The position numbers were made by a program, and so were the translations under genes. A DNA stretch of 64,000 bases, from positions 2,356,001 through 2,420,000 of the forward strand of contig CP159990.1 of assembly GCA_040702975.1 (NCBI GenBank), given 5' to 3'. The notes beneath the pieces were generated by a model that saw nothing but the letters and a program-made list of their open reading frames with translations, ran no database searches and had not been told where the DNA came from. This DNA is from Roseburia hominis. Its GTDB lineage: Bacteria; Bacillota; Clostridia; Lachnospirales; Lachnospiraceae. Below are positions 1-64,000 of this stretch, one piece after another (the stretch's first letter is position 1; the number at the start of each line of letters is the position of its first letter).

Positions 1-2
1 AT

Positions 3-101
3 TTTGTAGGGATTGTAGTTCTGATTTTAGCGTTGCTTTTGATCTTATTTTTGATCAGTAAAAAGAGAAAAAGGAAAGAGGGTGAAAAGACAAATGTTTG
101 A
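3..101 (+). CDS. C-terminal end of a single-pass membrane protein (partial)
   Basis: An open frame enters from the left edge and ends at TGA 99-101. It encodes a strongly hydrophobic segment of about 20 residues (FVGIVVLILALLLILFLIS) followed by a basic tail (KKRKRKEGEKTN). This is the typical C-terminus of a surface or secreted protein anchored by one membrane helix with a positively charged cytoplasmic stop-transfer tail. It lies immediately before the secretion genes and its stop overlaps the start of the next gene, so it probably belongs to the same operon. The rest of the protein is outside the window, so no function can be given. Confidence 0.55.
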   Translation, partial: FVGIVVLILALLLILFLISKKRKRKEGEKTNV

Positions 102-324
102 TCCGATCAAAACAAAAATCTATTATTTAGCAGAACAATTAAAACCGCTGGGCATTCCGTGTCTGGTTCTTGCCCTGGCATGTTGTGGTTTTATGCTGCT
201 TTGGCCAGATACGGATATTTCGCGAAAGGTTAAGAAATACCTTCCGATAGCAATCGTTGGCTGCATGTTGGTAATGGGGTGCATTACGATTGGCGAGGCC
301 ATAGGGGCAGGGCTGACATTTTAG
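94..324 (+). CDS. VirB2/TrbC-like small membrane protein of the conjugation system
   Basis: A 76-residue protein with two hydrophobic helices (around residues 17-35, CLVLALACCGFMLLWP, and 46-70, LPIAIVGCMLVMGCITIG) separated by a short polar loop. Size, two-helix layout and position directly before virD4 match the pilin-like VirB2/TrbC subunits of type IV secretion systems in Firmicutes conjugative elements. ATG 94 has GGTGA about 8 bases upstream; an in-frame GTG at 82 with AGGA upstream is an alternative that would add four residues. No cleavable signal peptide is obvious. The assignment rests on topology and context, not on a diagnostic motif. Confidence 0.6.
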   Translation: MFDPIKTKIYYLAEQLKPLGIPCLVLALACCGFMLLWPDTDISRKVKKYLPIAIVGCMLVMGCITIGEAIGAGLTF

Positions 325-426
325 AAATAAAGGAAATAGTAATAATGGTATATCACAACTAAAGGCAGATGGAAATATGCTGCAAAAAAGGAACTATATA
401 AACGATTATCACGCATAAATCTAGAG

Positions 427-445
427 GCGGGGCAACAGGCCCCGC
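427..445 (+). promoter_or_regulatory. GC-rich hairpin just before virD4
   Basis: GCGGGGC, loop AACAG, GCCCCGC: a perfect 7-bp stem ending four bases before the GGAG ribosome binding site of virD4. It has no T-run, so it is not a classic terminator. It could set translation, mRNA processing or stability between the pilin gene and virD4. Confidence 0.55.
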
Positions 446-459
446 ATATGGAGAATGAG

Positions 460-2835
460 ATGAGACTAAAAAAGAAAGTACAAGCTGAATTAGTATATCC
501 AACACAAAATAAGAAACGCGTCATGCGGTTGAATTATTTCCTTGGAAATAGAGCTGTGCTGCCGGTGCTTACGGTTGCCTTGGATATATTGGTTCTCTTT
601 TTAGGCAGTTATCTGATCAACCTTGTCCGGAATTTCCCGGAATGGATGAGCGGTGCTGTTGATATAAGAACATATGCAGGCCTGCATAACATACTTCCCT
701 TGCTGCGGATTTCCGGAACAAGTAAGGCGATATTTTTCTTTGTTATAGGGATTGTAGATTTTATTTTCATTTTCAAGGTTCGGGTGGCTTTTGGCGAATC
801 GAATATGAATAAAGGGCAAAAAGGGACTGCGAGATTTGCAACTTTGAGTGAGATCAAGGAACAGTATAAGGAAGTCCCTGCGAAAGAAGAGAAGTATCCT
901 GGCCGGGGCGGAATGCTTATAAGCCGGTATAAGGATAAATGTTATATTGAAACGGATCCCGTACATGGATTGTTTTTAGGTATTACAAGAGCAGGTAAAG
1001 ATGAGATGTTCCTCCGGCCGATGATTGAGATCAATTCAAGGGCAGTAGATGCGCCTTCCATGCTCATAGTCGATTTGAAACTGGAAAATTATAAAAGCAC
1101 AAGCCTGCTTCTTAAGGAGAGAGGATATGACACTTATTTGATCAATATTGCATTCCCAAAGTATTCGGATGGCATCCAGCTTTTAGATAAAGTGATCGAA
1201 CGGATCAGGGAAGGTGATATTGATGAGGCAGAGGCGCTCTGCACACAGATTGCGGATATCCTGTTCCGGGAAGAGAATAGTGTACAGTCTGAGAATTCCA
1301 GGTACTTTAAGAATAATGCAACGAACCTTCTGCGGGCGATGATTTTTGCCCAGACGGAGGACTGCCTGAAGCAGGACGAAGAAATGGACCGGAAATGCAG
1401 GCTTAAATGGGAAGAAAAGCAGAAGGAATATGTGCTTTATTCTGAAGAAAGGCAGATGCAGATCGATGTACAGTTTGAATTTGAAAAGAAAAGATTTTTT
1501 TCAACGCATACTCCAGAGTATCATACCGGGGAATGGCAGTCCTATGTACTGAAGAAAATGAAGCAGATACCGGCCTATGAAGAATACAAGCCATGTATGG
1601 ATAACGTAAGGAAGGTTACATTTTATTCTATTCTCTATACCTTCTCTACATTGGCTGAGACAGTTGTCGACCAGAAAACCGGAAGAACAAAGCTGGACGT
1701 GTATTTTGGAAAACGGCCGGTAAATGACAAGGCAAGAAAATATTTCAGTTCTATCAAAATAGCGGGTTCAGATAAAACAAAAGGGAATATCTATTCTACG
1801 ATGCTGTCTGATCTGCAGATTTTTATGAGGAACGATATCGGAGCTTTGACGTCGGAAAGCTCATTTAATATCGATGACATTGGATTTGGAGAACGGCCGG
1901 TGGCAGTCTATCTTGGAATGCCGGAATATGACCAGACGAAAAACAGCATTATCTCCATCTTTATGACACAGGTATACTATGAACTTTCGCGGCGGTGCGC
2001 ACTAGGAAAGGGCGTGTGCGACCGGGATGTGTTTATCTTTTTCAATGAGGCAGGGAACTGTCCGGCCATTCCTAATCTGCCGACAGAGCTTACGACTTCG
2101 GCCGGAAGAAGGATTTACTGGTACTTTTTTATCCAGGAGCTCCAGCAGCTTAAAGACTTGTATAGGGATAATTATAAGACGTTGTTCTCTAACTGCGGAA
2201 ATAAAGTGTATATCAAATCCGGCGATCAGGAAACGAACAAGGAATTTGCTGAACTTATCGGGAATGAGACGGTGACGAACGTGCAGAGGAACGGAAAGAA
2301 AATGTCACTCGATAAATCGTTGTTTGAGCATTTTGAGGAAAAGCCTCTTATGAATGCGAACCAGCTCATGCAGGAGATGCTGGTAGGGGAGAATATCATT
2401 GTGAGGATCATGCATCCATACGATAACAAAGGAAATCCGATTAAGCAGTACCCGATTTATAACCGATATGAGAACGGGACCCAGTTCATACCGGCGCACA
2501 AATATCTTTCGGACATCATACCGGATCACAGAGAGATTGATTTTCTGCAAATGGTAACATGCAGCCGCGAGCATATTGATCTAAAAGACACATTGGTCGA
2601 CGTGGAGAAAATCGGAAGTGAAGGCGGGAAAGTCCCGGTTGTTTTGGAGGACCTTTCTACCTATCAGGCCCTGATGAGGGCGGTCGCTGATATTTTGGGA
2701 GAGGATTTTCTGTGTGAGAAGGAGATCAATGGTGATATGCGGATACAGGCTTTTCTTGATATTCTGCATAGATCCCAGGTGGAACGTTTCCAGGCACAGG
2801 CTATTCTAACAATTTTGGAGAGTGGAGGAGCATGA
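460..2835 (+). CDS. virD4: VirD4-type conjugative coupling protein (T4CP)
   Basis: 791 residues. Membrane-bound ATPase expected to link the relaxosome to the secretion channel. Two N-terminal membrane segments (about residues 32-55 and 84-103) are followed by a Walker A region near residue 174 reading GITRAGKDE and a Walker B region near 526 reading IFFNEAGN, then the conserved TTSAGRR and QELQQLKDLY stretches typical of VirD4/TraG. Two catalytic positions differ from the textbook motif: the Ser/Thr after GK is Asp, and the Walker B Asp is Asn. An alpha-helical, charge-rich insert occupies about residues 280-400. ATG 460 has GGAG six bases upstream; an in-frame ATG at 448 lacks a site. Its stop lies one base before the ATG of the next gene, implying translational coupling. 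Confidence 0.87.
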   Translation: MRLKKKVQAELVYPTQNKKRVMRLNYFLGNRAVLPVLTVALDILVLFLGSYLINLVRNFPEWMSGAVDIRTYAGLHNILPLLRISGTSKAIFFFVIGIVDFIFIFKVRVAFGESNMNKGQKGTARFATLSEIKEQYKEVPAKEEKYPGRGGMLISRYKDKCYIETDPVHGLFLGITRAGKDEMFLRPMIEINSRAVDAPSMLIVDLKLENYKSTSLLLKERGYDTYLINIAFPKYSDGIQLLDKVIERIREGDIDEAEALCTQIADILFREENSVQSENSRYFKNNATNLLRAMIFAQTEDCLKQDEEMDRKCRLKWEEKQKEYVLYSEERQMQIDVQFEFEKKRFFSTHTPEYHTGEWQSYVLKKMKQIPAYEEYKPCMDNVRKVTFYSILYTFSTLAETVVDQKTGRTKLDVYFGKRPVNDKARKYFSSIKIAGSDKTKGNIYSTMLSDLQIFMRNDIGALTSESSFNIDDIGFGERPVAVYLGMPEYDQTKNSIISIFMTQVYYELSRRCALGKGVCDRDVFIFFNEAGNCPAIPNLPTELTTSAGRRIYWYFFIQELQQLKDLYRDNYKTLFSNCGNKVYIKSGDQETNKEFAELIGNETVTNVQRNGKKMSLDKSLFEHFEEKPLMNANQLMQEMLVGENIIVRIMHPYDNKGNPIKQYPIYNRYENGTQFIPAHKYLSDIIPDHREIDFLQMVTCSREHIDLKDTLVDVEKIGSEGGKVPVVLEDLSTYQALMRAVADILGEDFLCEKEINGDMRIQAFLDILHRSQVERFQAQAILTILESGGA

Positions 2836-2836
2836 T

Positions 2837-4963
2837 ATGACGGATGAAGAGATTATTGAGTTTTTGATAGAAAACAGTGATTATTTTAAGACCTCCAGCT
2901 TTATAGGAGATGCCGGACGGCAGATCAGCTGGGGACTGCTGAAATTCTTAAAATACATAACAGACAGCTGCCAGAATATTTTCAGCCACGCATTTGATCT
3001 GCTTAATTTTACAAGATCAAATGTGTTCGTGAATTTCTGGAATGAGTACGAGAAAATGATTACTCCTATGTTGATTTTGTTTGTGGCAGTATTAGGTTTT
3101 AAACTGATTTTCAATATAGATAGAAAGCCGATTCCGATCTTGAAAAATGTATTTATTTTACTCGTGGTGGTTACTTCGATGACAACGATCATTCCATTCA
3201 TGAATGACTCCGTAATCGCATTGAAGAACGGAGTGCTTGGAGATGGGATTGAAACGACGGAGGCTGACGATATCATTAATGCAAGCCTCTGGGATCTGAC
3301 CTACATAGACAAAAAGAATGGATTGAGTGAGTTTGACTGCCATTATGCCTCCATCAATGCTGACAGGATTAAGAACCTGGATATTGTAGCCAAGGTAACA
3401 GATGATGACGATGGTATTTCCGGCAGGGCGGAACAGATCTATGGGAAAATGCTGGTGGATGATGGCACGGGTGAAGTGACGGGAAATTATGAACTGGGTG
3501 AGATCAAGAGCAGCCTGCTTGGACTCATTGATCCGCCATACTATTACAGGTATAGGGTGGATTACCCTTCAGCCATAATTGCGCTTATAGCGTTACTGAT
3601 CGTGTTTCTTTTTTACACGTTTCAGGTGATCAAGCTGCTTTTTGAGATTATCACAGCAGAGGTTCTTGCAGTTGTTTTTGCCCCGGATATTGGAAATGGA
3701 GAGAAGATAAATAAAATCATCAATTCTATCATAGGTGCATTTACGACGCTTGCAATTATGGTCCTTCTGGTGAAGGTTTACACGCTGTTTGTATCCTATG
3801 TGTGGCAGAACAGTTATGGGCCGATACAAAAAAGCATTTATATGCTCGCTATTTCATTTGCCGTTATCATAGGTCCGAATATCGTACAGAGAGTGACTGG
3901 ATATGATATGGGAATTGGGCAGGATCTTACACAGATGTATTTTGCCGGGAAGATGGGAGCAGCGGCTGGAAAAGCGCTTGGCAAAGGCGCACGTGCCATT
4001 GCGGGAAGAGCTATCTCTATGGAGCCTAAGCCGATATTTGGCGGGAAGGGCAGCAAAGGTCAAGCGGATGGGACTTCAAAGGGAGACGCCTTTGAGACAT
4101 CGGCAGGAGAGCCTGAATCCCAGACAGGATCTTCCGGATCACAGGCAGAATATAGAGGTGATTCGCCTCTTGGCTCAGAAAAGGATGCAGAGGCAGGAGG
4201 CAGTGTTCCTGAGATGGAAAGCGGGGATATGGTTGATGGCGGTATAAATGTGATGGAAGGAAATATGGAGGAAGACACAGGAACAAAAGAAGAGACATAT
4301 GAGCCTCAGGGGTGGTATGGATCCGAAGAAAAAAGCATAGAGGGCAGAACACCGCAAAAAAATGCCAACACTATTTTGGGACACAGCGGAACGCAAGAGG
4401 CTTCTAAAGAGAAACATGCTGATGCTTCGGGCACGAAAAGGGAAAAGGTATCCGGACATGGAGGTGAACAGTCCATGTCCCCTGACCGATGGACAAATGT
4501 AAGCCAGACAGGAATGGCAGATTACCGTCCGGCGGAGAATAAGGAACCGGAAGGCTGGAGTGCCCCGGGTGAAGAGAATATCACTTCACCAGAAAAGGAT
4601 AGTCATATGGGATACGAGAATGCGGCAGGTTATGGAGGCGGTCAATCCTCCAGTTCGTTAGTGAATGGAGGACAGTCAGGGATGGAAGAGTATCATCAGC
4701 CGAATAATATGAGGACGGAAGAGTGGAATACTCCAGGAGAAGCGAGCGGAAGCTATAGGGGAAAGAACATCTACAGCGAAGATGTACATGAGGGTCATCC
4801 TGGAATGTCCGGAGAAAGCTATGTAGAAAAGGAGGCTTTGAGAATGACGGGAAATGCATATGATTCGGGCGGAGGCTGGAGTACGGAACGTACCCCGGAA
4901 AGACCATATCAAGGGGATAAAGCCAGACATCCTGCTGGTGGAAGCAAGGAGGAAAGAAAGTAA
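2837..4963 (+). CDS. TrbL/VirB6-like conjugal transfer channel protein with long hydrophilic tail
   Basis: 708 residues. The N-terminal half is a polytopic membrane protein with hydrophobic segments near residues 75-92, 102-122, 245-285, 298-323 and 336-352, as in TrbL/VirB6 inner-membrane channel components. From about residue 395 to the end it becomes a low-complexity, Gly/Ser/Glu/Gln-rich hydrophilic tail with no predicted membrane segment. Start ATG 2837 is chosen because GGAGGAG lies six bases upstream; a GTG at 2822 is in frame but lies within the end of virD4. Placed between virD4 and the VirB3-like gene, as in other Firmicutes type IV systems. The length is variable in the family because of the tail, and the tail's role is unknown. 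Confidence 0.78.
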   Translation: MTDEEIIEFLIENSDYFKTSSFIGDAGRQISWGLLKFLKYITDSCQNIFSHAFDLLNFTRSNVFVNFWNEYEKMITPMLILFVAVLGFKLIFNIDRKPIPILKNVFILLVVVTSMTTIIPFMNDSVIALKNGVLGDGIETTEADDIINASLWDLTYIDKKNGLSEFDCHYASINADRIKNLDIVAKVTDDDDGISGRAEQIYGKMLVDDGTGEVTGNYELGEIKSSLLGLIDPPYYYRYRVDYPSAIIALIALLIVFLFYTFQVIKLLFEIITAEVLAVVFAPDIGNGEKINKIINSIIGAFTTLAIMVLLVKVYTLFVSYVWQNSYGPIQKSIYMLAISFAVIIGPNIVQRVTGYDMGIGQDLTQMYFAGKMGAAAGKALGKGARAIAGRAISMEPKPIFGGKGSKGQADGTSKGDAFETSAGEPESQTGSSGSQAEYRGDSPLGSEKDAEAGGSVPEMESGDMVDGGINVMEGNMEEDTGTKEETYEPQGWYGSEEKSIEGRTPQKNANTILGHSGTQEASKEKHADASGTKREKVSGHGGEQSMSPDRWTNVSQTGMADYRPAENKEPEGWSAPGEENITSPEKDSHMGYENAAGYGGGQSSSSLVNGGQSGMEEYHQPNNMRTEEWNTPGEASGSYRGKNIYSEDVHEGHPGMSGESYVEKEALRMTGNAYDSGGGWSTERTPERPYQGDKARHPAGGSKEERK

Positions 4964-5275
4964 ATGCATTATACCGTTGTAAAAGAGTTAAGATCAACAG
5001 CTAAATACAATAAATATATCGAACTGAAAGATTTGATGTTTATTTTGTCCTACTTTGCAGTCTTCTATTTTTTTCACGAGTCGGTCTATATCAAACTTCA
5101 GACAATCTATTTTATTTTTAGCTTTGCGTGTGCAGTGTTTTTTGTTATGAAGGTGCCGGGAAACCCGGAGAGGAAGAATTACCAGCGGATGATCATTATG
5201 CTGCAGAGAGATTTTAAGGTTTATAAACCGATCAGTACGAAACGGAAGAGGGTGAGAGGCAATGAGAACAGGTAA
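4964..5275 (+). CDS. PrgI/VirB3-like small membrane protein
   Basis: 103 residues beginning directly after the stop of the TrbL-like gene. It has a hydrophilic N-terminus, a tight pair of membrane segments (LMFILSYFAVFYFF and IYFIFSFACAVFFVM) and a basic cytoplasmic tail. This is the layout of the PrgI/VirB3/TcpE-type subunit that sits beside the VirB4 ATPase. It overlaps the next gene by 14 bases. Assignment is by size, topology and position. Confidence 0.62.
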   Translation: MHYTVVKELRSTAKYNKYIELKDLMFILSYFAVFYFFHESVYIKLQTIYFIFSFACAVFFVMKVPGNPERKNYQRMIIMLQRDFKVYKPISTKRKRVRGNENR

Positions 5276-5846
5276 GGATAAGGAGAGAAAGGTGAAGCAG
5301 AAGAAAAGGCAGGAAGAAAGTGTATTGGAAATCTTATCCATAAATCAATATGACACGAAAAATCATTGTTATGAGATGGCCAGCCGTGAGTATGCCTATA
5401 TGGATATGCTGCGGATCCGGACAAAGGACCGCACAGGCATGGATCAGGAGGATATCACATTCGATAACATCAGTTGGCAGCGTTTCTATCTGATGTATAC
5501 GGAAGATATCAAGATTATTGCTCTGAACTTTCCAGTAGATACAAAGGTGCAGAGAGAATACTACAGTAGAAGAATTGCAAAGACGAAGAACCCGGTCTAT
5601 CAGAAATGGTTAAACAAAGAACTCGCGATTTACAACAATATCAGTGTATATAAGACAAACCGGGAATTCTTCCTCATGATCTTCGCAGAATCAATTAAAC
5701 AATTGAATGAAAATCTCGCAGTGATCGATCAGACATTAGGAATCGGTACACAGGGAAATGTAGATTATCTTTCCCAGAATGAAAAAGATATATTGCTGCG
5801 TATCCTGAATAACAAATGTACGATGACACGGAGGAATAAAGAATGA
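5262..5846 (+). CDS. VirB4 N-terminal-domain-like protein (separate gene)
   Basis: 194 residues, very basic at the N-terminus. The body (DNISWQRFYLMYTEDIKIIALNF, with FPVDTKVQREYY and a late QLNENLAVIDQTLG) resembles the N-terminal domain of VirB4/TraE ATPases, which normally starts with a SIxQYD...Y.D.L.I element (here ILSINQYDTK and YAYMDMLRIRTKD). The stop overlaps the start of the P-loop ATPase gene by four bases (ATGA). The simplest reading is that a single VirB4 has been split into two co-translated polypeptides. There is no frameshift to repair: the overlap has its own start codon and both frames are intact. Confidence 0.6.
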   Translation: MRTGKDKERKVKQKKRQEESVLEILSINQYDTKNHCYEMASREYAYMDMLRIRTKDRTGMDQEDITFDNISWQRFYLMYTEDIKIIALNFPVDTKVQREYYSRRIAKTKNPVYQKWLNKELAIYNNISVYKTNREFFLMIFAESIKQLNENLAVIDQTLGIGTQGNVDYLSQNEKDILLRILNNKCTMTRRNKE

Positions 5847-7750
5847 AGCAGAAAAAAGAAGAACAGGTCTCGGCAACAAAAGAAAAAGATATGTTGCTGC
5901 TTGAAAGGATTCAGCCGGCAGGGGGAGTGACATTTAAAAATGACAGGTATATAACGACCGGGACAGGCTACGAAGCCTGTTTGACAGTGATAGATTTTCC
6001 GTCGTCTCTTCAGGATTATTGGCTGCAGAAATTGACAAAGATTGATGATGTTGTAACGACGATTGATGTATCTACAGAAGATCCGGATATTACGGTGGCA
6101 AATATCAACCGGTCTATGAAAGAGCAGAATCAGCGTGCACGTACAAGGGATTATGAAGAATGGAAGTCAGCAGAACAGAGAAAACAGGAATTAGATATGC
6201 ATTTCAATGAACTGACTCTTTATGAACAGGTGCTTAAGATCGTGCAGCCAAGGATCTTTATTCCGGCAGCGTCAAAGGAAAAAACAGATTTAAAGGCTGG
6301 AGAAGTACAGAGAAACCTTCATGCAGCCGGATATGAAACAGCAGTATTTTTAGGGGAAGGAAAAAGGGAATGGAAGTCGGTATACCAGTCTTACAAGGAA
6401 CAACAGAATTATCAGTATGCTATTTATGGCCAGCCTATGACGGCAGAGGCCTTGGCTTTTGGAAATCCTTTCTCCTTTTCGGCCCTCTATGATCCGTGCG
6501 GGATTCCGCTTGGGACGACAATGTCCGGAGGAGATGTTATGTTTGATCCGGGCCAGTCAGATGAGCAGAGGACGCATTACAATGGCGTTGTCCTCGGAAA
6601 TCCGGGTTCTGGAAAATCCACCCTTCTGAAAAAGCTGATCAAGAGCCTTGCTGTGAGAGGGCATTTCATAAGAATTTTTGATATTGTAGGAGACTACAAA
6701 GAACTGTCAAAAGAACTGGGATTCAAGGAGGTGGTGTACGGAAAAGATGGGATTATTAATATTTTACATATCTATAAGGGCGGAGAGACGGAACAGGAAA
6801 GCTATGTAAAACATGTATCAAAGTTCTCTACATTTTATAGCTGTTTAAATCCCAAAGCGTCTGCGAAGGAAATATCGATTCTGGAAGAGCAGCTTGATAT
6901 CCTGTATCAGAAAAATGGAATTAATGTTAATGCACAAGTGACAGGATATCCAGCTGAACGCTACCCAACATTAAGCGACATGGTATGCAGTGTAAAAGAA
7001 GAAATAGATAAAATGTCCGAAGGAGCAGAAAAATTAAATGAAGTAAAACGGCAGATTGTTGTGAATAATCTGCTTCTCCTTGATGATATCCGAAAGACGA
7101 TTGAAAATGCGGTGCAGATTTACGGCATCTTTTTAGATGGCAAATCCAGCATCGAAAACCTGCAAGATGAACAGGGGGTAGATTTTAATATCACTGGACT
7201 AAAAGATGTAAAAGGAAACATTTTTGATGCATGTATACAATGCCTTTTTTCGCTTACCTGGGACAATATGATCTCGAATGGAACTGTTATGAAACGCAGA
7301 TATGAAAACGGAGAAATTGAGATAGAAGATGTGGTGCGTTTTTTTACTTTTGTAGACGAATCGCATAACTGGATCAATACCTCCAAGCCATTTCTGGTGG
7401 ATGAATGCATAAGGTATTCGAAAGAGGCGAGAAAATTCTTTGGCGGGTTCTGGTATGTATTTCATAAGGCAGGTGATGTAATGACAGAATCCGGTATTGC
7501 GGAAGATGCGCAGAATAAGCTAAGATCATTGTTTGCTCTTACCCAATACAAATTTGTGTTTAAACAAGGGAATGAGGATTTGGAGATACTAAAGAAACTG
7601 TTCGGAAATATCTTTACCCTATATCAGAGTTCGAAAATACCACAGTTGGCAAAAGGGCATACGATTTTATGTATATCAGGAATGAGCAATATCATCATGC
7701 GGGTTGCGTTGACCAGAGAAGAAGAGGCGCTTTTTAAAGGCGGTGTATAA
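5843..7750 (+). CDS. virB4: VirB4/TraE-type conjugation ATPase
   Basis: 635 residues, cytoplasmic AAA-like ATPase that powers assembly of the secretion channel. Walker A LGNPGSGKST lies near residue 252-261 and Walker B FFTFVDESHNW near 504-514, followed by the KAGDVMTESG and FALTQYKFVFKQ motifs of the family. It is shorter at the N-terminus than single-chain VirB4 proteins (usually about 800 residues); the missing part matches the preceding 194-residue gene. Both catalytic motifs are intact, unlike those of the VirD4 here. Confidence 0.87.
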   Translation: MKQKKEEQVSATKEKDMLLLERIQPAGGVTFKNDRYITTGTGYEACLTVIDFPSSLQDYWLQKLTKIDDVVTTIDVSTEDPDITVANINRSMKEQNQRARTRDYEEWKSAEQRKQELDMHFNELTLYEQVLKIVQPRIFIPAASKEKTDLKAGEVQRNLHAAGYETAVFLGEGKREWKSVYQSYKEQQNYQYAIYGQPMTAEALAFGNPFSFSALYDPCGIPLGTTMSGGDVMFDPGQSDEQRTHYNGVVLGNPGSGKSTLLKKLIKSLAVRGHFIRIFDIVGDYKELSKELGFKEVVYGKDGIINILHIYKGGETEQESYVKHVSKFSTFYSCLNPKASAKEISILEEQLDILYQKNGINVNAQVTGYPAERYPTLSDMVCSVKEEIDKMSEGAEKLNEVKRQIVVNNLLLLDDIRKTIENAVQIYGIFLDGKSSIENLQDEQGVDFNITGLKDVKGNIFDACIQCLFSLTWDNMISNGTVMKRRYENGEIEIEDVVRFFTFVDESHNWINTSKPFLVDECIRYSKEARKFFGGFWYVFHKAGDVMTESGIAEDAQNKLRSLFALTQYKFVFKQGNEDLEILKKLFGNIFTLYQSSKIPQLAKGHTILCISGMSNIIMRVALTREEEALFKGGV

Positions 7751-8830
7751 ATGCTAAAGGGAATAAAAAATGCTGTTATATATGGAGTCCTGGGAAGTGT
7801 GACAGCGGTAGTTCTCGCAATGTTTCTTGTAATGTCTGCATGTCAGAGCGCTATTATATCAAGCAGTCATTCCAGACAGAGCGGTGGAGGGGGTACAGGT
7901 GATCTGGAACTTGATCTTCCAGGCCTTCCTCCATGGGTCACCATTGAAATCGTGGCTCCAGCGTTAGAGCTTCAAGAGTCGCATGGGATATATGCAAGCG
8001 TAACGATCGCTCAGGCTCAGCAGGAAGTAGGCGGTACATGGGACGGGACAAGTCTTTATCCAACAGCTTCCGTTGATTTCAATCTGTTTGGACTAAAAGC
8101 TTTTGGGAACCGGTCAACATGGGGAACTGAAGTGACCTGGGATGGATCCCGCGGAGCGACCGGAACTTACCGTAAATATGAATCATACCGACAGGGACTG
8201 AGGGATCGGGCGCGCCTGCTCCTTACAAGCCCGACTTACGCAAATGTCGCGGCAACGGCATTTCACTCGTCGCGTAGACAATTGGAAGCATTATCCCGGA
8301 GTCCATGGTGCGAGAACCAATATTCTACATTGGAACGGTATATGGACATTTATAATTTATGGAGACTGGATGCTATGACACTGGAACAACTGCAGCGAGG
8401 TGATGGGGGAAACGATGAAGAGTCCTCAAGCGAGCTGCAAAGACGTATTGCGGAGATCGCGAGAACAGGGCAGGGGACAAGGCCATGCCGGTCAGGTTAC
8501 TGCGCAGCATGGGTAAGCGGCGTCTATGAGGCGGCAGGTCTGGGATATCCGGGAGGCAATGCGATCGATTATTGGAACCGGTGGAAAGCTTCTGGTTCAA
8601 CCAGCATGAGGAATATCCCGGTCGGAGCGGCGGTGCTCTCAAGTGGTTCAGGAAGAGATGGGGCCGTATATGGGCATATTGGAATCTATATAGGGGATGG
8701 GAAGGTGGCGAATAATATTGGATACCTGAGCATCGTTACAGTGGAAGAATTTGCGAACGCCGGGACGGCGACTTGCCAGGGACATCGAGGCTGGATTGGC
8801 TGGGTCTATCCTTATGGAAGGGCATTTTAA
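7751..8830 (+). CDS. Membrane-anchored peptidoglycan hydrolase (glucosaminidase plus CHAP/NlpC-like)
   Basis: 359 residues; begins one base after the virB4 stop. An N-terminal membrane segment (residues 9-33) is followed by a Gly/Ser linker, a mannosyl-glycoprotein endo-beta-N-acetylglucosaminidase-like domain (about 60-200, with AQAQQEVGGTWDG and DFNLFGLKAF) and a C-terminal papain-like CHAP/NlpC domain (about 235-355) with the expected Cys (GYCAAWVSG) and His (YGHIGIYIGDG). Two-domain wall hydrolases of this type stand in for VirB1 in Gram-positive conjugation systems and open the peptidoglycan for the channel. Function is well supported; the name varies between elements. Confidence 0.82.
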   Translation: MLKGIKNAVIYGVLGSVTAVVLAMFLVMSACQSAIISSSHSRQSGGGGTGDLELDLPGLPPWVTIEIVAPALELQESHGIYASVTIAQAQQEVGGTWDGTSLYPTASVDFNLFGLKAFGNRSTWGTEVTWDGSRGATGTYRKYESYRQGLRDRARLLLTSPTYANVAATAFHSSRRQLEALSRSPWCENQYSTLERYMDIYNLWRLDAMTLEQLQRGDGGNDEESSSELQRRIAEIARTGQGTRPCRSGYCAAWVSGVYEAAGLGYPGGNAIDYWNRWKASGSTSMRNIPVGAAVLSSGSGRDGAVYGHIGIYIGDGKVANNIGYLSIVTVEEFANAGTATCQGHRGWIGWVYPYGRAF

Positions 8831-8946
8831 TGTTTGGACTGTTTTGTAAGACAGATATCATCCTGGAGAAATCGATCAGGAAGCGAAAAGGGAATAAATT
8901 GTCTTACATATGTGGGAAAGAAATGGAAGGGAGTGGATTAGGAGAA

Positions 8947-9561
8947 ATGGAAAAGAATATGCCGGAAAAAGAAACTAAGAAGAAGGAAATAAAACATAAG
9001 CTGTCCCCCAAAAGTATGCTTCAGATGTTACTCCTGATATCCTTTTTAGTTTTTTTGGCCTATATAGGATATCGAACTATTGCAGAACCTTCAGCTCAGG
9101 ATCAGATGGACTATCATGCCGATGGAGAGAATAGCGGGGAGAACGAGGCAGAAAAGGGGAGCCAAACAAAAAATCAGGAAACGTCTGGCAAAAAGAATAC
9201 CTTTACCGAGGAGGGGCTGGATTATTCTTTTCAGATCATCAATATGCGTCAAGAAGCAATGGACTTGATGGGATTAGAGATAGAAGAGTTGGCGGATGCA
9301 CTGCATGAATGGACCTACTATAACGGGTATTCTATGGCGACGACAGCGACCTTCTATCCTTATCTGGAAATTGATTTCAGAAGACAGATCTATAAGATGA
9401 CGATGCGTCTTGATGATGATGTAAGAACCATTGTGAATTTGCAGTATTACAGGGATAAGAAAAGTTTGGTTCTGAATGCAGCGGGAGCTGGCGGCGATGC
9501 AGCTTTAGAAAGCGACCTGGGAACAGAACAGAAAAATACGGATGGAGGGGAAACAGAATGA
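8947..9561 (+). CDS. Single-pass membrane protein of the transfer operon, unknown function
   Basis: About 204 residues. A highly charged cytoplasmic N-terminus (KETKKKEIKHK) precedes one membrane helix (MLLLISFLVFLAYIGYRTI) and an extracytoplasmic, acidic linker rich in Glu/Asn, then a compact domain with a conserved-looking LHEWTYYNGYSMATTATFYP segment. The layout resembles a VirB8-like or accessory subunit with an outside domain, but no family motif is recognised. The start is uncertain: ATG 8947 follows AGGAG, ATG 8962 is possible, and an upstream ATG at 8830 overlaps the stop of the hydrolase gene. Overlaps the next gene by four bases. Confidence 0.65.
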   Translation: MEKNMPEKETKKKEIKHKLSPKSMLQMLLLISFLVFLAYIGYRTIAEPSAQDQMDYHADGENSGENEAEKGSQTKNQETSGKKNTFTEEGLDYSFQIINMRQEAMDLMGLEIEELADALHEWTYYNGYSMATTATFYPYLEIDFRRQIYKMTMRLDDDVRTIVNLQYYRDKKSLVLNAAGAGGDAALESDLGTEQKNTDGGETE

Positions 9562-9875
9562 TTTATGTGTGTTGTAAAGAGGGGCAACGGATACAGGAGG
9601 AGGAACGTGTGGCGGCCAGGTTTCAACTTAAGGAAATCGTGGATCATTTGGAAGATGCAAATGAAGTGATCGTAATCGGCGTTCCGGACGTCCGGATGCA
9701 GGATGAAATCAATCGTGCTAAAAGGTATGGTTGCCGGGTGCGTTATGAGGATCAGAAGTACCTTCAGGAAATGATTATGTATCATCTATTGGCGTCAAAA
9801 GCAGAACTGGAGGAGCTGGAACCGGAAAATGATATGGATCTGGACCGTTATCTTGGAATCATGGAATTAGAGTAG
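9558..9875 (+). CDS. Small acidic cytoplasmic protein, unknown function
   Basis: 105 residues, starting in the stop codon of the previous gene (ATGA), so translation is probably coupled. It has a beta-alpha pattern (EVIVIGVPDVRMQDEINRAKRYGCRVRYED) that recalls a small Rossmann-like fold, and an acidic C-terminus. No family recognised. Conserved position between two exported proteins of the transfer operon suggests a role in conjugation or its control. Confidence 0.6.
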   Translation: MIYVCCKEGQRIQEEERVAARFQLKEIVDHLEDANEVIVIGVPDVRMQDEINRAKRYGCRVRYEDQKYLQEMIMYHLLASKAELEELEPENDMDLDRYLGIMELE

Positions 9876-9901
9876 AGAAAATACAGATGGAGGTGACGCA
9901 G

Positions 9902-10669
9902 ATGAATGAGTTATTAAAAAAGATTGTAAGCAGTTTTGTAATGGCGACAGCTGTAATGAATTTGGCTGCTTGCGCGCTGGGCGGAGGAAAGAATGAGGAG
10001 AATGTCTTAAGGATGCTGGAAGAAAAATATAACCAGAAATTTGGTATTGCCGAATATTACGGATATGACAGATCAGCAGGTTCGGTCGGCGTCCTGGCAT
10101 ATTCCAGGGAGCAGCCGGATATCCTGTTTGAGGCCGAAGCGGCCAGAGACGGATCTTACCTGAACGATGAGTATGTGGCGGCATGTGTATTTCGGAAGAT
10201 TGAAAGGAAGATGGAGGAGAATATTAAGAATATGCCGGGAGATTTTGTCCTTAAAGCAAGGACAGGGAGTAAAGCTATGGATTCGGCAGATTTCAATATG
10301 AGTATTGAGGCTTTCCAGGAACTAAAAGAGGGAAGCAGATACGCAGTTTATTTGTTTTATGCGCCGAAAGAGCAAGAGAGCGCAGAAACATATGAAGCCC
10401 TGAAGGATATAGCAAGAGGATTGCCGGAGCTTAGCGGAAATGTGCAGCTATACATCGTAGAGGAAAAACTCCTTAAGAAGGTGCAAGGCTACTGGAAAGA
10501 ACATACGAATTTCGATTATGAACTGGAGGAACTTCTCGGGGATGTGGAAAATGTGGAAATTCCATTTGAAAAAGAACATCTTAGTGTGACGAGAGAGAAA
10601 TTTGAATATAAGGCATACGAAAACTCTGAGCTATACCGACATACAGATAGAGATTCAGAAAATAAGTAG
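9902..10669 (+). CDS. Lipoprotein of the transfer operon
   Basis: 255 residues. ATG 9902 has a strong GGAGGTGA site. The N-terminus is a lipoprotein signal: KK, a hydrophobic core (IVSSFVMATAVMN) and a LAAC lipobox with Cys near residue 24, so the mature protein should be attached to the outer face of the membrane. The mature part is Glu/Lys-rich with several Tyr residues (EEKYNQKFGIAEYYGYDRSAG). No enzyme motif is visible. It may be a surface or channel accessory lipoprotein of the conjugation machine. Confidence 0.65.
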   Translation: MNELLKKIVSSFVMATAVMNLAACALGGGKNEENVLRMLEEKYNQKFGIAEYYGYDRSAGSVGVLAYSREQPDILFEAEAARDGSYLNDEYVAACVFRKIERKMEENIKNMPGDFVLKARTGSKAMDSADFNMSIEAFQELKEGSRYAVYLFYAPKEQESAETYEALKDIARGLPELSGNVQLYIVEEKLLKKVQGYWKEHTNFDYELEELLGDVENVEIPFEKEHLSVTREKFEYKAYENSELYRHTDRDSENK

Positions 10670-10701
10670 AGAAAGATGGAATCAGAACAGGAGGGATTTG
10701 G

Positions 10702-11529
10702 ATGGAGAAGAATTCTGGGGGATTATGGCAAAAAATAAGGCGGGATGACACATGGTATTTGAAAGTTTTTTTGATTTTTTTTGTTATCGGGAACGTTTTT
10801 TTTCTGACTTCCAACCAGGTATTCAGAGGGACGCCGTCTATGATTGAAATCACGGAATTTAATTCTGACTTATCCTGGAATGATCGGACCATACAGATGA
10901 AACGCTGGGACTATGACCCGGAGAATTCCCTCATGGAGGTGGAACTCAGCATAGATAAAAATGAGTCCCTTGATGGTATCCGGAATTATTCTTATGCAGC
11001 AAGCGAATATAATGAAGGAGCCATGAAGGTGGAGGCGGTTGCGGAAACAGAGGATATGCTTGTTATCCAGATTAAAGAAATTCCCAAAAGATATACAGTC
11101 GTAGCACTTCATGTGTCTGTTCCCGGGGAAGGAGAGGGGACAGATCTGGCTGTGTATGGGGACAGAAATTCAATTACCCAAAAAAGTATTCATACAAAAA
11201 CAACAGATGAATACGAAGCGGAGAAAATAGAAAGGGAGATTGGGGAGTTGGAAAAACTGATCCGGCTGGAGGAGGACAAGATTGAACAGGAAGAGAAGAC
11301 GGTTGAGAATGGGATAGCAAGGGTTCGGGAACTGCGTGCTAAAAAGGATTACCAGACAGAGGAAGAGCAGAGTAAAACACAAAGCCAGATATCTGAAATA
11401 GAATCGCGCATTGAGGCAAGCAGAAGCGAGGTCAGAAAAGGTGAAGAGAATGTTCGGGAATATCAGGCGAGAATAGAAAAGGAAACAGAGTTATTGAGCA
11501 AGTATGAAGGGGGCATAGGGCATGAATAA
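10702..11529 (+). CDS. Membrane protein with extracytoplasmic coiled coil
   Basis: 275 residues. One N-terminal membrane helix (about residues 18-36, WYLKVFLIFFVIGNVFFL), a beta-rich middle region and a C-terminal coiled coil (about 165-270) dominated by Glu, Lys, Ile and Leu heptads (EREIGELEKLIRLEEDKIEQ). Possibly a structural or tethering component of the transfer apparatus. Its end overlaps the next gene by eight bases. Family not recognised. Confidence 0.62.
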   Translation: MEKNSGGLWQKIRRDDTWYLKVFLIFFVIGNVFFLTSNQVFRGTPSMIEITEFNSDLSWNDRTIQMKRWDYDPENSLMEVELSIDKNESLDGIRNYSYAASEYNEGAMKVEAVAETEDMLVIQIKEIPKRYTVVALHVSVPGEGEGTDLAVYGDRNSITQKSIHTKTTDEYEAEKIEREIGELEKLIRLEEDKIEQEEKTVENGIARVRELRAKKDYQTEEEQSKTQSQISEIESRIEASRSEVRKGEENVREYQARIEKETELLSKYEGGIGHE

Positions 11530-12721
11530 AAAGTGGAAGACACCGGAAGAAAAGCAGGAGTTGTACCGTAGGATCAAAGAGGAAATTAGAATTGAAGACT
11601 ATGCAAGGGAAATCGGATTGTCGCCCTATCAGTCCGCAGGTTCCCGACATATTAAACTACGGGAACATGATTCAGTCAGGATTGATGCAGATAAGAATTG
11701 TTTCTGGAGGAATTCGGTGCCAGGTATGGGAAAGAGTGTTGGAAAAGGCGGGTCAGTGATTGATTTTGCATTGGAATTCACTTCAAAGAGCCTTGCGGAG
11801 GTACTTTCTGAATTTGAGCAGAAGCTGGAAGAACGTGGATATAGTCTGGAACAAAAACCAATGTATGGATATGCCAAAAAGCGTAAGGAAGCACCGGCAA
11901 CTAAAGAAAGACTGGAGGGGCTGCGGCTTCCGGAAGCGGCTGGACATATGCGTAATGTTTTTGCTTATCTGACAAGGAGCCGTTTCATAAGTAAGGATGT
12001 AGTACAGGAATTCGTTGATAAGAAGATGCTGTATCAGGATGTGAGAAACAACTGCGTTTTTGTGGCTTATGACTATACGAAGGAAGGGCAGGAAAGAGAG
12101 CCGGTATTTGGCTGCATAAGAGGTACGAATACAGAAAGAAAATTTGTGAGGGATGTGGATGGCAGCGATTATGAAAAAGGATTTTTCATAGATAACCAGT
12201 CTGATTCGGTCGTGATTACGGAGAGCGTGATCGAAGCGATGAGCATTATGTCGGTGATGGCAGACCAGGGATTGGACTACCATACATACAGCTATCTTGC
12301 CCTATCCGGTACAGGAAAGGGAATGCCCATTAAAACAATCACAGAAAACTGTCCGGAATTTTCCCGTTATATTTTCGCCCTGAATCATGATGAGCCGGGG
12401 CTAAATGCTATGAAAGTGTATGCAAAGTATCTGCGGGAAGAACTTAAAGTGGCGGGAGAACTAAAGCAATGGATACCGAATACACCGGGATTCGACTGGA
12501 ATGATGAATTAAAACAGCGCTTCTTTCAAAAGTTCGCACCAAGAACAACCGCAGACATAGCAGCAAAAACAGCGTCAAAAGCGCCTCGCCGGATAACAAC
12601 AGCGCCAACCGGCGCGGCGAAACAGAAAATCATTGAAAAGCAGACAAGAATGCAGAAAGATGAGCTTGAACGTGAAAATGGCGTACAGTACGGCCGAGAA
12701 GCCCTGGAATTAGAAATGTAA
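11522..12721 (+). CDS. DUF3991/Toprim-domain protein (primase-like)
   Basis: 399 residues. The N-terminal part (EEKQELYRRIKEEIRIEDYA, GSVIDFALEF) resembles the CHC2/DUF3991 domain of plasmid primase-like proteins but without the zinc-binding Cys/His set. A Toprim domain follows: VVITESVIEAMSI near residue 238 carries the acidic residue of motif 1, and YIFALNHDEPG near 283 aligns with the DxDxxG motif, with Asn in place of the first Asp. Such proteins accompany conjugative elements and may prime the complementary strand after transfer. The substituted acidic residue makes catalytic activity uncertain. The C-terminus is basic and Ala-rich. Confidence 0.72.
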   Translation: MNKKWKTPEEKQELYRRIKEEIRIEDYAREIGLSPYQSAGSRHIKLREHDSVRIDADKNCFWRNSVPGMGKSVGKGGSVIDFALEFTSKSLAEVLSEFEQKLEERGYSLEQKPMYGYAKKRKEAPATKERLEGLRLPEAAGHMRNVFAYLTRSRFISKDVVQEFVDKKMLYQDVRNNCVFVAYDYTKEGQEREPVFGCIRGTNTERKFVRDVDGSDYEKGFFIDNQSDSVVITESVIEAMSIMSVMADQGLDYHTYSYLALSGTGKGMPIKTITENCPEFSRYIFALNHDEPGLNAMKVYAKYLREELKVAGELKQWIPNTPGFDWNDELKQRFFQKFAPRTTADIAAKTASKAPRRITTAPTGAAKQKIIEKQTRMQKDELERENGVQYGREALELEM

Positions 12722-12770
12722 GACAAGACGAGACGCCGGTACGTCCGGGAAATGGTCTGGTTGTCTTACA
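12717..12770 (+). promoter_or_regulatory. Long stem-loop at the end of the Toprim gene
   Basis: TGTAAGACAA (12717-12726) and TTGTCTTACA (12761-12770) are perfect 10-base arms; the region between can form further pairs (CCGG, TACGT, CCGG). The stop codon of the Toprim gene lies inside the left arm. A T-rich stretch (TTTTTATCTT) follows a few bases later. It may act as a terminator or an mRNA 3' end, dividing the operon before the CpaE-like gene. Confidence 0.6.
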
Positions 12771-12799
12771 TAGAATTTTTATCTTAAGGAGAAAGAGAC

Positions 12800-13909
12800 A
12801 TGATAACATTTATTGGATCCCCCGAAAAATCCTATTTTGCAGAGAGTGTGGCCCAACAATACAAAGAAGAATTGAATCTGATCCCTGCAAGCAGCGACAT
12901 CATGAATCAGGAAAGGAGAATCCTGGCTGTCCCGTGCAGTTATATGATTTTTGATCTGGATCAGTATACGAATCCACCGTATGTTCTTGCAACAGAAATA
13001 TTAAAGCTGAAGAATTCCAATAATGCGAAAGTGATCATTTTTGCACCGGGGATGTCGGAAGAGAGCACCGTGATACGGGAATTCAAAAGATATGGGATAA
13101 ACCTGTATATTTTCACATTGACATTGGGCGAGCGAAAGGAAGAACTGCGGGCGATATTGGCAGGAGAAAAATATCAAAAGGACGATTCGGCCATAGAGAG
13201 TGGGGATACACAAAAGCAGGTGATCATTAAGACAAATTTGAAATCTATTGCAGTGGCAGGCGTTATGACCAGAACAGGCACAACGACACAGGCTGTCCAG
13301 ATCGTGAAATATCTGCTTGCCAAAGGCTATCACGCCTGTTACATCGAGGCAAACCAGTCTGATTTCGTAAAGCGGATCGCGGAATGGTATTCGGATGAAG
13401 ACTGCCAGATTGAAGAGCGGCTGGACGCAAGAGGAATGAAGCAAATCTTCAAAATCAGGGTAAACGGACTTGACATGTTCTGTAACATGGATTTTCTTTC
13501 GGAGATACTGACTTTGAATTATGACTATTTTGTATATGATTATGGCGTGTATACTTCGCGTGACTTTAATAAGATCTCTTATTCTGAAAAGAATATCAAG
13601 ATTATGACCTGTGGGGCGGAGCCGGATGAGCTTGACCAGACTAAGAATATCATGGGAAATGTGTTCTATGACAATATCCATTATATTTTTACGTTTGTTC
13701 CAGAGCAGGATCAGGAAGAGGTACGGCTCCTGATGGAGGAGAAAGCAGACCATACATTTTTTGCTCCGTATGTTCCGGACAGATTTCTATATTCGGGGGA
13801 TGAGATGTATGAAAAGTTATTTCCTTTGGAACAGAAGCAGGAAGAGGAGCCAAATGCTAAAAAAAGAGGCTGGTTCCTGACAAGAAGGAGGAAACATGGC
13901 AAAGTATAA
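12800..13909 (+). CDS. CpaE/MinD-like protein with degenerate P-loop
   Basis: 369 residues. About residues 1-125 look like a receiver-like domain (beta-alpha repeats with MIFDLDQY, KVIIFAPGMSEEST), and 150-330 like a MinD/ParA-type NTPase (SIAVAGVMTRTGTTTQAVQI, HACYIEANQS, FVYDYGVY). The deviant Walker A KGGxGKT is replaced by MTRTGTTT, lacking the catalytic Lys, so ATP hydrolysis is doubtful. The C-terminus is very basic (KKRGWFLTRRRKHGK). CpaE-like proteins act in polar targeting and pilus systems; in a conjugative element this could position the relaxosome or machinery. Overlaps the next gene by 14 bases. Confidence 0.62.
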   Translation: MITFIGSPEKSYFAESVAQQYKEELNLIPASSDIMNQERRILAVPCSYMIFDLDQYTNPPYVLATEILKLKNSNNAKVIIFAPGMSEESTVIREFKRYGINLYIFTLTLGERKEELRAILAGEKYQKDDSAIESGDTQKQVIIKTNLKSIAVAGVMTRTGTTTQAVQIVKYLLAKGYHACYIEANQSDFVKRIAEWYSDEDCQIEERLDARGMKQIFKIRVNGLDMFCNMDFLSEILTLNYDYFVYDYGVYTSRDFNKISYSEKNIKIMTCGAEPDELDQTKNIMGNVFYDNIHYIFTFVPEQDQEEVRLLMEEKADHTFFAPYVPDRFLYSGDEMYEKLFPLEQKQEEEPNAKKRGWFLTRRRKHGKV

Positions 13910-14204
13910 AAAAGGCCTGGTAGATGACATAAAGAAAGAACAGCGTAAAGCGGCCTTACAGGCAGAATTAAGAGAAAAATATCATGCAGAGGAGAACGTC
14001 ATTATCAAAGAGAAAAAAAGCGCCTTAAAATTTATTTTACGGCTTTGTATCAGTGGCATTAAGCTGCTAATACAAATAGTTCTGATACTGATGGCTGCTA
14101 TCGGCTGCCTGTCGCTTCTTTATCCGGACGTAAGGCGGGAACTCCTGCAGGTGCTAATGCAGATTATTTTTGAGGTACAGACATTGGTACCTATAAAAAT
14201 TTAG
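13896..14204 (+). CDS. Small membrane protein
   Basis: 102 residues. Charged N-terminal half (KKEQRKAALQAELREKYHAE), then a hydrophobic C-terminal half (ISGIKLLIQIVLILMAAIGCLSLLYP) with one long or two short membrane helices. Translationally linked to the CpaE-like gene by overlap, so it could be its membrane partner. No known family recognised. Confidence 0.6.
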   Translation: MAKYKKGLVDDIKKEQRKAALQAELREKYHAEENVIIKEKKSALKFILRLCISGIKLLIQIVLILMAAIGCLSLLYPDVRRELLQVLMQIIFEVQTLVPIKI

Positions 14205-14222
14205 AGAGCGGAGAAACGAAAG

Positions 14223-14492
14223 ATGAATAAAAATGAAGCGGTGAAAAAGTGTGTTGCATCGAATTTAAAAAAGTGCAGAAAAAAATGTGGAATGACTATG
14301 GAAGAGGTGGCGAAGGAGATAGGCGTCACTCGTCAGTGTATCGGAATGTATGAAAACAGCGCGAGAATACCGCGAATGGATCGATTATTGAGAATCCTGA
14401 ATCTGTATGGTACGACGCTGGAAGAATTGGTGGACGACGGGAAAAAAGAGGAGGAGCCGCCCGCGGAAATCGAAGAAGATGAAAATGAATAA
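14223..14492 (+). CDS. XRE-family helix-turn-helix regulator
   Basis: 89 residues. A complete HTH_3 domain lies at about residues 8-67 (NLKKCRKKCGMTMEEVAKEIG, VTRQCIGMYENSARIPRMDR, LLRILNLYGTTLEELVDDG), followed by a short acidic tail. It is the last gene of the transfer operon and may control the operon or the neighbouring cargo genes. Its site is not identified. Confidence 0.82.
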   Translation: MNKNEAVKKCVASNLKKCRKKCGMTMEEVAKEIGVTRQCIGMYENSARIPRMDRLLRILNLYGTTLEELVDDGKKEEEPPAEIEEDENE

Positions 14493-14520
14493 GAACTGGA
14501 AGCCGGGGAGTGATTTTAGA

Positions 14521-14556
14521 AAAAACACTGCAGAGAATATATCTCTGCAGTAAAAA
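14521..14556 (-). terminator. Rho-independent terminator for the minus-strand gene at 14600-14878
   Basis: ACTGCAGAGA, loop ATATA, TCTCTGCAGT is a perfect 10-bp stem (14527-14551). On the minus strand it is followed by GTTTTTT, so it should stop transcription of the minus-strand gene; it may also slow plus-strand reading. Confidence 0.7.
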
Positions 14557-14599
14557 GAAAGGAGTGTCGTCAGTTTCATACTGTCGACATCTATTAAAA

Positions 14600-14878
14600 T
14601 TATTTTAATAGATCACATGCAGCATCCAGATGATATTGAATACTCTGGATTTTTGAGTTCAGAGCTTCAATGCGCGAGGCCTCTTTCTTCAGTCTTGCCA
14701 GCTCTTTCTTCCGAAAAGCGATTTCTTTATCAAGCCGAGGTTTCTCAAGAATGCAGTGTTGTATCATGGCCTCCAGCTTCTCGGTCAGATTTTTTCCGTC
14801 GTAGGTATCTTCCAGATATTGTACTAAGTCCTCGCTTAGGCGGAAAGATTTTTGAATCTTTTTGTACTTCAAGTCCAT
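14600..14878 (-). CDS. Small coiled-coil protein, possible ribbon-helix-helix regulator
   Basis: 92 residues, opposite in direction to its neighbours. ATG 14878 has GAGGTGA upstream on the minus strand. The N-terminus (KIQKSFRLSEDLVQYLEDTY) resembles the beta-strand and first helix of ribbon-helix-helix proteins; the C-terminal two thirds is a coiled coil rich in Lys, Glu and Leu. A TATAGTATATAT box lies in its promoter region (14919-14930), similar to the palindromes at 15022 and 19541, so it may be the regulator that binds these. The stop codon sits within a 21-bp palindrome (14591-14611). Confidence 0.6.
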   Translation of the reverse strand: MDLKYKKIQKSFRLSEDLVQYLEDTYDGKNLTEKLEAMIQHCILEKPRLDKEIAFRKKELARLKKEASRIEALNSKIQSIQYHLDAACDLLK

Positions 14879-14982
14879 AATAGATCACCTCGCTTCTTTA
14901 CATTTATAATAACATAATTATAGTATATATGCAATATAAAATAATTTCCAGATGCAGAAAATCATCTTATGTTTATGGAATG

Positions 14983-15047
14983 CCCAATAACAAAAAAACC
15001 GGATTGTATGCAGTGTCTCGATATTATAGTATAATTATACTATAATA
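14983..15047 (+). promoter_or_regulatory. Promoter-operator with 26-bp perfect palindrome
   Basis: Positions 15022-15047 form a perfect palindrome with arm TATTATAGTATAA. It contains TATAAT hexamers and ends four bases before the AGGAGG of the next gene. The 19 bases CCCAATAACAAAAAAACCG at 14983-15001 recur exactly at 19502-19520, again 21 bases before a near-identical palindrome, so the whole promoter-operator is duplicated. Confidence 0.7.
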
Positions 15048-15064
15048 AAAAGGAGGACAAAAAG

Positions 15065-15385
15065 ATGTTACAAATAGCAGAAACGAAAATGACCATATGG
15101 AAACCGGAAGTATCCAGGAGTCAAAAAAATACGATAGCGGCAATAGGCTCCACCTGTAAATCAGTCCACAGCGCCGAGGGAGAACCGCAGTTTATATACC
15201 AAAACTGGACTGTATACTTTAAGGGCGCGGCATATGAACCGGCACAGCAGTTAAGAAACCAGGAGCGGATCAGAGTGATCCGGGGGATTGTAGAAAACAA
15301 ATTTGATAAGAAAAGCAATCGGCAGTATGTCTGGTGTACGGTTTTTGAATTTGAAGTGCTTAAAAAAGGAACTGGAGATTTATAG
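15065..15385 (+). CDS. Small protein with possible OB-fold, unknown function
   Basis: 106 residues, preceded by AGGAGG and the palindromic promoter. Alternating hydrophobic residues in WTVYFKGAAYEP, ERIRVIRGIVENKF and RQYVWCTVFEFEVL suggest a small beta-barrel such as a single-strand-binding-like OB fold, but this is only a pattern impression. No catalytic motif, signal or membrane segment. First gene of a short operon of small unknown genes. Confidence 0.6.
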   Translation: MLQIAETKMTIWKPEVSRSQKNTIAAIGSTCKSVHSAEGEPQFIYQNWTVYFKGAAYEPAQQLRNQERIRVIRGIVENKFDKKSNRQYVWCTVFEFEVLKKGTGDL

Positions 15386-15438
15386 GATCTGGCGTAAAGT
15401 AAAGAATTTTTCTGAAAGTTCGAATGGAGGCGGGAGAG

Positions 15439-15642
15439 ATGAAGAAAGCGACAGAATATCAAGAGGCATCACTTAAAATGAAACAGCTTGCTGCACGTGC
15501 GCATGCAGTACATCAAAAGGCAGTTGAAAAGTGGCAGCATGGAGAGATACAGGATGTTTGGTTCGATCAGGAGGGCCATTTGTGTATCAGGTATCAGGAT
15601 GGCATGTACTGGCACTATAATGAGAGGGGGGAGTGGTGGTGA
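15439..15642 (+). CDS. Small hypothetical protein
   Basis: 67 residues from ATG 15439, preceded by GGCGGGAGAG. The N-terminal half is helical and Lys/Gln/Ala-rich; the C-terminal half is aromatic and beta-like (DVWFDQEGHLCIRYQDGMYWHY). No family recognised. It lies in a co-directional run of small accessory genes. Confidence 0.5.
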   Translation: MKKATEYQEASLKMKQLAARAHAVHQKAVEKWQHGEIQDVWFDQEGHLCIRYQDGMYWHYNERGEWW

Positions 15643-15649
15643 TGTGTTG

Positions 15650-15736
15650 GCTGATGTAATGGCCATTGCTATTTGTTTAGTTTTGGCAATGGCCATATCA
15701 GTCTTACGTGAAAAAATTGTCACACATATATTTTAG
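15650..15736 (+). CDS. Possible 28-residue membrane peptide
   Basis: A short frame starting at GTG 15650 or ATG 15665 encodes one hydrophobic helix (MAIAICLVLAMAISVL) and a short basic tail. A G-rich stretch upstream (15627-15633) is further from GTG 15650 than a normal ribosome binding site, so the start is unsure. Coding status is uncertain. Confidence 0.25.
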   Translation, partial: ADVMAIAICLVLAMAISVLREKIVTHIF

Positions 15737-15792
15737 CTGGTTAAATGAGCGATGGTTGAAAAAAGCAGAGGATTATAGGAGGAACTTAAAAA

Positions 15793-16452
15793 ATGGGTGG
15801 AGCAAACGAAAAAAATAATTTGAAAGCTATAACAGAAAAGGAAAGGACATTAAAAATCCATTTATCAGATAAGGATGCTGATGATATCATACGGTTGACG
15901 GGCGCACATGATATAACGGTGGAATACCTTGTTGAAAGCATTATTGCAGACCTTATTCACGGAGCACATACAAATGGATCTGATGAGCGGATGTATGCAG
16001 AACAGTGGTTCAATAGGTGCTGGTTCGGTATGTTCCCGGAGGAGACATTTTTAAAACATCTTATTGAGTGGGACTATATTGATGAATTTGGAAAAATCTG
16101 GAAGGAGATAAAAGAAAGCGAGGCATCAATAAAAAGGCAGGAAACCGAACTCGCAACGGGAGTAATGGAGGATTGGAAGGGGAAATCCTATACATGGAAA
16201 GACATTTTTGACAGTGATGGTGTGCAGGCATATGCAAGTAGGGAAGAGTGGGAATCGTATCAACATCTGACCATTGAGGAAGAAAAGCAATTTATTGCAG
16301 ACAGGCAAGAAATGATAAAGGAAGTTTGGGAGGACTACAAAGAGTCAAGATCTGACTGGGACGGATCCAAGCCGGGGACCTTTGAGGAGGAAATGGAAAA
16401 AGTATTAAAATGGCTTCAGGAATATGAACGGTTTATGGGTGAAGAAATATAG
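15793..16452 (+). CDS. Acidic hypothetical protein
   Basis: 219 residues; ATG 15793 follows AGGAGG. The N-terminus (TLKIHLSDKDADDIIRLTGA) resembles the strand-helix start of RHH-like or adaptor domains; the rest is strongly acidic and helical with many Trp residues (MYAEQWFNRCWFGMFP, EWESYQHLTIEEEK). No catalytic motif. Probably an accessory cytoplasmic protein of the mobile element. Confidence 0.6.
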   Translation: MGGANEKNNLKAITEKERTLKIHLSDKDADDIIRLTGAHDITVEYLVESIIADLIHGAHTNGSDERMYAEQWFNRCWFGMFPEETFLKHLIEWDYIDEFGKIWKEIKESEASIKRQETELATGVMEDWKGKSYTWKDIFDSDGVQAYASREEWESYQHLTIEEEKQFIADRQEMIKEVWEDYKESRSDWDGSKPGTFEEEMEKVLKWLQEYERFMGEEI

Positions 16453-16474
16453 TTAATTAATCAACGAATCTGAG

Positions 16475-16603
16475 GTGACATTTGAAGAATATGGAGCGTA
16501 TGTTATCTTGAAAAATCAGGCCGCGAATGCCAAAGAAGGTAATTGGTTTGATGAACGTAAAGAAAAAGAAGAGAGTGCATGCCGATTGCCTGAAATTTTG
16601 TGA
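16475..16603 (+). pseudogene. Short open frame, possibly a gene remnant
   Basis: From GTG 16475 a 42-residue frame reads protein-like (MTFEEYGAYVILKN, WFDERKEKEE) and is open even upstream of the GTG as far as a TAA near 16454. There is no convincing ribosome binding site, so this is probably the tail of a decayed gene rather than a working peptide. Confidence 0.25.
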
Positions 16604-16649
16604 TTTTTGTATGATTATAGAAACATCGGGGGAATGCATAAAATAACGG

Positions 16650-16712
16650 CTGTATGACAGATTTTCCGGAAAAGCCTGGCACCGGTGTCGAAACTGTCAT
16701 ACAGTATTTTTA
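16650..16712 (+). terminator. Long stem-loop with T-run
   Basis: CTGTATGACAG (16650-16660) and CTGTCATACAG (16694-16704) form an 11-bp perfect stem, with room for further pairing inside, followed by TATTTTT. Probable terminator after the preceding operon; the 33-base loop could also make this a small stable RNA end. Confidence 0.6.
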
Positions 16713-16771
16713 TGCTGCAGTGGAATAAGGTGTTCTTGAAAGTAAGTGTAAAATCTGAGGATATCTGTAGG

Positions 16772-16978
16772 TCATTCTGATTCATCATCAATGAATTCTA
16801 TGATGTCGGAAACTGTGCAGTTCAGCAATTTGCATAGCTGGTTGATTGTATTTGTACTAATACTGTTTCCCTGCTTGATGGAATAAAAAGTGGCTTTCGA
16901 GAATCCCTTTTTGAATAAATAATAGGACGAGATTCCTTTCTCCTCCATGGTCTTGAATAATGGCTTATAACTGATCAT
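16772..16978 (-). CDS. XRE-family helix-turn-helix regulator
   Basis: 68 residues on the minus strand. The whole protein is a compact HTH_26-like domain (FKTMEEKGISSYYLFKKG, FSKATFYSIKQGNSISTNTI, INQLCKLLNCTVSDIIEFID). Similar in size and style to the XRE protein at 18268-18468 but divergent in sequence. Likely a repressor of its own or adjacent genes. Confidence 0.8.
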   Translation of the reverse strand: MISYKPLFKTMEEKGISSYYLFKKGFSKATFYSIKQGNSISTNTINQLCKLLNCTVSDIIEFIDDESE

Positions 16979-17140
16979 TTTTAAATTCTCCTGCTGTCTT
17001 TATGAATATTTTAAAGAGATATTTTGGCATTGAATATGTACGAATATCCGAGTATAATGGATAATCATCGAGTCATGTAAGGATGCCTATCAAAGCGACT
17101 GCCGATCAGAAAGCATCCAGTGAGATAAGGAGAAAATAAA

Positions 17141-17797
17141 ATGGATTTCACTAAATCTATCTATGAGAAGGCGACAATGCAGGGGATTGTGAAATATCTG
17201 CTGTATGGTTTTGAACCTTGCGCCGACCAAGGGGATTTGGAAATGCGTCTGGAGAAAGCGCATCAAAAATTTGACAGAACTGCAGGGAAGTATGGCAAAG
17301 CGAGTGCGGAAGAGTTGATAAATGCTGCAAATGAGCTTGAATATGAGATATCGCTTATTTATACGGAAATAGGAATGAAGCTGGGGAGGTTGTTGCAAAA
17401 TGATATGACGGGCGGGGAGCTTGTCGCTAAACCGAAAGAAAAGGCGGGGATCGCTCATAAGAACATAAGTTATTGGCTCTCCGATCGGATTGCGCGGTCA
17501 CAAGAGGAGGCGGAAAAACAGGAATCTGTTATAGACTGCCTTATGCGGATAAGAGTTAATGAAACATTAGAAAAGATGCTGGAAAAAGATGCAAAATATT
17601 CAGAGGTTCGCGAAAAGGTAGTAAAAGCTACGAAAAAAATGAATCATTTAGGCCTTACAAGAGAGCAATGGAATCAGATCGACGAGGTATTAAGTGCAGA
17701 CAATGAAAGAGCAAATGAATATGGCCGGGTAGCTTATCGGCAAGGAATAGCAGACGGCGTTGCATTACTGGTTGAGTTAATAAAGGGAGTTTCATGA
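17141..17797 (+). CDS. Helical hypothetical protein of mobile elements
   Basis: 218 residues; AAGGAG lies eight bases before ATG 17141. Mostly alpha-helical and charged, with MDFTKSIYEKATMQGIVKYL at the N-terminus and AYRQGIADGVALLVELIKG at the C-terminus, reminiscent of DUF6809-like proteins common in Lachnospiraceae. The link to that family is from memory of the sequence style only. No membrane segment or active-site motif. Confidence 0.6.
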   Translation: MDFTKSIYEKATMQGIVKYLLYGFEPCADQGDLEMRLEKAHQKFDRTAGKYGKASAEELINAANELEYEISLIYTEIGMKLGRLLQNDMTGGELVAKPKEKAGIAHKNISYWLSDRIARSQEEAEKQESVIDCLMRIRVNETLEKMLEKDAKYSEVREKVVKATKKMNHLGLTREQWNQIDEVLSADNERANEYGRVAYRQGIADGVALLVELIKGVS

Positions 17798-18004
17798 TTG
17801 CATAAAAGCTATGATAGCAAAATGAATTTGCGGATCTGCATTTCACAGAGATAGGTAATCTTGAAATTCCAGTAACGAAAAACAAAAGGTTTTGTTGCGA
17901 TTTTGCTCTTGTGTAGAATTGTAAAATAACGTTTACTTTAGTTCGGATTTCTGTTACTATATCTTAGACGGGGAGCGGTGGCAAGCCCGCCCTCCTCGTT
18001 GCCT

Positions 18005-18163
18005 CTAACCTTGCAGGTCCTCTTTTAAATCTTTCAGCAGTTCATCAAGTTTCTTGTCGGTGTCTTCCTTGGTGCTTTCCTCTTTAGCTCCTTCGAGTCC
18101 TCTGATGATTTGTTTTAGCCAGCTTTTAAACTGTAAATCTGTCATCCCCATTTCTTGTACCAT
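18005..18163 (-). CDS. 52-residue conserved-type small protein under XRE operator control
   Basis: Minus-strand frame from ATG 18163 with GGAGGAAAGG upstream. The protein starts MVQEMGMTDLQFKSWLKQII and ends in a Glu/Lys-rich helix (KKLDELLKDLKEDL). Small proteins with a MTDxQFKxxLK core are frequent in Lachnospiraceae; their role is not known to me. It has an excellent promoter (TTGACT, 17 bases, TATAAT) whose spacer is filled by the palindrome AAACCAAATATGGTTT, so it should be repressed by the neighbouring XRE protein. Confidence 0.72.
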   Translation of the reverse strand: MVQEMGMTDLQFKSWLKQIIRGLEGAKEESTKEDTDKKLDELLKDLKEDLQG

Positions 18164-18215
18164 ATCCTTTCCTCCAATCTTTTCGTTAAAGCCTTGCCGC
18201 TCTTAACTTAATATC

Positions 18216-18244
18216 ATTATAAACCAAATATGGTTTAAAGTCAA
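18216..18244 (-). promoter_or_regulatory. Promoter of the 52-residue gene with embedded operator
   Basis: On the minus strand: -35 TTGACT (18239-18244), a 17-base spacer, -10 TATAAT (18216-18221). The imperfectly extended palindrome AAACCAAATATGGTTTAAA (18221-18239) occupies the whole spacer, the ideal place for a repressor. Confidence 0.8.
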
Positions 18245-18250
18245 TACACA

Positions 18251-18269
18251 TTTAAACTATATTTGGTTT
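18251..18269. promoter_or_regulatory. Second XRE operator box
   Basis: TTTAAACTATATTTGGTTT is the reverse complement of the box at 18221-18239 with one mismatch; the two are separated by 11 bases. It overlaps the stop codon of the XRE gene. The pair could be bound cooperatively. Confidence 0.7.
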
Positions 18270-18468
18270 ATTTTGCGTGCATAATGATCTCGCCTGGCTG
18301 CATATTCAGCAATTCGCAAAGCTGTTCCAATGTCTTTATTCCTATCATATCCCCTTTTCTAAGTTTTTGCATTGCAGACTGGCTAAGTATATTCTCTTTT
18401 AATATTTTTGTACTACTGTATCCGGCTTCTTTTAGCGCGGCTATTACATTGATTTTGTATACTAACAT
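18268..18468 (-). CDS. XRE-family repressor
   Basis: 66 residues on the minus strand with GAGGTGTTCAG before ATG 18468. HTH domain spans nearly the whole protein (INVIAALKEAGYSSTKILKE, NILSQSAMQKLRKGDMIGIK, TLEQLCELLNMQPGEIIMHA). A promoter TTGACT, 17 bases, TAAAAT lies at 18515-18487, and a half operator CCAAATATAGTTTA (18525-18538) lies just upstream of it. With the boxes at 18221 and 18251 this suggests that the protein represses both itself and the 52-residue gene. Confidence 0.82.
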   Translation of the reverse strand: MLVYKINVIAALKEAGYSSTKILKENILSQSAMQKLRKGDMIGIKTLEQLCELLNMQPGEIIMHAK

Positions 18469-18486
18469 CTGAACACCTCCCTTTTT

Positions 18487-18538
18487 ATTTTAATTCTTCC
18501 AATTAAGAAAGTCAATGAAATAATCCAAATATAGTTTA
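18487..18538 (-). promoter_or_regulatory. Promoter and operator half-site of the XRE gene
   Basis: -35 TTGACT (18510-18515), 17-base spacer, -10 TAAAAT (18487-18492) on the minus strand, with CCAAATATAGTTTA at 18525-18538, matching the core of the two other boxes. Confidence 0.7.
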
Positions 18539-18681
18539 TAGTTTATTTCGGCTTTTTAATAGATTTTGAATGACGCGAAAAGGTACGGTCATTGGGAAGG
18601 TATTTAAAGTTAATTCTGTTTCTAAAGAGTTAACAAATGAATGTAGGTGTAAGAATGTAATAATGAAAAGGAAAGAGGATA

Positions 18682-18711
18682 TTGAAAAAGAGGGAAAAGA
18701 GTGTGTATAAT
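18682..18711 (+). promoter_or_regulatory. Promoter of the toxin-antitoxin pair
   Basis: TTGAAA (18682-18687), 18-base spacer, TATAAT (18706-18711), with a second overlapping TATAAT at 18711-18716; located 44 bases before the antitoxin start. Confidence 0.65.
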
Positions 18712-18754
18712 ATAATTAAAAATATAGAGATTCAACATAGAGAGGAGTACTGAC

Positions 18755-18991
18755 ATGAGTGAAAGAGAAAGGGCCATGATGCTGTTAGAGCAGATCGATG
18801 ATAAAAAAATGATTTTTGTTGTTAATATATTAGAAAACATTGCAGAGCTTGCGGAAGAGGACGATGGCCAGATGCAGCGGGAGATCGACGAGGCGATTAC
18901 TAGATTTGAGAGAGAAAAAAATAATGATGAGTGTATTTTGCTGGAAGCAAGGACAGTGTTAGCAGATTTGAGGAGGGAATACCTTGGATAA
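18755..18991 (+). CDS. Antitoxin of a RelE/ParE-type module
   Basis: 78 residues, acidic (ELAEEDDGQMQREIDEAITRF), with a helical N-terminus (RERAMMLLEQIDDKKMIFVV). AGAGGAG precedes ATG 18755. It overlaps the toxin gene by eight bases, the usual arrangement. The N-terminus does not show a clear Phd or RHH motif, so the antitoxin class is left open. Confidence 0.7.
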   Translation: MSERERAMMLLEQIDDKKMIFVVNILENIAELAEEDDGQMQREIDEAITRFEREKNNDECILLEARTVLADLRREYLG

Positions 18992-19286
18992 ATATTGCGT
19001 TATGATTCCAACGGAAGTGAAGGGAATGATAAGGGGTATATATGCTGATATCTGCGATAGGTCTCTTGATAATACGGTTGCAGAGAAGGTGATCGGCGCT
19101 ATAGAAAAGGCAATACTGTCATTGGAGTATATGCCGTATCGTGGGACAGAATTAAATAAAGGTGAGCATAAAGGGAAAAAGTACCGGAGATTAGTGGTTA
19201 AGAAGCATATCATAGTATATAGAGTCTTCGAGGAAACAAAACAAGTGATAATCGTGTTCGTTAAGAGCGAGAAGATGAATATATAA
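18984..19286 (+). CDS. RelE/ParE-family toxin
   Basis: 100 residues from a TTG start (18984) with GAGGAGGGA upstream. The pattern IPTEVKGMIRGIYADICDR, LEYMPYRGTELNKGEHKGKKYRRLVVKKHIIVYRVFEETKQVIIVFV matches the ParE/RelE fold (two helices then a beta-sheet, with conserved Arg and a Tyr-Arg-Val strand). These toxins cleave mRNA in the ribosome or inhibit gyrase; which applies cannot be told here. Together with the antitoxin it probably stabilises the element. Confidence 0.82.
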   Translation: MDKYCVMIPTEVKGMIRGIYADICDRSLDNTVAEKVIGAIEKAILSLEYMPYRGTELNKGEHKGKKYRRLVVKKHIIVYRVFEETKQVIIVFVKSEKMNI

Positions 19287-19287
19287 A

Positions 19288-19320
19288 CAGGAAAGGGGAC
19301 TGCGTAAGTCCCTTTTCCTG
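19288..19320 (+). terminator. Terminator-like hairpin after the toxin gene
   Basis: A 14-bp stem (CAGGAAAGGGGACT paired with AAGTCCCTTTTCCTG, one G-T pair) starts two bases after the toxin stop. It lacks a T-run after the stem and directly adjoins the GTGACAGAAATGTCAC palindrome at 19320. Confidence 0.6.
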
Positions 19321-19335
19321 TGACAGAAATGTCAC
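19320..19335. promoter_or_regulatory. Isolated copy of the GTGACAGAAATGTCAC palindrome
   Basis: Exact match to the 16-bp unit repeated at 21722-22030. It lies between the toxin-antitoxin module and the promoter of the DUF5688 gene. Confidence 0.8.
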
Positions 19336-19501
19336 GCGCAATGGAAGACTATAGAAACTGCTCAACTTCGCTCCCTGCATTTTCCTGAAAGCCGGTGCTT
19401 TCTCCACTCTCTGCGCGGTGGATCCGCCTGAAAAAAAATTTCTTTGTCTCATTTTGAAGGACTCAACAGAAAATGAGAAAAATTGCAGTATATTATTGAG
19501 C

Positions 19502-19566
19502 CCCAATAACAAAAAAACCGAGATGTGTACATACCCGCTATTTTATAGTATAATTACACTATAAAA
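19502..19566 (+). promoter_or_regulatory. Duplicated promoter-operator upstream of the DUF5688 gene
   Basis: CCCAATAACAAAAAAACCG (19502-19520) is identical to 14983-15001; 21 bases on, 19541-19566 is a 26-bp palindrome with one mismatch (TATAGTATAATTACACTATA core). Same layout and spacing as at 14983-15047. Confidence 0.7.
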
Positions 19567-19584
19567 AGAAAGGAGTACAAAGAT

Positions 19585-20415
19585 ATGAAGTACGAAGATT
19601 TTATTGAAAGAATGTTGCAGGAAGTTAAAAAAAGAGTAGAAAGTGATGTGAGCATTACCTTGCACACAGCTACAAAAAACAACGGCGCGATTAGAAAGGG
19701 ATTTGTTTTTGAAAAACACAAGAATCATACAGCGCCTATTATTTATCTCGATGAGTTTTATGAATCTTATCAGCATGGAAGGGAGGTTGAAGAACTTGCC
19801 GGAATAATGTGTATGCTTTATAAGAAAGCAATTTATGAAATAAAACCGGATTTTGAACGAGTCATAGATTACGAAGAGATGAAAGATAGAATTGTATATC
19901 AGCTTATTAATGCTGAAAAGAACAAAGACTTATTAGCAGAAATTCCCTACAAAAAATTTCATGACTTAGCGATTGTATTCTATCTTTTGCTTGAAAAGTC
20001 TGGTGATGAGACCGCGACGATGTTGATTAAAGATGAACTCCTACAGCGTTGGGGAGTGTCGGAACAGGAAGTGTATGAGAATGCGGTTCACAATACTCCG
20101 GTGCTCTTCCCGATGGAGATAAATCCGCTGACTGATTCTATGTATGTTTTAACAAATGATATCATTCATACAGGCGCTTCAGTCATATTGTATGATGATA
20201 CACTCAAGAGGGCGGCGGATGTCATCAAAACGAATTTCTATCTTATTCCAAGTAGTATTCATGAATGGATATTGGTTCCAGATGACGGAGTGATGACCCG
20301 ATCTCATTTGGAGGGTATGGTAGATGAGGTTAATGCAGACATGATTCCGGACACAGAAATATTAGGTGATTGCGTTTACTACTATTCTATCAAAGAGGGA
20401 AGGTTGATTGTATAG
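19585..20415 (+). CDS. DUF5688 family protein
   Basis: 276 residues; GAAAGGAG precedes ATG 19585. The sequence fits the DUF5688 family, abundant in Lachnospiraceae: a charged N-terminus (YEDFIERMLQEVKKRVES), IIYLDEFYESYQHGREVEE, then NTPVLFPMEINPLTDSMYVL, MYVLTNDIIHTGASVILYDD and FYLIPSSIHEWILVPDDG. The domain has no proven function that I know of. Expression is likely controlled from the palindromic promoter at 19502-19566. Confidence 0.75.
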   Translation: MKYEDFIERMLQEVKKRVESDVSITLHTATKNNGAIRKGFVFEKHKNHTAPIIYLDEFYESYQHGREVEELAGIMCMLYKKAIYEIKPDFERVIDYEEMKDRIVYQLINAEKNKDLLAEIPYKKFHDLAIVFYLLLEKSGDETATMLIKDELLQRWGVSEQEVYENAVHNTPVLFPMEINPLTDSMYVLTNDIIHTGASVILYDDTLKRAADVIKTNFYLIPSSIHEWILVPDDGVMTRSHLEGMVDEVNADMIPDTEILGDCVYYYSIKEGRLIV

Positions 20416-20421
20416 GACAGG

Positions 20422-20449
20422 ATGGAAGAGGGTATATCCCCTCTTCCAT
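20422..20449 (+). terminator. Perfect hairpin between DUF5688 gene and small peptide
   Basis: ATGGAAGAGGG, loop TATAT, then CCCCTCTTCCAT: an 11-bp stem six bases after the DUF5688 stop. Without a T-run it may act as a 3' end or as a translation-modulating hairpin for the peptide that starts 14 bases later. Confidence 0.5.
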
Positions 20450-20462
20450 GATAGGGGGATAT

Positions 20463-20579
20463 ATGAAGAAAGGAATTATTGAATTTATAATTATGTTGCT
20501 TATACTTATTATCTTGGTATTCATTTTTAGACCAATGATTACTAACTGGGTAACTCGTATTTTGAGTAAAATAATATAA
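20463..20579 (+). CDS. 38-residue membrane peptide
   Basis: ATG 20463 is preceded by AGGGGG. The peptide is one long hydrophobic helix (IIEFIIMLLILIILVFIF) flanked by Lys at the N-terminus and a basic, aromatic C-terminus (NWVTRILSKII). This is the shape of small membrane toxins and membrane-protein regulators, but no antisense RNA gene is evident. Coding status is plausible from the ribosome binding site and composition. Confidence 0.5.
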   Translation: MKKGIIEFIIMLLILIILVFIFRPMITNWVTRILSKII

Positions 20580-20630
20580 ACCAGTTTCTGATTTGAAATT
20601 AACCCATAAAATATATGTTAGCAAATTTGC

Positions 20631-20667
20631 AAAGGAGAGGAGACTTTAAAAAGGTCTCCTCTCTTTT
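20631..20667 (+). terminator. Rho-independent terminator
   Basis: AAAGGAGAGGAGAC, loop TTTAAAAA, then GGTCTCCTCTC followed by TTTT. Ends the DUF5688 and small-peptide unit. Confidence 0.75.
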
Positions 20668-20770
20668 ACGAATATATTTAAGAGAAAATGGAGTATCAGA
20701 TAGGTATCTGATGTTTCCCAATCAAAGAGAAAATAAAGATAGAATTACATAAGAGTAGAAGAGCACAAGC

Positions 20771-20818
20771 GAAATCTGTCCACCGCAAGCGGTGGGGTTG
20801 GCAGTGCCAACCGATTTC
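20771..20818. other. Three-stem junction element, possible oriT or structured RNA
   Basis: Outer stem GAAATC (20771-20776) with GATTTC (20813-20818); inside, two adjacent perfect inverted repeats, CCACCGC-AA-GCGGTGG (20780-20795) and GGTTGGCA-G-TGCCAACC (20796-20812). The second repeat is followed at once by GATTTCCTGCGG, which resembles the TCCTG-C nick region of MobP-type origins of transfer. Position upstream of relaxosome genes supports oriT, but a non-coding RNA or replication structure is equally compatible. Confidence 0.5.
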
Positions 20819-20978
20819 CTGCGGATTGGCAGGTGTTTCCTAAACTTTTGATTTGTCCCTTTTTTTAGGACCTAATATATCGAATATATATCTAAATATG
20901 TCAAATTTATAGTATATATTGCATTGGAAAATGTGCTGGTTTATAATGACTATGGGGAAGGGAAGTATACAATTCTGG

Positions 20979-20996
20979 CGTGACAGAAATGTCACG
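20979..20996. promoter_or_regulatory. Copy of the GTGACAGAAATGTCAC palindrome upstream of relaxosome genes
   Basis: CGTGACAGAAATGTCACG, exact match to the array unit, 34 bases before the first candidate relaxosome gene. Confidence 0.8.
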
Positions 20997-21030
20997 CGAG
21001 GAAAACAGGTGTTGGGAAAGGACTGAACAG

Positions 21031-21312
21031 GTGGAAATAAGAGTAAGAAATGTAGAACCAGTAGTTATCAGAACATTAGATGAGATGGCAAGGGAAAATG
21101 GGTTCGTAAGCGGTACGGGAAAACCAAAAAGAGAAGAGTTCCTGCGATGGCATTTCAGGCAGATGACGTTGATGTCAGAGGCAGATGAGATTGAGAACAA
21201 ATATTACAGCTTGTTCCGGCTGATGGACCGGAACCAGGAGGAGCGGCATAAGCAGATTCTGTATATGCTTCAGGAGCTGGAGAGGAGGCTGGAAAGTGAA
21301 AAAGATATTTAA
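21031..21312 (+). CDS. Candidate relaxosome accessory protein (RHH-like), first gene
   Basis: 93 residues from GTG 21031, chosen because GGGAAAGGA lies eight bases upstream; a longer frame begins inside the palindrome at 20980 and has no ribosome binding site. The N-terminus (VEIRVRNVEPVVIRTLDEMA) has the strand-helix pattern of ribbon-helix-helix DNA-binding proteins, followed by GKPKREEFLRWHF and a coiled-coil C-terminus (MLQELERRLESEK). Such proteins (MobC and relatives) help the relaxase find oriT. It overlaps the next gene by 17 bases. Confidence 0.65.
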   Translation: MEIRVRNVEPVVIRTLDEMARENGFVSGTGKPKREEFLRWHFRQMTLMSEADEIENKYYSLFRLMDRNQEERHKQILYMLQELERRLESEKDI

Positions 21313-21703
21313 CCTTCCTGAGCATGATATCGCAATCATACAGAGGGTAAAGCAGGAGAAAGGTTATCATTCGGAAGTACAGGCATTGGTGCATATACTG
21401 GAAACCTATCAGGATGACCGGGAAAAAGAAAAGTTAGAGAGGGATATATATGCACAAGTAAATAAGGAGCTAAGAGAAGTATTTTCTTCGCTTGTTATAG
21501 GGAATAGGCAGATTGAGAAAAATACAAATGCGTTAGTCGATTATATTAATTCATATATGATTTTAAAACCAGAAAAAAGTTTGAAGTGTATTCCGGCTTC
21601 GCTTACCAAATCTGAGTTCATAAAAAAGTCGGAAGAAGTACATAGAAGCAGGATTGCAGAACGCAGCAGAAAGAGAAAATATCTTGCTTCTAAGAGACGT
21701 TAA
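21296..21703 (+). CDS. Candidate relaxosome accessory protein, second gene
   Basis: 135 residues from GTG 21296, overlapping the previous gene and preceded by GGAGAGGAGG. The N-terminus (IFNLPEHDIAIIQRVKQEKG, then SEVQALVHILETY) again looks RHH-like; the middle is a coiled coil and the C-terminus is extremely basic (RSRIAERSRKRKYLASKRR), suited to DNA contact. It is the last gene before the palindrome array and the relaxase. Confidence 0.65.
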   Translation: MKKIFNLPEHDIAIIQRVKQEKGYHSEVQALVHILETYQDDREKEKLERDIYAQVNKELREVFSSLVIGNRQIEKNTNALVDYINSYMILKPEKSLKCIPASLTKSEFIKKSEEVHRSRIAERSRKRKYLASKRR

Positions 21704-21721
21704 TCCAGATTATGGGAAAGG

Positions 21722-22066
21722 CGTGACAGAAATGTCACGTGGTGTGGTTGGAAAAGACGTGACAGAAATGTCACGTGGTGGGGCGGAAAAGACGTGACAG
21801 AAATGTCACGTGGTGCGGGCGGAAAAGGCGTGACAGAAATGTCACGTGGTGTGGTTGGAAAAGACGTGACAGAAATGTCACGTGATGTAAGGCGGAAAAG
21901 GCCGTGACAGAAATGTCACGTGATGCAGGGCGGAAAAGGCGTGACAGAAATGTCACGTGGTGCGGGCGGAAAAGGCGTGACAGAAATGTCACGTGATGCG
22001 AGTCGGAAGAGGTGTGACAGAAATGTCACGCGATGCGAGTTGGGAAAGACGTGACAAAATTTTACG
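21722..22066. repeat. Array of nine perfect GTGACAGAAATGTCAC palindromes plus one degenerate copy
   Basis: Perfect 16-bp palindromic units with a GAAA centre begin at 21723, 21759, 21794, 21830, 21866, 21904, 21941, 21977 and 22014, about 36 bases apart; a degenerate copy lies at 22050-22066. Most extend to CGTGACA/TGTCACG and several to ACGTGACA/TGTCACGT. The intervening sequences are themselves similar (GGCGGAAAAGGC type, GTGGTG). All copies have the same orientation of the GAAA centre. It fills the space between the accessory genes and the relaxase, whose ATG lies 14 bases after the last copy. It looks like an iteron, centromere or operator array. Confidence 0.92.
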
Positions 22067-22079
22067 TGATGGAGGATAT

Positions 22080-24788
22080 ATGGGAAACACACCGGGAGTT
22101 GTTGTGAGAAATAAATTTGTCGCTCCTACGGGAACGAAAGGATTTGGTAATTATCTGTGGTATAAAGACCGTGCAGAAGCTAAAAGAGAAAGCGTATTAA
22201 AAAAGCAGGAACAATTTGAAGAGTATATGGAGTCCTATATGGGAAATCCTGAAAAATCGACGGGGTTATTTACGGCAAAGCGGGACAGCCTGTCAAAAGC
22301 AGAAATGAAAAAATGGCAGGGGATATTTGAAAAAGCGCAGGCGAATGGCTCTTTGTTATGGCAGCCGATTATCAGTTTTGATAATTCTTTTTTGGAAGAG
22401 AATGGCATGTACCGTTCCTCAGACCACTGGCTGGATGAGATACATATGCGTGAATATGTCCGCAATGGAGTGAAACGGATGCTGCATAATGAGAATTTAG
22501 ATCATGCAGTGTGGGTCGGCTCATTTCATTATAATACAGATAATATTCATGTACATTTGGCTATAGTAGAGCCGATGCCTACCCGAAGGAAAAAACTGTA
22601 TGAACGTGATGGGAAAATGCAGGAAGAAATCGTTGGAAAGTTTAAACCATCATCGATTAAGAAATGCCGGAGTTATATCACAAATTCCATACTTGGGGAA
22701 AAGAAGATGAATATTCAGATTAACGACTTGATTCGAAAATCCATCGTGGCAAAGAAAAAGGAGACGATTCTTCATACAGATGTAATGTTTCAGCATGAGT
22801 TTCTGACTATTTATGACCAGCTGCCGAAGAACAAGAGCTACTGGAATTATAATAATTCGCATATGCGCGCGTTAAAGCCGTTAATTGATGACCTGAGCCT
22901 GCGGTTTATCCAGAAGTACCAATTAAAAGAATTTTTGGAACTTAAAGAACTTATACGGGAACAGAATGACGTTTACCATAAGCTGTATGGGAAAAGTAAT
23001 AGTAATGCAGATTATTTGTTTCATAAGACGGAAGATTTATATGCCCGGCTTGGAAATGCTATTTTGAAAGAGATGAAGGCATATGATAAGGAATTACAAG
23101 AGGAGAGTTTACTAAAAAAGATACCGGAAGAAATTCAGTATGGTGATATGCCGGAAATACAGACTATATCTGATGATGTATTGGAAGAGTATGGAAGCAG
23201 CATTGAAGATATCATAGATTACCCGGATGAAGATACATATTTGGAATGGACGAAAGAATATAAAGCGGCTAGAAAATTTTTGTATGGGACGAAAGAAGAA
23301 GCGCCTCAGCTGGATCGGGCTTTTGTAGAAATGTCTTTAGAGGCAGAACGCGGGAATGTGCTGGCGATGTATGATTTGGGTGATATGTTTTATCATGGAC
23401 GCTGGACAGAGATGAATGAGGAAAAGGCGTCTCTTTATTATGAACAATCCTTTCGTGGTTTAATGGAATTGGATAAGAACGGTGTAAAGAGTGAGAAGAA
23501 AGAATTACTTGAAAATTATGTCTCCTATCGGATTGGCAGAATGTATCAGAGCGGAAAAGGAGTGAAACAGGATTACGGGCAGGCATTTTCTTATTATGAA
23601 AAAAGCAATTCAAAATATGCGAGGTATTCACAGGGACTTTTGTGGCGTGATGGCTGTGGTGTGGAAAAGAACCTACATGCAGCATTTGAAATGTTTGGAC
23701 AAGCAGCTAAAGATTCTATGCCGTATGCGGATTATGAACTTGGAAAGATGTATGAGAAGGGAGTAGGAACAGGGAAGGATATTGAGAAGGCCGGAGAACA
23801 TTACAAAAAGGCACTTTCAGGATTTGTGAAAATATTGGAAGAACGGCCGGACGATAAACTCTATTATAGGGTTGGGGCTATGTATGAAAAAGGGCAGGGG
23901 AGTGAGCGGAATTTGCCGGAAGCGGTCCGTTGCTATGAAAAGGCGGCTTACTTTGGAAATGTTTATGCAAATGTGGCATTAGGAAGAATCTATGCAGAAA
24001 GCGGTGAAATTGATAAAGTGAAATTGGCGGTCCGGTATCTTGAAAGCGCAAGTGAACACAACCAAGTGGAGGCACAATATGCATTAGGGAAGTTGTACTT
24101 AAGAGAACTCCCGGGAATACAAGATTATGAAAAGGCAGAACATTATCTGTCTCTTTCTGCAAAGCAGGGAAATCCGTATGCACAGTACATGTTGGGAAAA
24201 ATGTATTTGAAAGTACCGGAAATGCTAGACTACAGGAAAGCCGAACAATACTTGAAACAGTCGGCGGCGAAAGGGTTTGAATATGCAGACTACCAACTTG
24301 GCAGGCTGTACTCCTATAAGCAGTCTGATTTATATAATCCGGAGAAAGCGGAAAGTTATTTGAGAAGATTAGCTGAAAATGGAAATGATATGAGCCGCTT
24401 TGCATTAGGACAGTTATATCGTGATAAAGACAGTCCGTTATATAATCGCAGCAAAGCGATGGAATGTTTTAGGCCGCTTGCAGAGAGCGGTAACGAATAT
24501 GCACAGCTACAACTGGGAAGTTTGTATCTCCAGGGCGGCCAGTCAAGAAAAGAGCTTCGGATGGCCGAATATTGGTTCAAACAGGCAAAGAGCCTGGGAA
24601 ATGAATATGCAGATAATTTTTTGAAAAGTTTAAAACAGAAAAGCAATATGCAGTTAAAAGGACATGAAGGTGTAAAGCTGTCAAGAGCAATTTCCCGGCT
24701 ACAGGGAGAGGTAAGAAGAGAGAGCAGGCGTGCGCTCCAGGAATACGAATTTGAACAATCTATGGAACAGGAGATTCGAGTCCGTTGA
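22080..24788 (+). CDS. MobL/MobP-type relaxase fused to Sel1 repeats
   Basis: 902 residues from ATG 22080 (GGAGG five bases upstream); a longer frame runs back into the repeat array and is rejected. Residues 1 to about 330 are a MobL-like relaxase: MGNTPGVVVRNKFV, KAEMKKWQGIFEKA, HAVWVGSFHYNTDNIHVHLAI with the metal-binding HVH at about 157-159. The catalytic Tyr is not assigned. About residues 428-840 hold eleven Sel1-type repeats (for example AQYMLGKMYLK, ADYELGKMYEKGVGTGKDIEKA), forming a superhelical protein-binding scaffold. The C-terminus is basic and Gln/Glu-rich. It should nick oriT and be piloted through the VirD4 channel encoded at the left. Confidence 0.82.
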   Translation: MGNTPGVVVRNKFVAPTGTKGFGNYLWYKDRAEAKRESVLKKQEQFEEYMESYMGNPEKSTGLFTAKRDSLSKAEMKKWQGIFEKAQANGSLLWQPIISFDNSFLEENGMYRSSDHWLDEIHMREYVRNGVKRMLHNENLDHAVWVGSFHYNTDNIHVHLAIVEPMPTRRKKLYERDGKMQEEIVGKFKPSSIKKCRSYITNSILGEKKMNIQINDLIRKSIVAKKKETILHTDVMFQHEFLTIYDQLPKNKSYWNYNNSHMRALKPLIDDLSLRFIQKYQLKEFLELKELIREQNDVYHKLYGKSNSNADYLFHKTEDLYARLGNAILKEMKAYDKELQEESLLKKIPEEIQYGDMPEIQTISDDVLEEYGSSIEDIIDYPDEDTYLEWTKEYKAARKFLYGTKEEAPQLDRAFVEMSLEAERGNVLAMYDLGDMFYHGRWTEMNEEKASLYYEQSFRGLMELDKNGVKSEKKELLENYVSYRIGRMYQSGKGVKQDYGQAFSYYEKSNSKYARYSQGLLWRDGCGVEKNLHAAFEMFGQAAKDSMPYADYELGKMYEKGVGTGKDIEKAGEHYKKALSGFVKILEERPDDKLYYRVGAMYEKGQGSERNLPEAVRCYEKAAYFGNVYANVALGRIYAESGEIDKVKLAVRYLESASEHNQVEAQYALGKLYLRELPGIQDYEKAEHYLSLSAKQGNPYAQYMLGKMYLKVPEMLDYRKAEQYLKQSAAKGFEYADYQLGRLYSYKQSDLYNPEKAESYLRRLAENGNDMSRFALGQLYRDKDSPLYNRSKAMECFRPLAESGNEYAQLQLGSLYLQGGQSRKELRMAEYWFKQAKSLGNEYADNFLKSLKQKSNMQLKGHEGVKLSRAISRLQGEVRRESRRALQEYEFEQSMEQEIRVR

Positions 24789-24821
24789 TTTTGCGGACCA
24801 TTGAGGCGAGAAAGGTGATCG

Positions 24822-24839
24822 CGTGACAGAAATGTCACG
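24822..24839. promoter_or_regulatory. Palindrome copy upstream of parAB, forward orientation
   Basis: CGTGACAGAAATGTCACG, identical to the array unit; 79 bases before the parA -35 box. Confidence 0.85.
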
Positions 24840-24857
24840 CAAAGAGGCTGTAAAGGA

Positions 24858-24875
24858 CGTGACATTTCTGTCACG
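24858..24875. promoter_or_regulatory. Palindrome copy upstream of parAB, reverse orientation
   Basis: CGTGACATTTCTGTCACG is the reverse complement of the array unit, the only copy with the opposite centre. Its start is 36 bases from that of the neighbouring copy, the same period as in the main array. Confidence 0.85.
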
Positions 24876-24917
24876 GGGCAAAGCCAAGATGTGCTGCAAA
24901 ATTTTACTTCAAAACTA

Positions 24918-24946
24918 TTGACATCATAATTGTATAACACTATAAT
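24918..24946 (+). promoter_or_regulatory. Consensus promoter of parAB
   Basis: TTGACA (24918-24923), exactly 17 bases, TATAAT (24941-24946): a perfect sigma-A promoter. The palindrome pair lies 43-96 bases upstream of the -35 box. Confidence 0.88.
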
Positions 24947-24981
24947 ATAAACACAATTTAAAAATGAAGAAGGGGATATAA

Positions 24982-25854
24982 ATGAGGAGAATGAAAACAA
25001 TAGCAATTCTCAATAACAAAGGAGGAGTCGGAAAATCAGTGACTGCCACAACTCTTTCGGCGATTATGGGAGTTGAGTTTGATAAGAAGGTTCTGCTTGT
25101 AGATGATGATCCACAGGCAAATTCAAGTAAGATTATGGGGTTTACGGGGAGAAGAGCAAAAAACTATTCTTTGCGCGAAAAGATAGAGCAAAAGGTGGCT
25201 CTCTGTGAAAATACATTGGAGGACGTCCTGCTTGACCCGGAAAAAGATATCCACGATTGTATTGTACATACACGGTTTGAACAGGTAGATTTGCTGCCCG
25301 CTTACCTTACGCTCTCAGAGGCGGAAAACAAGCTGCTTAGTGACGTTAGCCTTCCGCAACAGTTCAGACTGAAAATGCAGTTGGAGAAAGTAAAAGGTGA
25401 ATACGATTATTGTATTATAGACTGTGGGCCGGGCGTCTCTTTGCTGAATATAAATGCCCTGGTTGCTGCAGATGGCGTCCTGATTCCCAGTAAGAGTGAT
25501 GAGAGTTCCAGGGACGGGATAGCAAATATCATGCACCTTATTAAGACTGTACAGAGTTATAATCTTAATTTGAAACTCTCCGGATGCTTTTTAGTGCAAT
25601 ATGATAAAAGGAAGCGTATCTGTCAGGAAGCGTGGGCAGACTGTCAGGAAGCATTGGGAGATAAATTCCTTCCCTGGACAATACGGCAGAATACTTGTGC
25701 AGAGCAGGCACCGGGAAAAGTCAAAACTTTATATGAACTTGATAAGAAGAGTGATTCAGTTTATAATTATATTTGGATTGCGCGATATTTAATGGAACGT
25801 AATGGTAAAAAAGTGCTGAAAGAATACATGGAGGAAATGCAGCATGAAATTTAA
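24982..25854 (+). CDS. parA: ParA-type partition ATPase
   Basis: 290 residues. The deviant Walker A NKGGVGKSVTATTL (residues 10-23), VLLVDDDPQANSS (Walker A'), and YDYCIIDCGPGVSLLNINAL are all intact, so this is an active ParA/Soj-type ATPase. AAGGGGA precedes ATG 24982; ATG 24991 is a less likely alternative. It overlaps parB by 11 bases. It should move or position the element DNA with ParB. No N-terminal helix-turn-helix is present, so it is of the short (type Ib or Soj-like) class and any autoregulation would come from another protein. Confidence 0.9.
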   Translation: MRRMKTIAILNNKGGVGKSVTATTLSAIMGVEFDKKVLLVDDDPQANSSKIMGFTGRRAKNYSLREKIEQKVALCENTLEDVLLDPEKDIHDCIVHTRFEQVDLLPAYLTLSEAENKLLSDVSLPQQFRLKMQLEKVKGEYDYCIIDCGPGVSLLNINALVAADGVLIPSKSDESSRDGIANIMHLIKTVQSYNLNLKLSGCFLVQYDKRKRICQEAWADCQEALGDKFLPWTIRQNTCAEQAPGKVKTLYELDKKSDSVYNYIWIARYLMERNGKKVLKEYMEEMQHEI

Positions 25855-26827
25855 ACAGGGCATGATGAGAAAAACAGAGACCCCGGAAGTAGAGATCGGA
25901 AACGGACTGCTCAGTGGGATATCCCAGAAATATAAAAATGTTGATAATCTGACTATGGATATCGTATATGTAACAGAAGAAAAAATCGCATATAATCCGC
26001 TGAACCGTGATGTCAGTAAAAATGATATTGAAGAGATGGCGCAGTTGATCGCTATGAATCATGGATTAGAACAACCGTTGGTATTAAGAGATTATACAGA
26101 AAAGGATGGTGAGGAAGATTTCGAATATATACTTTTGACAGGCGAGAGACGGCTGCGTGCGATTCGCCTCAATAAAGAGAGAGGAATCATGACAGATTAT
26201 CAGATTCCCTGCTATATCAAAGAACTTGATGATATACCACTTCCGCTGGATGATGACCTAAAGGAAGAGTTTGCTATTGCAGTATCGAATAAGTATCGGG
26301 AGAAGACAGATGGCGATTTATATTTGGAGTCTCAGCGCTGGCGTAAAATATACAAGGCATTAAAGGCTGCTGGAGAGAGTTATATTGATTACACTGATCA
26401 GGAAGGGAATGTGATAGAACAGAAAAATATTTCCGGGAAAAGAGTGCGGGAATTGGTCGCAGCAGAAATGGGAATCAGTGTTGGGACAGAGCAGAAATTG
26501 GAGGAGGTAGAACGGAAGGGAGCGGAGGAAGTAAAGGCCGCTCTTCTGGCTGGGAAAGCCACTTTGGAAACGGCACATGCTCTATCCAAACTGGAGCCGG
26601 AAGAACAGAGGAAGATTGTAGAACAGGCGGAAGATGTCATTGAAAAAAAAGATGTCCAGAAGCATGTTGAGAGGAAGGAAAAAGAAATTGCGCTAACGCG
26701 CGAAGCCTGGAATGAGGATATTCGGCCGATTGAGGAAGCCTTGGATTGTGGAAAGGTCATGTTAAAAGAAAGTAAGATGAAGCAATATGAAAAAGCGATA
26801 CAAACATTAAAAAAATTGATTCAATAG
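25844..26827 (+). CDS. parB: ParB/Noc-like partition protein
   Basis: 327 residues. The ParB N-terminal domain is visible: IAYNPLNRDVSKNDIEEMAQ, GLEQPLVLRDY, YILLTGERRLRAIRLNKERG (residues about 48-120, with the GERRxRA box for CTP). A helical DNA-binding domain follows (GKRVRELVAAEMGISVGTEQ, LLAGKATLETAHALSKL), then a coiled-coil C-terminus rich in Lys and Glu. It is the obvious candidate to bind the nearby palindromes. Confidence 0.88.
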   Translation: MKFKQGMMRKTETPEVEIGNGLLSGISQKYKNVDNLTMDIVYVTEEKIAYNPLNRDVSKNDIEEMAQLIAMNHGLEQPLVLRDYTEKDGEEDFEYILLTGERRLRAIRLNKERGIMTDYQIPCYIKELDDIPLPLDDDLKEEFAIAVSNKYREKTDGDLYLESQRWRKIYKALKAAGESYIDYTDQEGNVIEQKNISGKRVRELVAAEMGISVGTEQKLEEVERKGAEEVKAALLAGKATLETAHALSKLEPEEQRKIVEQAEDVIEKKDVQKHVERKEKEIALTREAWNEDIRPIEEALDCGKVMLKESKMKQYEKAIQTLKKLIQ

Positions 26828-26846
26828 ATCGGAAAGGGGCGGATAG

Positions 26847-27191
26847 ATGAAGAATAAAATTTGTTATTATACAACTTATGGATTAAAAATAGCAGCTCTC
26901 AAACATGCGGGTGAAATGGGGATTGAGAATTCGGCATTTGCGAATCTGGCAATCAATAAATTCCTTAAAGGCGATCAGGAAATCAATCCGGAATTTTTGA
27001 TTAAAAAAAGGACAGATCCGGATTATGTGGCCAGAGACCAAATGGATCAGATTATTATCCCGGAGGAAACGAAAGCAAAGCTGCAGGAAGTCGCTAAAAG
27101 GTATAAATGTTCTATGGCGATCATCGTTTTCCAGGCCATGTATGATATGTGTTTTGAGATTGAGATCAATTCAGGAAGGGTTCAGTTATAG
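26847..27191 (+). CDS. Small DNA-binding-like protein, third gene of the par operon
   Basis: 114 residues, GGAAAGGGG upstream, 19 bases after parB. Two similar halves (GLKIAALKHAGEMGIENSAF and TKAKLQEVAKRYKCSMAIIV) each resemble an RHH-type helix pair, and the second follows DQIIIPEE, a likely beta strand. It may be a regulator of the par operon or a third partition component. No known family assigned. Confidence 0.6.
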   Translation: MKNKICYYTTYGLKIAALKHAGEMGIENSAFANLAINKFLKGDQEINPEFLIKKRTDPDYVARDQMDQIIIPEETKAKLQEVAKRYKCSMAIIVFQAMYDMCFEIEINSGRVQL

Positions 27192-27203
27192 GGAGGTGTG
27201 ACT

Positions 27204-28013
27204 ATGAAATGGAGAGCAAGATTTTTGAGATGCACGATGGTAGTTCTGTTAATGATGGCGCTTATGTTAGGGTGTGGTGCACCTGGAGCAGAAGAAAACT
27301 CGGTTGCAGCGTCAAACAAAGTCGAAGATGAAAAAGATGTGGTCAGTGTGAAGCCACAGAAACAGATAAGCAAATCGGACAACGGTGAAAACATGGGAGC
27401 AGAAGAACCAGAGGGCGAAAAGCCGACAGGCGAGAAAGATAAAACAGTATCAACAACAAAATCAGATAAGGCGGATAAAGCGCAGACAGCAAGTGTGGAT
27501 AAGCCGGAGCCGGGTAGTAAAAAGACCGTTACCAAGGATACGGATAACAGCGAAACGAAGAAACCTGATAAGAGTAGCAGTAATAATAACACTGGGACAA
27601 ATAATAAACCTTCCTCTAAGCCATCTCAACCATCCAAGCCTTCTAAACCGGAGCATCAGCATAGCTGGGAGGTAAATTATAAGACCGTCCATCATGATGC
27701 ACAGTATGAAGAACGATGGGTACAGGATTCAGCAGCATGGGATGAGTATGTGCCGATTTACGAATATGTTGAAAAAAATGTATGCAATGTATGTGGTCAA
27801 TATATCGAAGGAAGTCCGGCAGATCATGCAAAGAAACATGCCCTTGCGGGCGAAGGTGGGGGACATCATTCTGAATGGATTCAAGTACAGAAAGGGACCG
27901 AAAAGATTCATCATGAAGCTACAGGGCATTACGAGAAAATACAAACACAAAAAGCATATGATGAAAAAGTGCAGGACGGCTATGTGTGTCCTGGATGTGG
28001 AGCCAGGAAATAG
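27204..28013 (+). CDS. Lipoprotein with C-terminal CxxC zinc-ribbon-like domain, copy 1
   Basis: 269 residues. ATG 27204 follows GGGAGGTG. Lipoprotein signal RARFLRCTMVVLLMMALMLG with the lipobox Cys in LGCG. A long low-complexity Lys/Asp/Ser/Pro linker (about residues 35-150) tethers a C-terminal domain with His-rich YKTVHHDAQYEERWVQ, CNVCGQYI and CPGCGARK, two CxxC pairs that could bind one zinc or form disulfides. Strongly similar to the next gene. Not recognised; surface-exposed, perhaps for contact, exclusion or adhesion. Confidence 0.72.
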   Translation: MKWRARFLRCTMVVLLMMALMLGCGAPGAEENSVAASNKVEDEKDVVSVKPQKQISKSDNGENMGAEEPEGEKPTGEKDKTVSTTKSDKADKAQTASVDKPEPGSKKTVTKDTDNSETKKPDKSSSNNNTGTNNKPSSKPSQPSKPSKPEHQHSWEVNYKTVHHDAQYEERWVQDSAAWDEYVPIYEYVEKNVCNVCGQYIEGSPADHAKKHALAGEGGGHHSEWIQVQKGTEKIHHEATGHYEKIQTQKAYDEKVQDGYVCPGCGARK

Positions 28014-28046
28014 GTTGTCAGTGTGGGAATAATGGGATGTGTAACT

Positions 28047-28874
28047 ATGAAATGGAGAACAAGGTTTTTGAGATGCGCGATGGCCGTTCTATTAACGGTA
28101 GCGCTTGTGTTAGGGTGTGGTGCACCTGGAGCAGAAGAAAACTCGGTTGCAGCGTCAAACAAAGTCGAAGATGAAAAAGATGTGGTTGGTGTGATGCCAC
28201 AGAAGCAGATAAGCAAATCGGACAGTGGTGAAAACATGGGAGTAGAAACTGTGGAGGAAGCAGAAGAACCAGAGGGAGAAAAGTCGACAGGCGAGAAAGA
28301 TAAAACAGTATCAACGACCAAGTCAGATATGGCGGATAAAGCGCAGACAGTAAGTGTGGATAAGCCGGAGTCCGGTAATAAAAAAACCGTTACCAAGGAT
28401 ACGGATAACAGCAAAACGAAGAAACCTGATAAGAGTAGCAGTAATAATAACACTGGGACAAATAATAAACCTTCCTCTAAGCCATCTCAACCATCCAAGC
28501 CTTCTAAACCGGAGCATCAGCATAGCTGGGAGGTAAATTATAAGACCGTCCATCATGATGCACAGTATGAAGAACGATGGGTACAGGATTCGGTAGCATG
28601 GGATGAGTATGTGCCGATTTATGAAACGGTTTATAAGAATGTTTGTAATCAGTGCGGGGAAGATATAACAGGCTGCGAATCCGCGCATAATAAAGCGCAT
28701 GCATTAGAAGGTGGAAATGGTGGATGGCATTCTGAATGGGTTCAAGTGCAGACGGGAACAGAAAAGATTCATCATGAAGCTACTGGACATTACGAGAAAA
28801 TACAAACACAAAAAGCATATGATGAGAAAGAGCAGGATGGTTATGTGTGCTCTGGCTGTGGAGCCAAGAAATAG
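28047..28874 (+). CDS. Lipoprotein with C-terminal CxxC domain, copy 2
   Basis: 275 residues, a tandem duplicate of the preceding lipoprotein. Signal, linker and tail align almost throughout (GCGAPGAEENSVAASNKVED is identical in both). The differences concentrate in a short insert (VETVEEAEE) and in the region around the first CxxC: CNVCGQYIEGSPADHAKKHA in copy 1 versus CNQCGEDITGCESAHNKAHA here. Duplication with a diverged metal-site segment suggests recent copying followed by change in the binding part. Confidence 0.72.
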   Translation: MKWRTRFLRCAMAVLLTVALVLGCGAPGAEENSVAASNKVEDEKDVVGVMPQKQISKSDSGENMGVETVEEAEEPEGEKSTGEKDKTVSTTKSDMADKAQTVSVDKPESGNKKTVTKDTDNSKTKKPDKSSSNNNTGTNNKPSSKPSQPSKPSKPEHQHSWEVNYKTVHHDAQYEERWVQDSVAWDEYVPIYETVYKNVCNQCGEDITGCESAHNKAHALEGGNGGWHSEWVQVQTGTEKIHHEATGHYEKIQTQKAYDEKEQDGYVCSGCGAKK

Positions 28875-28905
28875 ACCGTTAGTGCGGGGATAAGGAGATG
28901 TGGAA

Positions 28906-29262
28906 ATGAAGCCGCAGCTAAAAAACTTTGTAAGCTCTGACGATGCTGTAAAATACTTGACAAGTATTATAGTTTGTCTAATTTGCTATCATATGCTTTA
29001 TGTGATTTATTGTTCTGATTCGGGGATAGGCTTTTTGATTATGATTTTTTGTAGCTGCTATGCTGGGAAGAAGTTGTCTTTTTCGAAAGACAAATCAGAC
29101 CCGATTTTCGTAATGATGTGTCCCAAGGGAGGGCTTTTTGGAGTTTTTGTCAGAATTATAATGTCAATAATCATGGGATTTTTGATTACTCCAATATTCT
29201 TGGGAAGAGATGCGGGAGAAAAGATGTATGGAATATGGATACGTGAGAGTGTCAACGGATAA
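28906..29262 (+). CDS. Small membrane protein
   Basis: 118 residues; AAGGAG eight bases before ATG 28906. Two hydrophobic segments near the N-terminus (YLTSIIVCLICYHMLYVIYC and IGFLIMIFCSCYAG) and a third near the C-terminus (LFGVFVRIIMSIIMGFLITP). Overlaps the resolvase by 35 bases in another frame. Function unknown. Confidence 0.6.
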   Translation: MKPQLKNFVSSDDAVKYLTSIIVCLICYHMLYVIYCSDSGIGFLIMIFCSCYAGKKLSFSKDKSDPIFVMMCPKGGLFGVFVRIIMSIIMGFLITPIFLGRDAGEKMYGIWIRESVNG

Positions 29263-29830
29263 ACAGAATGTAGAGCGCCAGATAGCCAGTATGGAACAGG
29301 CAGGTGTAAAACCAGAGAATATCTATATTGATCGTTATACAGGTGCAAGTTTTGATAGACCTGAGTATAGAAAGATTCTGAATAAACTGAAAAAAGATGA
29401 TGTAATGTTTGTCGACGATCTGTTTCGGTTCGGCCGGGATTACGAAGAGATTAAGAAAAACTGGGAGTATATAAATAAAGAGTTAAAGGTGGATATTGTC
29501 GTGATTGACATGCCGATACTGGATACCAGGCAGTATAAAGACCTGGTAGGAACTTTAATTAGCGACATTGTGTTGAGTTTATTAAGCTATTGCGCGCAGC
29601 ACTCGCGAGAAAATATGCTGCGGGAACAGGCGAATGGAATAAAGAAAGCAAAGGAGAGAGGCGTAGTGTTTGGAAGACCAAGAAAAATAACGATGGAAGA
29701 ATTTGGAATTGAATACCAGAGAGTATTAACAGGAACTGCAACTGTGCAGGAATTATCAGATGAAATGGATATCAGTAAAACGACATATTACAGATATCTT
29801 AAGAAACTACAAGAACTTAAAAATAGTTAG
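29228..29830 (+). CDS. Small serine recombinase (resolvase/invertase)
   Basis: 200 residues. The N-terminal catalytic domain has YGYVRVSTDKQNVERQIASM with the nucleophile Ser in RVST, FVDDLFRFGRDYEE and the long helix region SLLSYCAQHSRENMLREQANGI; the C-terminal helix-turn-helix is VQELSDEMDISKTTYYRYLK. Size and order fit Tn3-type resolvases. With parAB, toxin-antitoxin and relaxase it probably resolves multimers of the element; alternatively it is a DNA invertase. ATG 29228 is favoured by GGGAG at about nine bases. Confidence 0.88.
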   Translation: MEYGYVRVSTDKQNVERQIASMEQAGVKPENIYIDRYTGASFDRPEYRKILNKLKKDDVMFVDDLFRFGRDYEEIKKNWEYINKELKVDIVVIDMPILDTRQYKDLVGTLISDIVLSLLSYCAQHSRENMLREQANGIKKAKERGVVFGRPRKITMEEFGIEYQRVLTGTATVQELSDEMDISKTTYYRYLKKLQELKNS

Positions 29831-29848
29831 TGATATAGTGAAGCCAAG

Positions 29849-29882
29849 GCATATCAGGATTCAAAAACTGGTATGCTTTTTC
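29849..29882 (+). terminator. Rho-independent terminator after the resolvase
   Basis: GCATATCAG and CTGGTATGC form a 9-bp stem (one G-T pair) followed by TTTTTC. Confidence 0.75.
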
Positions 29883-29887
29883 TGTTT

Positions 29888-29916
29888 TTGACAGAGTAAG
29901 CAACATTTTATACAAT
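29888..29916 (+). promoter_or_regulatory. Promoter of the transposase gene
   Basis: TTGACA (29888-29893), 17 bases, TACAAT (29911-29916), 28 bases before ATG 29945. Confidence 0.7.
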
Positions 29917-29944
29917 AGACTAAAAGAGAATTGGAGGTCGTTGT

Positions 29945-31408
29945 ATGAATAAGAGTATAGAACGGTTCCTGGAAAAGGGAGTACGGGAGTTAGAAAGTAG
30001 TATAAGCCGCTTTTTTGAGCATCCAGAGGAACATGGGAAATTTGTGCAGGAAGTAAGAGATATCGTGCTTCGCCTTGGAATAGATATTGTGAAAGAAGCA
30101 TTTGAAGATATGGATATGATTCTTCGGGAGAGTGCGAAAAGAAGGCTCCGCTGGGAGATAGTCAAAAAGGATTCTACAGCATTGCTTACTACTTTAGGAA
30201 ATGTACGTTATTCTAAAACGTTGTATAGAAATAAAGAGACAGAAGAGAGCTGCTACCTGCTCGATCGGTTGATGGGAATGGAGCCTTATGCAAGAATGAC
30301 GGATGATGCAGAGGCGGCGATTTTGGAAGAAGCAGTAGAAACGACTTATCAGAAGGCTGGACATAATGCCTGCATATCAGAAGAATTTGTGTCCAAAAAA
30401 ACGTCGATGAATAAGGTGCATGAATTGGAATTTCCCGAGTTTAATCCGGCATTGGTACAAGAGAAAAGGGTGCTGCGTTACTTGTACATCGATGCCGATG
30501 AGGGGCATATACCGCTTCAATATATCAATAAAAAAGGTGACATAGTTGAAGACAGCAGGAATTATGTGGAACCCCGTCTTGTTTATGTTTATGAGGGTGT
30601 CGACCCAGACAGCAAAGGAAGCAGTATTTTGATCAATCCGAGATATTTTGGCGGGATTTATGAGGGAACACAGGATATAGAGTGCTTATGGAATGAGATA
30701 TATACATATATAGATGCGGTATATGATATTGAGCAAATAGAAAAAATTTATGTAAATTCGGATGCGGCACAGTGGATAAAAAATGGAATAGATTATTTGC
30801 CGAAGGCAGAACATGTTCTAGATGAATATCACTTGAAACAGTATTTGAAGCAGGCGGTCTACTGCGTAGAAGATGCCGATGATTATTATACGAATTTGTA
30901 TTTGGCCATTAAAGATGGAGATAAAAGAGAATTACGGACTCTGTTAAAAGAGATAAATAAAAGTGTATATGGGGCATCGGAGGTATTTGACGATAAGAAA
31001 GAACTGATGGAAAGGAGCCATGCTTTCCTGATCAATAATTTTGAAGCTGCACACAGGAGATTGGACGGGGGCGGTGGGATTGTCGGTTCATCAACAGAAC
31101 CGCATGTTAGCCATGTGTTTGCATACCGTATGTCCATGAAGCCGATGGCTTGGTCCAAAAAAGGTGTGGATAAAATGAGCAGGTTATTGATATATAATTA
31201 CAACCAGGGAGACATGTTAAGCCTGGTAAGGTATCAAAAACAAAAACCGAATAAAATGATAGTGATGCAGGAGGCTCTCTCGAGGTATGATATACAGCTT
31301 ATGGAAAAGGAAATCCGTAATAAAAACAGACATGCGGGTTATCTGGAAAAGTTTATGAAAGTTGAAGTGCCAAAATCGATTATGAAAGGAATTATATGGA
31401 ACTTCTAA
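29945..31408 (+). CDS. ISLre2-family transposase (UPF0236)
   Basis: 487 residues, full length for the family. TIR recognition-like N-terminus, then candidate acidic catalytic residues in YLYIDADEGHIPLQ, IYVNSDAAQWIKNG and GSSTEPHVSHVFAYRM; the VLDEYHLKQYL segment is characteristic. GGAGG precedes the ATG. The gene appears intact. I could not find clear terminal inverted repeats or target duplications around 29840-31450, so the ends of an insertion sequence are not marked; this may be an isolated transposase gene at the edge of the element. Confidence 0.88.
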   Translation: MNKSIERFLEKGVRELESSISRFFEHPEEHGKFVQEVRDIVLRLGIDIVKEAFEDMDMILRESAKRRLRWEIVKKDSTALLTTLGNVRYSKTLYRNKETEESCYLLDRLMGMEPYARMTDDAEAAILEEAVETTYQKAGHNACISEEFVSKKTSMNKVHELEFPEFNPALVQEKRVLRYLYIDADEGHIPLQYINKKGDIVEDSRNYVEPRLVYVYEGVDPDSKGSSILINPRYFGGIYEGTQDIECLWNEIYTYIDAVYDIEQIEKIYVNSDAAQWIKNGIDYLPKAEHVLDEYHLKQYLKQAVYCVEDADDYYTNLYLAIKDGDKRELRTLLKEINKSVYGASEVFDDKKELMERSHAFLINNFEAAHRRLDGGGGIVGSSTEPHVSHVFAYRMSMKPMAWSKKGVDKMSRLLIYNYNQGDMLSLVRYQKQKPNKMIVMQEALSRYDIQLMEKEIRNKNRHAGYLEKFMKVEVPKSIMKGIIWNF

Positions 31409-31419
31409 TGAACAGAAAA

Positions 31420-31442
31420 GCAGAGCAGGAAACCTGCTCTGC
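31420..31442 (+). terminator. Hairpin after the transposase
   Basis: GCAGAGCAGG, loop AAA, CCTGCTCTGC: a perfect 10-bp stem 12 bases after the transposase stop, followed by GGATTTTA. Probable terminator though the T-run is weak. Confidence 0.65.
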
Positions 31443-31784
31443 GGATTTTAAAGATAACCTTGAAAAAATTATTTGACAAGTTTTTAGATTCATCATATAA
31501 TTTAGTCAAGGTGTTGGAAATAGTTTTGCAGAACTAATTTCCAGCAATGACATTTACTCTGACCAGTAAATATCCTATTTGTAGTATAGAGTGAATTCGG
31601 GAAAAAGTCAATTCCTAAATTTATAAAATATGAAAGATGATTGGTTGGGAGTAGATGTAGAAAACATTTACTTCTTTTTTATTATGGTCTACTATTGAAA
31701 TTTAATATCATATCCGGGAAAAGTCAATTTTTTTTCTTCTATTTCCCTACAAACAATTTACCCCGTCCATTTTGTTTGACAGGG

Positions 31785-31813
31785 TTGACAGATTTGTGAA
31801 AACAGTATAAAAT
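31785..31813 (+). promoter_or_regulatory. Promoter of rny
   Basis: TTGACA (31785-31790), 17 bases, TAAAAT (31808-31813). Confidence 0.65.
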
Positions 31814-31860
31814 TGAAGTGTTGTAATTGTACAATGAAAATTTAATAAGGAGGTGCTCCT

Positions 31861-33414
31861 GTGCCGATAAGTATAACGATTGCTGCGGTTGTCATTACGC
31901 TGATTGTAGCAGTGCTGGTTACTTATAACGCAACGGTGTCCAAGCTGACGAATGATGCGAATTCGAAGATTGGGAATGCGGATGCAAAAGCCCGTGAGAT
32001 TATTGATGATGCATTAAAGACAGCGGAAACGAAGAAAAAGGAAGCTCTCTTGGAAGTAAAGGAAGAGTCGATCAAAACGAAGAACGAGCTTGAAAAAGAA
32101 ACAAAAGAGAGAAGAGCAGAGTTACAGCGTTATGAGAAGCGAGTCCTTTCCAAGGAAGAGGCCGTTGATAAGCGTTCGGACGCGTTGGGTCAGAGGGAAT
32201 CTGCCATTGTTGCCAAGGAAGATGCAATCAAGCAGCGCGAAGCAAAAGTCGAAGAACTTAGTAAACAAAGAGTACAGGAACTAGAGAGAATCTCAGGATT
32301 GACCTCCGAACAAGCAAAGGATTATCTGTTAAAAACTGTTGAAGAAGATGTGAAGCATGACACGGCAAGACTGGTCAAAGAACTTGAGAACCAGGCAAAG
32401 GAAGAGGCTGACAAGAAAGCAAAGGAATATGTTGTAACAGCGATTCAGAGATGTGCTGCTGATCATGTGGCTGAGACTACGATTTCCGTAGTACAGCTTC
32501 CCAGCGATGAGATGAAGGGAAGAATTATCGGACGTGAAGGTCGGAATATCCGGACATTGGAGACTTTGACCGGAGTGGAACTGATCATTGATGATACGCC
32601 GGAGGCGGTCGTATTATCCGGATTTGATCCGATTCGCAGGGAAGTGGCGAGAATTGCGCTGGAGCGTTTGATCATTGACGGAAGAATTCATCCGGCAAGG
32701 ATTGAAGAGATGGTAGAGAAAGCGCAGAAAGAAGTAGATACAATGATTCGTGAAGAGGGTGAAGCTGCCGCATTGGAAGTAGGTGTGCACGGTATTCATC
32801 CGGAACTGATCCGTCTCCTTGGACGGATGAAGTTCAGAACCAGTTATGGTCAGAACGCACTGAAGCATTCCATAGAGGTGGCTCAGCTTTCAGGACTTTT
32901 GGCCGGAGAGATTGGACTGGATGTCCGCATTGCAAAACGTGCCGGACTTTTACATGACATTGGTAAATCTATTGATCACGATGTAGAAGGTTCCCATATC
33001 CAGATAGGAGTGGATTTATGTAGAAAATACAAAGAATCCCCGACCGTCATTAATGCGGTGGAATCCCATCATGGTGATGTAGAACCGGAGACCCTGATTG
33101 CATGTGTGGTACAGGCTGCCGATACGATTTCTGCAGCAAGACCGGGTGCGAGAAGAGAGACTTTGGAGACATATACAAACAGATTAAAACAGTTAGAAGA
33201 GATTACAAACCAGTTCAAGGGTGTAGATAAATCTTTTGCTATTCAGGCAGGTAGAGAGATTCGCGTAATGGTAGTTCCAGAACAGGTATCTGATGACGAT
33301 ATGGTATTACTGGCGAGAGATATTTCAAAACAGATCGAATACGAATTGGAATATCCAGGTCAGATTAAAGTCAATGTAATTCGGGAATCCAGAGTTACAG
33401 ATTACGCAAAATAA
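31861..33414 (+). CDS. rny: Ribonuclease Y
   Basis: 517 residues, the usual length. Membrane-anchored endoribonuclease that starts mRNA decay. An N-terminal membrane helix (residues 3-22) is followed by a long coiled coil (about 30-200), a KH domain with [15 protein letters not shown] (about 220-280) and an HD domain with the metal site [12 protein letters not shown] (about 360-372) and VESHHGD. GTG start with GGAGGTGCTCCT directly upstream. First chromosomal gene after the mobile element; a terminator follows at 33422. Confidence 0.96.
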
Positions 33415-33421
33415 GAATGAG

Positions 33422-33464
33422 GAGTGCTGCAAGTTGATGAGAATCATTTGCAGCGCTCTTTTTT
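33422..33464 (+). terminator. Rho-independent terminator of rny
   Basis: GAGTGCTGCAA pairs with TTGCAGCGCTC (11 bp, one G-T pair), followed by TTTTTT. Confidence 0.85.
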
Positions 33465-33490
33465 GATAAAAGAGAAAGGAAATGAGTGCG

Positions 33491-34036
33491 ATGGAAAAAG
33501 AGATGAAGAGAGTGAAGCGAGTCCGTATGTATCAGGGGGCTATTGTAGACGTTTATCGGGATTATATGGAATTTTCCAACGGTAACACGGAAGAATGGGA
33601 TTACATCCATCATAAAGGGGCGGCTGCAGTAGTTCCGGTGATGGATGACGGGAGAATCCTGATGGTGCGCCAGTATCGGAACGCGCTTGAACGGTTCACA
33701 CTGGAACTTCCGGCAGGAGCACTGGATGCGGCGGGAGAGCCTGGAATAGAGTGTGCATCCAGGGAACTGGAAGAAGAGACCGGGTACCGGTCGGAGAATT
33801 TGGAATGGCTCATTACCTTGAGAACCACGGTGGCGTTCTGCAATGAGCGGATCGAGATATATACAGCGAAGAACCTGATTCCCTCCAAGCAGCATCTGGA
33901 CCCCAATGAATTTGTAAATATCGAGGCGTATACCGTTGAGGAACTAAAAGAGATGATCTTCACAGGCAAGATTGAGGATTCCAAGACAGTGGCCTCCATC
34001 ATGGCTTACGACGCCAGATATAATCGAAATGAATAG
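33491..34036 (+). CDS. Nudix hydrolase, ADP-ribose pyrophosphatase-like
   Basis: 181 residues. Cytoplasmic hydrolase of nucleoside diphosphate sugars such as ADP-ribose. VPVMDDGRILMVRQYRNALE precedes the Nudix box GALDAAGEPGIECASRELEE (then ETGY, about residues 77-101); the box is one residue longer than usual between its first Gly and Glu, while the REL-EEE-TGY core is intact. FTLELPAGALD is typical of ADPRase. ATG 33491 is ten bases after AGGA; ATG 33482 is the in-frame alternative but sits too close. Confidence 0.85.
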   Translation: MEKEMKRVKRVRMYQGAIVDVYRDYMEFSNGNTEEWDYIHHKGAAAVVPVMDDGRILMVRQYRNALERFTLELPAGALDAAGEPGIECASRELEEETGYRSENLEWLITLRTTVAFCNERIEIYTAKNLIPSKQHLDPNEFVNIEAYTVEELKEMIFTGKIEDSKTVASIMAYDARYNRNE

Positions 34037-34225
34037 AATCCTGCTAAGCAGCATTTTCGCCTGTGGCGGAGTGTTTTCTATTTCGTAGTCTGGTGCTTTC
34101 ATATCAAATAAAAAATGCTTTTGCATTTATCGCATAACAGAAAATCCCCGGCATATAATGAAGTATCCGGGCTTGCTGACCATAGAAATAAAAGAGCAGC
34201 ACTGCCAGAAGAAGGGGGATCGGTT

Positions 34226-34771
34226 GTGACGATACATCAGAGCAGGCATCATTTTGCAGGATTCTTTATGCTGGGATTTTTATGCGGTATTTTTTACACC
34301 AATTTTGTCGCTAAAAATTATGTTACAGTAACAGGAATTTTTCATGAGTATTTCCTGAGTCAATATACCCAGACGAAGATGGTATCCGAGGACTATTTAT
34401 GGTATCTCCTGAAATGCAGGCTCGTCCCATTTGCGGTGGTGGCGCTTTCTGCGCGGACCCGGCTGAAAAAACCGGTAGTCGTGTTATGCTTGCTCTGGAC
34501 AGGCTTTTCCTGCGGCATTTTGGCTGTGGGAGGGGTGCTGCGCATGGGAATTGCCGGTATTCTTCTGTGTGTGGCAGGAATGCTGCCGCAGTTCTTATTC
34601 TATATTCCGGGATATCTGATCATATTATGGTATCTTTACCAGTATCCGGATTCACATTGGAATGGAGAGAAGACGGTGTTTACCGCGGTGATGATGATGG
34701 CAGGGATCTTTACAGAGGCCTATATAAATCCGGCCGTGGTCCGGTTTTTTCTCGGATTTACCGGAAAATGA
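34226..34771 (+). CDS. spoIIM: Stage II sporulation protein M-like membrane protein
   Basis: 181 residues from GTG 34226, preceded by GAAGGGGG; an upstream in-frame ATG at 34115 lacks a site. Five or so hydrophobic segments (HFAGFFMLGFLCGIFYTNFV, RLVPFAVVALSA, VLCLLWTGFSCGILAVGG, GIAGILLCVAGMLPQF, TAVMMMAGIFTEAYINP) match the SpoIIM family, part of the SpoIIDMP engulfment machine of sporulating Firmicutes. Some family members in non-sporulating contexts are simply membrane proteins, so the role is probable, not certain. Confidence 0.72.
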   Translation: MTIHQSRHHFAGFFMLGFLCGIFYTNFVAKNYVTVTGIFHEYFLSQYTQTKMVSEDYLWYLLKCRLVPFAVVALSARTRLKKPVVVLCLLWTGFSCGILAVGGVLRMGIAGILLCVAGMLPQFLFYIPGYLIILWYLYQYPDSHWNGEKTVFTAVMMMAGIFTEAYINPAVVRFFLGFTGK

Positions 34772-34803
34772 TTGACAGGTCGGGGACAGATGGAATATAT
34801 TAG

Positions 34804-34939
34804 ACAAAAGGGAGTAGCTGGCGCCTTCGGGCGTTTGCGATGTCGTCAATACGATGGAGGAATCCATCCGTGTCGTGATGAAACAGCGAGACTTTTATTG
34901 TGTGCATGTCTGTACGTACACAGTAAGGGTCTCTTTTTT
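34804..34939 (+). ncRNA. yybP-ykoY manganese riboswitch with terminator
   Basis: The conserved elements are present in order: GGGAGTAGC (34810-34818), a TTCG-capped stem, GTCGTCAATACG (the metal-binding loop strand, about 34843-34853), a GATGGA-GGAA-TCCATC stem and GAAACAGC. AAAAG (34806-34810) can pair with CTTTT (34892-34896) to close the aptamer, sharing bases with a terminator whose arms GAGAC (34888-34892) and GTCTC (34929-34933) precede a T-run. Metal binding should therefore prevent termination and switch on the P-type ATPase that begins 239 bases further on. Confidence 0.88.
34888..34939 (+). terminator. Riboswitch-controlled intrinsic terminator
   Basis: Arms GAGAC and GTCTC with an inner TGTGT/ACACA stem and a run of Ts (34932-34939). 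Expression platform of the manganese riboswitch. Confidence 0.75.
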
Positions 34940-35178
34940 ATTTCATAAAAGTCGTTCTGTTTTGTGGTTGATACAAAGAAGTTGCAGGAGATTTTTCTCT
35001 CTTCTTTTTAGAAATGTGAAAGGAACGAAAAAACAGGGAATAAGAAAGAGATTCCTGTCGTATAACAAGAGATAAGATGTAAGGTTATGCATCGCGCTCT
35101 TTAAAGATTCAGGTACGAGGGTACGGCCATATCATGTGCGCGGATACAGGATATTATGCATAGTGGAAGGAGACAGGT

Positions 35179-37782
35179 ATGAAAGAATTCTATCAAATGA
35201 CGGCATCGGAGGCCATGCAGAAGGTAAATGGGGGAGTGGATCCCTTAAGCGAGCAGCAGATCCGGGAAAATCAGAAGCGCTATGGGGAGAATCGGCTGAC
35301 AGAGGAGGGGAAGAAGCCTGTTTGGCGGATTTTCCTGGAGCAGTATCAGGATTTTCTGGTGTTGATTCTGATTGCGGCGGCAGTGGTATCAGGCTTATTG
35401 GGGGAAATGGAGAGTGCAGTCGTGATTTTTGTCGTGATTACGGTAAATGCGATCCTGGGAACGGTACAGACGATAAAAGCAGAGCAGTCGCTTGACAGCC
35501 TGAAGGAGATGTCAGCGCCCCGCGCGAAGGTCTTTAGGGGTAAAGAAGTGGTCAAGATCCCGGCCCATCAGGTCACGGTGGGAGATGTGGTCATGCTGGA
35601 GGCCGGTGATCTTGTCCCGGCAGACGGAAGAATCCTAGAGTGCGCAAGTCTGAAAGCAGAGGAAAGCGCGCTTACGGGGGAAAGCCTTGGGGTGGAGAAA
35701 ACAGAAGAGAAGATTGAAACGGAAGTGCCACTGGCGGACCGGAGGAATATGGTATTTTCGGGCAGCTTCATTTCATACGGACGCGGTTCCTTTTTGGTCA
35801 CTGCGATCGGAATGGATACGGAAATTGGGAAAATCGCATCGATGCTCGCGCATACAGCAGAGAAAAAGACGCCGCTTCAGATCAGCCTGGATCGATTCGG
35901 GCGTATGTTATCGGTGTTGATCCTGCTCTTCTGTGCAGTCCTTTTTGGCATCAGCCTGGTAAGAGGAGAGTCCTGGGGCGAGGCGTTTCTGTTTGCGACA
36001 GCACTTGCCGTTGCGGCGATACCGGAGGCATTAAGCTCCATTGTGACCATCGTGCTTGCCTTCGGAACGCGGAAAATGGCAAAAGAACACGCGATCATAC
36101 GCAAATTGCAGGCAGTAGAAGGGCTGGGAAGTGTTTCGGTGATCTGTTCCGATAAGACCGGTACGCTGACCCAGAACAAAATGACGGTAGTAAGTTACTA
36201 TTTAGAAGGCCGGCAGGTTCCGGCAGATGAGATCACGATGGAGAATGCGGCGGAGAAGCAATTGTTTGTCCACAGTGTTCTGTGCAATGATGCAACCCAT
36301 GAAAACGGGCAGGAGATCGGAGATCCCACAGAAATCGCACTGCTTAACCTGGGAGAGCAAAAAGGGGAGAAAGTAAGAAATCTCCGCGACAGTTATCCGA
36401 GGCTTGCGGAGCTGCCCTTTGACAGCGAAAGAAAAATGATGTCCACGCTTCACGCTATAAAGGGGAAAACTGTGCTGCTCACCAAAGGCGCGGTAGACGT
36501 ACTCCTTGAGCGGACCACTTTTGTGCAGAAGGAAGGAGGAAGCTTTCCGGTCACAGAAGAGGACAGGGAGGAGATAAAGCGCCAGAATCAGCAGTATTCG
36601 CAGCAGGGACTGAGAGTCCTGGCTTTTGCTTATAAATGGAAGGACGACAAAGAACAGGGCGCTATTACGGCTGATGAGGAGCACTCGTTCGTGTTCCTCG
36701 GAATGATCGCGATGATGGACCCGCCGCGGAAAGAGTCCAGGCAGGCGGTGGAGGCGTGTATCCGCGCGGGAATGAAGCCGGTCATGATCACCGGAGATCA
36801 TAAAATAACGGCTGCCGCCATCGCGAAGCAGATCGGAATCCTGAAGGAGGAAACAGAAGTCTGTGAAGGCGCCGCGATAGAAAATATGAGTGAGGAAGAA
36901 TTGCAGGAATTTGTGGAGCATATTTCCGTGTACGCCAGGGTATCGCCGGAACATAAGATCCGTATTGTCCGCGCCTGGCAGCAAAAAGGGCATATCGTTG
37001 CCATGACAGGGGACGGCGTCAACGACGCCCCGGCGCTTAAGCAGGCCGATATTGGGATCGCTATGGGAATCACCGGAACGGAAACGGCGAAGCATGCGGC
37101 GTCGATGGTTCTGTCGGACGATAATTTTGCTACGATCATCAAAGCGGTGGAGCACGGGAGAAATGTGTATCAGAACATCAAACATGCGATCCGGTTCTTG
37201 CTTTCCGGGAATTTTGCCGGAATCCTTACTGTTCTGTATGCGTCCGTGGCCGGACTTTCGGTTCCATTTGCACCGGTCCACCTTTTGTTCATTAATCTTC
37301 TGACGGACAGTCTCCCGGCTATTGCACTGGGACTGGAACCACATGAGAACAGCGTGATGCAAAAGCCGCCCCGCCCGGCAGGCGAGGACATTTTGACCAG
37401 AAAAATGCTCCTCGGGATTGGCTTAGATGGACTTTGCATCGGCATTACGACCATAGCGTCATACTATATAGGACTTGGCAAGGGTCCGGCCGCCGCCAGC
37501 ACGATGGCCTTCGGAACGCTCTGCATTTCCCGGCTGCTGTATGGATTTCACTGCAAGTCGGAGCAGGCGGTCCTTTTTACAAAAAAGTTCTTAAATAACA
37601 AATATCTGAACGGAGCTTTTCTGATCGGGCTGGGGCTGATCACGACCGTGCTCACGCACCCGGCGTTTCGGAATGTACTGCAGGTGACGCCTCTCGGAAG
37701 TTTTGAACTGGCTATGGTGTACATTCTGCCTGCCTGCAATTTATTGTTCCTTGAGTTGGTCATGAAATGGATTCGCCGGTAA
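35179..37782 (+). CDS. Cation-transporting P-type ATPase, Ca2+/Mn2+ type (P2)
   Basis: 867 residues, full length. Membrane pump exporting a divalent cation. AGGAGACAGGT precedes ATG 35179. Motifs in order: cation N-domain, SALTGESLGVEK (TGES), membrane segment 4 with AAIPEALSS, ICSDKTGTLTQNKM (catalytic Asp in DKTGT), KGAVDVL, MITGDHKI, MTGDGVNDAPALKQADIGIA, and INLLTDSLPAIALG in segment 6. The Asn/Thr/Asp site II residues of segment 6 are kept, while the Glu expected in segment 5 (SERCA E771) is replaced (LSGNFAGI), as in single-ion pumps. The upstream yybP-ykoY riboswitch argues for manganese export. It overlaps the convergent flippase gene by 23 bases. Confidence 0.92.
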   Translation: MKEFYQMTASEAMQKVNGGVDPLSEQQIRENQKRYGENRLTEEGKKPVWRIFLEQYQDFLVLILIAAAVVSGLLGEMESAVVIFVVITVNAILGTVQTIKAEQSLDSLKEMSAPRAKVFRGKEVVKIPAHQVTVGDVVMLEAGDLVPADGRILECASLKAEESALTGESLGVEKTEEKIETEVPLADRRNMVFSGSFISYGRGSFLVTAIGMDTEIGKIASMLAHTAEKKTPLQISLDRFGRMLSVLILLFCAVLFGISLVRGESWGEAFLFATALAVAAIPEALSSIVTIVLAFGTRKMAKEHAIIRKLQAVEGLGSVSVICSDKTGTLTQNKMTVVSYYLEGRQVPADEITMENAAEKQLFVHSVLCNDATHENGQEIGDPTEIALLNLGEQKGEKVRNLRDSYPRLAELPFDSERKMMSTLHAIKGKTVLLTKGAVDVLLERTTFVQKEGGSFPVTEEDREEIKRQNQQYSQQGLRVLAFAYKWKDDKEQGAITADEEHSFVFLGMIAMMDPPRKESRQAVEACIRAGMKPVMITGDHKITAAAIAKQIGILKEETEVCEGAAIENMSEEELQEFVEHISVYARVSPEHKIRIVRAWQQKGHIVAMTGDGVNDAPALKQADIGIAMGITGTETAKHAASMVLSDDNFATIIKAVEHGRNVYQNIKHAIRFLLSGNFAGILTVLYASVAGLSVPFAPVHLLFINLLTDSLPAIALGLEPHENSVMQKPPRPAGEDILTRKMLLGIGLDGLCIGITTIASYYIGLGKGPAAASTMAFGTLCISRLLYGFHCKSEQAVLFTKKFLNNKYLNGAFLIGLGLITTVLTHPAFRNVLQVTPLGSFELAMVYILPACNLLFLELVMKWIRR

Positions 37783-39091
37783 ACAGGGCAGTATCATGCC
37801 TCATGACCAGTACAGCCAAAAGCGCGACGATACCCTGGCTTCCCAAAAGCCCCCAGAGGTAGCCAAGGATTCCGGCCCTGGGAATCAGAAGATAAATGCT
37901 TCCGATCCGCACGCCCAGCCCGATCATATTTATAAAAAAGGTGGTCGTTGTTTTCCCTAGCCCGTTCAGAATGCTGATAAGCGCTGTATTCGTATAGAGG
38001 AAGGGGCACATAAAGGCAAGGGTCATGATGAATTTTCCGGCATCGGCATTGTGAAAGATCACATTTCCAATAAAATTTCCTGTGAAAAAGAAGCAGGCCA
38101 TGCAGAAGGCCCCGAGCATCAGACAGGCAAAAGACACCCGCAGGGTCAGGCGTCTTAGCTCCTCTGTTTTTTTCCTGGTCTGAATCTCGGCCACTGCCGG
38201 AAGGAGCATGGTGGAAATCGAGTTAGTCAGCGCCGACGGAAACAGAATGCAGGGCAGGGCCATTCCGGTCAGGATACCGTAAATACTGAGTGCCTGAGAC
38301 ATAGGCATTCCATATACTGTAAGGCACAGCGGGATAGAGACGGCTTCCACGCTCTGCAGCAGATTTAAAAATACCCGGTTGGCGGTAAGAGGGGCAGACA
38401 GGCGCAAAAGCTCTGCGGCAGGCGCCAGATACTCTTTTGGGCGACACTTATGCATAAGAAGTGCCCGCCGCAGGGTGAAGGCAGAATAAAGGGAAGCAAT
38501 CATTTCCCCGCACACCAGTCCGAGAACGGCGATCGTGATATGCTGTTCCATCGAAGTATGTAATCCGATCCGGTAAAAAAACCACACGGAGAGGACCCGT
38601 GCGGCCTGCTCCAGAAGCTGGGAGAGGGCCGGAACCTTCGTCTGTTTGCGCCCAAGATAGTAGCCGCAGATCCCGCTGTGTATGGCGGCAAAGGGAAAGG
38701 ACCAGGACATGGCAATGAGAAGCACCTCGCATCTGGGCTCATTTAAAAAGCGCAAGGCGATGTCCTTTGCAAAATGCTGAATGAGAAGCGCCACGAAAAA
38801 GGAAAGCGTTGTAGTGAAAAGAAGGGCTGCTTTCAGGGAGCAGAGCGCCTCCTTTTCCCGTTTAAGCGCCGTGTTTTTTGCGACGATCCGGGAGAGAGCG
38901 ACCTGAATTCCGGCCGACGTTGCAGAAAAGCAGAGGGCATAGACCGGAAAAATAAGCTGGTACAGCCCCACCCCTTCCGCATGAAATATCCGGCTTAGGA
39001 AAATCCGGTAGAAAAATCCGATGAGGCGGGTGGCGATTCCGGCGGCGGTCAGAATGAAAGTTCCTTTGATCAGAGTTTGTTTTTGTGACAT
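37760..39091 (-). CDS. spoVB: SpoVB-like polysaccharide/lipid flippase (MOP superfamily)
   Basis: 443 residues with about 12-14 membrane segments. The start SQKQTLIKGTFILTAAGIAT and FFYRIFLSRIFHAEGVGLYQ, with CFSATSAGIQVALSRIVA, are typical of SpoVB/PssI-type proteins, which flip lipid-linked precursors and in sporulating bacteria act in spore cortex synthesis. It is transcribed against the P-type ATPase and their 3' ends overlap by 23 bases, with no terminator between. Other MOP members (MurJ, Wzx) are possible; the sequence start favours SpoVB. Confidence 0.85.
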   Translation of the reverse strand: MSQKQTLIKGTFILTAAGIATRLIGFFYRIFLSRIFHAEGVGLYQLIFPVYALCFSATSAGIQVALSRIVAKNTALKREKEALCSLKAALLFTTTLSFFVALLIQHFAKDIALRFLNEPRCEVLLIAMSWSFPFAAIHSGICGYYLGRKQTKVPALSQLLEQAARVLSVWFFYRIGLHTSMEQHITIAVLGLVCGEMIASLYSAFTLRRALLMHKCRPKEYLAPAAELLRLSAPLTANRVFLNLLQSVEAVSIPLCLTVYGMPMSQALSIYGILTGMALPCILFPSALTNSISTMLLPAVAEIQTRKKTEELRRLTLRVSFACLMLGAFCMACFFFTGNFIGNVIFHNADAGKFIMTLAFMCPFLYTNTALISILNGLGKTTTTFFINMIGLGVRIGSIYLLIPRAGILGYLWGLLGSQGIVALLAVLVMRHDTALFTGESIS

Positions 39092-39158
39092 AAGCCTCCT
39101 TTGGCGTGTCCTATGGCACTTTGTGATAGGTTTGCTATAACATATTCAAAAAAGGCAC

Positions 39159-39187
39159 TTGACAGAACTATATGCAAGTGATATTCT
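39159..39187 (+). promoter_or_regulatory. Promoter of the Rrf2/IscR operon
   Basis: TTGACA (39159-39164), 17 bases, TATTCT (39182-39187). Confidence 0.75.
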
Positions 39188-39199
39188 CATATTGATAAA

Positions 39200-39222
39200 A
39201 TTCCTAGTTGATTACTAGGAAT
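39200..39222. promoter_or_regulatory. Rrf2/IscR operator palindrome
   Basis: ATTCCTAGT, spacer TGATT, ACTAGGAAT: perfect 9-base arms 12 bases downstream of the -10 box. Spacing fits Rrf2-family dimers, so the regulator should repress its own operon. The same ATTCCTAGT arm occurs in the promoter of the rubredoxin-flavin reductase (47599-47607). Confidence 0.8.
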
Positions 39223-39251
39223 AAGACAGAGGAAACACCGGAGGTGAGGGC

Positions 39252-39695
39252 TTGAAGATTTCTACGAAGGGCAGATATGGTCTGCGGGCTTTCATAGATT
39301 TGGCAGAGAATGCAGAAAAAGAGCCTGTTTCCATCAACAGTATCGCCGTGCGGCAGGATATTTCCGAACGGTATCTTGAACAGCTTATGGCACTGCTTAA
39401 AAAAGCAGGTCTGGTGAAAAGTATCCGTGGCGCTACCGGGGGCTACGTTCTGGCGAGGGACGCTTCTGAGATTTCAGTGGGCGACGTGTTAAGAGCGCTG
39501 GAAGGGTGTTTGGAACCGGCAGCCTGTGCGGCATTTCAGCCGGAGGGCGAATGTGGGATTCAGGATAGCTGCGTGACCAAATATGTATGGAAACGAATTA
39601 ATGAAAGTATAACCAATACGGTTGACAGTATTATGATAGACACATTGGTAAAAGAAAGCCGCTGTGCCGGAAAGAGAGGAGAAACAAATGAGTAA
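39252..39695 (+). CDS. iscR: Rrf2-family regulator, IscR-like
   Basis: 147 residues from a TTG start (39252) after GGAGGTGAGGG. Winged helix-turn-helix N-terminus (KISTKGRYGLRAFIDLAENA, ISERYLEQLMALLKKAGLVK, SIRGATGGYVLARDASEISV) and the cysteine cluster CLEPAACAAFQPEGECGIQD with SC further on, suitable for an iron-sulfur cluster. It precedes nifS and nifU and overlaps nifS by eight bases, as in clostridial isc-type operons, so it should sense cluster or cysteine status. Confidence 0.92.
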   Translation: MKISTKGRYGLRAFIDLAENAEKEPVSINSIAVRQDISERYLEQLMALLKKAGLVKSIRGATGGYVLARDASEISVGDVLRALEGCLEPAACAAFQPEGECGIQDSCVTKYVWKRINESITNTVDSIMIDTLVKESRCAGKRGETNE

Positions 39696-40881
39696 GCTGA
39701 TTTATTTGGATAATGCGGCCACTACGAAAACCGCACCGGAAGTTGTGGAGGCGATGCTTCCGTATTTTACGGAGCTTTATGGCAATCCTTCCAGCGTATA
39801 CAGCTTTGCGTCTCAGAATAAAGATGCGGTAACAAAACAAAGGGAGATCATCGCAGAGGTACTGGGAGCAAAGAGCAACGAGATCTATTTTACCGCAGGC
39901 GGTTCAGAATCTGACAACTGGGCGCTTAAGGCGACCTGGGAGGCATATAAGAATAAAGGTAATCACATCATCACAACGAAGATCGAGCACCATGCGATCC
40001 TGCACACAGCCCAGTATCTGGAGCAGCAGGGCTGCGAGGTGACCTATCTGGACGTAGATGCAAAGGGCGTGGTAGATCTGGAGCAGTTAAAGGCAGCCAT
40101 TCGTCCCGAGACGATCCTGATTTCCGTCATGTTTGCAAATAATGAGATCGGAACCATTCAGCCGATCAAAGAGATCGGAGCCATTGCAAAGGAGCACGGA
40201 ATCCTTTTCCACACGGACGCGGTTCAGGCGTTCGGACAGGTCCCGATTTCCGTAGATGAGTGCAACATTGACATGCTCAGCGCCAGCGGCCACAAATTAA
40301 ACGGTCCGAAAGGCATCGGTTTCCTCTATATCCGTAAAGGTGTAAAGATCCGCTCCTTCGTTCACGGCGGAGCGCAGGAGAGAAAACGCCGCGCCGGCAC
40401 GGAAAATGTTCCGGGCATTATCGGACTTGGAGCGGCAGTGAAGCGTGCGGCGGCGACGATGAAAGAGCGCACGGAAAAAGAAACCCGGACCAGGGACTAT
40501 CTGATCAGCAGGGTCATGGAAGAGATTCCTTATACGAAGCTGAACGGGCACCATGCGGATCGTCTTCCGAACAATGCCAACTTTAGTTTCCGGTTCATTG
40601 AGGGCGAGTCATTATTGATCCGCCTTGATATGGCAGGGATCTGCGGTTCCAGCGGTTCCGCCTGCACGTCCGGCTCTCTGGACCCGTCTCATGTACTTCT
40701 GGCAATCGGCCTGCCCCATGAGATCGCGCATGGTTCCCTGCGCCTGACTCTGAATGAAGAAATCTCAAAAGAGGACATTGATTATGTGGTAGAGCAGCTG
40801 AAGGTCATCGTAAATGACCTGCGCGGCATGTCTCCGCTTTATGAAGATTTCATCAGGAAACAGAAAGCATCTGAAGCATAG
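39688..40881 (+). CDS. nifS: Cysteine desulfurase
   Basis: 397 residues. PLP enzyme that takes sulfur from cysteine for iron-sulfur clusters and tRNA thiolation. LIYLDNAATTKTAP at the start, TAGGSESDNWALKAT, HTDAVQAFGQ, and the PLP-binding Lys in SASGHKLNGPKGIGF; the sulfur-carrying Cys lies in SSGSACTSGS. ATG 39688 has GAGAGGAGA upstream. Operon: regulator, nifS, nifU, then mnmA. Confidence 0.96.
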   Translation: MSKLIYLDNAATTKTAPEVVEAMLPYFTELYGNPSSVYSFASQNKDAVTKQREIIAEVLGAKSNEIYFTAGGSESDNWALKATWEAYKNKGNHIITTKIEHHAILHTAQYLEQQGCEVTYLDVDAKGVVDLEQLKAAIRPETILISVMFANNEIGTIQPIKEIGAIAKEHGILFHTDAVQAFGQVPISVDECNIDMLSASGHKLNGPKGIGFLYIRKGVKIRSFVHGGAQERKRRAGTENVPGIIGLGAAVKRAAATMKERTEKETRTRDYLISRVMEEIPYTKLNGHHADRLPNNANFSFRFIEGESLLIRLDMAGICGSSGSACTSGSLDPSHVLLAIGLPHEIAHGSLRLTLNEEISKEDIDYVVEQLKVIVNDLRGMSPLYEDFIRKQKASEA

Positions 40882-40960
40882 AACGGGCGGACAGTAACGC
40901 AAAAGCCCGATATGATAAAGTAATTAGGAATAGCAAAGAAGATCAGGAGGATAAGGAACA

Positions 40961-41404
40961 ATGTATACAGAAAAAGTAATGGATCATTTCCAGCACCCGC
41001 GTAATATGGGAGAGATAGAAAATGCCAGCGGGGTAGGAACCGTCGGCAATGCAAAATGTGGCGATATCATGAGGATTTATCTGGATATTGACGACAACGG
41101 CATCATCAATGATGTAAAATTCAAGACATTCGGCTGCGGGGCGGCCGTTGCGACCAGCAGCATGGCAACAGAGCTTGTAAAGGGAAAACATATTCAGGAA
41201 GCGATGAAGGTGACCAATAAAGCGGTCATGGAGGCCCTTGACGGACTTCCGCCGGTGAAGGTGCACTGTTCTCTTCTCGCAGAGGAAGCAATCCATGCAG
41301 CTCTTTGGGATTATGCCAAGAAGCATGACATCAAGATCGAAGGACTGGAAAAACCCAAATCTGACATTCACGAGGGTGAGGAAGAAGAGGAAGAAGAATA
41401 TTAG
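40961..41404 (+). CDS. nifU: NifU/IscU-type iron-sulfur scaffold
   Basis: 147 residues. MYTEKVMDHFQHPRNMGEIE, GNAKCGDIMR, FKTFGCGAAVATSSMATELV and VHCSLLAEEAIHAALWDYA carry the three cluster-binding Cys residues. A short, purely acidic C-terminal tail (GEEEEEEEY) is an extra feature. AGGAGGATAAGG precedes ATG 40961. Works with NifS. Confidence 0.95.
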   Translation: MYTEKVMDHFQHPRNMGEIENASGVGTVGNAKCGDIMRIYLDIDDNGIINDVKFKTFGCGAAVATSSMATELVKGKHIQEAMKVTNKAVMEALDGLPPVKVHCSLLAEEAIHAALWDYAKKHDIKIEGLEKPKSDIHEGEEEEEEEY

Positions 41405-41446
41405 AATCGCCGCATAGGGGCGTTTGCCCCGGTATATGAGGAAAAG

Positions 41447-42532
41447 ATGATGGAAAACAAAAAAGTAGTAGTAGGAATGTCAGGCGGAGTGGATTCATCG
41501 GTTGCGGCCTATCTGCTGAAAAAGCAGGGATATGATGTGGTCGGTGTGACCATGCAGATCTGGCAGGACGAAGCCCGTGAGGTCCAGGAGGAAAACGGTG
41601 GCTGCTGCGGACTTTCGGCAGTGGAGGACGCCAGAAGAGTTGCGTCTAAGCTTCAGATTCCCTATTATGTGATGAATTTCAAACAGGAATTCCAAAAATA
41701 TGTCATTGACTATTTTGTGGGGGAGTACCTGCATGGCAGAACACCGAACCCGTGTATTGCCTGTAATCGTTATGTAAAATGGGAAGCACTCCTGTCCCGC
41801 AGCCTGGCGATCGGAGCGGATTATATCGCCACAGGGCATTACGCGCAGATCGAGAAGCTGGCAAATGGGCGGTTCGCCATCAAGAATTCAGCGACGAAAC
41901 AAAAGGATCAGACCTATGCTCTTTACAATCTGACACAGGAACAGCTTTCCCGGACTTTGATGCCGGTGGGAGCCTACTCGAAGGAAGAGATTCGCCGGAT
42001 TGCAGAGGAAATATCTCTTCCGGTGGCAGCAAAGCCGGACAGCCAGGATATCTGCTTCGTGCCGGACGGCGACTATGCGTCGTTCATTCAGAGGGAACAT
42101 GGCGGCAAGATTCCTACGGGAAATTTCGTCACCTCCGACGGAAGGATATTGGGGCGGCATAAGGGAATCACGCATTATACCGTAGGACAGAGAAAAGGAC
42201 TGGGACTGGCCCTTGGCTACCCGGCCTTCGTTCTGGAAATCCGGCCTGATACAAACGAGGTGGTGGTCGGGACCGGCGAGGAATCCATGACGAATCAGGT
42301 GCGCGCAGACCGGCTGAATTTCATGTCGGTGGAAAGTATTGAAGATGAGATGCGGGTATTTGCCAAAATACGGTATAATCACAAGGGCGCATGGTGTACG
42401 GTCCAAAGAACCGGTGAGGACGAGATCCTCTGTACGTTCGACGAGGCGCAAAGAGCCGTCACGCCCGGACAGGCACTGGTGCTGTATGATGGCGATTATG
42501 TCCTCGGCGGAGGAACAATTCTATACCCATAG
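41447..42532 (+). CDS. mnmA: tRNA-specific 2-thiouridylase MnmA
   Basis: 361 residues. Makes 2-thiouridine at position 34 of Lys, Glu and Gln tRNAs using sulfur from the desulfurase encoded upstream. PP-loop VVVGMSGGVDSSVAAYLL, catalytic Cys pair in NPCIACNRYVKW and QDICFVPDGDY, ATGHYAQIE. Two adjacent ATGs (41447 and 41450) are both usable. Genomic linkage to nifS supports the sulfur relay. Confidence 0.95.
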   Translation: MMENKKVVVGMSGGVDSSVAAYLLKKQGYDVVGVTMQIWQDEAREVQEENGGCCGLSAVEDARRVASKLQIPYYVMNFKQEFQKYVIDYFVGEYLHGRTPNPCIACNRYVKWEALLSRSLAIGADYIATGHYAQIEKLANGRFAIKNSATKQKDQTYALYNLTQEQLSRTLMPVGAYSKEEIRRIAEEISLPVAAKPDSQDICFVPDGDYASFIQREHGGKIPTGNFVTSDGRILGRHKGITHYTVGQRKGLGLALGYPAFVLEIRPDTNEVVVGTGEESMTNQVRADRLNFMSVESIEDEMRVFAKIRYNHKGAWCTVQRTGEDEILCTFDEAQRAVTPGQALVLYDGDYVLGGGTILYP

Positions 42533-42596
42533 GGCACCCCGCATGGCCATTCGGCCGTTTCACAAGGTATAGAGCCTGAAGCAAAAGGAGAAAGCG

Positions 42597-43400
42597 ATGA
42601 TTTTAGCAGATTGTCATATGCATACCGGTTTTTCGACGGATTCCGAGGCGGCGCCGGAGGAAATGATAAAAGCGGCGATCGGGAAGGGCCTTAAGGCCGT
42701 CTGTATCACCGATCACGAGGATAAGGATTATCCGAACCCGGAAGAATTCTATATCGATTTTCCGCGTTATGTGCAGACGATTGATAAGTTGAAAGAAGCA
42801 TACCGCGGCCAGATCGATGTTCGTATGGGAGTGGAGATAGGGTTGCAGCCGCATTTGGGCGATTACTACCGGCAGCTTACCGAGAGCTATTCCTTTGACT
42901 TCGTGATAGGTTCCGTACATGTGGTAAGAGGCATGGATCCCTATTATCCGGAGTTTTATGAGGGCAGGAGCGATGCCGACGCTTATAGGGAGACACTGGA
43001 GGAGACAATCCGGGATATCAGGAATGTCCCGGACTTTGATACCCTGGGACATTTGGATTATGTAGTGCGTTACGGAAGAAAGAAGGCCGAAGAATATTCC
43101 TACCAGAAATTTTCGGATCAGATTGACGAGATCCTGCGGCTTTTGATCTGGCATGGAAAGGGACTGGAGTTAAATACGGCGGGGCTGAAATACGGACTTC
43201 CCTTTGCGCACCCGCACCCGGACGTCCTTCGCAGATACCGGGAATTAGGAGGCGAGATCATTACCGTCGGGTCGGACGCTCACAGGCCCGAACATGTGGC
43301 CTACGATTTTGACAAGGCCGCCGGGATCCTGACACAGTGCGGATTCCGGTATTACGCCGAATTTATCGGGAGGAAGCCCATTTTCCAAAAGATATTGTAA
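42597..43400 (+). CDS. PHP-domain phosphatase, histidinol-phosphatase type
   Basis: 267 residues. Metal-dependent phosphatase of the PHP family: ADCHMHTGFSTDSEA, CITDHEDKDYP, GVEIGLQP, FVIGSVHVVRG, LGHLDYVVRYG and GSDAHRPEHVAYDF give the expected His and Asp ligands. It is like HisK-type histidinol phosphatases, but no other histidine genes lie near, so it may act on another phosphate ester. A terminator follows at 43409. Confidence 0.85.
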   Translation: MILADCHMHTGFSTDSEAAPEEMIKAAIGKGLKAVCITDHEDKDYPNPEEFYIDFPRYVQTIDKLKEAYRGQIDVRMGVEIGLQPHLGDYYRQLTESYSFDFVIGSVHVVRGMDPYYPEFYEGRSDADAYRETLEETIRDIRNVPDFDTLGHLDYVVRYGRKKAEEYSYQKFSDQIDEILRLLIWHGKGLELNTAGLKYGLPFAHPHPDVLRRYRELGGEIITVGSDAHRPEHVAYDFDKAAGILTQCGFRYYAEFIGRKPIFQKIL

Positions 43401-43408
43401 ATATAGGA

Positions 43409-43443
43409 AAAAAGCCCTGTGAGAGGAGACTTTTGGGCTTTTA
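43409..43443 (+). terminator. Rho-independent terminator
   Basis: AAAAGCCC (43410-43417) pairs with GGGCTTTT (43435-43442). Confidence 0.75.
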
Positions 43444-43486
43444 TCTGTGAAAAAGAGAAAACATAGGACAAAAATACAAAAGATAC

Positions 43487-43515
43487 TTGAATTTTTGTTT
43501 TGAATTTAGTACAAT
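43487..43515 (+). promoter_or_regulatory. Promoter of gap
   Basis: TTGAAT (43487-43492), 17 bases, TACAAT (43510-43515); about 98 bases of 5' leader follow. Confidence 0.6.
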
Positions 43516-43612
43516 AAAATATGGTTGATGAATCTTTAACAATGTTATAGATTATCAATGATAGTTCACTGTAAACACAGTAGTACAATTAAAACTTTAG
43601 GAGGACTAAATC

Positions 43613-44626
43613 ATGGCAGTAAAAGTAGCAATCAATGGATTTGGACGTATTGGACGTCTTGCATTCAGACAGATGTTCGGAGCAGAGGGATATGAGATCG
43701 TAGCAATCAACGACCTGACTTCCCCGAAGATGCTTGCTCACTTATTAAAATATGATTCTACACAGGGCACATACGCTCTTGCAAGCACCGTAACAGCTGG
43801 CGAAGATTCCATCACTGTTGACGGAAAAGAAATCAAGATTTACGCAATGGCTAACGCTGAGGAGCTTCCGTGGGGAGAGATCGGCGTTGACGTAGTTCTG
43901 GAGTGTACAGGATTCTATACCTCCAAGGCAAAAGCAGAAGCACACATCAAAGCAGGTGCTAAGAAAGTTGTTATTTCCGCTCCGGCTGGAAAAGACCTTC
44001 CGACTATCGTTTACAATGTAAACCATGAACTGTTGACAAAAGAAGACAATATCATTTCTGCAGCTTCATGTACAACAAACTGCTTGGCTCCGATGGCGAA
44101 AGCGCTTAACGACCTTGCACCGATCAAATCTGGTATCATGTGTACAATTCACGCTTACACAGGCGATCAGATGACTCTTGACGGACCGCAGAGAAAAGGC
44201 GATCTGAGAAGATCTCGTGCAGCAGCAGTTAATATTGTACCGAACAGCACAGGCGCAGCAAAAGCTATCGGTTTAGTTATCCCTGAATTAGATGGTAAAT
44301 TGATCGGTTCCGCTCAGCGTGTACCGACCCCGACAGGATCTACCACTATCCTGACAGCAGTAGTAGAAGGCGAAGTTACCGTTGATCAGATCAACGCAGC
44401 TATGAAGGCAGCTTCCAACGAATCCTTCGGCTACAACACAGACGAGATCGTATCCAGCGATATCGTTGGTATGAAGTATGGTTCTCTGTTCGACGCTACC
44501 CAGACAATGGCTCTGCCGATCGGCAACGGAACAACAGAGGTTCAGGTTGTTTCCTGGTACGACAATGAGAACTCTTACACAAGCCAGATGGTAAGAACAA
44601 TCAAACATTTCGGAACACTTCTGTAA
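43613..44626 (+). CDS. gap: Glyceraldehyde-3-phosphate dehydrogenase
   Basis: 337 residues. Oxidises glyceraldehyde 3-phosphate with NAD and phosphate in glycolysis. [17 protein letters not shown] nucleotide-binding start, [17 protein letters not shown] with the active-site Cys, [18 protein letters not shown] and [20 protein letters not shown] precedes the ATG. Codon use is strongly biased as in highly expressed genes. Followed by a strong terminator, so pgk-tpiA form a separate unit. Confidence 0.98.
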
Positions 44627-44731
44627 GCCGTTTGATTGGACAAGTAAGAATTGAATTCTATGGATCTTGATCCAAATTAGACCAGGTTGAACGTTCATCA
44701 GGCGTTCATCTAGGTATGCTTGGCGATTCAC

Positions 44732-44766
44732 AAAGGGTCCGGTCTTTTTGGACCGGACCCTTTATT
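44732..44766 (+). terminator. Strong terminator of gap
   Basis: AAAGGGTCCGGTC and GACCGGACCCTTT form a perfect 13-bp stem with loop TTTTTG, followed by ATTA. Confidence 0.88.
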
Positions 44767-44862
44767 ACATAGCAGATGCGGATTCTGCTGTGTGGATACC
44801 CCCAAAAGGGAGCGCGTGACGCGCGCAAGAAGGCTATTAAATATAGTTAGGAGGAAACAAAC

Positions 44863-46056
44863 ATGCTTAACAAAAAATCTGTTGATGACATTAATGTAAA
44901 AGGCCAGAAAGTCCTTGTAAGATGTGATTTCAATGTACCGCTGATTGACGGAAAGATCACAGACGAGAACCGTCTTGTTGCAGCTCTTCCGACCATCAAG
45001 AAACTGATCGCTGACGGCGGAAAGATCATTCTTTGCTCACACCTTGGCAAACCGAAGGGAGAGCCGAAACCGGAGATGTCTCTGGCACCGGTAGCTGCAC
45101 GTCTTACCGAGCTTCTCGGACAGGAAGTAAAATTTGCTGCTGATCCGGAAGTAGTCGGACCGAATGCAAAAGCTGTAGTGGAAGCTATGCAGGACGGAGA
45201 CGTGATCCTTCTTGAGAATACCCGCTACAGAATCGAAGAGACCAAGAACGGAGAGGCATTCTCCAAAGAACTTGCATCTCTTTGTGATGTATTTGTAAAT
45301 GACGCATTTGGTACCGCACATCGTGCACACTGCTCTAACGTAGGCGTTACCCAGTTCGTTGACACCGCAGTTGTCGGATACTTAATGCAGAAAGAGATCG
45401 ATTTCCTCGGAAATGCAGTGAATAATCCGGAGAGACCGTTCGTAGCGATCCTTGGCGGAGCGAAAGTTTCCAGCAAGATTTCTGTTATTGAGAACCTGCT
45501 TGAGAAGGTTGACACTCTGATCATCGGTGGCGGTATGTCCTATACGTTCAGCAAGGCACAGGGCGGCTTTGTAGGTAAATCTCTTCTCGAAGCAGATTAC
45601 TGCGACTATGCTCTTAACATGCTGAAAAAAGCAGAAGAAAAAGGCGTGAAATTATTACTTCCGGTCGACAACGTGATCGCTGATGATTTCTCCAACGATG
45701 CAAACACCAAGGTCGTTGCAAATGGCGAGATTCCGGAAGACTGGCAGGGACTGGACATTGGACCAAAGACCGCTGAATTATATGCAGACGCTGTAAAAGA
45801 AGCTAAGACAGTTGTTTGGAATGGACCGATGGGCGCATTTGAGATGCCGAAATTCGCAGCAGGTACAGAGGCAGTTGCCAAAGCGCTTGCAGAGACTGAC
45901 GCAGTTACCATCATCGGCGGCGGCGACAGTGCTGCTGCAGTAAATCAGCTGGGATATGGCGACAAGATGACCCACATCTCCACTGGCGGCGGAGCATCTC
46001 TTGAATTCCTGGAAGGCAAAGAACTCCCGGGCGTAGCAGCAGCTAACGATAAATAA
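44863..46056 (+). CDS. pgk: Phosphoglycerate kinase
   Basis: 397 residues. Makes ATP from 1,3-bisphosphoglycerate. [67 protein letters not shown] and [15 protein letters not shown] are intact. AGGAGGAAACAAAC precedes the ATG. Lies 21 bases before tpiA, co-transcribed. Confidence 0.98.
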
Positions 46057-46077
46057 AGAACAGGGAGGAATATAAAA

Positions 46078-46827
46078 ATGGCAAGAAGAAAGATTATTGC
46101 AGGAAACTGGAAGATGAACATGACTCCATCTGAGGCAGTTGAACTTGTTAATACATTAAAACCGCTGGTAGCTACTGAGGAAGCGGATGTTGTATTCTGT
46201 GTACCGGCTATCGATATTATTCCGGTCATGGAAGCTGCAAAAGGCAGCAATATCCAGGTTGGCGCTGAGAACATGTACTACGAGGAGAAAGGTGCATATA
46301 CAGGAGAGATTTCTCCGGCTATGCTCACAGACGTAGGAGTAAAATACGTGGTTCTCGGACATTCTGAGAGAAGGGAGTACTTCGCAGAGACCAATGAGAC
46401 CGTAAATAAAAAGATGCTCAAGGCTTTCGAGCACGGCATCACTCCGATCATGTGCTGTGGTGAATCTCTGGAGCAGAGAGAGCAGGGCGTAACGATGGAC
46501 TTTATCCGTCAGCAGGTTAAGGTTGGATTCCTGAACGTAACAGCAGAGCAGGCTAAGACAGCAGTGATTGCTTACGAGCCGATCTGGGCAATCGGAACAG
46601 GAAAGACAGCTACCACTGAGCAGGCTCAGGAGGTTTGCAAAGCGATTCGTGAGTGCATCGCTGAGATCTATGATGAAGCGACTGCTGAAGCAATCCGTAT
46701 TCAGTACGGCGGATCTGTAAACGCAGCTACCGCACCGGAATTGTTCGCACAGCCAGATATCGATGGCGGATTGGTAGGCGGTGCAGCCCTGAAACCGGAT
46801 TTCGGAAAGATCGTAAACTACAAATAA
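46078..46827 (+). CDS. tpiA: Triosephosphate isomerase
   Basis: 249 residues. Interconverts dihydroxyacetone phosphate and glyceraldehyde 3-phosphate. [29 protein letters not shown] (catalytic His), [20 protein letters not shown] (catalytic Glu and flexible loop), [22 protein letters not shown] precedes ATG; terminator at 46860. Confidence 0.98.
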
Positions 46828-46859
46828 TCGAATATCGATAGAATATTGTGAGAAATAGA

Positions 46860-46907
46860 AAACCTCACTTCAAGTTATGATCAATTCATAATTGAAGTGG
46901 GGTTTCT
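46860..46907. terminator. Terminator between tpiA and the convergent reductase gene
   Basis: AAACCTCACTTCAA pairs with TTGAAGTGGGGTTT (14 bp, one G-T pair) around an 18-base loop; T-rich sequence follows on both strands, so it probably serves both convergent genes. Confidence 0.8.
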
Positions 46908-46919
46908 TATTTCATGCGA

Positions 46920-47567
46920 TTAACCTTCCACTCTCTTAAATTTGTCCGCTCCCTGTTTGCAGATCGGGCATATATAGTTTTCCGGTAACGGGTCCCCCTC
47001 GTATACGTAGCCGCAGATCTGGCAAACATATTTTACAGAAGGTTTGCTTTCTTCGACCGTCTCCTCATCGGGAAGATAGGTGGGAGCGTTTTTCGGGCTC
47101 TTTCCTTTTACGACCTTGTGGTAGTAGGAGTAAGTCATCTCCGGAGCGGCACCTTCATAGACTTCAGCAGCGATCACTTCTCCAAGAAATACGGTATGGG
47201 TCGCAGTTTCCATTTTATCAATGACCCTGCAAACGACATAGCCACAGGTCTTCTTAAGTACGGGAGCGCCCTCAGCCATTTCATAATCTACACCGGCAAA
47301 TTTGTCGATATCTTTTCCTGACTGAAAACCGAATGTGCCGATCAGGTCTGCCGGAGAATCCTCTGCAAGGATGGAGAACGAGAAAATGCCTGATTTTTCG
47401 ATACACGCATTTGTGTAGTTGTCATGGTTGATGCTGGCAGCGATTGTGGCAGGAGAGGAAGTAATCTGCATAATGCTGTTTGCTACACAACCAGTAGGAC
47501 GATCGCCGTCCATGGTCCCTACTATATATACGCCGTAAGACATATTCCTGAAAATTTTTGTGTTCAT
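46920..47567 (-). CDS. Flavin reductase with C-terminal rubredoxin (high-molecular-weight rubredoxin type)
   Basis: 215 residues. The N-terminal flavin reductase/FMN-binding split-barrel domain (RNMSYGVYIVGTMDGDRPTG, ANSIMQITSSPATIAASINH) is followed by a rubredoxin domain with both CxxC sites, YVCQICGYVYEGD and YICPICKQGADKF. Such fused proteins pass electrons to oxygen- or NO-reducing flavodiiron proteins in anaerobes. GGAGG lies before ATG. The promoter -10 overlaps an ACTAGGAAT sequence identical to one arm of the IscR operator, suggesting shared redox or iron control. Confidence 0.9.
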   Translation of the reverse strand: MNTKIFRNMSYGVYIVGTMDGDRPTGCVANSIMQITSSPATIAASINHDNYTNACIEKSGIFSFSILAEDSPADLIGTFGFQSGKDIDKFAGVDYEMAEGAPVLKKTCGYVVCRVIDKMETATHTVFLGEVIAAEVYEGAAPEMTYSYYHKVVKGKSPKNAPTYLPDEETVEESKPSVKYVCQICGYVYEGDPLPENYICPICKQGADKFKRVEG

Positions 47568-47598
47568 GTTATACCTCCTTTAAATTAAAATAATAACT

Positions 47599-47634
47599 AT
47601 TCCTAGTATATAGCATATAAAATCTACAAGTCAA
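47599..47634 (-). promoter_or_regulatory. Promoter of the rubredoxin-flavin reductase with Rrf2 half-site
   Basis: On the minus strand: TTGACT (47634-47629), 18 bases, TATACT (47610-47605), overlapped by ACTAGGAAT (47607-47599), an exact match to an arm of the palindrome at 39200-39222. The other arm is not conserved. Confidence 0.6.
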
Positions 47635-47709
47635 CCGTTTTTGCGTGTCAAAAATAATTCGTTGAGGGAATGGGGGAGTTGGGGAATTTGTCAAATATTC
47701 TACAATCTA

Positions 47710-47738
47710 TTGCAAGTACAAATAAAATCATGTAAAAT
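47710..47738 (+). promoter_or_regulatory. Promoter of gpmI
   Basis: TTGCAA (47710-47715), 17 bases, TAAAAT (47733-47738). Confidence 0.6.
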
Positions 47739-47806
47739 AGGAAAGCAGAGCAGTAAAAAGTTAGTATATTAGCCCTGATTATAAAATAAAAAGGAGTGTA
47801 GGACAG

Positions 47807-49345
47807 ATGAGCAAAAAACCAACGGTTTTAATGATTTTGGATGGATACGGATTGAATGACAAGACAGCCGGGAATGCGGTTGCAGAAGGTAAGACCCCGG
47901 TTATGGATAAATTGATGCAAGAGTGTCCCTTTGTAAAAGGAAACGCCAGCGGACTTTTCGTGGGACTTCCGGATGGACAGATGGGAAACTCTGAGGTAGG
48001 ACATCTGAACATGGGTGCCGGCCGCATTGTGTATCAGGATCTTACCAAGATTACCAAAGCAATCGAGGACGGAGATTTCTTCGAGAATCCGGAGCTTTTG
48101 AAGGCTTGTAGGAATGCAAAGGAAAACGGCGGCGCACTCCACATGTATGGATTGGTTTCCGACGGCGGCGTGCATAGTCACAATACGCATATTTACGGAC
48201 TTCTTGAACTGGCAAAAAGAGAAGGCTTATCCAAGGTATATGTTCATTGCTTCCTGGACGGACGTGATACTCCGCCGGCATCCGGTAAGGATTATGTGCA
48301 GGAGCTGGTGGACAAGATGGCCGAGATCGGCGTCGGTGAAGTTGCGAGTGTGATGGGACGGTACTATGCGATGGACCGTGATAATAGATGGGATCGTGTG
48401 GAGAAGGCATATCGCGCATTGGTAGACGGCGAAGGCGTGACGGCAGAAAGTGCAGTACAGGCTGTTCAGCAGTCCTATGATAAGGGAGAGACAGATGAGT
48501 TCGTTCTTCCGACAGTTGTGTTAAAAGACGGCGCTCCGACAGCGATGATCAAAGATGGCGATTCCATTATCTTCTTCAATTTCCGCCCGGACCGTGCAAG
48601 AGAGATCACCAGAACATTCTGCGATGACGAGTTCACTGGATTTGAAAGAGGTCAGAGGGTAAAGACCACTTATGTATGCTTTACCGAGTACGACGTTACG
48701 ATTCCGAACAAATCCGTTGCATTTGTGAAGACAGAGATCACCAATACATTTGGCGAGTTTCTGGCAAGTCACAATATGACACAGGCAAGGATCGCTGAGA
48801 CGGAGAAATATGCGCATGTTACGTTCTTCTTCAACGGTGGCGTGGAAGAACCGAATAAGGGCGAGGATCGTATCCTCGTAAAATCTCCGAAGGTCGCAAC
48901 CTACGATCTGAAGCCGGAGATGAGCGCATACGAGGTGTGTGACAAACTGGTCGAGGCAATCAAATCTGACAAGTATGACGTAATCATCATCAACTTTGCG
49001 AACCCGGATATGGTAGGGCATACCGGCGTTGAGGCGGCTGCGATCAAGGCTGTCGAAGCAGTTGACGAGTGCGTGGGAAAAGCGGTAGAGGCGATCAAAG
49101 AGGTGAACGGCCAGATGTTCATTTGTGCGGATCACGGAAATGCAGAGCAGCTGATCGACGAGGAGACCGGCGCTCCGTTTACAGCGCATACGACCAACCC
49201 GGTACCGTTTATTCTGATAAATGCAGAGGGATATGGATTGAGAGAAGGCGGCTGCCTTGCAGATATCGCTCCGACCCTGATCGAACTGATGGGTATGGAA
49301 AAACCTGCTGAGATGACAGGAGAATCCCTGCTTATCAAGAGATAA
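47807..49345 (+). CDS. gpmI: Cofactor-independent phosphoglycerate mutase
   Basis: 512 residues. Converts 3- to 2-phosphoglycerate using two Mn2+. MILDGYGLND, GNSEVGHLNMGAGRIVYQDL (the phosphorylated Ser in NSEVGH), HCFLDGRDTPPASG, FFNFRPDRARE, NFANPDMVGHTG and CADHGNAEQ carry the metal ligands. AGGAGTG precedes ATG. Separate from the gap/pgk/tpiA units but close by. Confidence 0.98.
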   Translation: MSKKPTVLMILDGYGLNDKTAGNAVAEGKTPVMDKLMQECPFVKGNASGLFVGLPDGQMGNSEVGHLNMGAGRIVYQDLTKITKAIEDGDFFENPELLKACRNAKENGGALHMYGLVSDGGVHSHNTHIYGLLELAKREGLSKVYVHCFLDGRDTPPASGKDYVQELVDKMAEIGVGEVASVMGRYYAMDRDNRWDRVEKAYRALVDGEGVTAESAVQAVQQSYDKGETDEFVLPTVVLKDGAPTAMIKDGDSIIFFNFRPDRAREITRTFCDDEFTGFERGQRVKTTYVCFTEYDVTIPNKSVAFVKTEITNTFGEFLASHNMTQARIAETEKYAHVTFFFNGGVEEPNKGEDRILVKSPKVATYDLKPEMSAYEVCDKLVEAIKSDKYDVIIINFANPDMVGHTGVEAAAIKAVEAVDECVGKAVEAIKEVNGQMFICADHGNAEQLIDEETGAPFTAHTTNPVPFILINAEGYGLREGGCLADIAPTLIELMGMEKPAEMTGESLLIKR

Positions 49346-49432
49346 AATGAATAAAAAAGATTTATGAGATTCAAATTTATACCATATAACGCCAAAAATT
49401 CTATAATATAACAAGAAAAATGCAGGAATCTG

Positions 49433-49461
49433 TTGACGGAATGTCATTTGTCGGATATACT
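49433..49461 (+). promoter_or_regulatory. Promoter of the aminotransferase gene
   Basis: TTGACG (49433-49438), 17 bases, TATACT (49456-49461). Confidence 0.7.
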
Positions 49462-49494
49462 ATCATACAGTGAGTAAAAATGGGAGGTCTGATG

Positions 49495-50784
49495 ATGACG
49501 GCGTATAAGGATTTGAGCAGAGAAGAGCTGCTGGAGCTGAAAGCAGAATTAGAAAAAGAGTTTGAGGATGTGAAAGGTAAAGGTCTGAAACTGGATATGT
49601 CCAGAGGAAAACCCTCCAAGGCGCAGCTTGACATTTCTATGGGAATGATGGATGTTCTGGGAAGTGATACGAACCTGGTCTGTGAGGAAGGCGTTGACTG
49701 CCGGAACTATGGTGTAATAGATGGAATTAAAGAGGCAAAACAGCTTTTTGCTGATATGATGGAAGTACCGAAGGACAATATTATCATCTTTGGAAATTCC
49801 AGCCTGAATGTGATGTACGATACTGTGGCACGTGCCATGACACACGGAATTATGGGCAGCACGCCCTGGGCGAAGCTCGACAAAGTCAAATTCCTGTGTC
49901 CGGTACCGGGCTATGATCGGCATTTTGCGATCACAGAGCATTTTGGCATTGAGATGATCAATGTTCCGATGACGGAAAATGGACCGGATATGGATATCGT
50001 GGAGAAACTGGTGGAGAGCGACCCGGCGATCAAGGGAATCTGGTGTGTACCGAAATACTCCAATCCGCAGGGAATCACTTACTCAGATGAGACGGTGCAC
50101 CGTTTTGCCAAGCTGAATCCGGCGGCAGAGGATTTCCGTATTTTCTGGGATAATGCCTACGGAATTCATCATTTATATGAGGATAAGCAGGATTATCTGA
50201 TCGAGATTTTGATGGAGTGTAAGAAAGAGGGACATCAGGACATGGTATATAAGTTCGGTTCCACCTCCAAGATTAGTTTTCCGGGATCCGGTATTGCAGC
50301 GATTGCGGCGTCAGATAATAACTTAAAAGAGATTCGTAAGATGATGTCAATCCAGACTATTGGACATGATAAACTCAACCAGCTTCGTCATGTGCGTTTT
50401 TTCGGAGATATTCACGGAATGGTACAGCATATGAAGAAACATGCCGACATTCTTCGCCCGAAGTTTGAGACGGTCCTGACCGTGCTTGAGGAAGAACTTG
50501 GGGGACTGGAAATCGGTTCCTGGCTGGCACCGAGAGGAGGATATTTCATTTCGTTTGATGCGATGGAAGGCTGTGCGAAAGCAATCGTGGCAAAGGCAAA
50601 AGAGGCAGGGCTTGTTATGACCGGCGCAGGCGCAACGTTCCCGTATGGAAAGGACCCGAAAGATAGTAATATTCGAATCGCACCGTCCTTCCCGACGCCG
50701 GAAGAACTGGCAGTTGCGGCAAGGGTGTTCGTGCTCAGCGTGAAGCTGGTAAGTATCGATAAGTTGCTTGGCGAGATGGCGTAG
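49495..50784 (+). CDS. PLP-dependent aminotransferase, aspartate aminotransferase-like (PF12897 type)
   Basis: 429 residues. MTAYKDLSREELLELKAELE at the start and KGLKLDMSRGKPSKAQLDIS are typical of the atypical aspartate aminotransferases once called MocR-type. PLP Lys in FGSTSKISFPGSG; DNAYGIHHLYED carries the Asp/Tyr pair of fold type I. ATG 49495 has GGGAGG seven bases upstream; the ATG at 49480 lies before that site. Probably transaminates aspartate or another amino acid in the cytoplasm; substrate is inferred from the family. Confidence 0.88.
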   Translation: MTAYKDLSREELLELKAELEKEFEDVKGKGLKLDMSRGKPSKAQLDISMGMMDVLGSDTNLVCEEGVDCRNYGVIDGIKEAKQLFADMMEVPKDNIIIFGNSSLNVMYDTVARAMTHGIMGSTPWAKLDKVKFLCPVPGYDRHFAITEHFGIEMINVPMTENGPDMDIVEKLVESDPAIKGIWCVPKYSNPQGITYSDETVHRFAKLNPAAEDFRIFWDNAYGIHHLYEDKQDYLIEILMECKKEGHQDMVYKFGSTSKISFPGSGIAAIAASDNNLKEIRKMMSIQTIGHDKLNQLRHVRFFGDIHGMVQHMKKHADILRPKFETVLTVLEEELGGLEIGSWLAPRGGYFISFDAMEGCAKAIVAKAKEAGLVMTGAGATFPYGKDPKDSNIRIAPSFPTPEELAVAARVFVLSVKLVSIDKLLGEMA

Positions 50785-50849
50785 TACGGTGAGGAGAAAT
50801 CATGCCGCGTGCTGGCAGCTGATGGAATAACAAGAAAGGGCAATTCCTT

Positions 50850-51239
50850 ATGACAAAGAATTATTATGAACCATGTGAGGAACTAAAGCAGTGCAATGAG
50901 TTCATTGAAAAATACTATAAAACGGGCGATTATGTGACTTGCTTTCAGGAGCATATGAAACTTGCCAAGAAAGGGTATCCGCTGGCTGAATGTCAGATAG
51001 GCTGGTTCTATTATAGCGGCCTGGGCGTCGAGAGGAATGAGAATGAGGCATTTCTGTGGACGAAGCGGGCGGCGGAGCATGGCGACAGAGATGCGCAAAA
51101 TAATCTGGGCGAGTTTTATGAAGAGGGAATCGGAACAGAAAAAGACTTGGAACAGGCAAAAGCCTGGTATGTGAAGGCAGCTCAAAATGACAGCCCTGAA
51201 GGAATTGAGAAATGTCTTGCATTAGGGATTGAATATTGA
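50850..51239 (+). CDS. Sel1-repeat protein
   Basis: 129 residues with two clear Sel1 repeats: PLAECQIGWFYYSGLGVERN and DAQNNLGEFYEEGIGTEKDL, each followed by EAFLWTKRAAEHG or QAKAWYVKAAQND. These form a short helical protein-binding scaffold. No signal peptide. Partner unknown. Note that the relaxase in the mobile element carries eleven repeats of the same family. Confidence 0.82.
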   Translation: MTKNYYEPCEELKQCNEFIEKYYKTGDYVTCFQEHMKLAKKGYPLAECQIGWFYYSGLGVERNENEAFLWTKRAAEHGDRDAQNNLGEFYEEGIGTEKDLEQAKAWYVKAAQNDSPEGIEKCLALGIEY

Positions 51240-51264
51240 TAATTATTTTGTAAAAAAGCAATTG

Positions 51265-51320
51265 CAAACTGTATCAGAAAAGGGATGGAAGATGCCTGGT
51301 CTGATACAGTTTGTTTTTTT
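51265..51320 (+). terminator. Strong rho-independent terminator
   Basis: CAAACTGTATCAGA and TCTGATACAGTTTG form a perfect 14-bp stem followed by seven Ts. Confidence 0.9.
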
Positions 51321-51455
51321 CATAAGTAAATGCGCCCTATGAAAGAAAAAACGCTCCGCGAGGATATTTGGATGGACATAGCACGCTGGAGTTCTGATGA
51401 CAATGAGCGAAAATGCCTAAAATAGAAAAATCAAGAGTTATATTTTGTGTAGCAA

Positions 51456-51484
51456 TTGCGTGGAAAGACGGATTGTGCTAAAAT
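51456..51484 (+). promoter_or_regulatory. Promoter of upp
   Basis: TTGCGT (51456-51461), 17 bases, TAAAAT (51479-51484). Confidence 0.6.
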
Positions 51485-51537
51485 AAAAAAAGAGTGGCGA
51501 GAGAGAACGCTGCTCTATGACAGAGGAGGACTTACTT

Positions 51538-52167
51538 ATGGATAATGTAATGGTATCAGAACACCCTTTGATTCAGCATAAAATATCAATTCTAAGAAAT
51601 AAAAACACCGGTACGAATGAATTCCGTAAATTGGTGGAAGAGATTGCCATGCTGATGGGATATGAGGCACTGCGCGACCTGCCGACGCAGGATGTGGAGA
51701 TTGAGACTCCTATTGAAACCTGCATGTCGCCGATGATTTCCGGGCGAAAACTCGCAATCGTTCCGATCCTCAGAGCAGGACTTGGCATGGTGAATGGAAT
51801 TCTGACGCTGGTTCCGTCTGCAAAAGTAGGACATATCGGTATGTATCGGGATGAGGAGACACATGAACCGCATGAGTATTTTTGCAAATTGCCGGCTGCG
51901 ATTTCCGAGAGACTGATCATCGTACCGGACCCGATGCTTGCGACGGGAGGCTCAGCTGTTGCAGCGGTTGATTTCATTAAGCAGCATGGAGGAAAAAATA
52001 TCAAATTTATGGCGATCATCGGTGCGCCGGAAGGTATTAAAAGGCTGCATGAAGCACATCCGGATGTGCAGATTTATGTGGGACATGTGGATCGGGAATT
52101 GAATGAGAACGCATATATCTGTCCGGGACTCGGAGATGCCGGAGACCGTATTTTTGGAACGAAATAA
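51538..52167 (+). CDS. upp: Uracil phosphoribosyltransferase
   Basis: 209 residues. Salvages uracil to UMP with [39 protein letters not shown], the PRPP loop [20 protein letters not shown] and the uracil-binding [20 protein letters not shown] 51538 has GAGGAGG nine bases upstream; a longer in-frame start at 51517 is unlikely. Convergent with the large activase gene. Confidence 0.97.
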
Positions 52168-52228
52168 TTGTAAAAGTTTTTTATTGCCAAGTATATCTAA
52201 GTGAAGGGCCAGTGGACGTTCATCTCGG

Positions 52229-55200
52229 TTACATCTTCTTATAAGCCGTAGAAAGCATCAGTTTAATACGATTGAGCTGATTTACCTCGCTGGCACCCGG
52301 ATCGTAGTCGATGGCGACGATGTTGGATTCGGGGTGACGCCGACGAAGCTCCTTGATAACCCCTTTCCCTACCACATGGTTCGGCAGGCAGGCAAATGGC
52401 TGCGTGCACACGATGTTCGGGGCACCATCTTGAATTAATTCCAGCATCTCGCCGGTAAGGAACCAGCCTTCTCCGGTCTGGTTTCCGAGAGAGACGATCT
52501 CTTTTGCCATGGAAGCCAGATGATCGATGTGTGACGGCGGATCGAACCGTTTGCTGGCCTTTAGTGCGTCTACAGCAGGCTTTCGGAACCATTCCAGTGC
52601 GGCGATTCCGAGGTTTGCCTTGCGGGCTGAGGATTTCTTCATACCGAGATGCTCCGCTTTAAAGTTCGTATTGTAGAAGCAGTACAGGAAGAAGTCCAGA
52701 AGATCCGGTACCACCGCCTCGGCGCCCTCCTGCTCCAAAAGCTCAACCAGATAGTTGTTGGCTGCCGGAAGGAATTTTACAAGGATCTCTCCGACGATAC
52801 CGACTCTCGGTTTCTTCACATCGCGAAGGGGAAGAGAGTCAAAATCAGCAACAATGTCGCGGCAGAGTTTTTTAAATTCGCTTCGGCTTTGGCGCTTCTT
52901 TGTAATAAATTCTATAGCCTTCTGTTCCCATTTTTTGTGCATCGCATTCGCGGAGCCCAAAGCTTCCTCGTAAGGACGGACACGGTACAGGCACCGCATG
53001 AACAAGTCACCAAGAACCAGTCCGTATATACCCTTGAAGATCAGATTCGGAGTAATCTTGAATCCCGGATTGCTCTCCAGTCCGCTTAAGTTGATGGAGA
53101 TGACCGGAATATGGCCATATCCGGCTCTTTTAAGCGCCCGTCGGATAAAGCCTATGTAGTTGGAAGCACGGCAGCCGCCTCCGGTCTGGCTTATGATCAC
53201 GGCGAGATGGTCGGTATCATATTTGCCGGAAAGAATGGCTTCCATGATCTGTCCCACCACGATAAGAGAGGGATAGCAGGCGTCATTATTCACATATTTC
53301 AGACCAACATTTACCGCATTTTTGTTGTCGTTTTTCAGAACCTCGATCTTGTATCCGGCCTGCCTGAATGCCGGCTCGATGAGGCTGAAATGAATCGGCG
53401 ACATCTGCGGGCAAAGGATGGTGTATGTATCACGCATTTCTTTTGTAAATGCTATTTTTTCAATGGACGCGGGGTGAATCTCGCGTTTTATATTTCTCTG
53501 TTCACGCACTCTGATGGCGGCGATGAGAGAGCGGATACGGATACGCGCCGCACCTAAGTTATTTACCTCGTCTATTTTGAGAGAGGTGTAAATCTTATCG
53601 GAACCAGTCAAAATGTCGGAGACTGCATCGGTGGTCACCGCATCGAGGCCGCATCCAAAGGAGTTGAGCTGGATCAGATCCAGGTCGTCGCGCGTCTTGA
53701 CATAGTTGGCTGCCGCATACAGTCGGGAATGATACATCCACTGGTCCATAACGATCAACGGCCGCTCCACCGGATTCAGGTGAGAAATAGAATCCTCGGT
53801 CAGAACTGCAATTCCATAGGCGGTGATCAGTTCCGGAATGCCGTGGTTTACCTCAGGATCATAGTGGTATGGACGCCCGGCCAGAACGATGCCGCGGGTT
53901 CCCGTCTTTTCCATATAGGCAAGGGTCTCCTCGCCTTTTTCGCGGATATCCTGGCGGCAGGCGCTAAGCTCCTCCCAGGCCGCGTGGGCAGCGGCTTTGA
54001 CCTCAGAAGCGGGTATGTTTCGCCCGGTAGTAAATTCCCGTACCAGACCCTCAGAGGCAACCTCTTCATTGGTCAGTGCCAAAAATGGATTCATGAAATC
54101 CACTTCACCATGGACGATTGGGTCCATATTATTCTTGATATTTTCCGCATAGGACGTTACGATAGGGCAGTTGTAATGGTTATCCGCATCGGCAAATTCC
54201 GTCCGCTCATACGGGATACAGGGATAGAAGATAAAGTCCACGCCCTGATTAATCAGCCACTGCACATGCCCGTGTGCGAGCTTGGCAGGATAGCATTCAG
54301 ACTCGCTGGGTATGGATTCGATACCCAGTTCATAAATCTTGTGGGTGGAAGCCGGAGAGAGTACCACCCGGTATCCCAGTTTGGTAAAGAAGGTAAACCA
54401 GAACGGGTAGTTCTCATACATGTTTAAAACTCGCGGGATTCCCACCGTGCCGCGGGCAGCTTTTTCAGCAGAAAGCGGCTCATATCCAAAATACCGCTCG
54501 TTCTTCCATGCAAACAGGTTGGGAATGTTACTGTTTGTCTTTTCCTTGCCCAGACCACGCTCACAGCGGTTTCCTGAGATGAAACGGCGTCCACCGCTGA
54601 ATTTGTTGATCGTCAGACGGCAGTTGTTGGTACAGCCTTTACATTTGGACATGGTCGTCGTATATTCCAGCGCATTGATCTCATCGATGGAAAGCATGGT
54701 AGTATTCTTACATTCTTTAAAGCCATAGCGCTCCCGCGCAATCAGGGCCGCACCGAAGGCGCCCATGATTCCGGCAATGTCGGGACGGATTGCTTTGCAG
54801 TTTGCTATTTTTTCAAAACTCCGCAGAACGGCGTCGTTATAGAAGGTTCCGCCTTGCACGACGATCCGTGAGCCCAGCTCAGAGGCATCGGAAACCTTGA
54901 TTACTTTGAACAGCGCATTCTTGATGACAGAATAGGCAAGGCCTGCGGAAATGTCTGCGACTTCCGCGCCTTCTTTTTGCGCCTGTTTTACCTTGGAGTT
55001 CATAAATACGGTACAACGGGTTCCCAGGTCGATGGGGTGCTTTGCAAATAAGGCCTCGTGAGCGAAATCCTGTACACTGTAATTCAGGGATTTGGCAAAG
55101 GTCTCGATGAAAGAACCGCAGCCGGAAGAGCAGGCCTCGTTGAGCTGCACACTGTCTACCGTCTGATTCTTGATCTTGATACATTTCATATCCTGTCCGC

Positions 55201-56470
55201 CGATATCCAGGATGCAGTCCACCTCCGGTTCAAAATAGGCGGCGGCATAGTAGTGCGCCACGGTCTCCACCTCGCCCTCGTCGAGAAGAAGTGCGGCCTT
55301 GATAAGCGCTTCCCCGTATCCGGTGGAGCAGGAGTGTACGATATTGACGCCTTCCGGCAGTTTGCTGTAAATATCCTTAATGGCAGAAAGTGTCGTGCCG
55401 AGCGGATCTCCGTCATTTCCATGATAGAAGGAGTAGAGGAGCGTTCCGTCCTCGCCGACCAGAGCGGCCTTGGTCGTCGTGCTTCCTGCATCGATTCCCA
55501 GATAAGCGTTGCCGCGGTAGGAGGCCAGGTCATTTACCGGGACCTGGTGTTTGGCGTGACGATTCTTGAATTCCTGATAATCCGCTTCGCTGGAAAAAAG
55601 AGGCTCCATGCGTTCCACTTCAAAATCCATCTGGATATGAGCGGCAAGCTGGTTCTGCATATCGCGTAGTGTAGTGATCACTTCCCGGGGGGAGTTGAGC
55701 GCAGAGCCGACTGCCGCGAACAGGTGGGAATATTTGGGCGCAATAATATGTTCATCATCCAGCTTTAAGGTGCGAATGAACGCTTCCCGAAGTTCAGGAA
55801 GAAAATGTAAGGGTCCTCCAAGAAAGGCCACATGTCCGCGAATCGGTTTTCCACAGGCCAATCCGCTGATTGTCTGATTGACGACCGCCTGGAAAATAGA
55901 AGCAGCCAGATCTTCCTTCGTAGCCCCGTCATTGATCAGAGGCTGGATATCAGATTTGGCAAATACTCCGCAACGGGCCGCAATGGTATAAAGCGCCTTG
56001 TAATTCTTGGCATAGGCGTTGAGCCCCGTGGCGTCCGTCTGTAAAAGGGATGCCATCTGGTCGATAAATGATCCGGTGCCGCCGGCACAGATGCCGTTCA
56101 TGCGCTGTTCAATATTTCCGTTCTCAAAATAGATGATCTTGGCGTCTTCTCCGCCAAGCTCAATGGCAACATCCGTCTGCGGAGCATAGTCCTGCAGCGC
56201 GGTGGAAACGGCCACCACTTCCTGAACGAAGGGAACTCCCAGATGCTTTGCCAGGGTGAGTCCGCCTGAACCGGTGATCATGGGGGATACCCGAACAGGG
56301 CCGAGCTTATAGATGGCGCGGCCTAACAGATCGGATAAGGTCTCCTGAATATTGGCAAAATGCCGTTCGTAGTCGGAAAAAAGGACATCATTCTCGCTGT
56401 CAAGAACAGCAATCTTTACGGTAGTCGATCCGATATCGATTCCCAGAGTATATAGTTCTGTTTTACTCAT
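52229..56470 (-). CDS. Two-module 2-hydroxyacyl-CoA dehydratase activase fused to a dehydratase-like C-terminus
   Basis: 1,413 residues. Two ASKHA ATPase modules of the BcrA/BadF/HgdC type lie in tandem: [20 protein letters not shown] (residues 6-25), and [20 protein letters not shown] (about 323-342), the second with [14 protein letters not shown] carrying cluster Cys ligands; the first has [14 protein letters not shown] Cys-rich linker ([15 protein letters not shown]) and a DUF2229-like region lead to a C-terminal part resembling HgdB-type subunits ([40 protein letters not shown]). Activases inject an electron for radical dehydration. Proteins of this size are common in Clostridia but their substrate is unknown. 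No dehydratase subunit genes are adjacent. Confidence 0.9.
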
Positions 56471-56632
56471 ACATTAATCTCCTTGTCAAACTATTACTAA
56501 ACAAATGTATCTTTTCAGTATTGTTTCTACCTATTAAATGTGGATTTAGCTATTCCACAATCGCATTCATTATACGACAGAATGTGATAAAATACAAATG
56601 GAACTTCAAGGTATTTTAACTTTTTCTTCTGG

Positions 56633-56662
56633 TTGACAAATATGGCGTGCAAGGCTTACAAT
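56633..56662 (+). promoter_or_regulatory. Promoter of the rhomboid-like gene
   Basis: TTGACA (56633-56638), 18 bases, TACAAT (56657-56662). Confidence 0.65.
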
Positions 56663-56695
56663 ATCAGCATAAAATGAAGGAGAAAGTATTATTGT

Positions 56696-57529
56696 ATGAA
56701 AAAATGGTTGGATAAGATGGAAAGAAAGTTCGGACGGTATGCGGTCAGGAATCTGACACTGTATCTGATTGTCTGCTATATAGTAGGATTTGTGCTGAGC
56801 CAGACGATGCCGGCGCTTTTAAGCTATTTTACACTGGAGATCGGACTGGTTCTGAAAGGACAGGTCTGGAGGCTGATCAGCTGGGTGATCATACCGCCTC
56901 AGACGAATATCATATTCGTCATATTTATGCTGCTTCTTTACTATTCTCTGGGTACGACGCTGGAGAGGACCTGGGGGGCGTTCCGCTATAATGTATATAT
57001 TTTCTCGGGAATGATTTTTACCATCATCGGTGCGGTGCTTGTGTATCTGCTGACCGGCGGGGTGATCGGACTGGGTGGACTGTTCAGTACTTATTACATC
57101 AACCTTTCCATTTTCCTTGCATGTGCGGCTTTGATGCCGGATCTGCAGCTTTATTTTTGGGGATTTATTCCGATTAAGATGAAGTGGCTGGCGTATCTGG
57201 ACGTAGCCCTTTTGCTGATTGATATGGTGAATGGTAATCTGATTATCCGCATCATCATCATCGCTTCCCTTTTGAATTTTATTATATTCTTTTTGTTTAA
57301 TCGCAATATGCAGCCGTATCGTCCGAAGGAGATCGCACGCAAGAAGCAGTTTCACAGGGAGATCCAAAGACCGGTAAACCGGTACGAGGGCGGCGCGAGG
57401 CATAAATGTGCAGTGTGCGGAAGAACAGAGCTGGACGATCCGAATCTGGAATTCCGTTATTGTTCAAAATGTAATGGGAATTATGAATATTGTCAGGATC
57501 ATTTGTTCACGCATACGCATGTAAAATAA
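56696..57529 (+). CDS. Rhomboid-like membrane protein with C-terminal zinc finger
   Basis: 277 residues. Six hydrophobic segments in the rhomboid arrangement (LTLYLIVCYIVGFVLSQTM, FVIFMLLLYYSLGTTLERTW, the latter like the rhomboid L1/TM2 region), but no GxSG serine motif and no catalytic His in the last segment are visible, so it is probably a non-proteolytic rhomboid relative. The cytoplasmic C-terminus has CAVCGRTELDDPNLEFRYCS, KCNGNYEYCQDHLFTHTHVK: a Cys/His-rich zinc-binding unit. Role unknown; it may bind membrane proteins. Confidence 0.78.
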   Translation: MKKWLDKMERKFGRYAVRNLTLYLIVCYIVGFVLSQTMPALLSYFTLEIGLVLKGQVWRLISWVIIPPQTNIIFVIFMLLLYYSLGTTLERTWGAFRYNVYIFSGMIFTIIGAVLVYLLTGGVIGLGGLFSTYYINLSIFLACAALMPDLQLYFWGFIPIKMKWLAYLDVALLLIDMVNGNLIIRIIIIASLLNFIIFFLFNRNMQPYRPKEIARKKQFHREIQRPVNRYEGGARHKCAVCGRTELDDPNLEFRYCSKCNGNYEYCQDHLFTHTHVK

Positions 57530-57643
57530 AAGAGGATCCTGCTTTGAAGGTGCATGAATATTCGTGTAAAATCCGTTACCTATGCGGACGGGAGTGAAAA
57601 ATAAATGAAGGCTGCAAATGAGAATGAGAGGAGAAAGACAGAC

Positions 57644-58927
57644 ATGAAGAAGACACCATTTGTAACAAAAGAACAGTTGGAGGAGATCGTAAGTAAGTTC
57701 CCCACGCCGTTCCACCTCTATGATGAGAAAGGAATCCGTGAAAATGCAAAGGCTTTACAGGAGGCATTTTCCTGGAACAAGGGCTATAAAGAATACTTTG
57801 CAGTAAAGGCAACTCCGAATCCATACATTCTACAGCTTTTGCATGAGCTGGGCTGTGGATGTGATTGTTCTTCCTATACAGAACTGATGCTTTCCGATGC
57901 GGTCGGTGTAAACGGTCATGAGATCATGTTTTCATCGAATGATACGCCGAAGGAAGAATATCAGCTTGCGGATCAGTTAGGCGCAATCATCAATCTCGAT
58001 GATATCACACATATTGATTTTTTAGAGGAGGCGATCGGGAAGATTCCGGAGACGATCAGCTGCCGGTACAATCCGGGAGGACTTTTTAAGATTTCCAACA
58101 GTATCATGGACAATCCGGGCGATGCCAAGTATGGTATGACCACGGAGCAGATCATTGAAGCCTTCAAGATCCTGAAAGCGAAGGGGGCGAAGGAGTTTGG
58201 CATTCATGCCTTCCTTGCCAGTAATACCGTGACGAATGAATATTATCCGACGCTTGCGAAGGTCCTGTTCGAGGTCGCAGTGAAGCTCCAGAAGGAGACG
58301 GGAGCACATATTAAGTTCATTAACCTGTCGGGTGGAATCGGAATTCCTTACAGACCGGACCAGGAGCCGAACGACATCAAAGTGATCGGTGAGGGCGTGC
58401 GCAAGGTATACGAGGAAGTATTGATACCTGCGGGAATGGGCGACGTGGCGATCTACACGGAGCTGGGACGTTTTATGCTGGGACCATATGGCTGCCTGGT
58501 AACCAAGGCAATCCATGAAAAACACACGCATAAGGAGTATATCGGCGTAGACGCCTGTGCGGCGAATCTGATGCGTCCTGCGATGTACGGCGCCTACCAT
58601 CACATCACGGTGATGGGAAAGGAAGACGCGCCGCTGGATCATGTTTATGACGTTACGGGGTCTCTATGTGAGAATAATGACAAGTTCGCCATTGACAGAG
58701 AACTTCCGAAAATCGATATGGGCGATCTTCTTGTAATTCATGATGCAGGAGCCCACGGATTCTCCATGGGATATAACTATAACGGAAGGCTGCGCTCCGC
58801 GGAGGTTCTTCTCCAGGAAGACGGGACTGCGAAGCTGATCCGAAGAGCGGAAACACCGATGGATTATTTTGCGACATTTGACCAGTTCCCGGTCTATGAA
58901 GAATTGAAGAAATATATGCCGGAATAG
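57644..58927 (+). CDS. lysA: Diaminopimelate/ornithine decarboxylase-family PLP enzyme
   Basis: 427 residues from ATG 57644 (GAGAGGAG upstream). Alanine-racemase-fold decarboxylase: PLP Lys in EYFAVKATPNPYIL, GCGCDCSSYTEL, NLSGGIGIPYRPDQ, YTELGRFMLGPYGCL, VDACAANLMRPAMYGAYHHI and TGSLCENNDKFA. Family members make lysine from meso-diaminopimelate. The expected GPxCESxD motif reads GSLCENND, so another substrate in the family (for example carboxynorspermidine or D-amino acids) is possible. No other lysine genes are near. Confidence 0.8.
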   Translation: MKKTPFVTKEQLEEIVSKFPTPFHLYDEKGIRENAKALQEAFSWNKGYKEYFAVKATPNPYILQLLHELGCGCDCSSYTELMLSDAVGVNGHEIMFSSNDTPKEEYQLADQLGAIINLDDITHIDFLEEAIGKIPETISCRYNPGGLFKISNSIMDNPGDAKYGMTTEQIIEAFKILKAKGAKEFGIHAFLASNTVTNEYYPTLAKVLFEVAVKLQKETGAHIKFINLSGGIGIPYRPDQEPNDIKVIGEGVRKVYEEVLIPAGMGDVAIYTELGRFMLGPYGCLVTKAIHEKHTHKEYIGVDACAANLMRPAMYGAYHHITVMGKEDAPLDHVYDVTGSLCENNDKFAIDRELPKIDMGDLLVIHDAGAHGFSMGYNYNGRLRSAEVLLQEDGTAKLIRRAETPMDYFATFDQFPVYEELKKYMPE

Positions 58928-58990
58928 GGAAAACGTACCCGTGAGATAAAAAAGAAATAATAAAAAAATCAGGAGAAACGTAAAAAAGAC

Positions 58991-59019
58991 TTGCGAACCG
59001 GGGAAAGATATGGTATAAT
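58991..59019 (+). promoter_or_regulatory. Promoter of tRNA-Leu
   Basis: TTGCGA (58991-58996), 17 bases, TATAAT (59014-59019), 19 bases before the tRNA. Confidence 0.8.
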
Positions 59020-59038
59020 TATTTTCGGTTCGTGATAA

Positions 59039-59121
59039 GCCGGCGTGTCGGAATGGCAGACGAGGCAGACTCAAAATCTGTTGTGGGCAACCACGTGCGG
59101 GTTCAAGTCCCGCCGCCGGCA
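59039..59121 (+). tRNA. tRNA-Leu(CAA)
   Basis: 83 bases, class II. Acceptor GCCGGCG pairs with CGCCGGC plus discriminator A; anticodon loop CTCAAAA gives anticodon CAA (codon UUG); long variable arm TGTGGGCAACCACG; T arm GCGGG-TTCAAGT-CCCGC. CCA is not encoded. Has its own promoter and a terminator at 59127. Confidence 0.95.
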
Positions 59122-59126
59122 GTAAT

Positions 59127-59163
59127 AAGACCTTGTAGACATGGTGTTTACAAGGTCTTTTGT
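59127..59163 (+). terminator. Terminator of tRNA-Leu
   Basis: AAGACCTTGTA and TACAAGGTCTT form an 11-bp stem followed by TTTG. Confidence 0.8.
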
Positions 59164-59183
59164 ATAGGGAAAGGAATAACAGC

Positions 59184-61799
59184 ATGAGTAAAATTGTATT
59201 GATTGATGGTCACAGTATATTGAATCGGGCCTTTTATGGCCTGCCGGATCTTACAAATGCGGAAGGACTCCATACCAATGCGGTATATGGATTTCTGAAT
59301 ATCATGTTCAAGATTTTAGAGGAGGAGAAACCGGAATATCTGACGGTGGCGTTCGACGTCCATGCGCCCACCTTCAGGCATGAGATGTACGCGGAATATA
59401 AGGGCACAAGAAAGCCGATGGCGGAAGAACTTCGGGAACAGGTTCCCATTATGAAAGAAGTGCTCCATGCCATGGGAATCGTGACCATTGAGCAGGCAGG
59501 ACTGGAGGCGGACGATATTCTGGGGACGCTTTCAAGGAGATGTGAACAGGCCGGTATGGATGTGGTGATTATTTCCGGCGACCGGGATCTATTGCAGCTT
59601 GCGACGAGCCGTGTCGAGATACGGATACCGAAGACGAAGCGGACAGGTACGGAGATCGAGAATTACTATGCAGAAGATGTGAAGGAAAAATATCAGGTCA
59701 CGCCAAAAGAATTTATCGACGTAAAGGCCCTTATGGGTGACACCTCCGACAATATTCCGGGTGTGCCGAATATCGGAGAGAAGACAGCCACGAAGATCAT
59801 CGCGGAGTATGGCTCCATTGAGAATGCCTATGAGCACGCCGCAGAGCTTAAGCCGCCGCGCGCATCTAAGAATCTGGTGGAATTCTGGGAACAGGCGAAG
59901 ATGAGCAAGGTCCTGGCCACGATCAATGTGGAGGCAGACGTAGCGCATGATCTTGCCAGTGCGAAGTTAGGGAATCTATATACGGAAGAGGCATACGCCT
60001 TTTTCCAGAGACTGCAGTTCAAGAATCTTCTGGGCCGGTTCGATGTCAAGACGGAGAACGCCCTGGAGGATTGTTTCGTCATCGTGAAAAAGAAAAAACA
60101 GGCCGAAGAAATTTTTGCAAAGGCAGCGGGTGCCAAACGTATCGGTGCAGCTATCTATAAGGATACCCGGAATGTTCTGCCGCTTTTTGCAAACAGTGCC
60201 GGACTTGGAGGCATTGCGGTTGCATTTGACAAAGAAGAGGTCTATTGCTTTTCTGAGGGCGGAGATCTTACCATCGAATATTTGCTTGCAGAGCTAGAAA
60301 AACTGGCGGCGCGGGTGGCATGTTTTGTCATGTTCGATCTGAAACAGGCGCTTTCCTGCCTGACCATTTCCGAAGAGCGGGAAGGGAACTGTTTCGATGC
60401 GACAGTGGCCGCCTATCTTCTGAATCCGTTAAAAAATGATTACACATATGACGATGTGGCGCAGGAGCATTTGGGATTTGTCATTGACGCAAAGGCAGAT
60501 CAGGAAGTGAGGGCGTGTTATGAGGCCTACACGGCATTTGCTGTGGTCCCTGTACTGGAGGAGAAGCTGCGTACACAGGAAATGTGGACACTTTTTGCCA
60601 AAATAGAGATGCCGTTGGTATTTACCCTGTATCACATGGAGAGAAGCGGAGTGAGGGTCGAAGCGGAGGCATTGAAAATCTACGGCGAACAGCTTGGCGG
60701 CCGGATTGCATTGTTGGAACAGGAGATCTATGAGCTGGCCGGGGAGACCTTTAATATTAATTCGCCCAAGCAGCTTGGCGTCATCTTATTTGAAAAGATG
60801 GGCTTAAAGGGCGGAAAGAAAACGAAGACTGGGTACTCGACTGCGGCGGACGTGCTGGAAAAACTGGCACCGGATTATCCCGTAGTGTCCAAGATCCTGG
60901 AATACCGGCAGCTTACCAAATTAAAATCGACCTATGCGGACGGACTGGCCGTATTTATCGGAGAAGATGGCCGGATTCACGGGAAATTCAACCAGACGAT
61001 CACGGCTACCGGGCGGATCAGCAGTACAGAACCGAACCTGCAGAATATCCCGGTGCGTATGGAGCTCGGCCGGCTTATCCGGAAGGTCTTTATCCCGGAG
61101 GAGGGATATGTCTTTTTGGACGCCGACTATTCGCAGATCGAGCTTCGCGTGCTGGCGCATTGTTCCGGCGATAAGGAACTGATCCAGGCATACAGGGAGG
61201 CGAAGGATATCCACCGGATCACGGCGTCTCAGGTATTTCACACGCCATTTGAGGAGGTGACTCCGCTTCAGAGAAGAAATGCGAAGGCTGTGAATTTTGG
61301 AATCGTCTATGGTATCAGTTCGTTCGGACTGAGCCAGGATCTTAGTATTACCCGGAAGGAAGCGGCGGAATATATAGAGCGGTATTTTGAGACGTATCCG
61401 GGAATAAAGCGTTTCCTTGACGATACGGTCGCGCATGCGAAAGAAATGGGCTATGTGGTGACCTTGTTCGGCAGACGGCGCCCGGTGCCGGAGCTTGCTT
61501 CCAGCAATTTCATGCAGAGGCAGTTCGGGGAACGGGTGGCGATGAATGCACCGATCCAAGGGACGGCGGCAGATATCATGAAGATTGCCATGATCCGTGT
61601 AGACAAGGAGCTTAGAGAGCGGCAGATGAGATCCAGACTGGTACTTCAGGTTCATGATGAGCTTTTGATCGAGACCTGGAAAGAGGAAGCAGAAGAGGTG
61701 AAGACGATCCTGAAGAACTGTATGGAACAGGCGGCAAGCCTTGACGTTCCGCTGGAAATCGATATGCATACCGGTGAAAACTGGTACGAGGCAAAATAG
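59184..61799 (+). CDS. polA: DNA polymerase I
   Basis: 871 residues. The 5' nuclease domain (about 1-290: IVLIDGHSILNRAFYGLPDL, AGLEADDILGTLSRR, ISGDRDLLQLATSR) is followed by a 3'-5' exonuclease-like fold and the polymerase domain (motif A VFLDADYSQIELRVLAH, motif B RRNAKAVNFGIVYGISSFG, motif C LVLQVHDELLIE). The DxE motif of the proofreading domain is not seen (AVAFDKEEVYCFSE), so it is likely without proofreading, as in Bacillus. ATG 59184 has GGGAAAGGA upstream. Followed closely by coaE. Confidence 0.97.
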   Translation: MSKIVLIDGHSILNRAFYGLPDLTNAEGLHTNAVYGFLNIMFKILEEEKPEYLTVAFDVHAPTFRHEMYAEYKGTRKPMAEELREQVPIMKEVLHAMGIVTIEQAGLEADDILGTLSRRCEQAGMDVVIISGDRDLLQLATSRVEIRIPKTKRTGTEIENYYAEDVKEKYQVTPKEFIDVKALMGDTSDNIPGVPNIGEKTATKIIAEYGSIENAYEHAAELKPPRASKNLVEFWEQAKMSKVLATINVEADVAHDLASAKLGNLYTEEAYAFFQRLQFKNLLGRFDVKTENALEDCFVIVKKKKQAEEIFAKAAGAKRIGAAIYKDTRNVLPLFANSAGLGGIAVAFDKEEVYCFSEGGDLTIEYLLAELEKLAARVACFVMFDLKQALSCLTISEEREGNCFDATVAAYLLNPLKNDYTYDDVAQEHLGFVIDAKADQEVRACYEAYTAFAVVPVLEEKLRTQEMWTLFAKIEMPLVFTLYHMERSGVRVEAEALKIYGEQLGGRIALLEQEIYELAGETFNINSPKQLGVILFEKMGLKGGKKTKTGYSTAADVLEKLAPDYPVVSKILEYRQLTKLKSTYADGLAVFIGEDGRIHGKFNQTITATGRISSTEPNLQNIPVRMELGRLIRKVFIPEEGYVFLDADYSQIELRVLAHCSGDKELIQAYREAKDIHRITASQVFHTPFEEVTPLQRRNAKAVNFGIVYGISSFGLSQDLSITRKEAAEYIERYFETYPGIKRFLDDTVAHAKEMGYVVTLFGRRRPVPELASSNFMQRQFGERVAMNAPIQGTAADIMKIAMIRVDKELRERQMRSRLVLQVHDELLIETWKEEAEEVKTILKNCMEQAASLDVPLEIDMHTGENWYEAK

Positions 61800-61809
61800 G
61801 GTAAGAACG

Positions 61810-62430
61810 ATGATTAAAATAGGAATTACAGGCGGTGTAGGGTCAGGTAAGAGCCGGATTCTGGATGAGCTTAAGGGAAAGTACGGCGCAGCTGTCTATC
61901 AGGCGGATTTGATCGCGCATGAGGTGCAAAGGCCCGGGGAAGCCTGTTATCGGGAAGTCATAGAAAGGTTCGGGGAGGAAATTTTAAATACGGACGGAAC
62001 GATCGACAGGTCCCGACTGGGGGCAATTGTTTTCAATGATTCGGGAGAACTGGAGGCGTTGAATGCAATCGTACACCCTGCGGTAAATGCGCGGATTCTG
62101 GAAGATATAGAAAAAGAAGAGAAAAATGGGTGCCGCCTTTTTGTGCTGGAGGCGGCGCTCCTTACTGATAAAATTTATCATGAAATGCTGGATGAAATCT
62201 GGTATATTCATGTAGAAGAGGAAGTGCGAAAAGACAGATTGTCCGCCACCCGTGGATACAGCAGGGAAAGGACGGAGGCCATGATGGCCTCGCAGCCGAA
62301 GGAAGCGGTATTTAGGAAAAGCTGTGATCGTGTGATCGAAAACAGCGGGGATTATGAGCAGACCTCCCGGCAGATAGAGGCGGCGGTTCGCGCAGTCCTT
62401 GGCACTTTGGAATTATGCCGCAGGTGGTGA
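61810..62430 (+). CDS. coaE: Dephospho-CoA kinase
   Basis: 206 residues. Last step of coenzyme A synthesis. P-loop IGITGGVGSGKSRILDEL at residues 5-22, YQADLIAHEVQRPGE, VFNDSGELEALNAIVHPAVN and EAALLTDKIYHEMLDEIWYI are typical. Ten bases after polA, the order found in many Firmicutes. Confidence 0.95.
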   Translation: MIKIGITGGVGSGKSRILDELKGKYGAAVYQADLIAHEVQRPGEACYREVIERFGEEILNTDGTIDRSRLGAIVFNDSGELEALNAIVHPAVNARILEDIEKEEKNGCRLFVLEAALLTDKIYHEMLDEIWYIHVEEEVRKDRLSATRGYSRERTEAMMASQPKEAVFRKSCDRVIENSGDYEQTSRQIEAAVRAVLGTLELCRRW

Positions 62431-62566
62431 ATCCTGCAGAGCAGGATTCCTTTTATGGGAAATTTGTGTGGATTCACCTGCCAGGCGAATCCGAAAATGT
62501 TTAAAATTATGGGATTAGAAGCAATTTATGTGGATAATCCCGAGACTGACAAGGAGAGACATACAT

Positions 62567-63364
62567 ATGAGATTATGCAGCATAGCCAGTGGAAGCAGTG
62601 GAAACTGCATTTATGTGGGAACGGACCACACACATCTGCTGGTGGATACGGGAATCAGCAGGAGGCGGGTGGAGGAAGGACTTGCCGCGCTGGACGTAAA
62701 AGGGGAGGAATTAAGCGGAATCCTGGTCACACACGAACACGCGGACCACATTCAGGGACTGGGAGTATTCAGCAGAAAATATGGAATTCCGATTTATGCG
62801 ACCCCGGGGACTCTGCGGGGAATCCGGGAGTACCGGGCACTGGGGAAGATGCCGGAAGGGCTTTACCGTGAGGTGACGCTTGATGAGGATTTTGTACTTG
62901 GCGATATCAGGGTTCACCCGTTCTACATTTCTCATGATGCCAACGAGCCAAGTGGGTTCAGGCTGAGCCAGGGAGAAAAATGTGTGGCGGTCGCAACGGA
63001 TCTGGGAAAATACGACGAGTATACGGTCAGGAACCTGCAAAATGTAAATGCGCTTCTTCTGGAGGCGAATCATGACCTGCATATGCTGGAGGTCGGACCC
63101 TATCCCTATCCGCTGAAGCGGCGTGTAATGGGGGACAGAGGACATTTATCAAATGAATTGTCAGGCAGGCTGCTTTGTGATATACTACATGAGAACCTCA
63201 GTCATGTGGTTCTGGGACACTTAAGTAAGGAGAATAATTATCCGGAGCTGGCCTATGAGACGGTCAAGCTGGAGGTGACACTTGGGGACAATCCTTACAA
63301 GGGAGACGAGATCCCGATTTCTGTGGCAAAACGCGACAGTATTTCAGAAGTGATCTCATTGTAG
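62567..63364 (+). CDS. MBL-fold metallo-hydrolase, YycJ/WalJ type
   Basis: 265 residues from ATG 62567 (AAGGAGAG upstream). MRLCSIASGSSGNCIYVGTD at the start, the metal motif THEHADHIQGLG (HxHxDH), FYISHDANEPSGFRL, LGKYDEYTVRNLQ, LLLEANHDLHMLE and LGHLSKENNYPELA. WalJ/YycJ proteins are a phosphodiesterase/nuclease-like branch often next to the walRK genes; here the neighbours are coaE and an ACT protein. Confidence 0.88.
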   Translation: MRLCSIASGSSGNCIYVGTDHTHLLVDTGISRRRVEEGLAALDVKGEELSGILVTHEHADHIQGLGVFSRKYGIPIYATPGTLRGIREYRALGKMPEGLYREVTLDEDFVLGDIRVHPFYISHDANEPSGFRLSQGEKCVAVATDLGKYDEYTVRNLQNVNALLLEANHDLHMLEVGPYPYPLKRRVMGDRGHLSNELSGRLLCDILHENLSHVVLGHLSKENNYPELAYETVKLEVTLGDNPYKGDEIPISVAKRDSISEVISL

Positions 63365-63408
63365 TAATTGGAACTTTAATGTAGAAAACAGCAGAGCAGG
63401 AGGGCATC

Positions 63409-63681
63409 ATGAAAAAGTGTATTATCACAGTAGTAGGCAAAGACTCAGTAGGAATTATCGCAAAGGTATGTACCTATCTGTCAGAGACGAACATTAATAT
63501 TCTGGATATTTCCCAGACGATCGTTGACGGGTATTTTAATATGATGGCAGTGGTGGATGCGGAAAAGTCAACGAAAGAGCTGGATATTGTTTCGGTCGAG
63601 CTTCAGGATCTTGGACTTACGATCGGTGTAGATATTCATTGCCAGAGAGAAGAGATCTTTCTCAGAATGCACAGATTATAA
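63409..63681 (+). CDS. ACT-domain protein (UPF0237)
   Basis: 90 residues: [40 protein letters not shown] and [10 protein letters not shown] make one ACT domain. Usually encoded directly before the UPF0210 (PFL-like) protein, as here, and thought to sense a small molecule such as an amino acid. AGGAGGGCATC precedes ATG. Confidence 0.9.
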
Positions 63682-63698
63682 GAAAAGAGGGCGGGACT

Positions 63699-64000
63699 AT
63701 GATCATTAATTTTAACGAAGTAGCAGAGACGCACCAGATGATCAGCGAAGAGAAGCTGGACGTGCGTACAATAACGCTGGGGATCAGCCTGCTGGATTGT
63801 GTGGATTCCAATCTGGAGAAGCTGAATGAGAAGATATATCATAAAATCACGACCGTCGCAAAGGATTTGGTGGAGACGGGACGAAAGATAGAGAGAGAAT
63901 TCGGGATTCCGATCGTAAATAAACGAATCTCCATTACCCCGATTTCCCTGGTCGCAGGGTCAGCATGCAAGTGTCCGGAAGACTATGTGTCAATCGCCGA
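63699..64000 (+). CDS. UPF0210/DUF711 family protein (N-terminal part)
   Basis: Open to the right edge of the window. The translation (starting [19 protein letters not shown], then [38 protein letters not shown]) is the N-terminus of the PFL-like UPF0210/DUF711 family. Linked to the ACT protein by an 18-base gap, the family's conserved pairing. Confidence 0.88.

Follow-up and report, generated by a model that had tools for sequence, protein, structure and literature searches.

The palindromes that recur around the transfer and partition genes of a Roseburia hominis element are probably parS sites of the element's own ParB protein, and the array in front of the relaxase gene would be a clustered centromere comparable to sopC of the F plasmid. 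We assign this reading a probability of about 0.8, on the strength of sequence comparison. The window analysed here is a stretch of 64,000 nucleotides of contig CP159990.1, to which all plain coordinates refer.

Perfect copies of the palindrome in the array start at 21723, 21759, 21794, 21830, 21866, 21904, 21941, 21977 and 22014, and a degenerate tenth copy occupies 22051-22066 (Table 1). Tandem Repeats Finder places the array at 21717-22068, with a period of 36 and 9.7 copies, and the stretches between the palindromes are alike too, i.e. the entire 36-bp unit is repeated. An earlier note on this DNA had described nine perfect copies and a degenerate one at a period of about 36 bases, units alike beyond the palindromes, lone copies elsewhere and a pair at the parAB promoter, and all of this is borne out. 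Its further statement that the copies share one orientation throughout is correct for the array, but one member of the pair is inverted. When up to three mismatches are allowed, the window contains 14 matches to the 16-mer against 0.40 expected, and none of 100 shuffles reaches 14. The exact 16-mer occurs 13 times in the genome (4,257,935 bases, one contig), always inside the window, and it was not found in 60 other related genomes, 7 of which belong to the same genus.

The array was said to be neither coding nor CRISPR, and this view is supported. We place the relaxase start at ATG 22080, after a GGAGGA sequence, and not at the GTG at 21993 of the open reading frame listing, which falls within the array; the array is therefore non-coding. 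A CRISPR was set aside because the whole 36-bp unit is repeated and unique spacers are missing between the palindromes. The canonical chromosomal parS is TGTTTCACGTGAAACA, and in a comparison by eye the array junctions match only its TCACGTGA core, in some units. Outside the array, sites precede the DUF5688, aux1-like and parA genes, so that together with the relaxase gene four genes have the palindrome upstream, a dispersed arrangement as known for KorB. The parA promoter-like sequence is the sole 12/12 match in the region, in which 22 promoter-like matches stand against 17.1 in shuffles.

Table 1. Positions of the palindromes, the candidate oriT and the neighbouring genes in the window.
Feature	Position	Strand	Evidence or remark
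Lone palindrome, upstream of DUF5688 gene	19320..19335	+	pattern scan of the window
Candidate oriT, GCACAAGCGAAATCTG with inverted repeats, outside the array	20762..20835	+	similar stretch in three relatives
Lone palindrome, upstream of the first small (aux1-like) gene	20980..20995	+	pattern scan of the window
RHH1, in the place of pLS20 Aux1	21031..21312	+	matches in G701, G680, G290 and G338
RHH2, in the place of pLS20 Aux2	21296..21703	+	matches in G338, G680 and G701; in G290 by place only
Array, nine perfect and one degenerate 16-bp palindrome GTGACAGAAATGTCAC	21723..22066	+	proposed parS cluster; start-to-start spacing 35-38 bp
MobP2/MOBL relaxase with C-terminal Sel1 repeats	22080..24788	+	MobL 1.3e-86, Sel1 9.3e-40, MobP2 5.7e-95
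Inverted palindrome pair, upstream of the parA promoter-like sequence	24823..24874	24823-24838 +, 24859-24874 -	pattern scan
parA promoter-like sequence TTGACA-17-TATAAT	24918..24946	+	12/12 consensus match only
ParA, Walker ATPase	24982..25854	+	AAA_31 2.2e-46 over residues 4-197
ParB-like protein, GERRLRA box and HTH, proposed reader of all palindromes	25844..26827	+	ParB_N 1.4e-6; Noc/ParB/KorB matches
Small RHH-like protein downstream of parB	26847..27191	+	RHH nature read from the sequence

The genes around the array belong to a mobile element with conjugation functions. A homologue of pLS20_p028 is encoded at 2822-4960 (above cutoff), a VirD4-type protein at 448-2832 (just below cutoff) and a VirB4-like ATPase at 5843-7747 (below cutoff). 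The element also encodes a DDE transposase, present once in the genome, for which the ISLre2 model scores above and the Mbov_0401 model below cutoff. Inverted terminal-like sequences TTGTAGGGAAATA at genome position 2347345 and at window 31740-31765 may bound an element of roughly 40 kb next to the RNase Y promoter. The second of these lies directly before the promoter of the RNase Y gene, with a further CGGGGTA outside it (by eye), and a possible element end was counted by eye at about 19 bp before the promoter-like -35. A target duplication was looked for at the putative ends and none was seen, so the ends are provisional. At 27198-28874, two similar genes in tandem encode putative lipoproteins whose C-termini are rich in His and Cys; the genes have relatives in G680 (50%) and G701 (34%).

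RHH1 and RHH2 match no Pfam or NCBIfam family. RHH1 is regarded as a putative RHH protein on account of its place, its sequence and the CopG annotation of the gene at the same place in L185. In pLS20, oriT occupies the gap upstream of aux1 and contains the binding sites of both Aux1 and Aux2 (PMC5313138, PMC5675868). At the equivalent place, upstream of the aux1-like gene, the motif GCAYAAGNGAAAWCTG with inverted repeats occurs in the window, G338, G701 and G680. The array as oriT of the MOBL relaxosome was accordingly rejected, since the conserved motif sits in the candidate oriT instead. The Lactococcus plasmid locus L184 has the pattern as well, at a different position and on the opposite strand; it was not found in L171, L182, L183 and L185.

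For comparison, 397 genomes of the bacterial family were screened with the relaxase, and 392 genomes of the order and 391 of the class with its MobL domain. The nearest relaxase relatives found are those of four elements (G338, G290, G680 and G701) with 36-45% MobL identity, and all four carry palindromes of the same build, GTGnnn-N4/5-nnnCAC, with other letters, in arrays or scattered. These are GTGTCC-AAAT-GGACAC in G680 (20 copies on one 4.4-kb contig), GTGTCC-N5-GGACAC in G290 (18 copies on one 15-kb contig), GTGCTA-N4-TAGCAC in G701 (9 copies in 20 kb) and GTGGAA-N4-TTCCAC in G338 (3 copies in 16 kb), while the GTGACA motif of the window is absent from the fetched loci of these four genomes. 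The largest palindrome family in five Markov resamples had 1 or 2 members (loci L167, L171, L177, L178). Genome-wide forward counts were 31 for G290 (30 of them on three contigs), 29 for G680 (on five contigs), 12 for G701 and 3 for G338 (each on one contig), and the backward-pattern controls gave 3, 0, 1 and 0, respectively. Among six genomes compared, G290 and G680 alone have GTGTCC palindromes and G701 alone has GTGCTA palindromes. GTGGAA palindromes are found once or twice in three of the other genomes too, which makes the G338 set the weakest. The relatives thus share the build of the 16-mer but not its letters.

The position of the sites recurs as well. All five elements have sites at the junction of aux2 and the relaxase gene: 9+1 copies in the window, 13 in G680, and a single one in G701, in G338 and in G290; that of G290 lies inside the end of the aux2 open reading frame. 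A palindrome pair between the relaxase gene and parA is shared by the window and G701; G701 and G680 have in common a site at the coupling-protein gene, at its start or immediately upstream of it. In G338 the DUF5688 gene is flanked by sites on either side; the window has one upstream of it, and in G701 and G680 they lie downstream. The open reading frame picker puts many sites inside open reading frames, mostly in G290 and G680, which in part are spurious frames through arrays; some G290 sites are truly inside long genes. By this comparison the array looks like the expanded form of a recurrent single site, and since relatives carry between 1 and 13 junction copies, the functional unit is more likely to be the single site. 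That the array accompanies the relaxase therefore needs qualification: the site does, but its copy number is not constant. Such variability comes near to what the earlier note had named as speaking against it, an array that varies next to relaxase loci that are identical in other respects, but the relaxases under comparison here share only 36-45% identity.

Beyond these elements the palindromes were not recovered. No palindrome family was found beside relaxases of 24-30% identity, and the distant relative G254 and the class-level relatives G994 and G980 (28-29%, no family of at least three) were set aside, as were G375 and G069, which matched only C-terminal Sel1-type parts and have no palindrome family. 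Palindrome sets can be small, as the weak 3-copy set of G338 shows. Four plasmid loci with MobP2 relaxases (L182-L185) have no palindrome family of at least three perfect copies, and a looser scan of them found only scattered 3-member sets, in two loci. The relaxase had no match in 19 other genomes of the genus of G701. A scan for close-paired GTGACA-N4-TGTCAC found 51 stretches in species genomes and 72 in viral contigs, none of them a homologous array, with records close to the window's genome possibly outside the scan; L048 has two GAAA-loop copies and L030 one. ParB searches of plasmids gave 3 and 8 records with weak matches, three being Paraclostridium plasmids. Neither the G701 ParB in phage records nor the window ParB or MobL in viral contigs found a match. 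Three further observations concern the fetched loci. Two palindromes in G701 (L178:10576-10659) are followed by T-runs and resemble a terminator, which is not so in the window. Near coupling-protein genes, L168, L169 and L170 encode proteins that resemble the relaxase in its C-terminal Sel1 part (34-38% across long stretches); the close MobL domain is missing there. G338 has a second, divergent ParB with a ParA near an ssb-like gene (L167:10442-12442), besides the ParB adjacent to its relaxase.

The parA and parB genes of the window overlap, and the Walker ATPase ParA beside ParB corresponds to a type I ParABS system. ParB combines the CTPase motif GERRxR, as GERRLRA at residue 100, with an HTH. 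Its structural model has a mean pLDDT of 79.8, with helices at residues 201-209 and 213-225, and its fold matches Noc, ParB and KorB (best E 3.5e-8), with modest Foldseek TM-scores of 0.24-0.39 by query length among matches with E up to 0.001. The ParB profile A1 matches 25 of the 397 family genomes, and 24 loci from 23 of these were analysed, with the window's and G338's left out and two loci coming from G345. Within 600 bp of parB, 15 of 137 palindromes in the 24 loci have an outer GTG, an enrichment over the rest of the loci with an odds ratio of 7.6 and a Fisher p of 5e-7, which is only a guide because related loci share ancestry. GTG palindromes are located within 600 bp of parB in 13 of the 24 loci, in nine of them between -65 and +70 bp relative to where the parB match ends, and the remaining 11 loci have none within the 600 bp.

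The recognition helix of ParB was compared with the sites in 23 loci, with a 5-bp spacer and up to one mismatch in the arms. All ten loci with Lys..Gln in the helix have a GTGTCA site and none a GTGTCC site, and all six loci with Arg have GTGTCC and none GTGTCA; the helix residues thus match the sixth base of the palindrome arm in 16 of the 16 loci that fall in either class. The other seven loci have other helix residues, two with a GTGTCA-like site (1 mismatch) and five with neither. By our own calculation, a locus of 19.5 kb should contain about 0.04 matches of either type by chance. L212, which was left out of this comparison, has a Lys..Gln helix, and a single perfect GTGTCA-N4-TGACAC lies 410 bp beyond its parB match; this locus was added last, after the criterion had been relaxed post hoc to admit a 4-bp spacer. 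Five loci (L215, L216, L221, L230 and L236) had no assigned GTG site when the rule was formed and all fit afterwards, which is not a blind test because the matches in L216, L221 and L230 were already visible earlier. Arg and GTGTCC occur together on separate branches of the ParB tree, namely in G680, which belongs to the window's clade, in G290, whose ParB is on another branch than that of the window, and in L228/L234. These results suggest that ParB proteins of this kind and their sites change together. G701, with its GTGCTA palindromes, has a Lys..Gln helix. The window ParB (Thr..Lys, with GTGACA) is outside both helix classes and G338 (Gln..Arg, with GTGGAA) disobeys the rule, so the link between ParB and GTGACA is one by family only. 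The Thr..Lys pair of the window recurs in three further ParBs, P0002-P0004, with 57-75% identity. Taken together, ParB is the best-supported candidate reader of the palindromes. The proposal in the earlier note that the sites are centromere- or operator-like and probably read by one protein, with ParB among the candidates, can to this extent be upheld.

Some of the parB loci have palindromes of other kinds. In the prophage-like locus L222, beside phage-type genes, three parS-like palindromes lie inside parB (9200-9312) and encode a repeated SDSDT-like peptide. Three ATACTT-type palindromes with about 40-bp spacing are found near parA in L215 (6039-6135) and L216 (12101-12197); they were at first regarded as parS and were then left unassigned, as both loci also have GTGTCC-like sites (1 mismatch).

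Other proteins of the element could read the palindromes. RHH2, or RHH1, might use them as operators or relaxosome sites in the manner of pLS20 Aux2/Aux1 and thereby control relaxase expression and transfer. In favour of this are the location of the array between aux2 and the relaxase gene, the presence of the two small genes in all five elements (RHH2 of G290 by place only) and the RHH2 beta-strand, which changes with the sites about as much as the ParB helix does; G680 and G290 share T-V-R and GTGTCC. We nevertheless consider this explanation unlikely: pLS20 Aux1 and Aux2 bind within oriT, whereas the candidate oriT here is separate from the array, and the plasmid loci L182-L185 have genes in the place of aux1 and aux2 but no family of at least three perfect palindromes. 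Moreover, GTG palindromes with a matching ParB helix occur in other parB loci in which tblastn with the window proteins detected no relaxase, RHH1 or RHH2, where small divergent proteins could be missed. Even less credence is due to the view that the small RHH-like protein encoded at 26847 is a centromere-binding protein of the omega/ParG type and reads the palindromes, and that the ParB-like protein has its role elsewhere. Relatives of the 26847 protein are encoded downstream of parB in G338, G680, G012 and, two genes further on, in G701, but it was not found next to parB in G290, despite 30 sites on three contigs, and has no match in the other parB loci except G012.

Two further explanations are both highly improbable. 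As RNA, CGUGACA-GAAA-UGUCACG would presumably make a good hairpin with a 7-bp stem and a GAAA loop, which could act from the relaxase leader on translation or stability, and the array copies share one strand. The loops of the relatives (AAAT, ATTAT, GTTTC, CAAA, TTTA, TTTT and others) are, however, not GNRA, one window copy is inverted, and no Rfam family reaches its gathering score in 18900-25100. Because the loop letters differ between elements and both orientations occur, the unit is a DNA dyad and not an RNA hairpin. Replication iterons of the excised element would fit the tandem spacing and the position beside the relaxase gene, but the unit is a dyad and the sites of G290 and G701 are scattered over tens of kilobases.

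If the palindromes are indeed parS sites of ParB, a single ancestral site between aux2 and the relaxase gene was probably duplicated in tandem to give the array. ParB dimers would load at every palindrome GTGACA-N4-TGTCAC, presumably as CTP clamps, and the clustered sites of the array could strongly nucleate ParB for the partition of the excised circle by ParA. The scattered copies before the DUF5688 gene, aux1 and parA would be further loading sites from which, in the manner of KorB, transfer genes may be controlled; clamps that slide away from the array and the single sites might influence transcription of the aux, relaxase and par genes, up or down. This putative regulation is suggested by the position of the sites. 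The ParA domain begins at residue 4 and lacks an N-terminal HTH extension, and therefore ParB would be the natural regulator of the par promoter. A wider picture, which we regard as possible but short of probable, is that in a family of Gram-positive conjugative elements one ParB is both centromere protein and transfer switch, its clamps loading beside oriT and the relaxase gene from expandable parS clusters and at transfer operons from single sites. The ParB helix would drift in step with the sites, and every element would thereby retain an address of its own and escape incompatibility with related elements.

The GTGnnn palindromes are thus a proposed parS type for a ParB family in genomes of the window's bacterial family, which is found in conjugative elements and in at least one prophage-like locus. 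The simple helix-to-site rule is testable and can be used to predict sites. The natural series of 1 to 13 copies at one place allows clustered and single ParB sites beside a relaxase gene to be compared, and bears on how inheritance and conjugation are balanced.

The earlier note knew of no description of this system. Its kind is known from F sopC, RK2 KorB/O_B and NAH7 ParB/parS, but in the literature searched, as far as its texts were available, we found no description of the site family, of the apparent helix-site code or of an expandable cluster at a relaxase gene, and five motif strings did not occur there. Overall, the earlier interpretation is partly supported. ParA/ParB genes have been reported on other ICEs, e.g. 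Tn4371-like elements (PMC4489591). TnGBS enters 15-16 bp before the -35 (PMC4701971), and TnGBS-type ICEs resemble the window element in their DDE transposase and in the distance of the possible end from a promoter-like -35, but the conjugation genes of the window element are pLS20-like and its ends provisional. With pLS20 the element shares the relaxase family and the order oriT-aux1-aux2-relaxase (PMC5675868, PMC5313138); the difference is that aux2 and the relaxase gene of pLS20 are translationally coupled, whereas 376 bp holding the array lie between them in the window.

Each repeat of F sopC holds a 16-bp palindrome. The twelve 43-bp repeats of sopC (PMC9178275) and the proposed parS cluster of the window are alike as tandem repeats of about 40 bp in a type I partition system, but the window array is located before the relaxase gene and not after sopAB, and it is accompanied by dispersed sites. 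RK2 KorB represses from sites located 4-10 bp or 45 to >1000 bp upstream of its target promoters (PMC11790492). It is a ParB-fold protein with dispersed sites, as proposed for the window ParB, and KorB structures are among the fold matches of the window ParB; different from RK2, the window system resides on a Gram-positive element and has sites clustered in an array. In NAH7, ParB activates the transfer genes, and the inverted repeats that it binds are situated close to these and to the par genes (PMC12421886). The parS_NAH site is 18 bp long, differs in sequence and is present in six dispersed copies on a proteobacterial plasmid, but its placement near par and transfer genes is that of the palindromes in the window.
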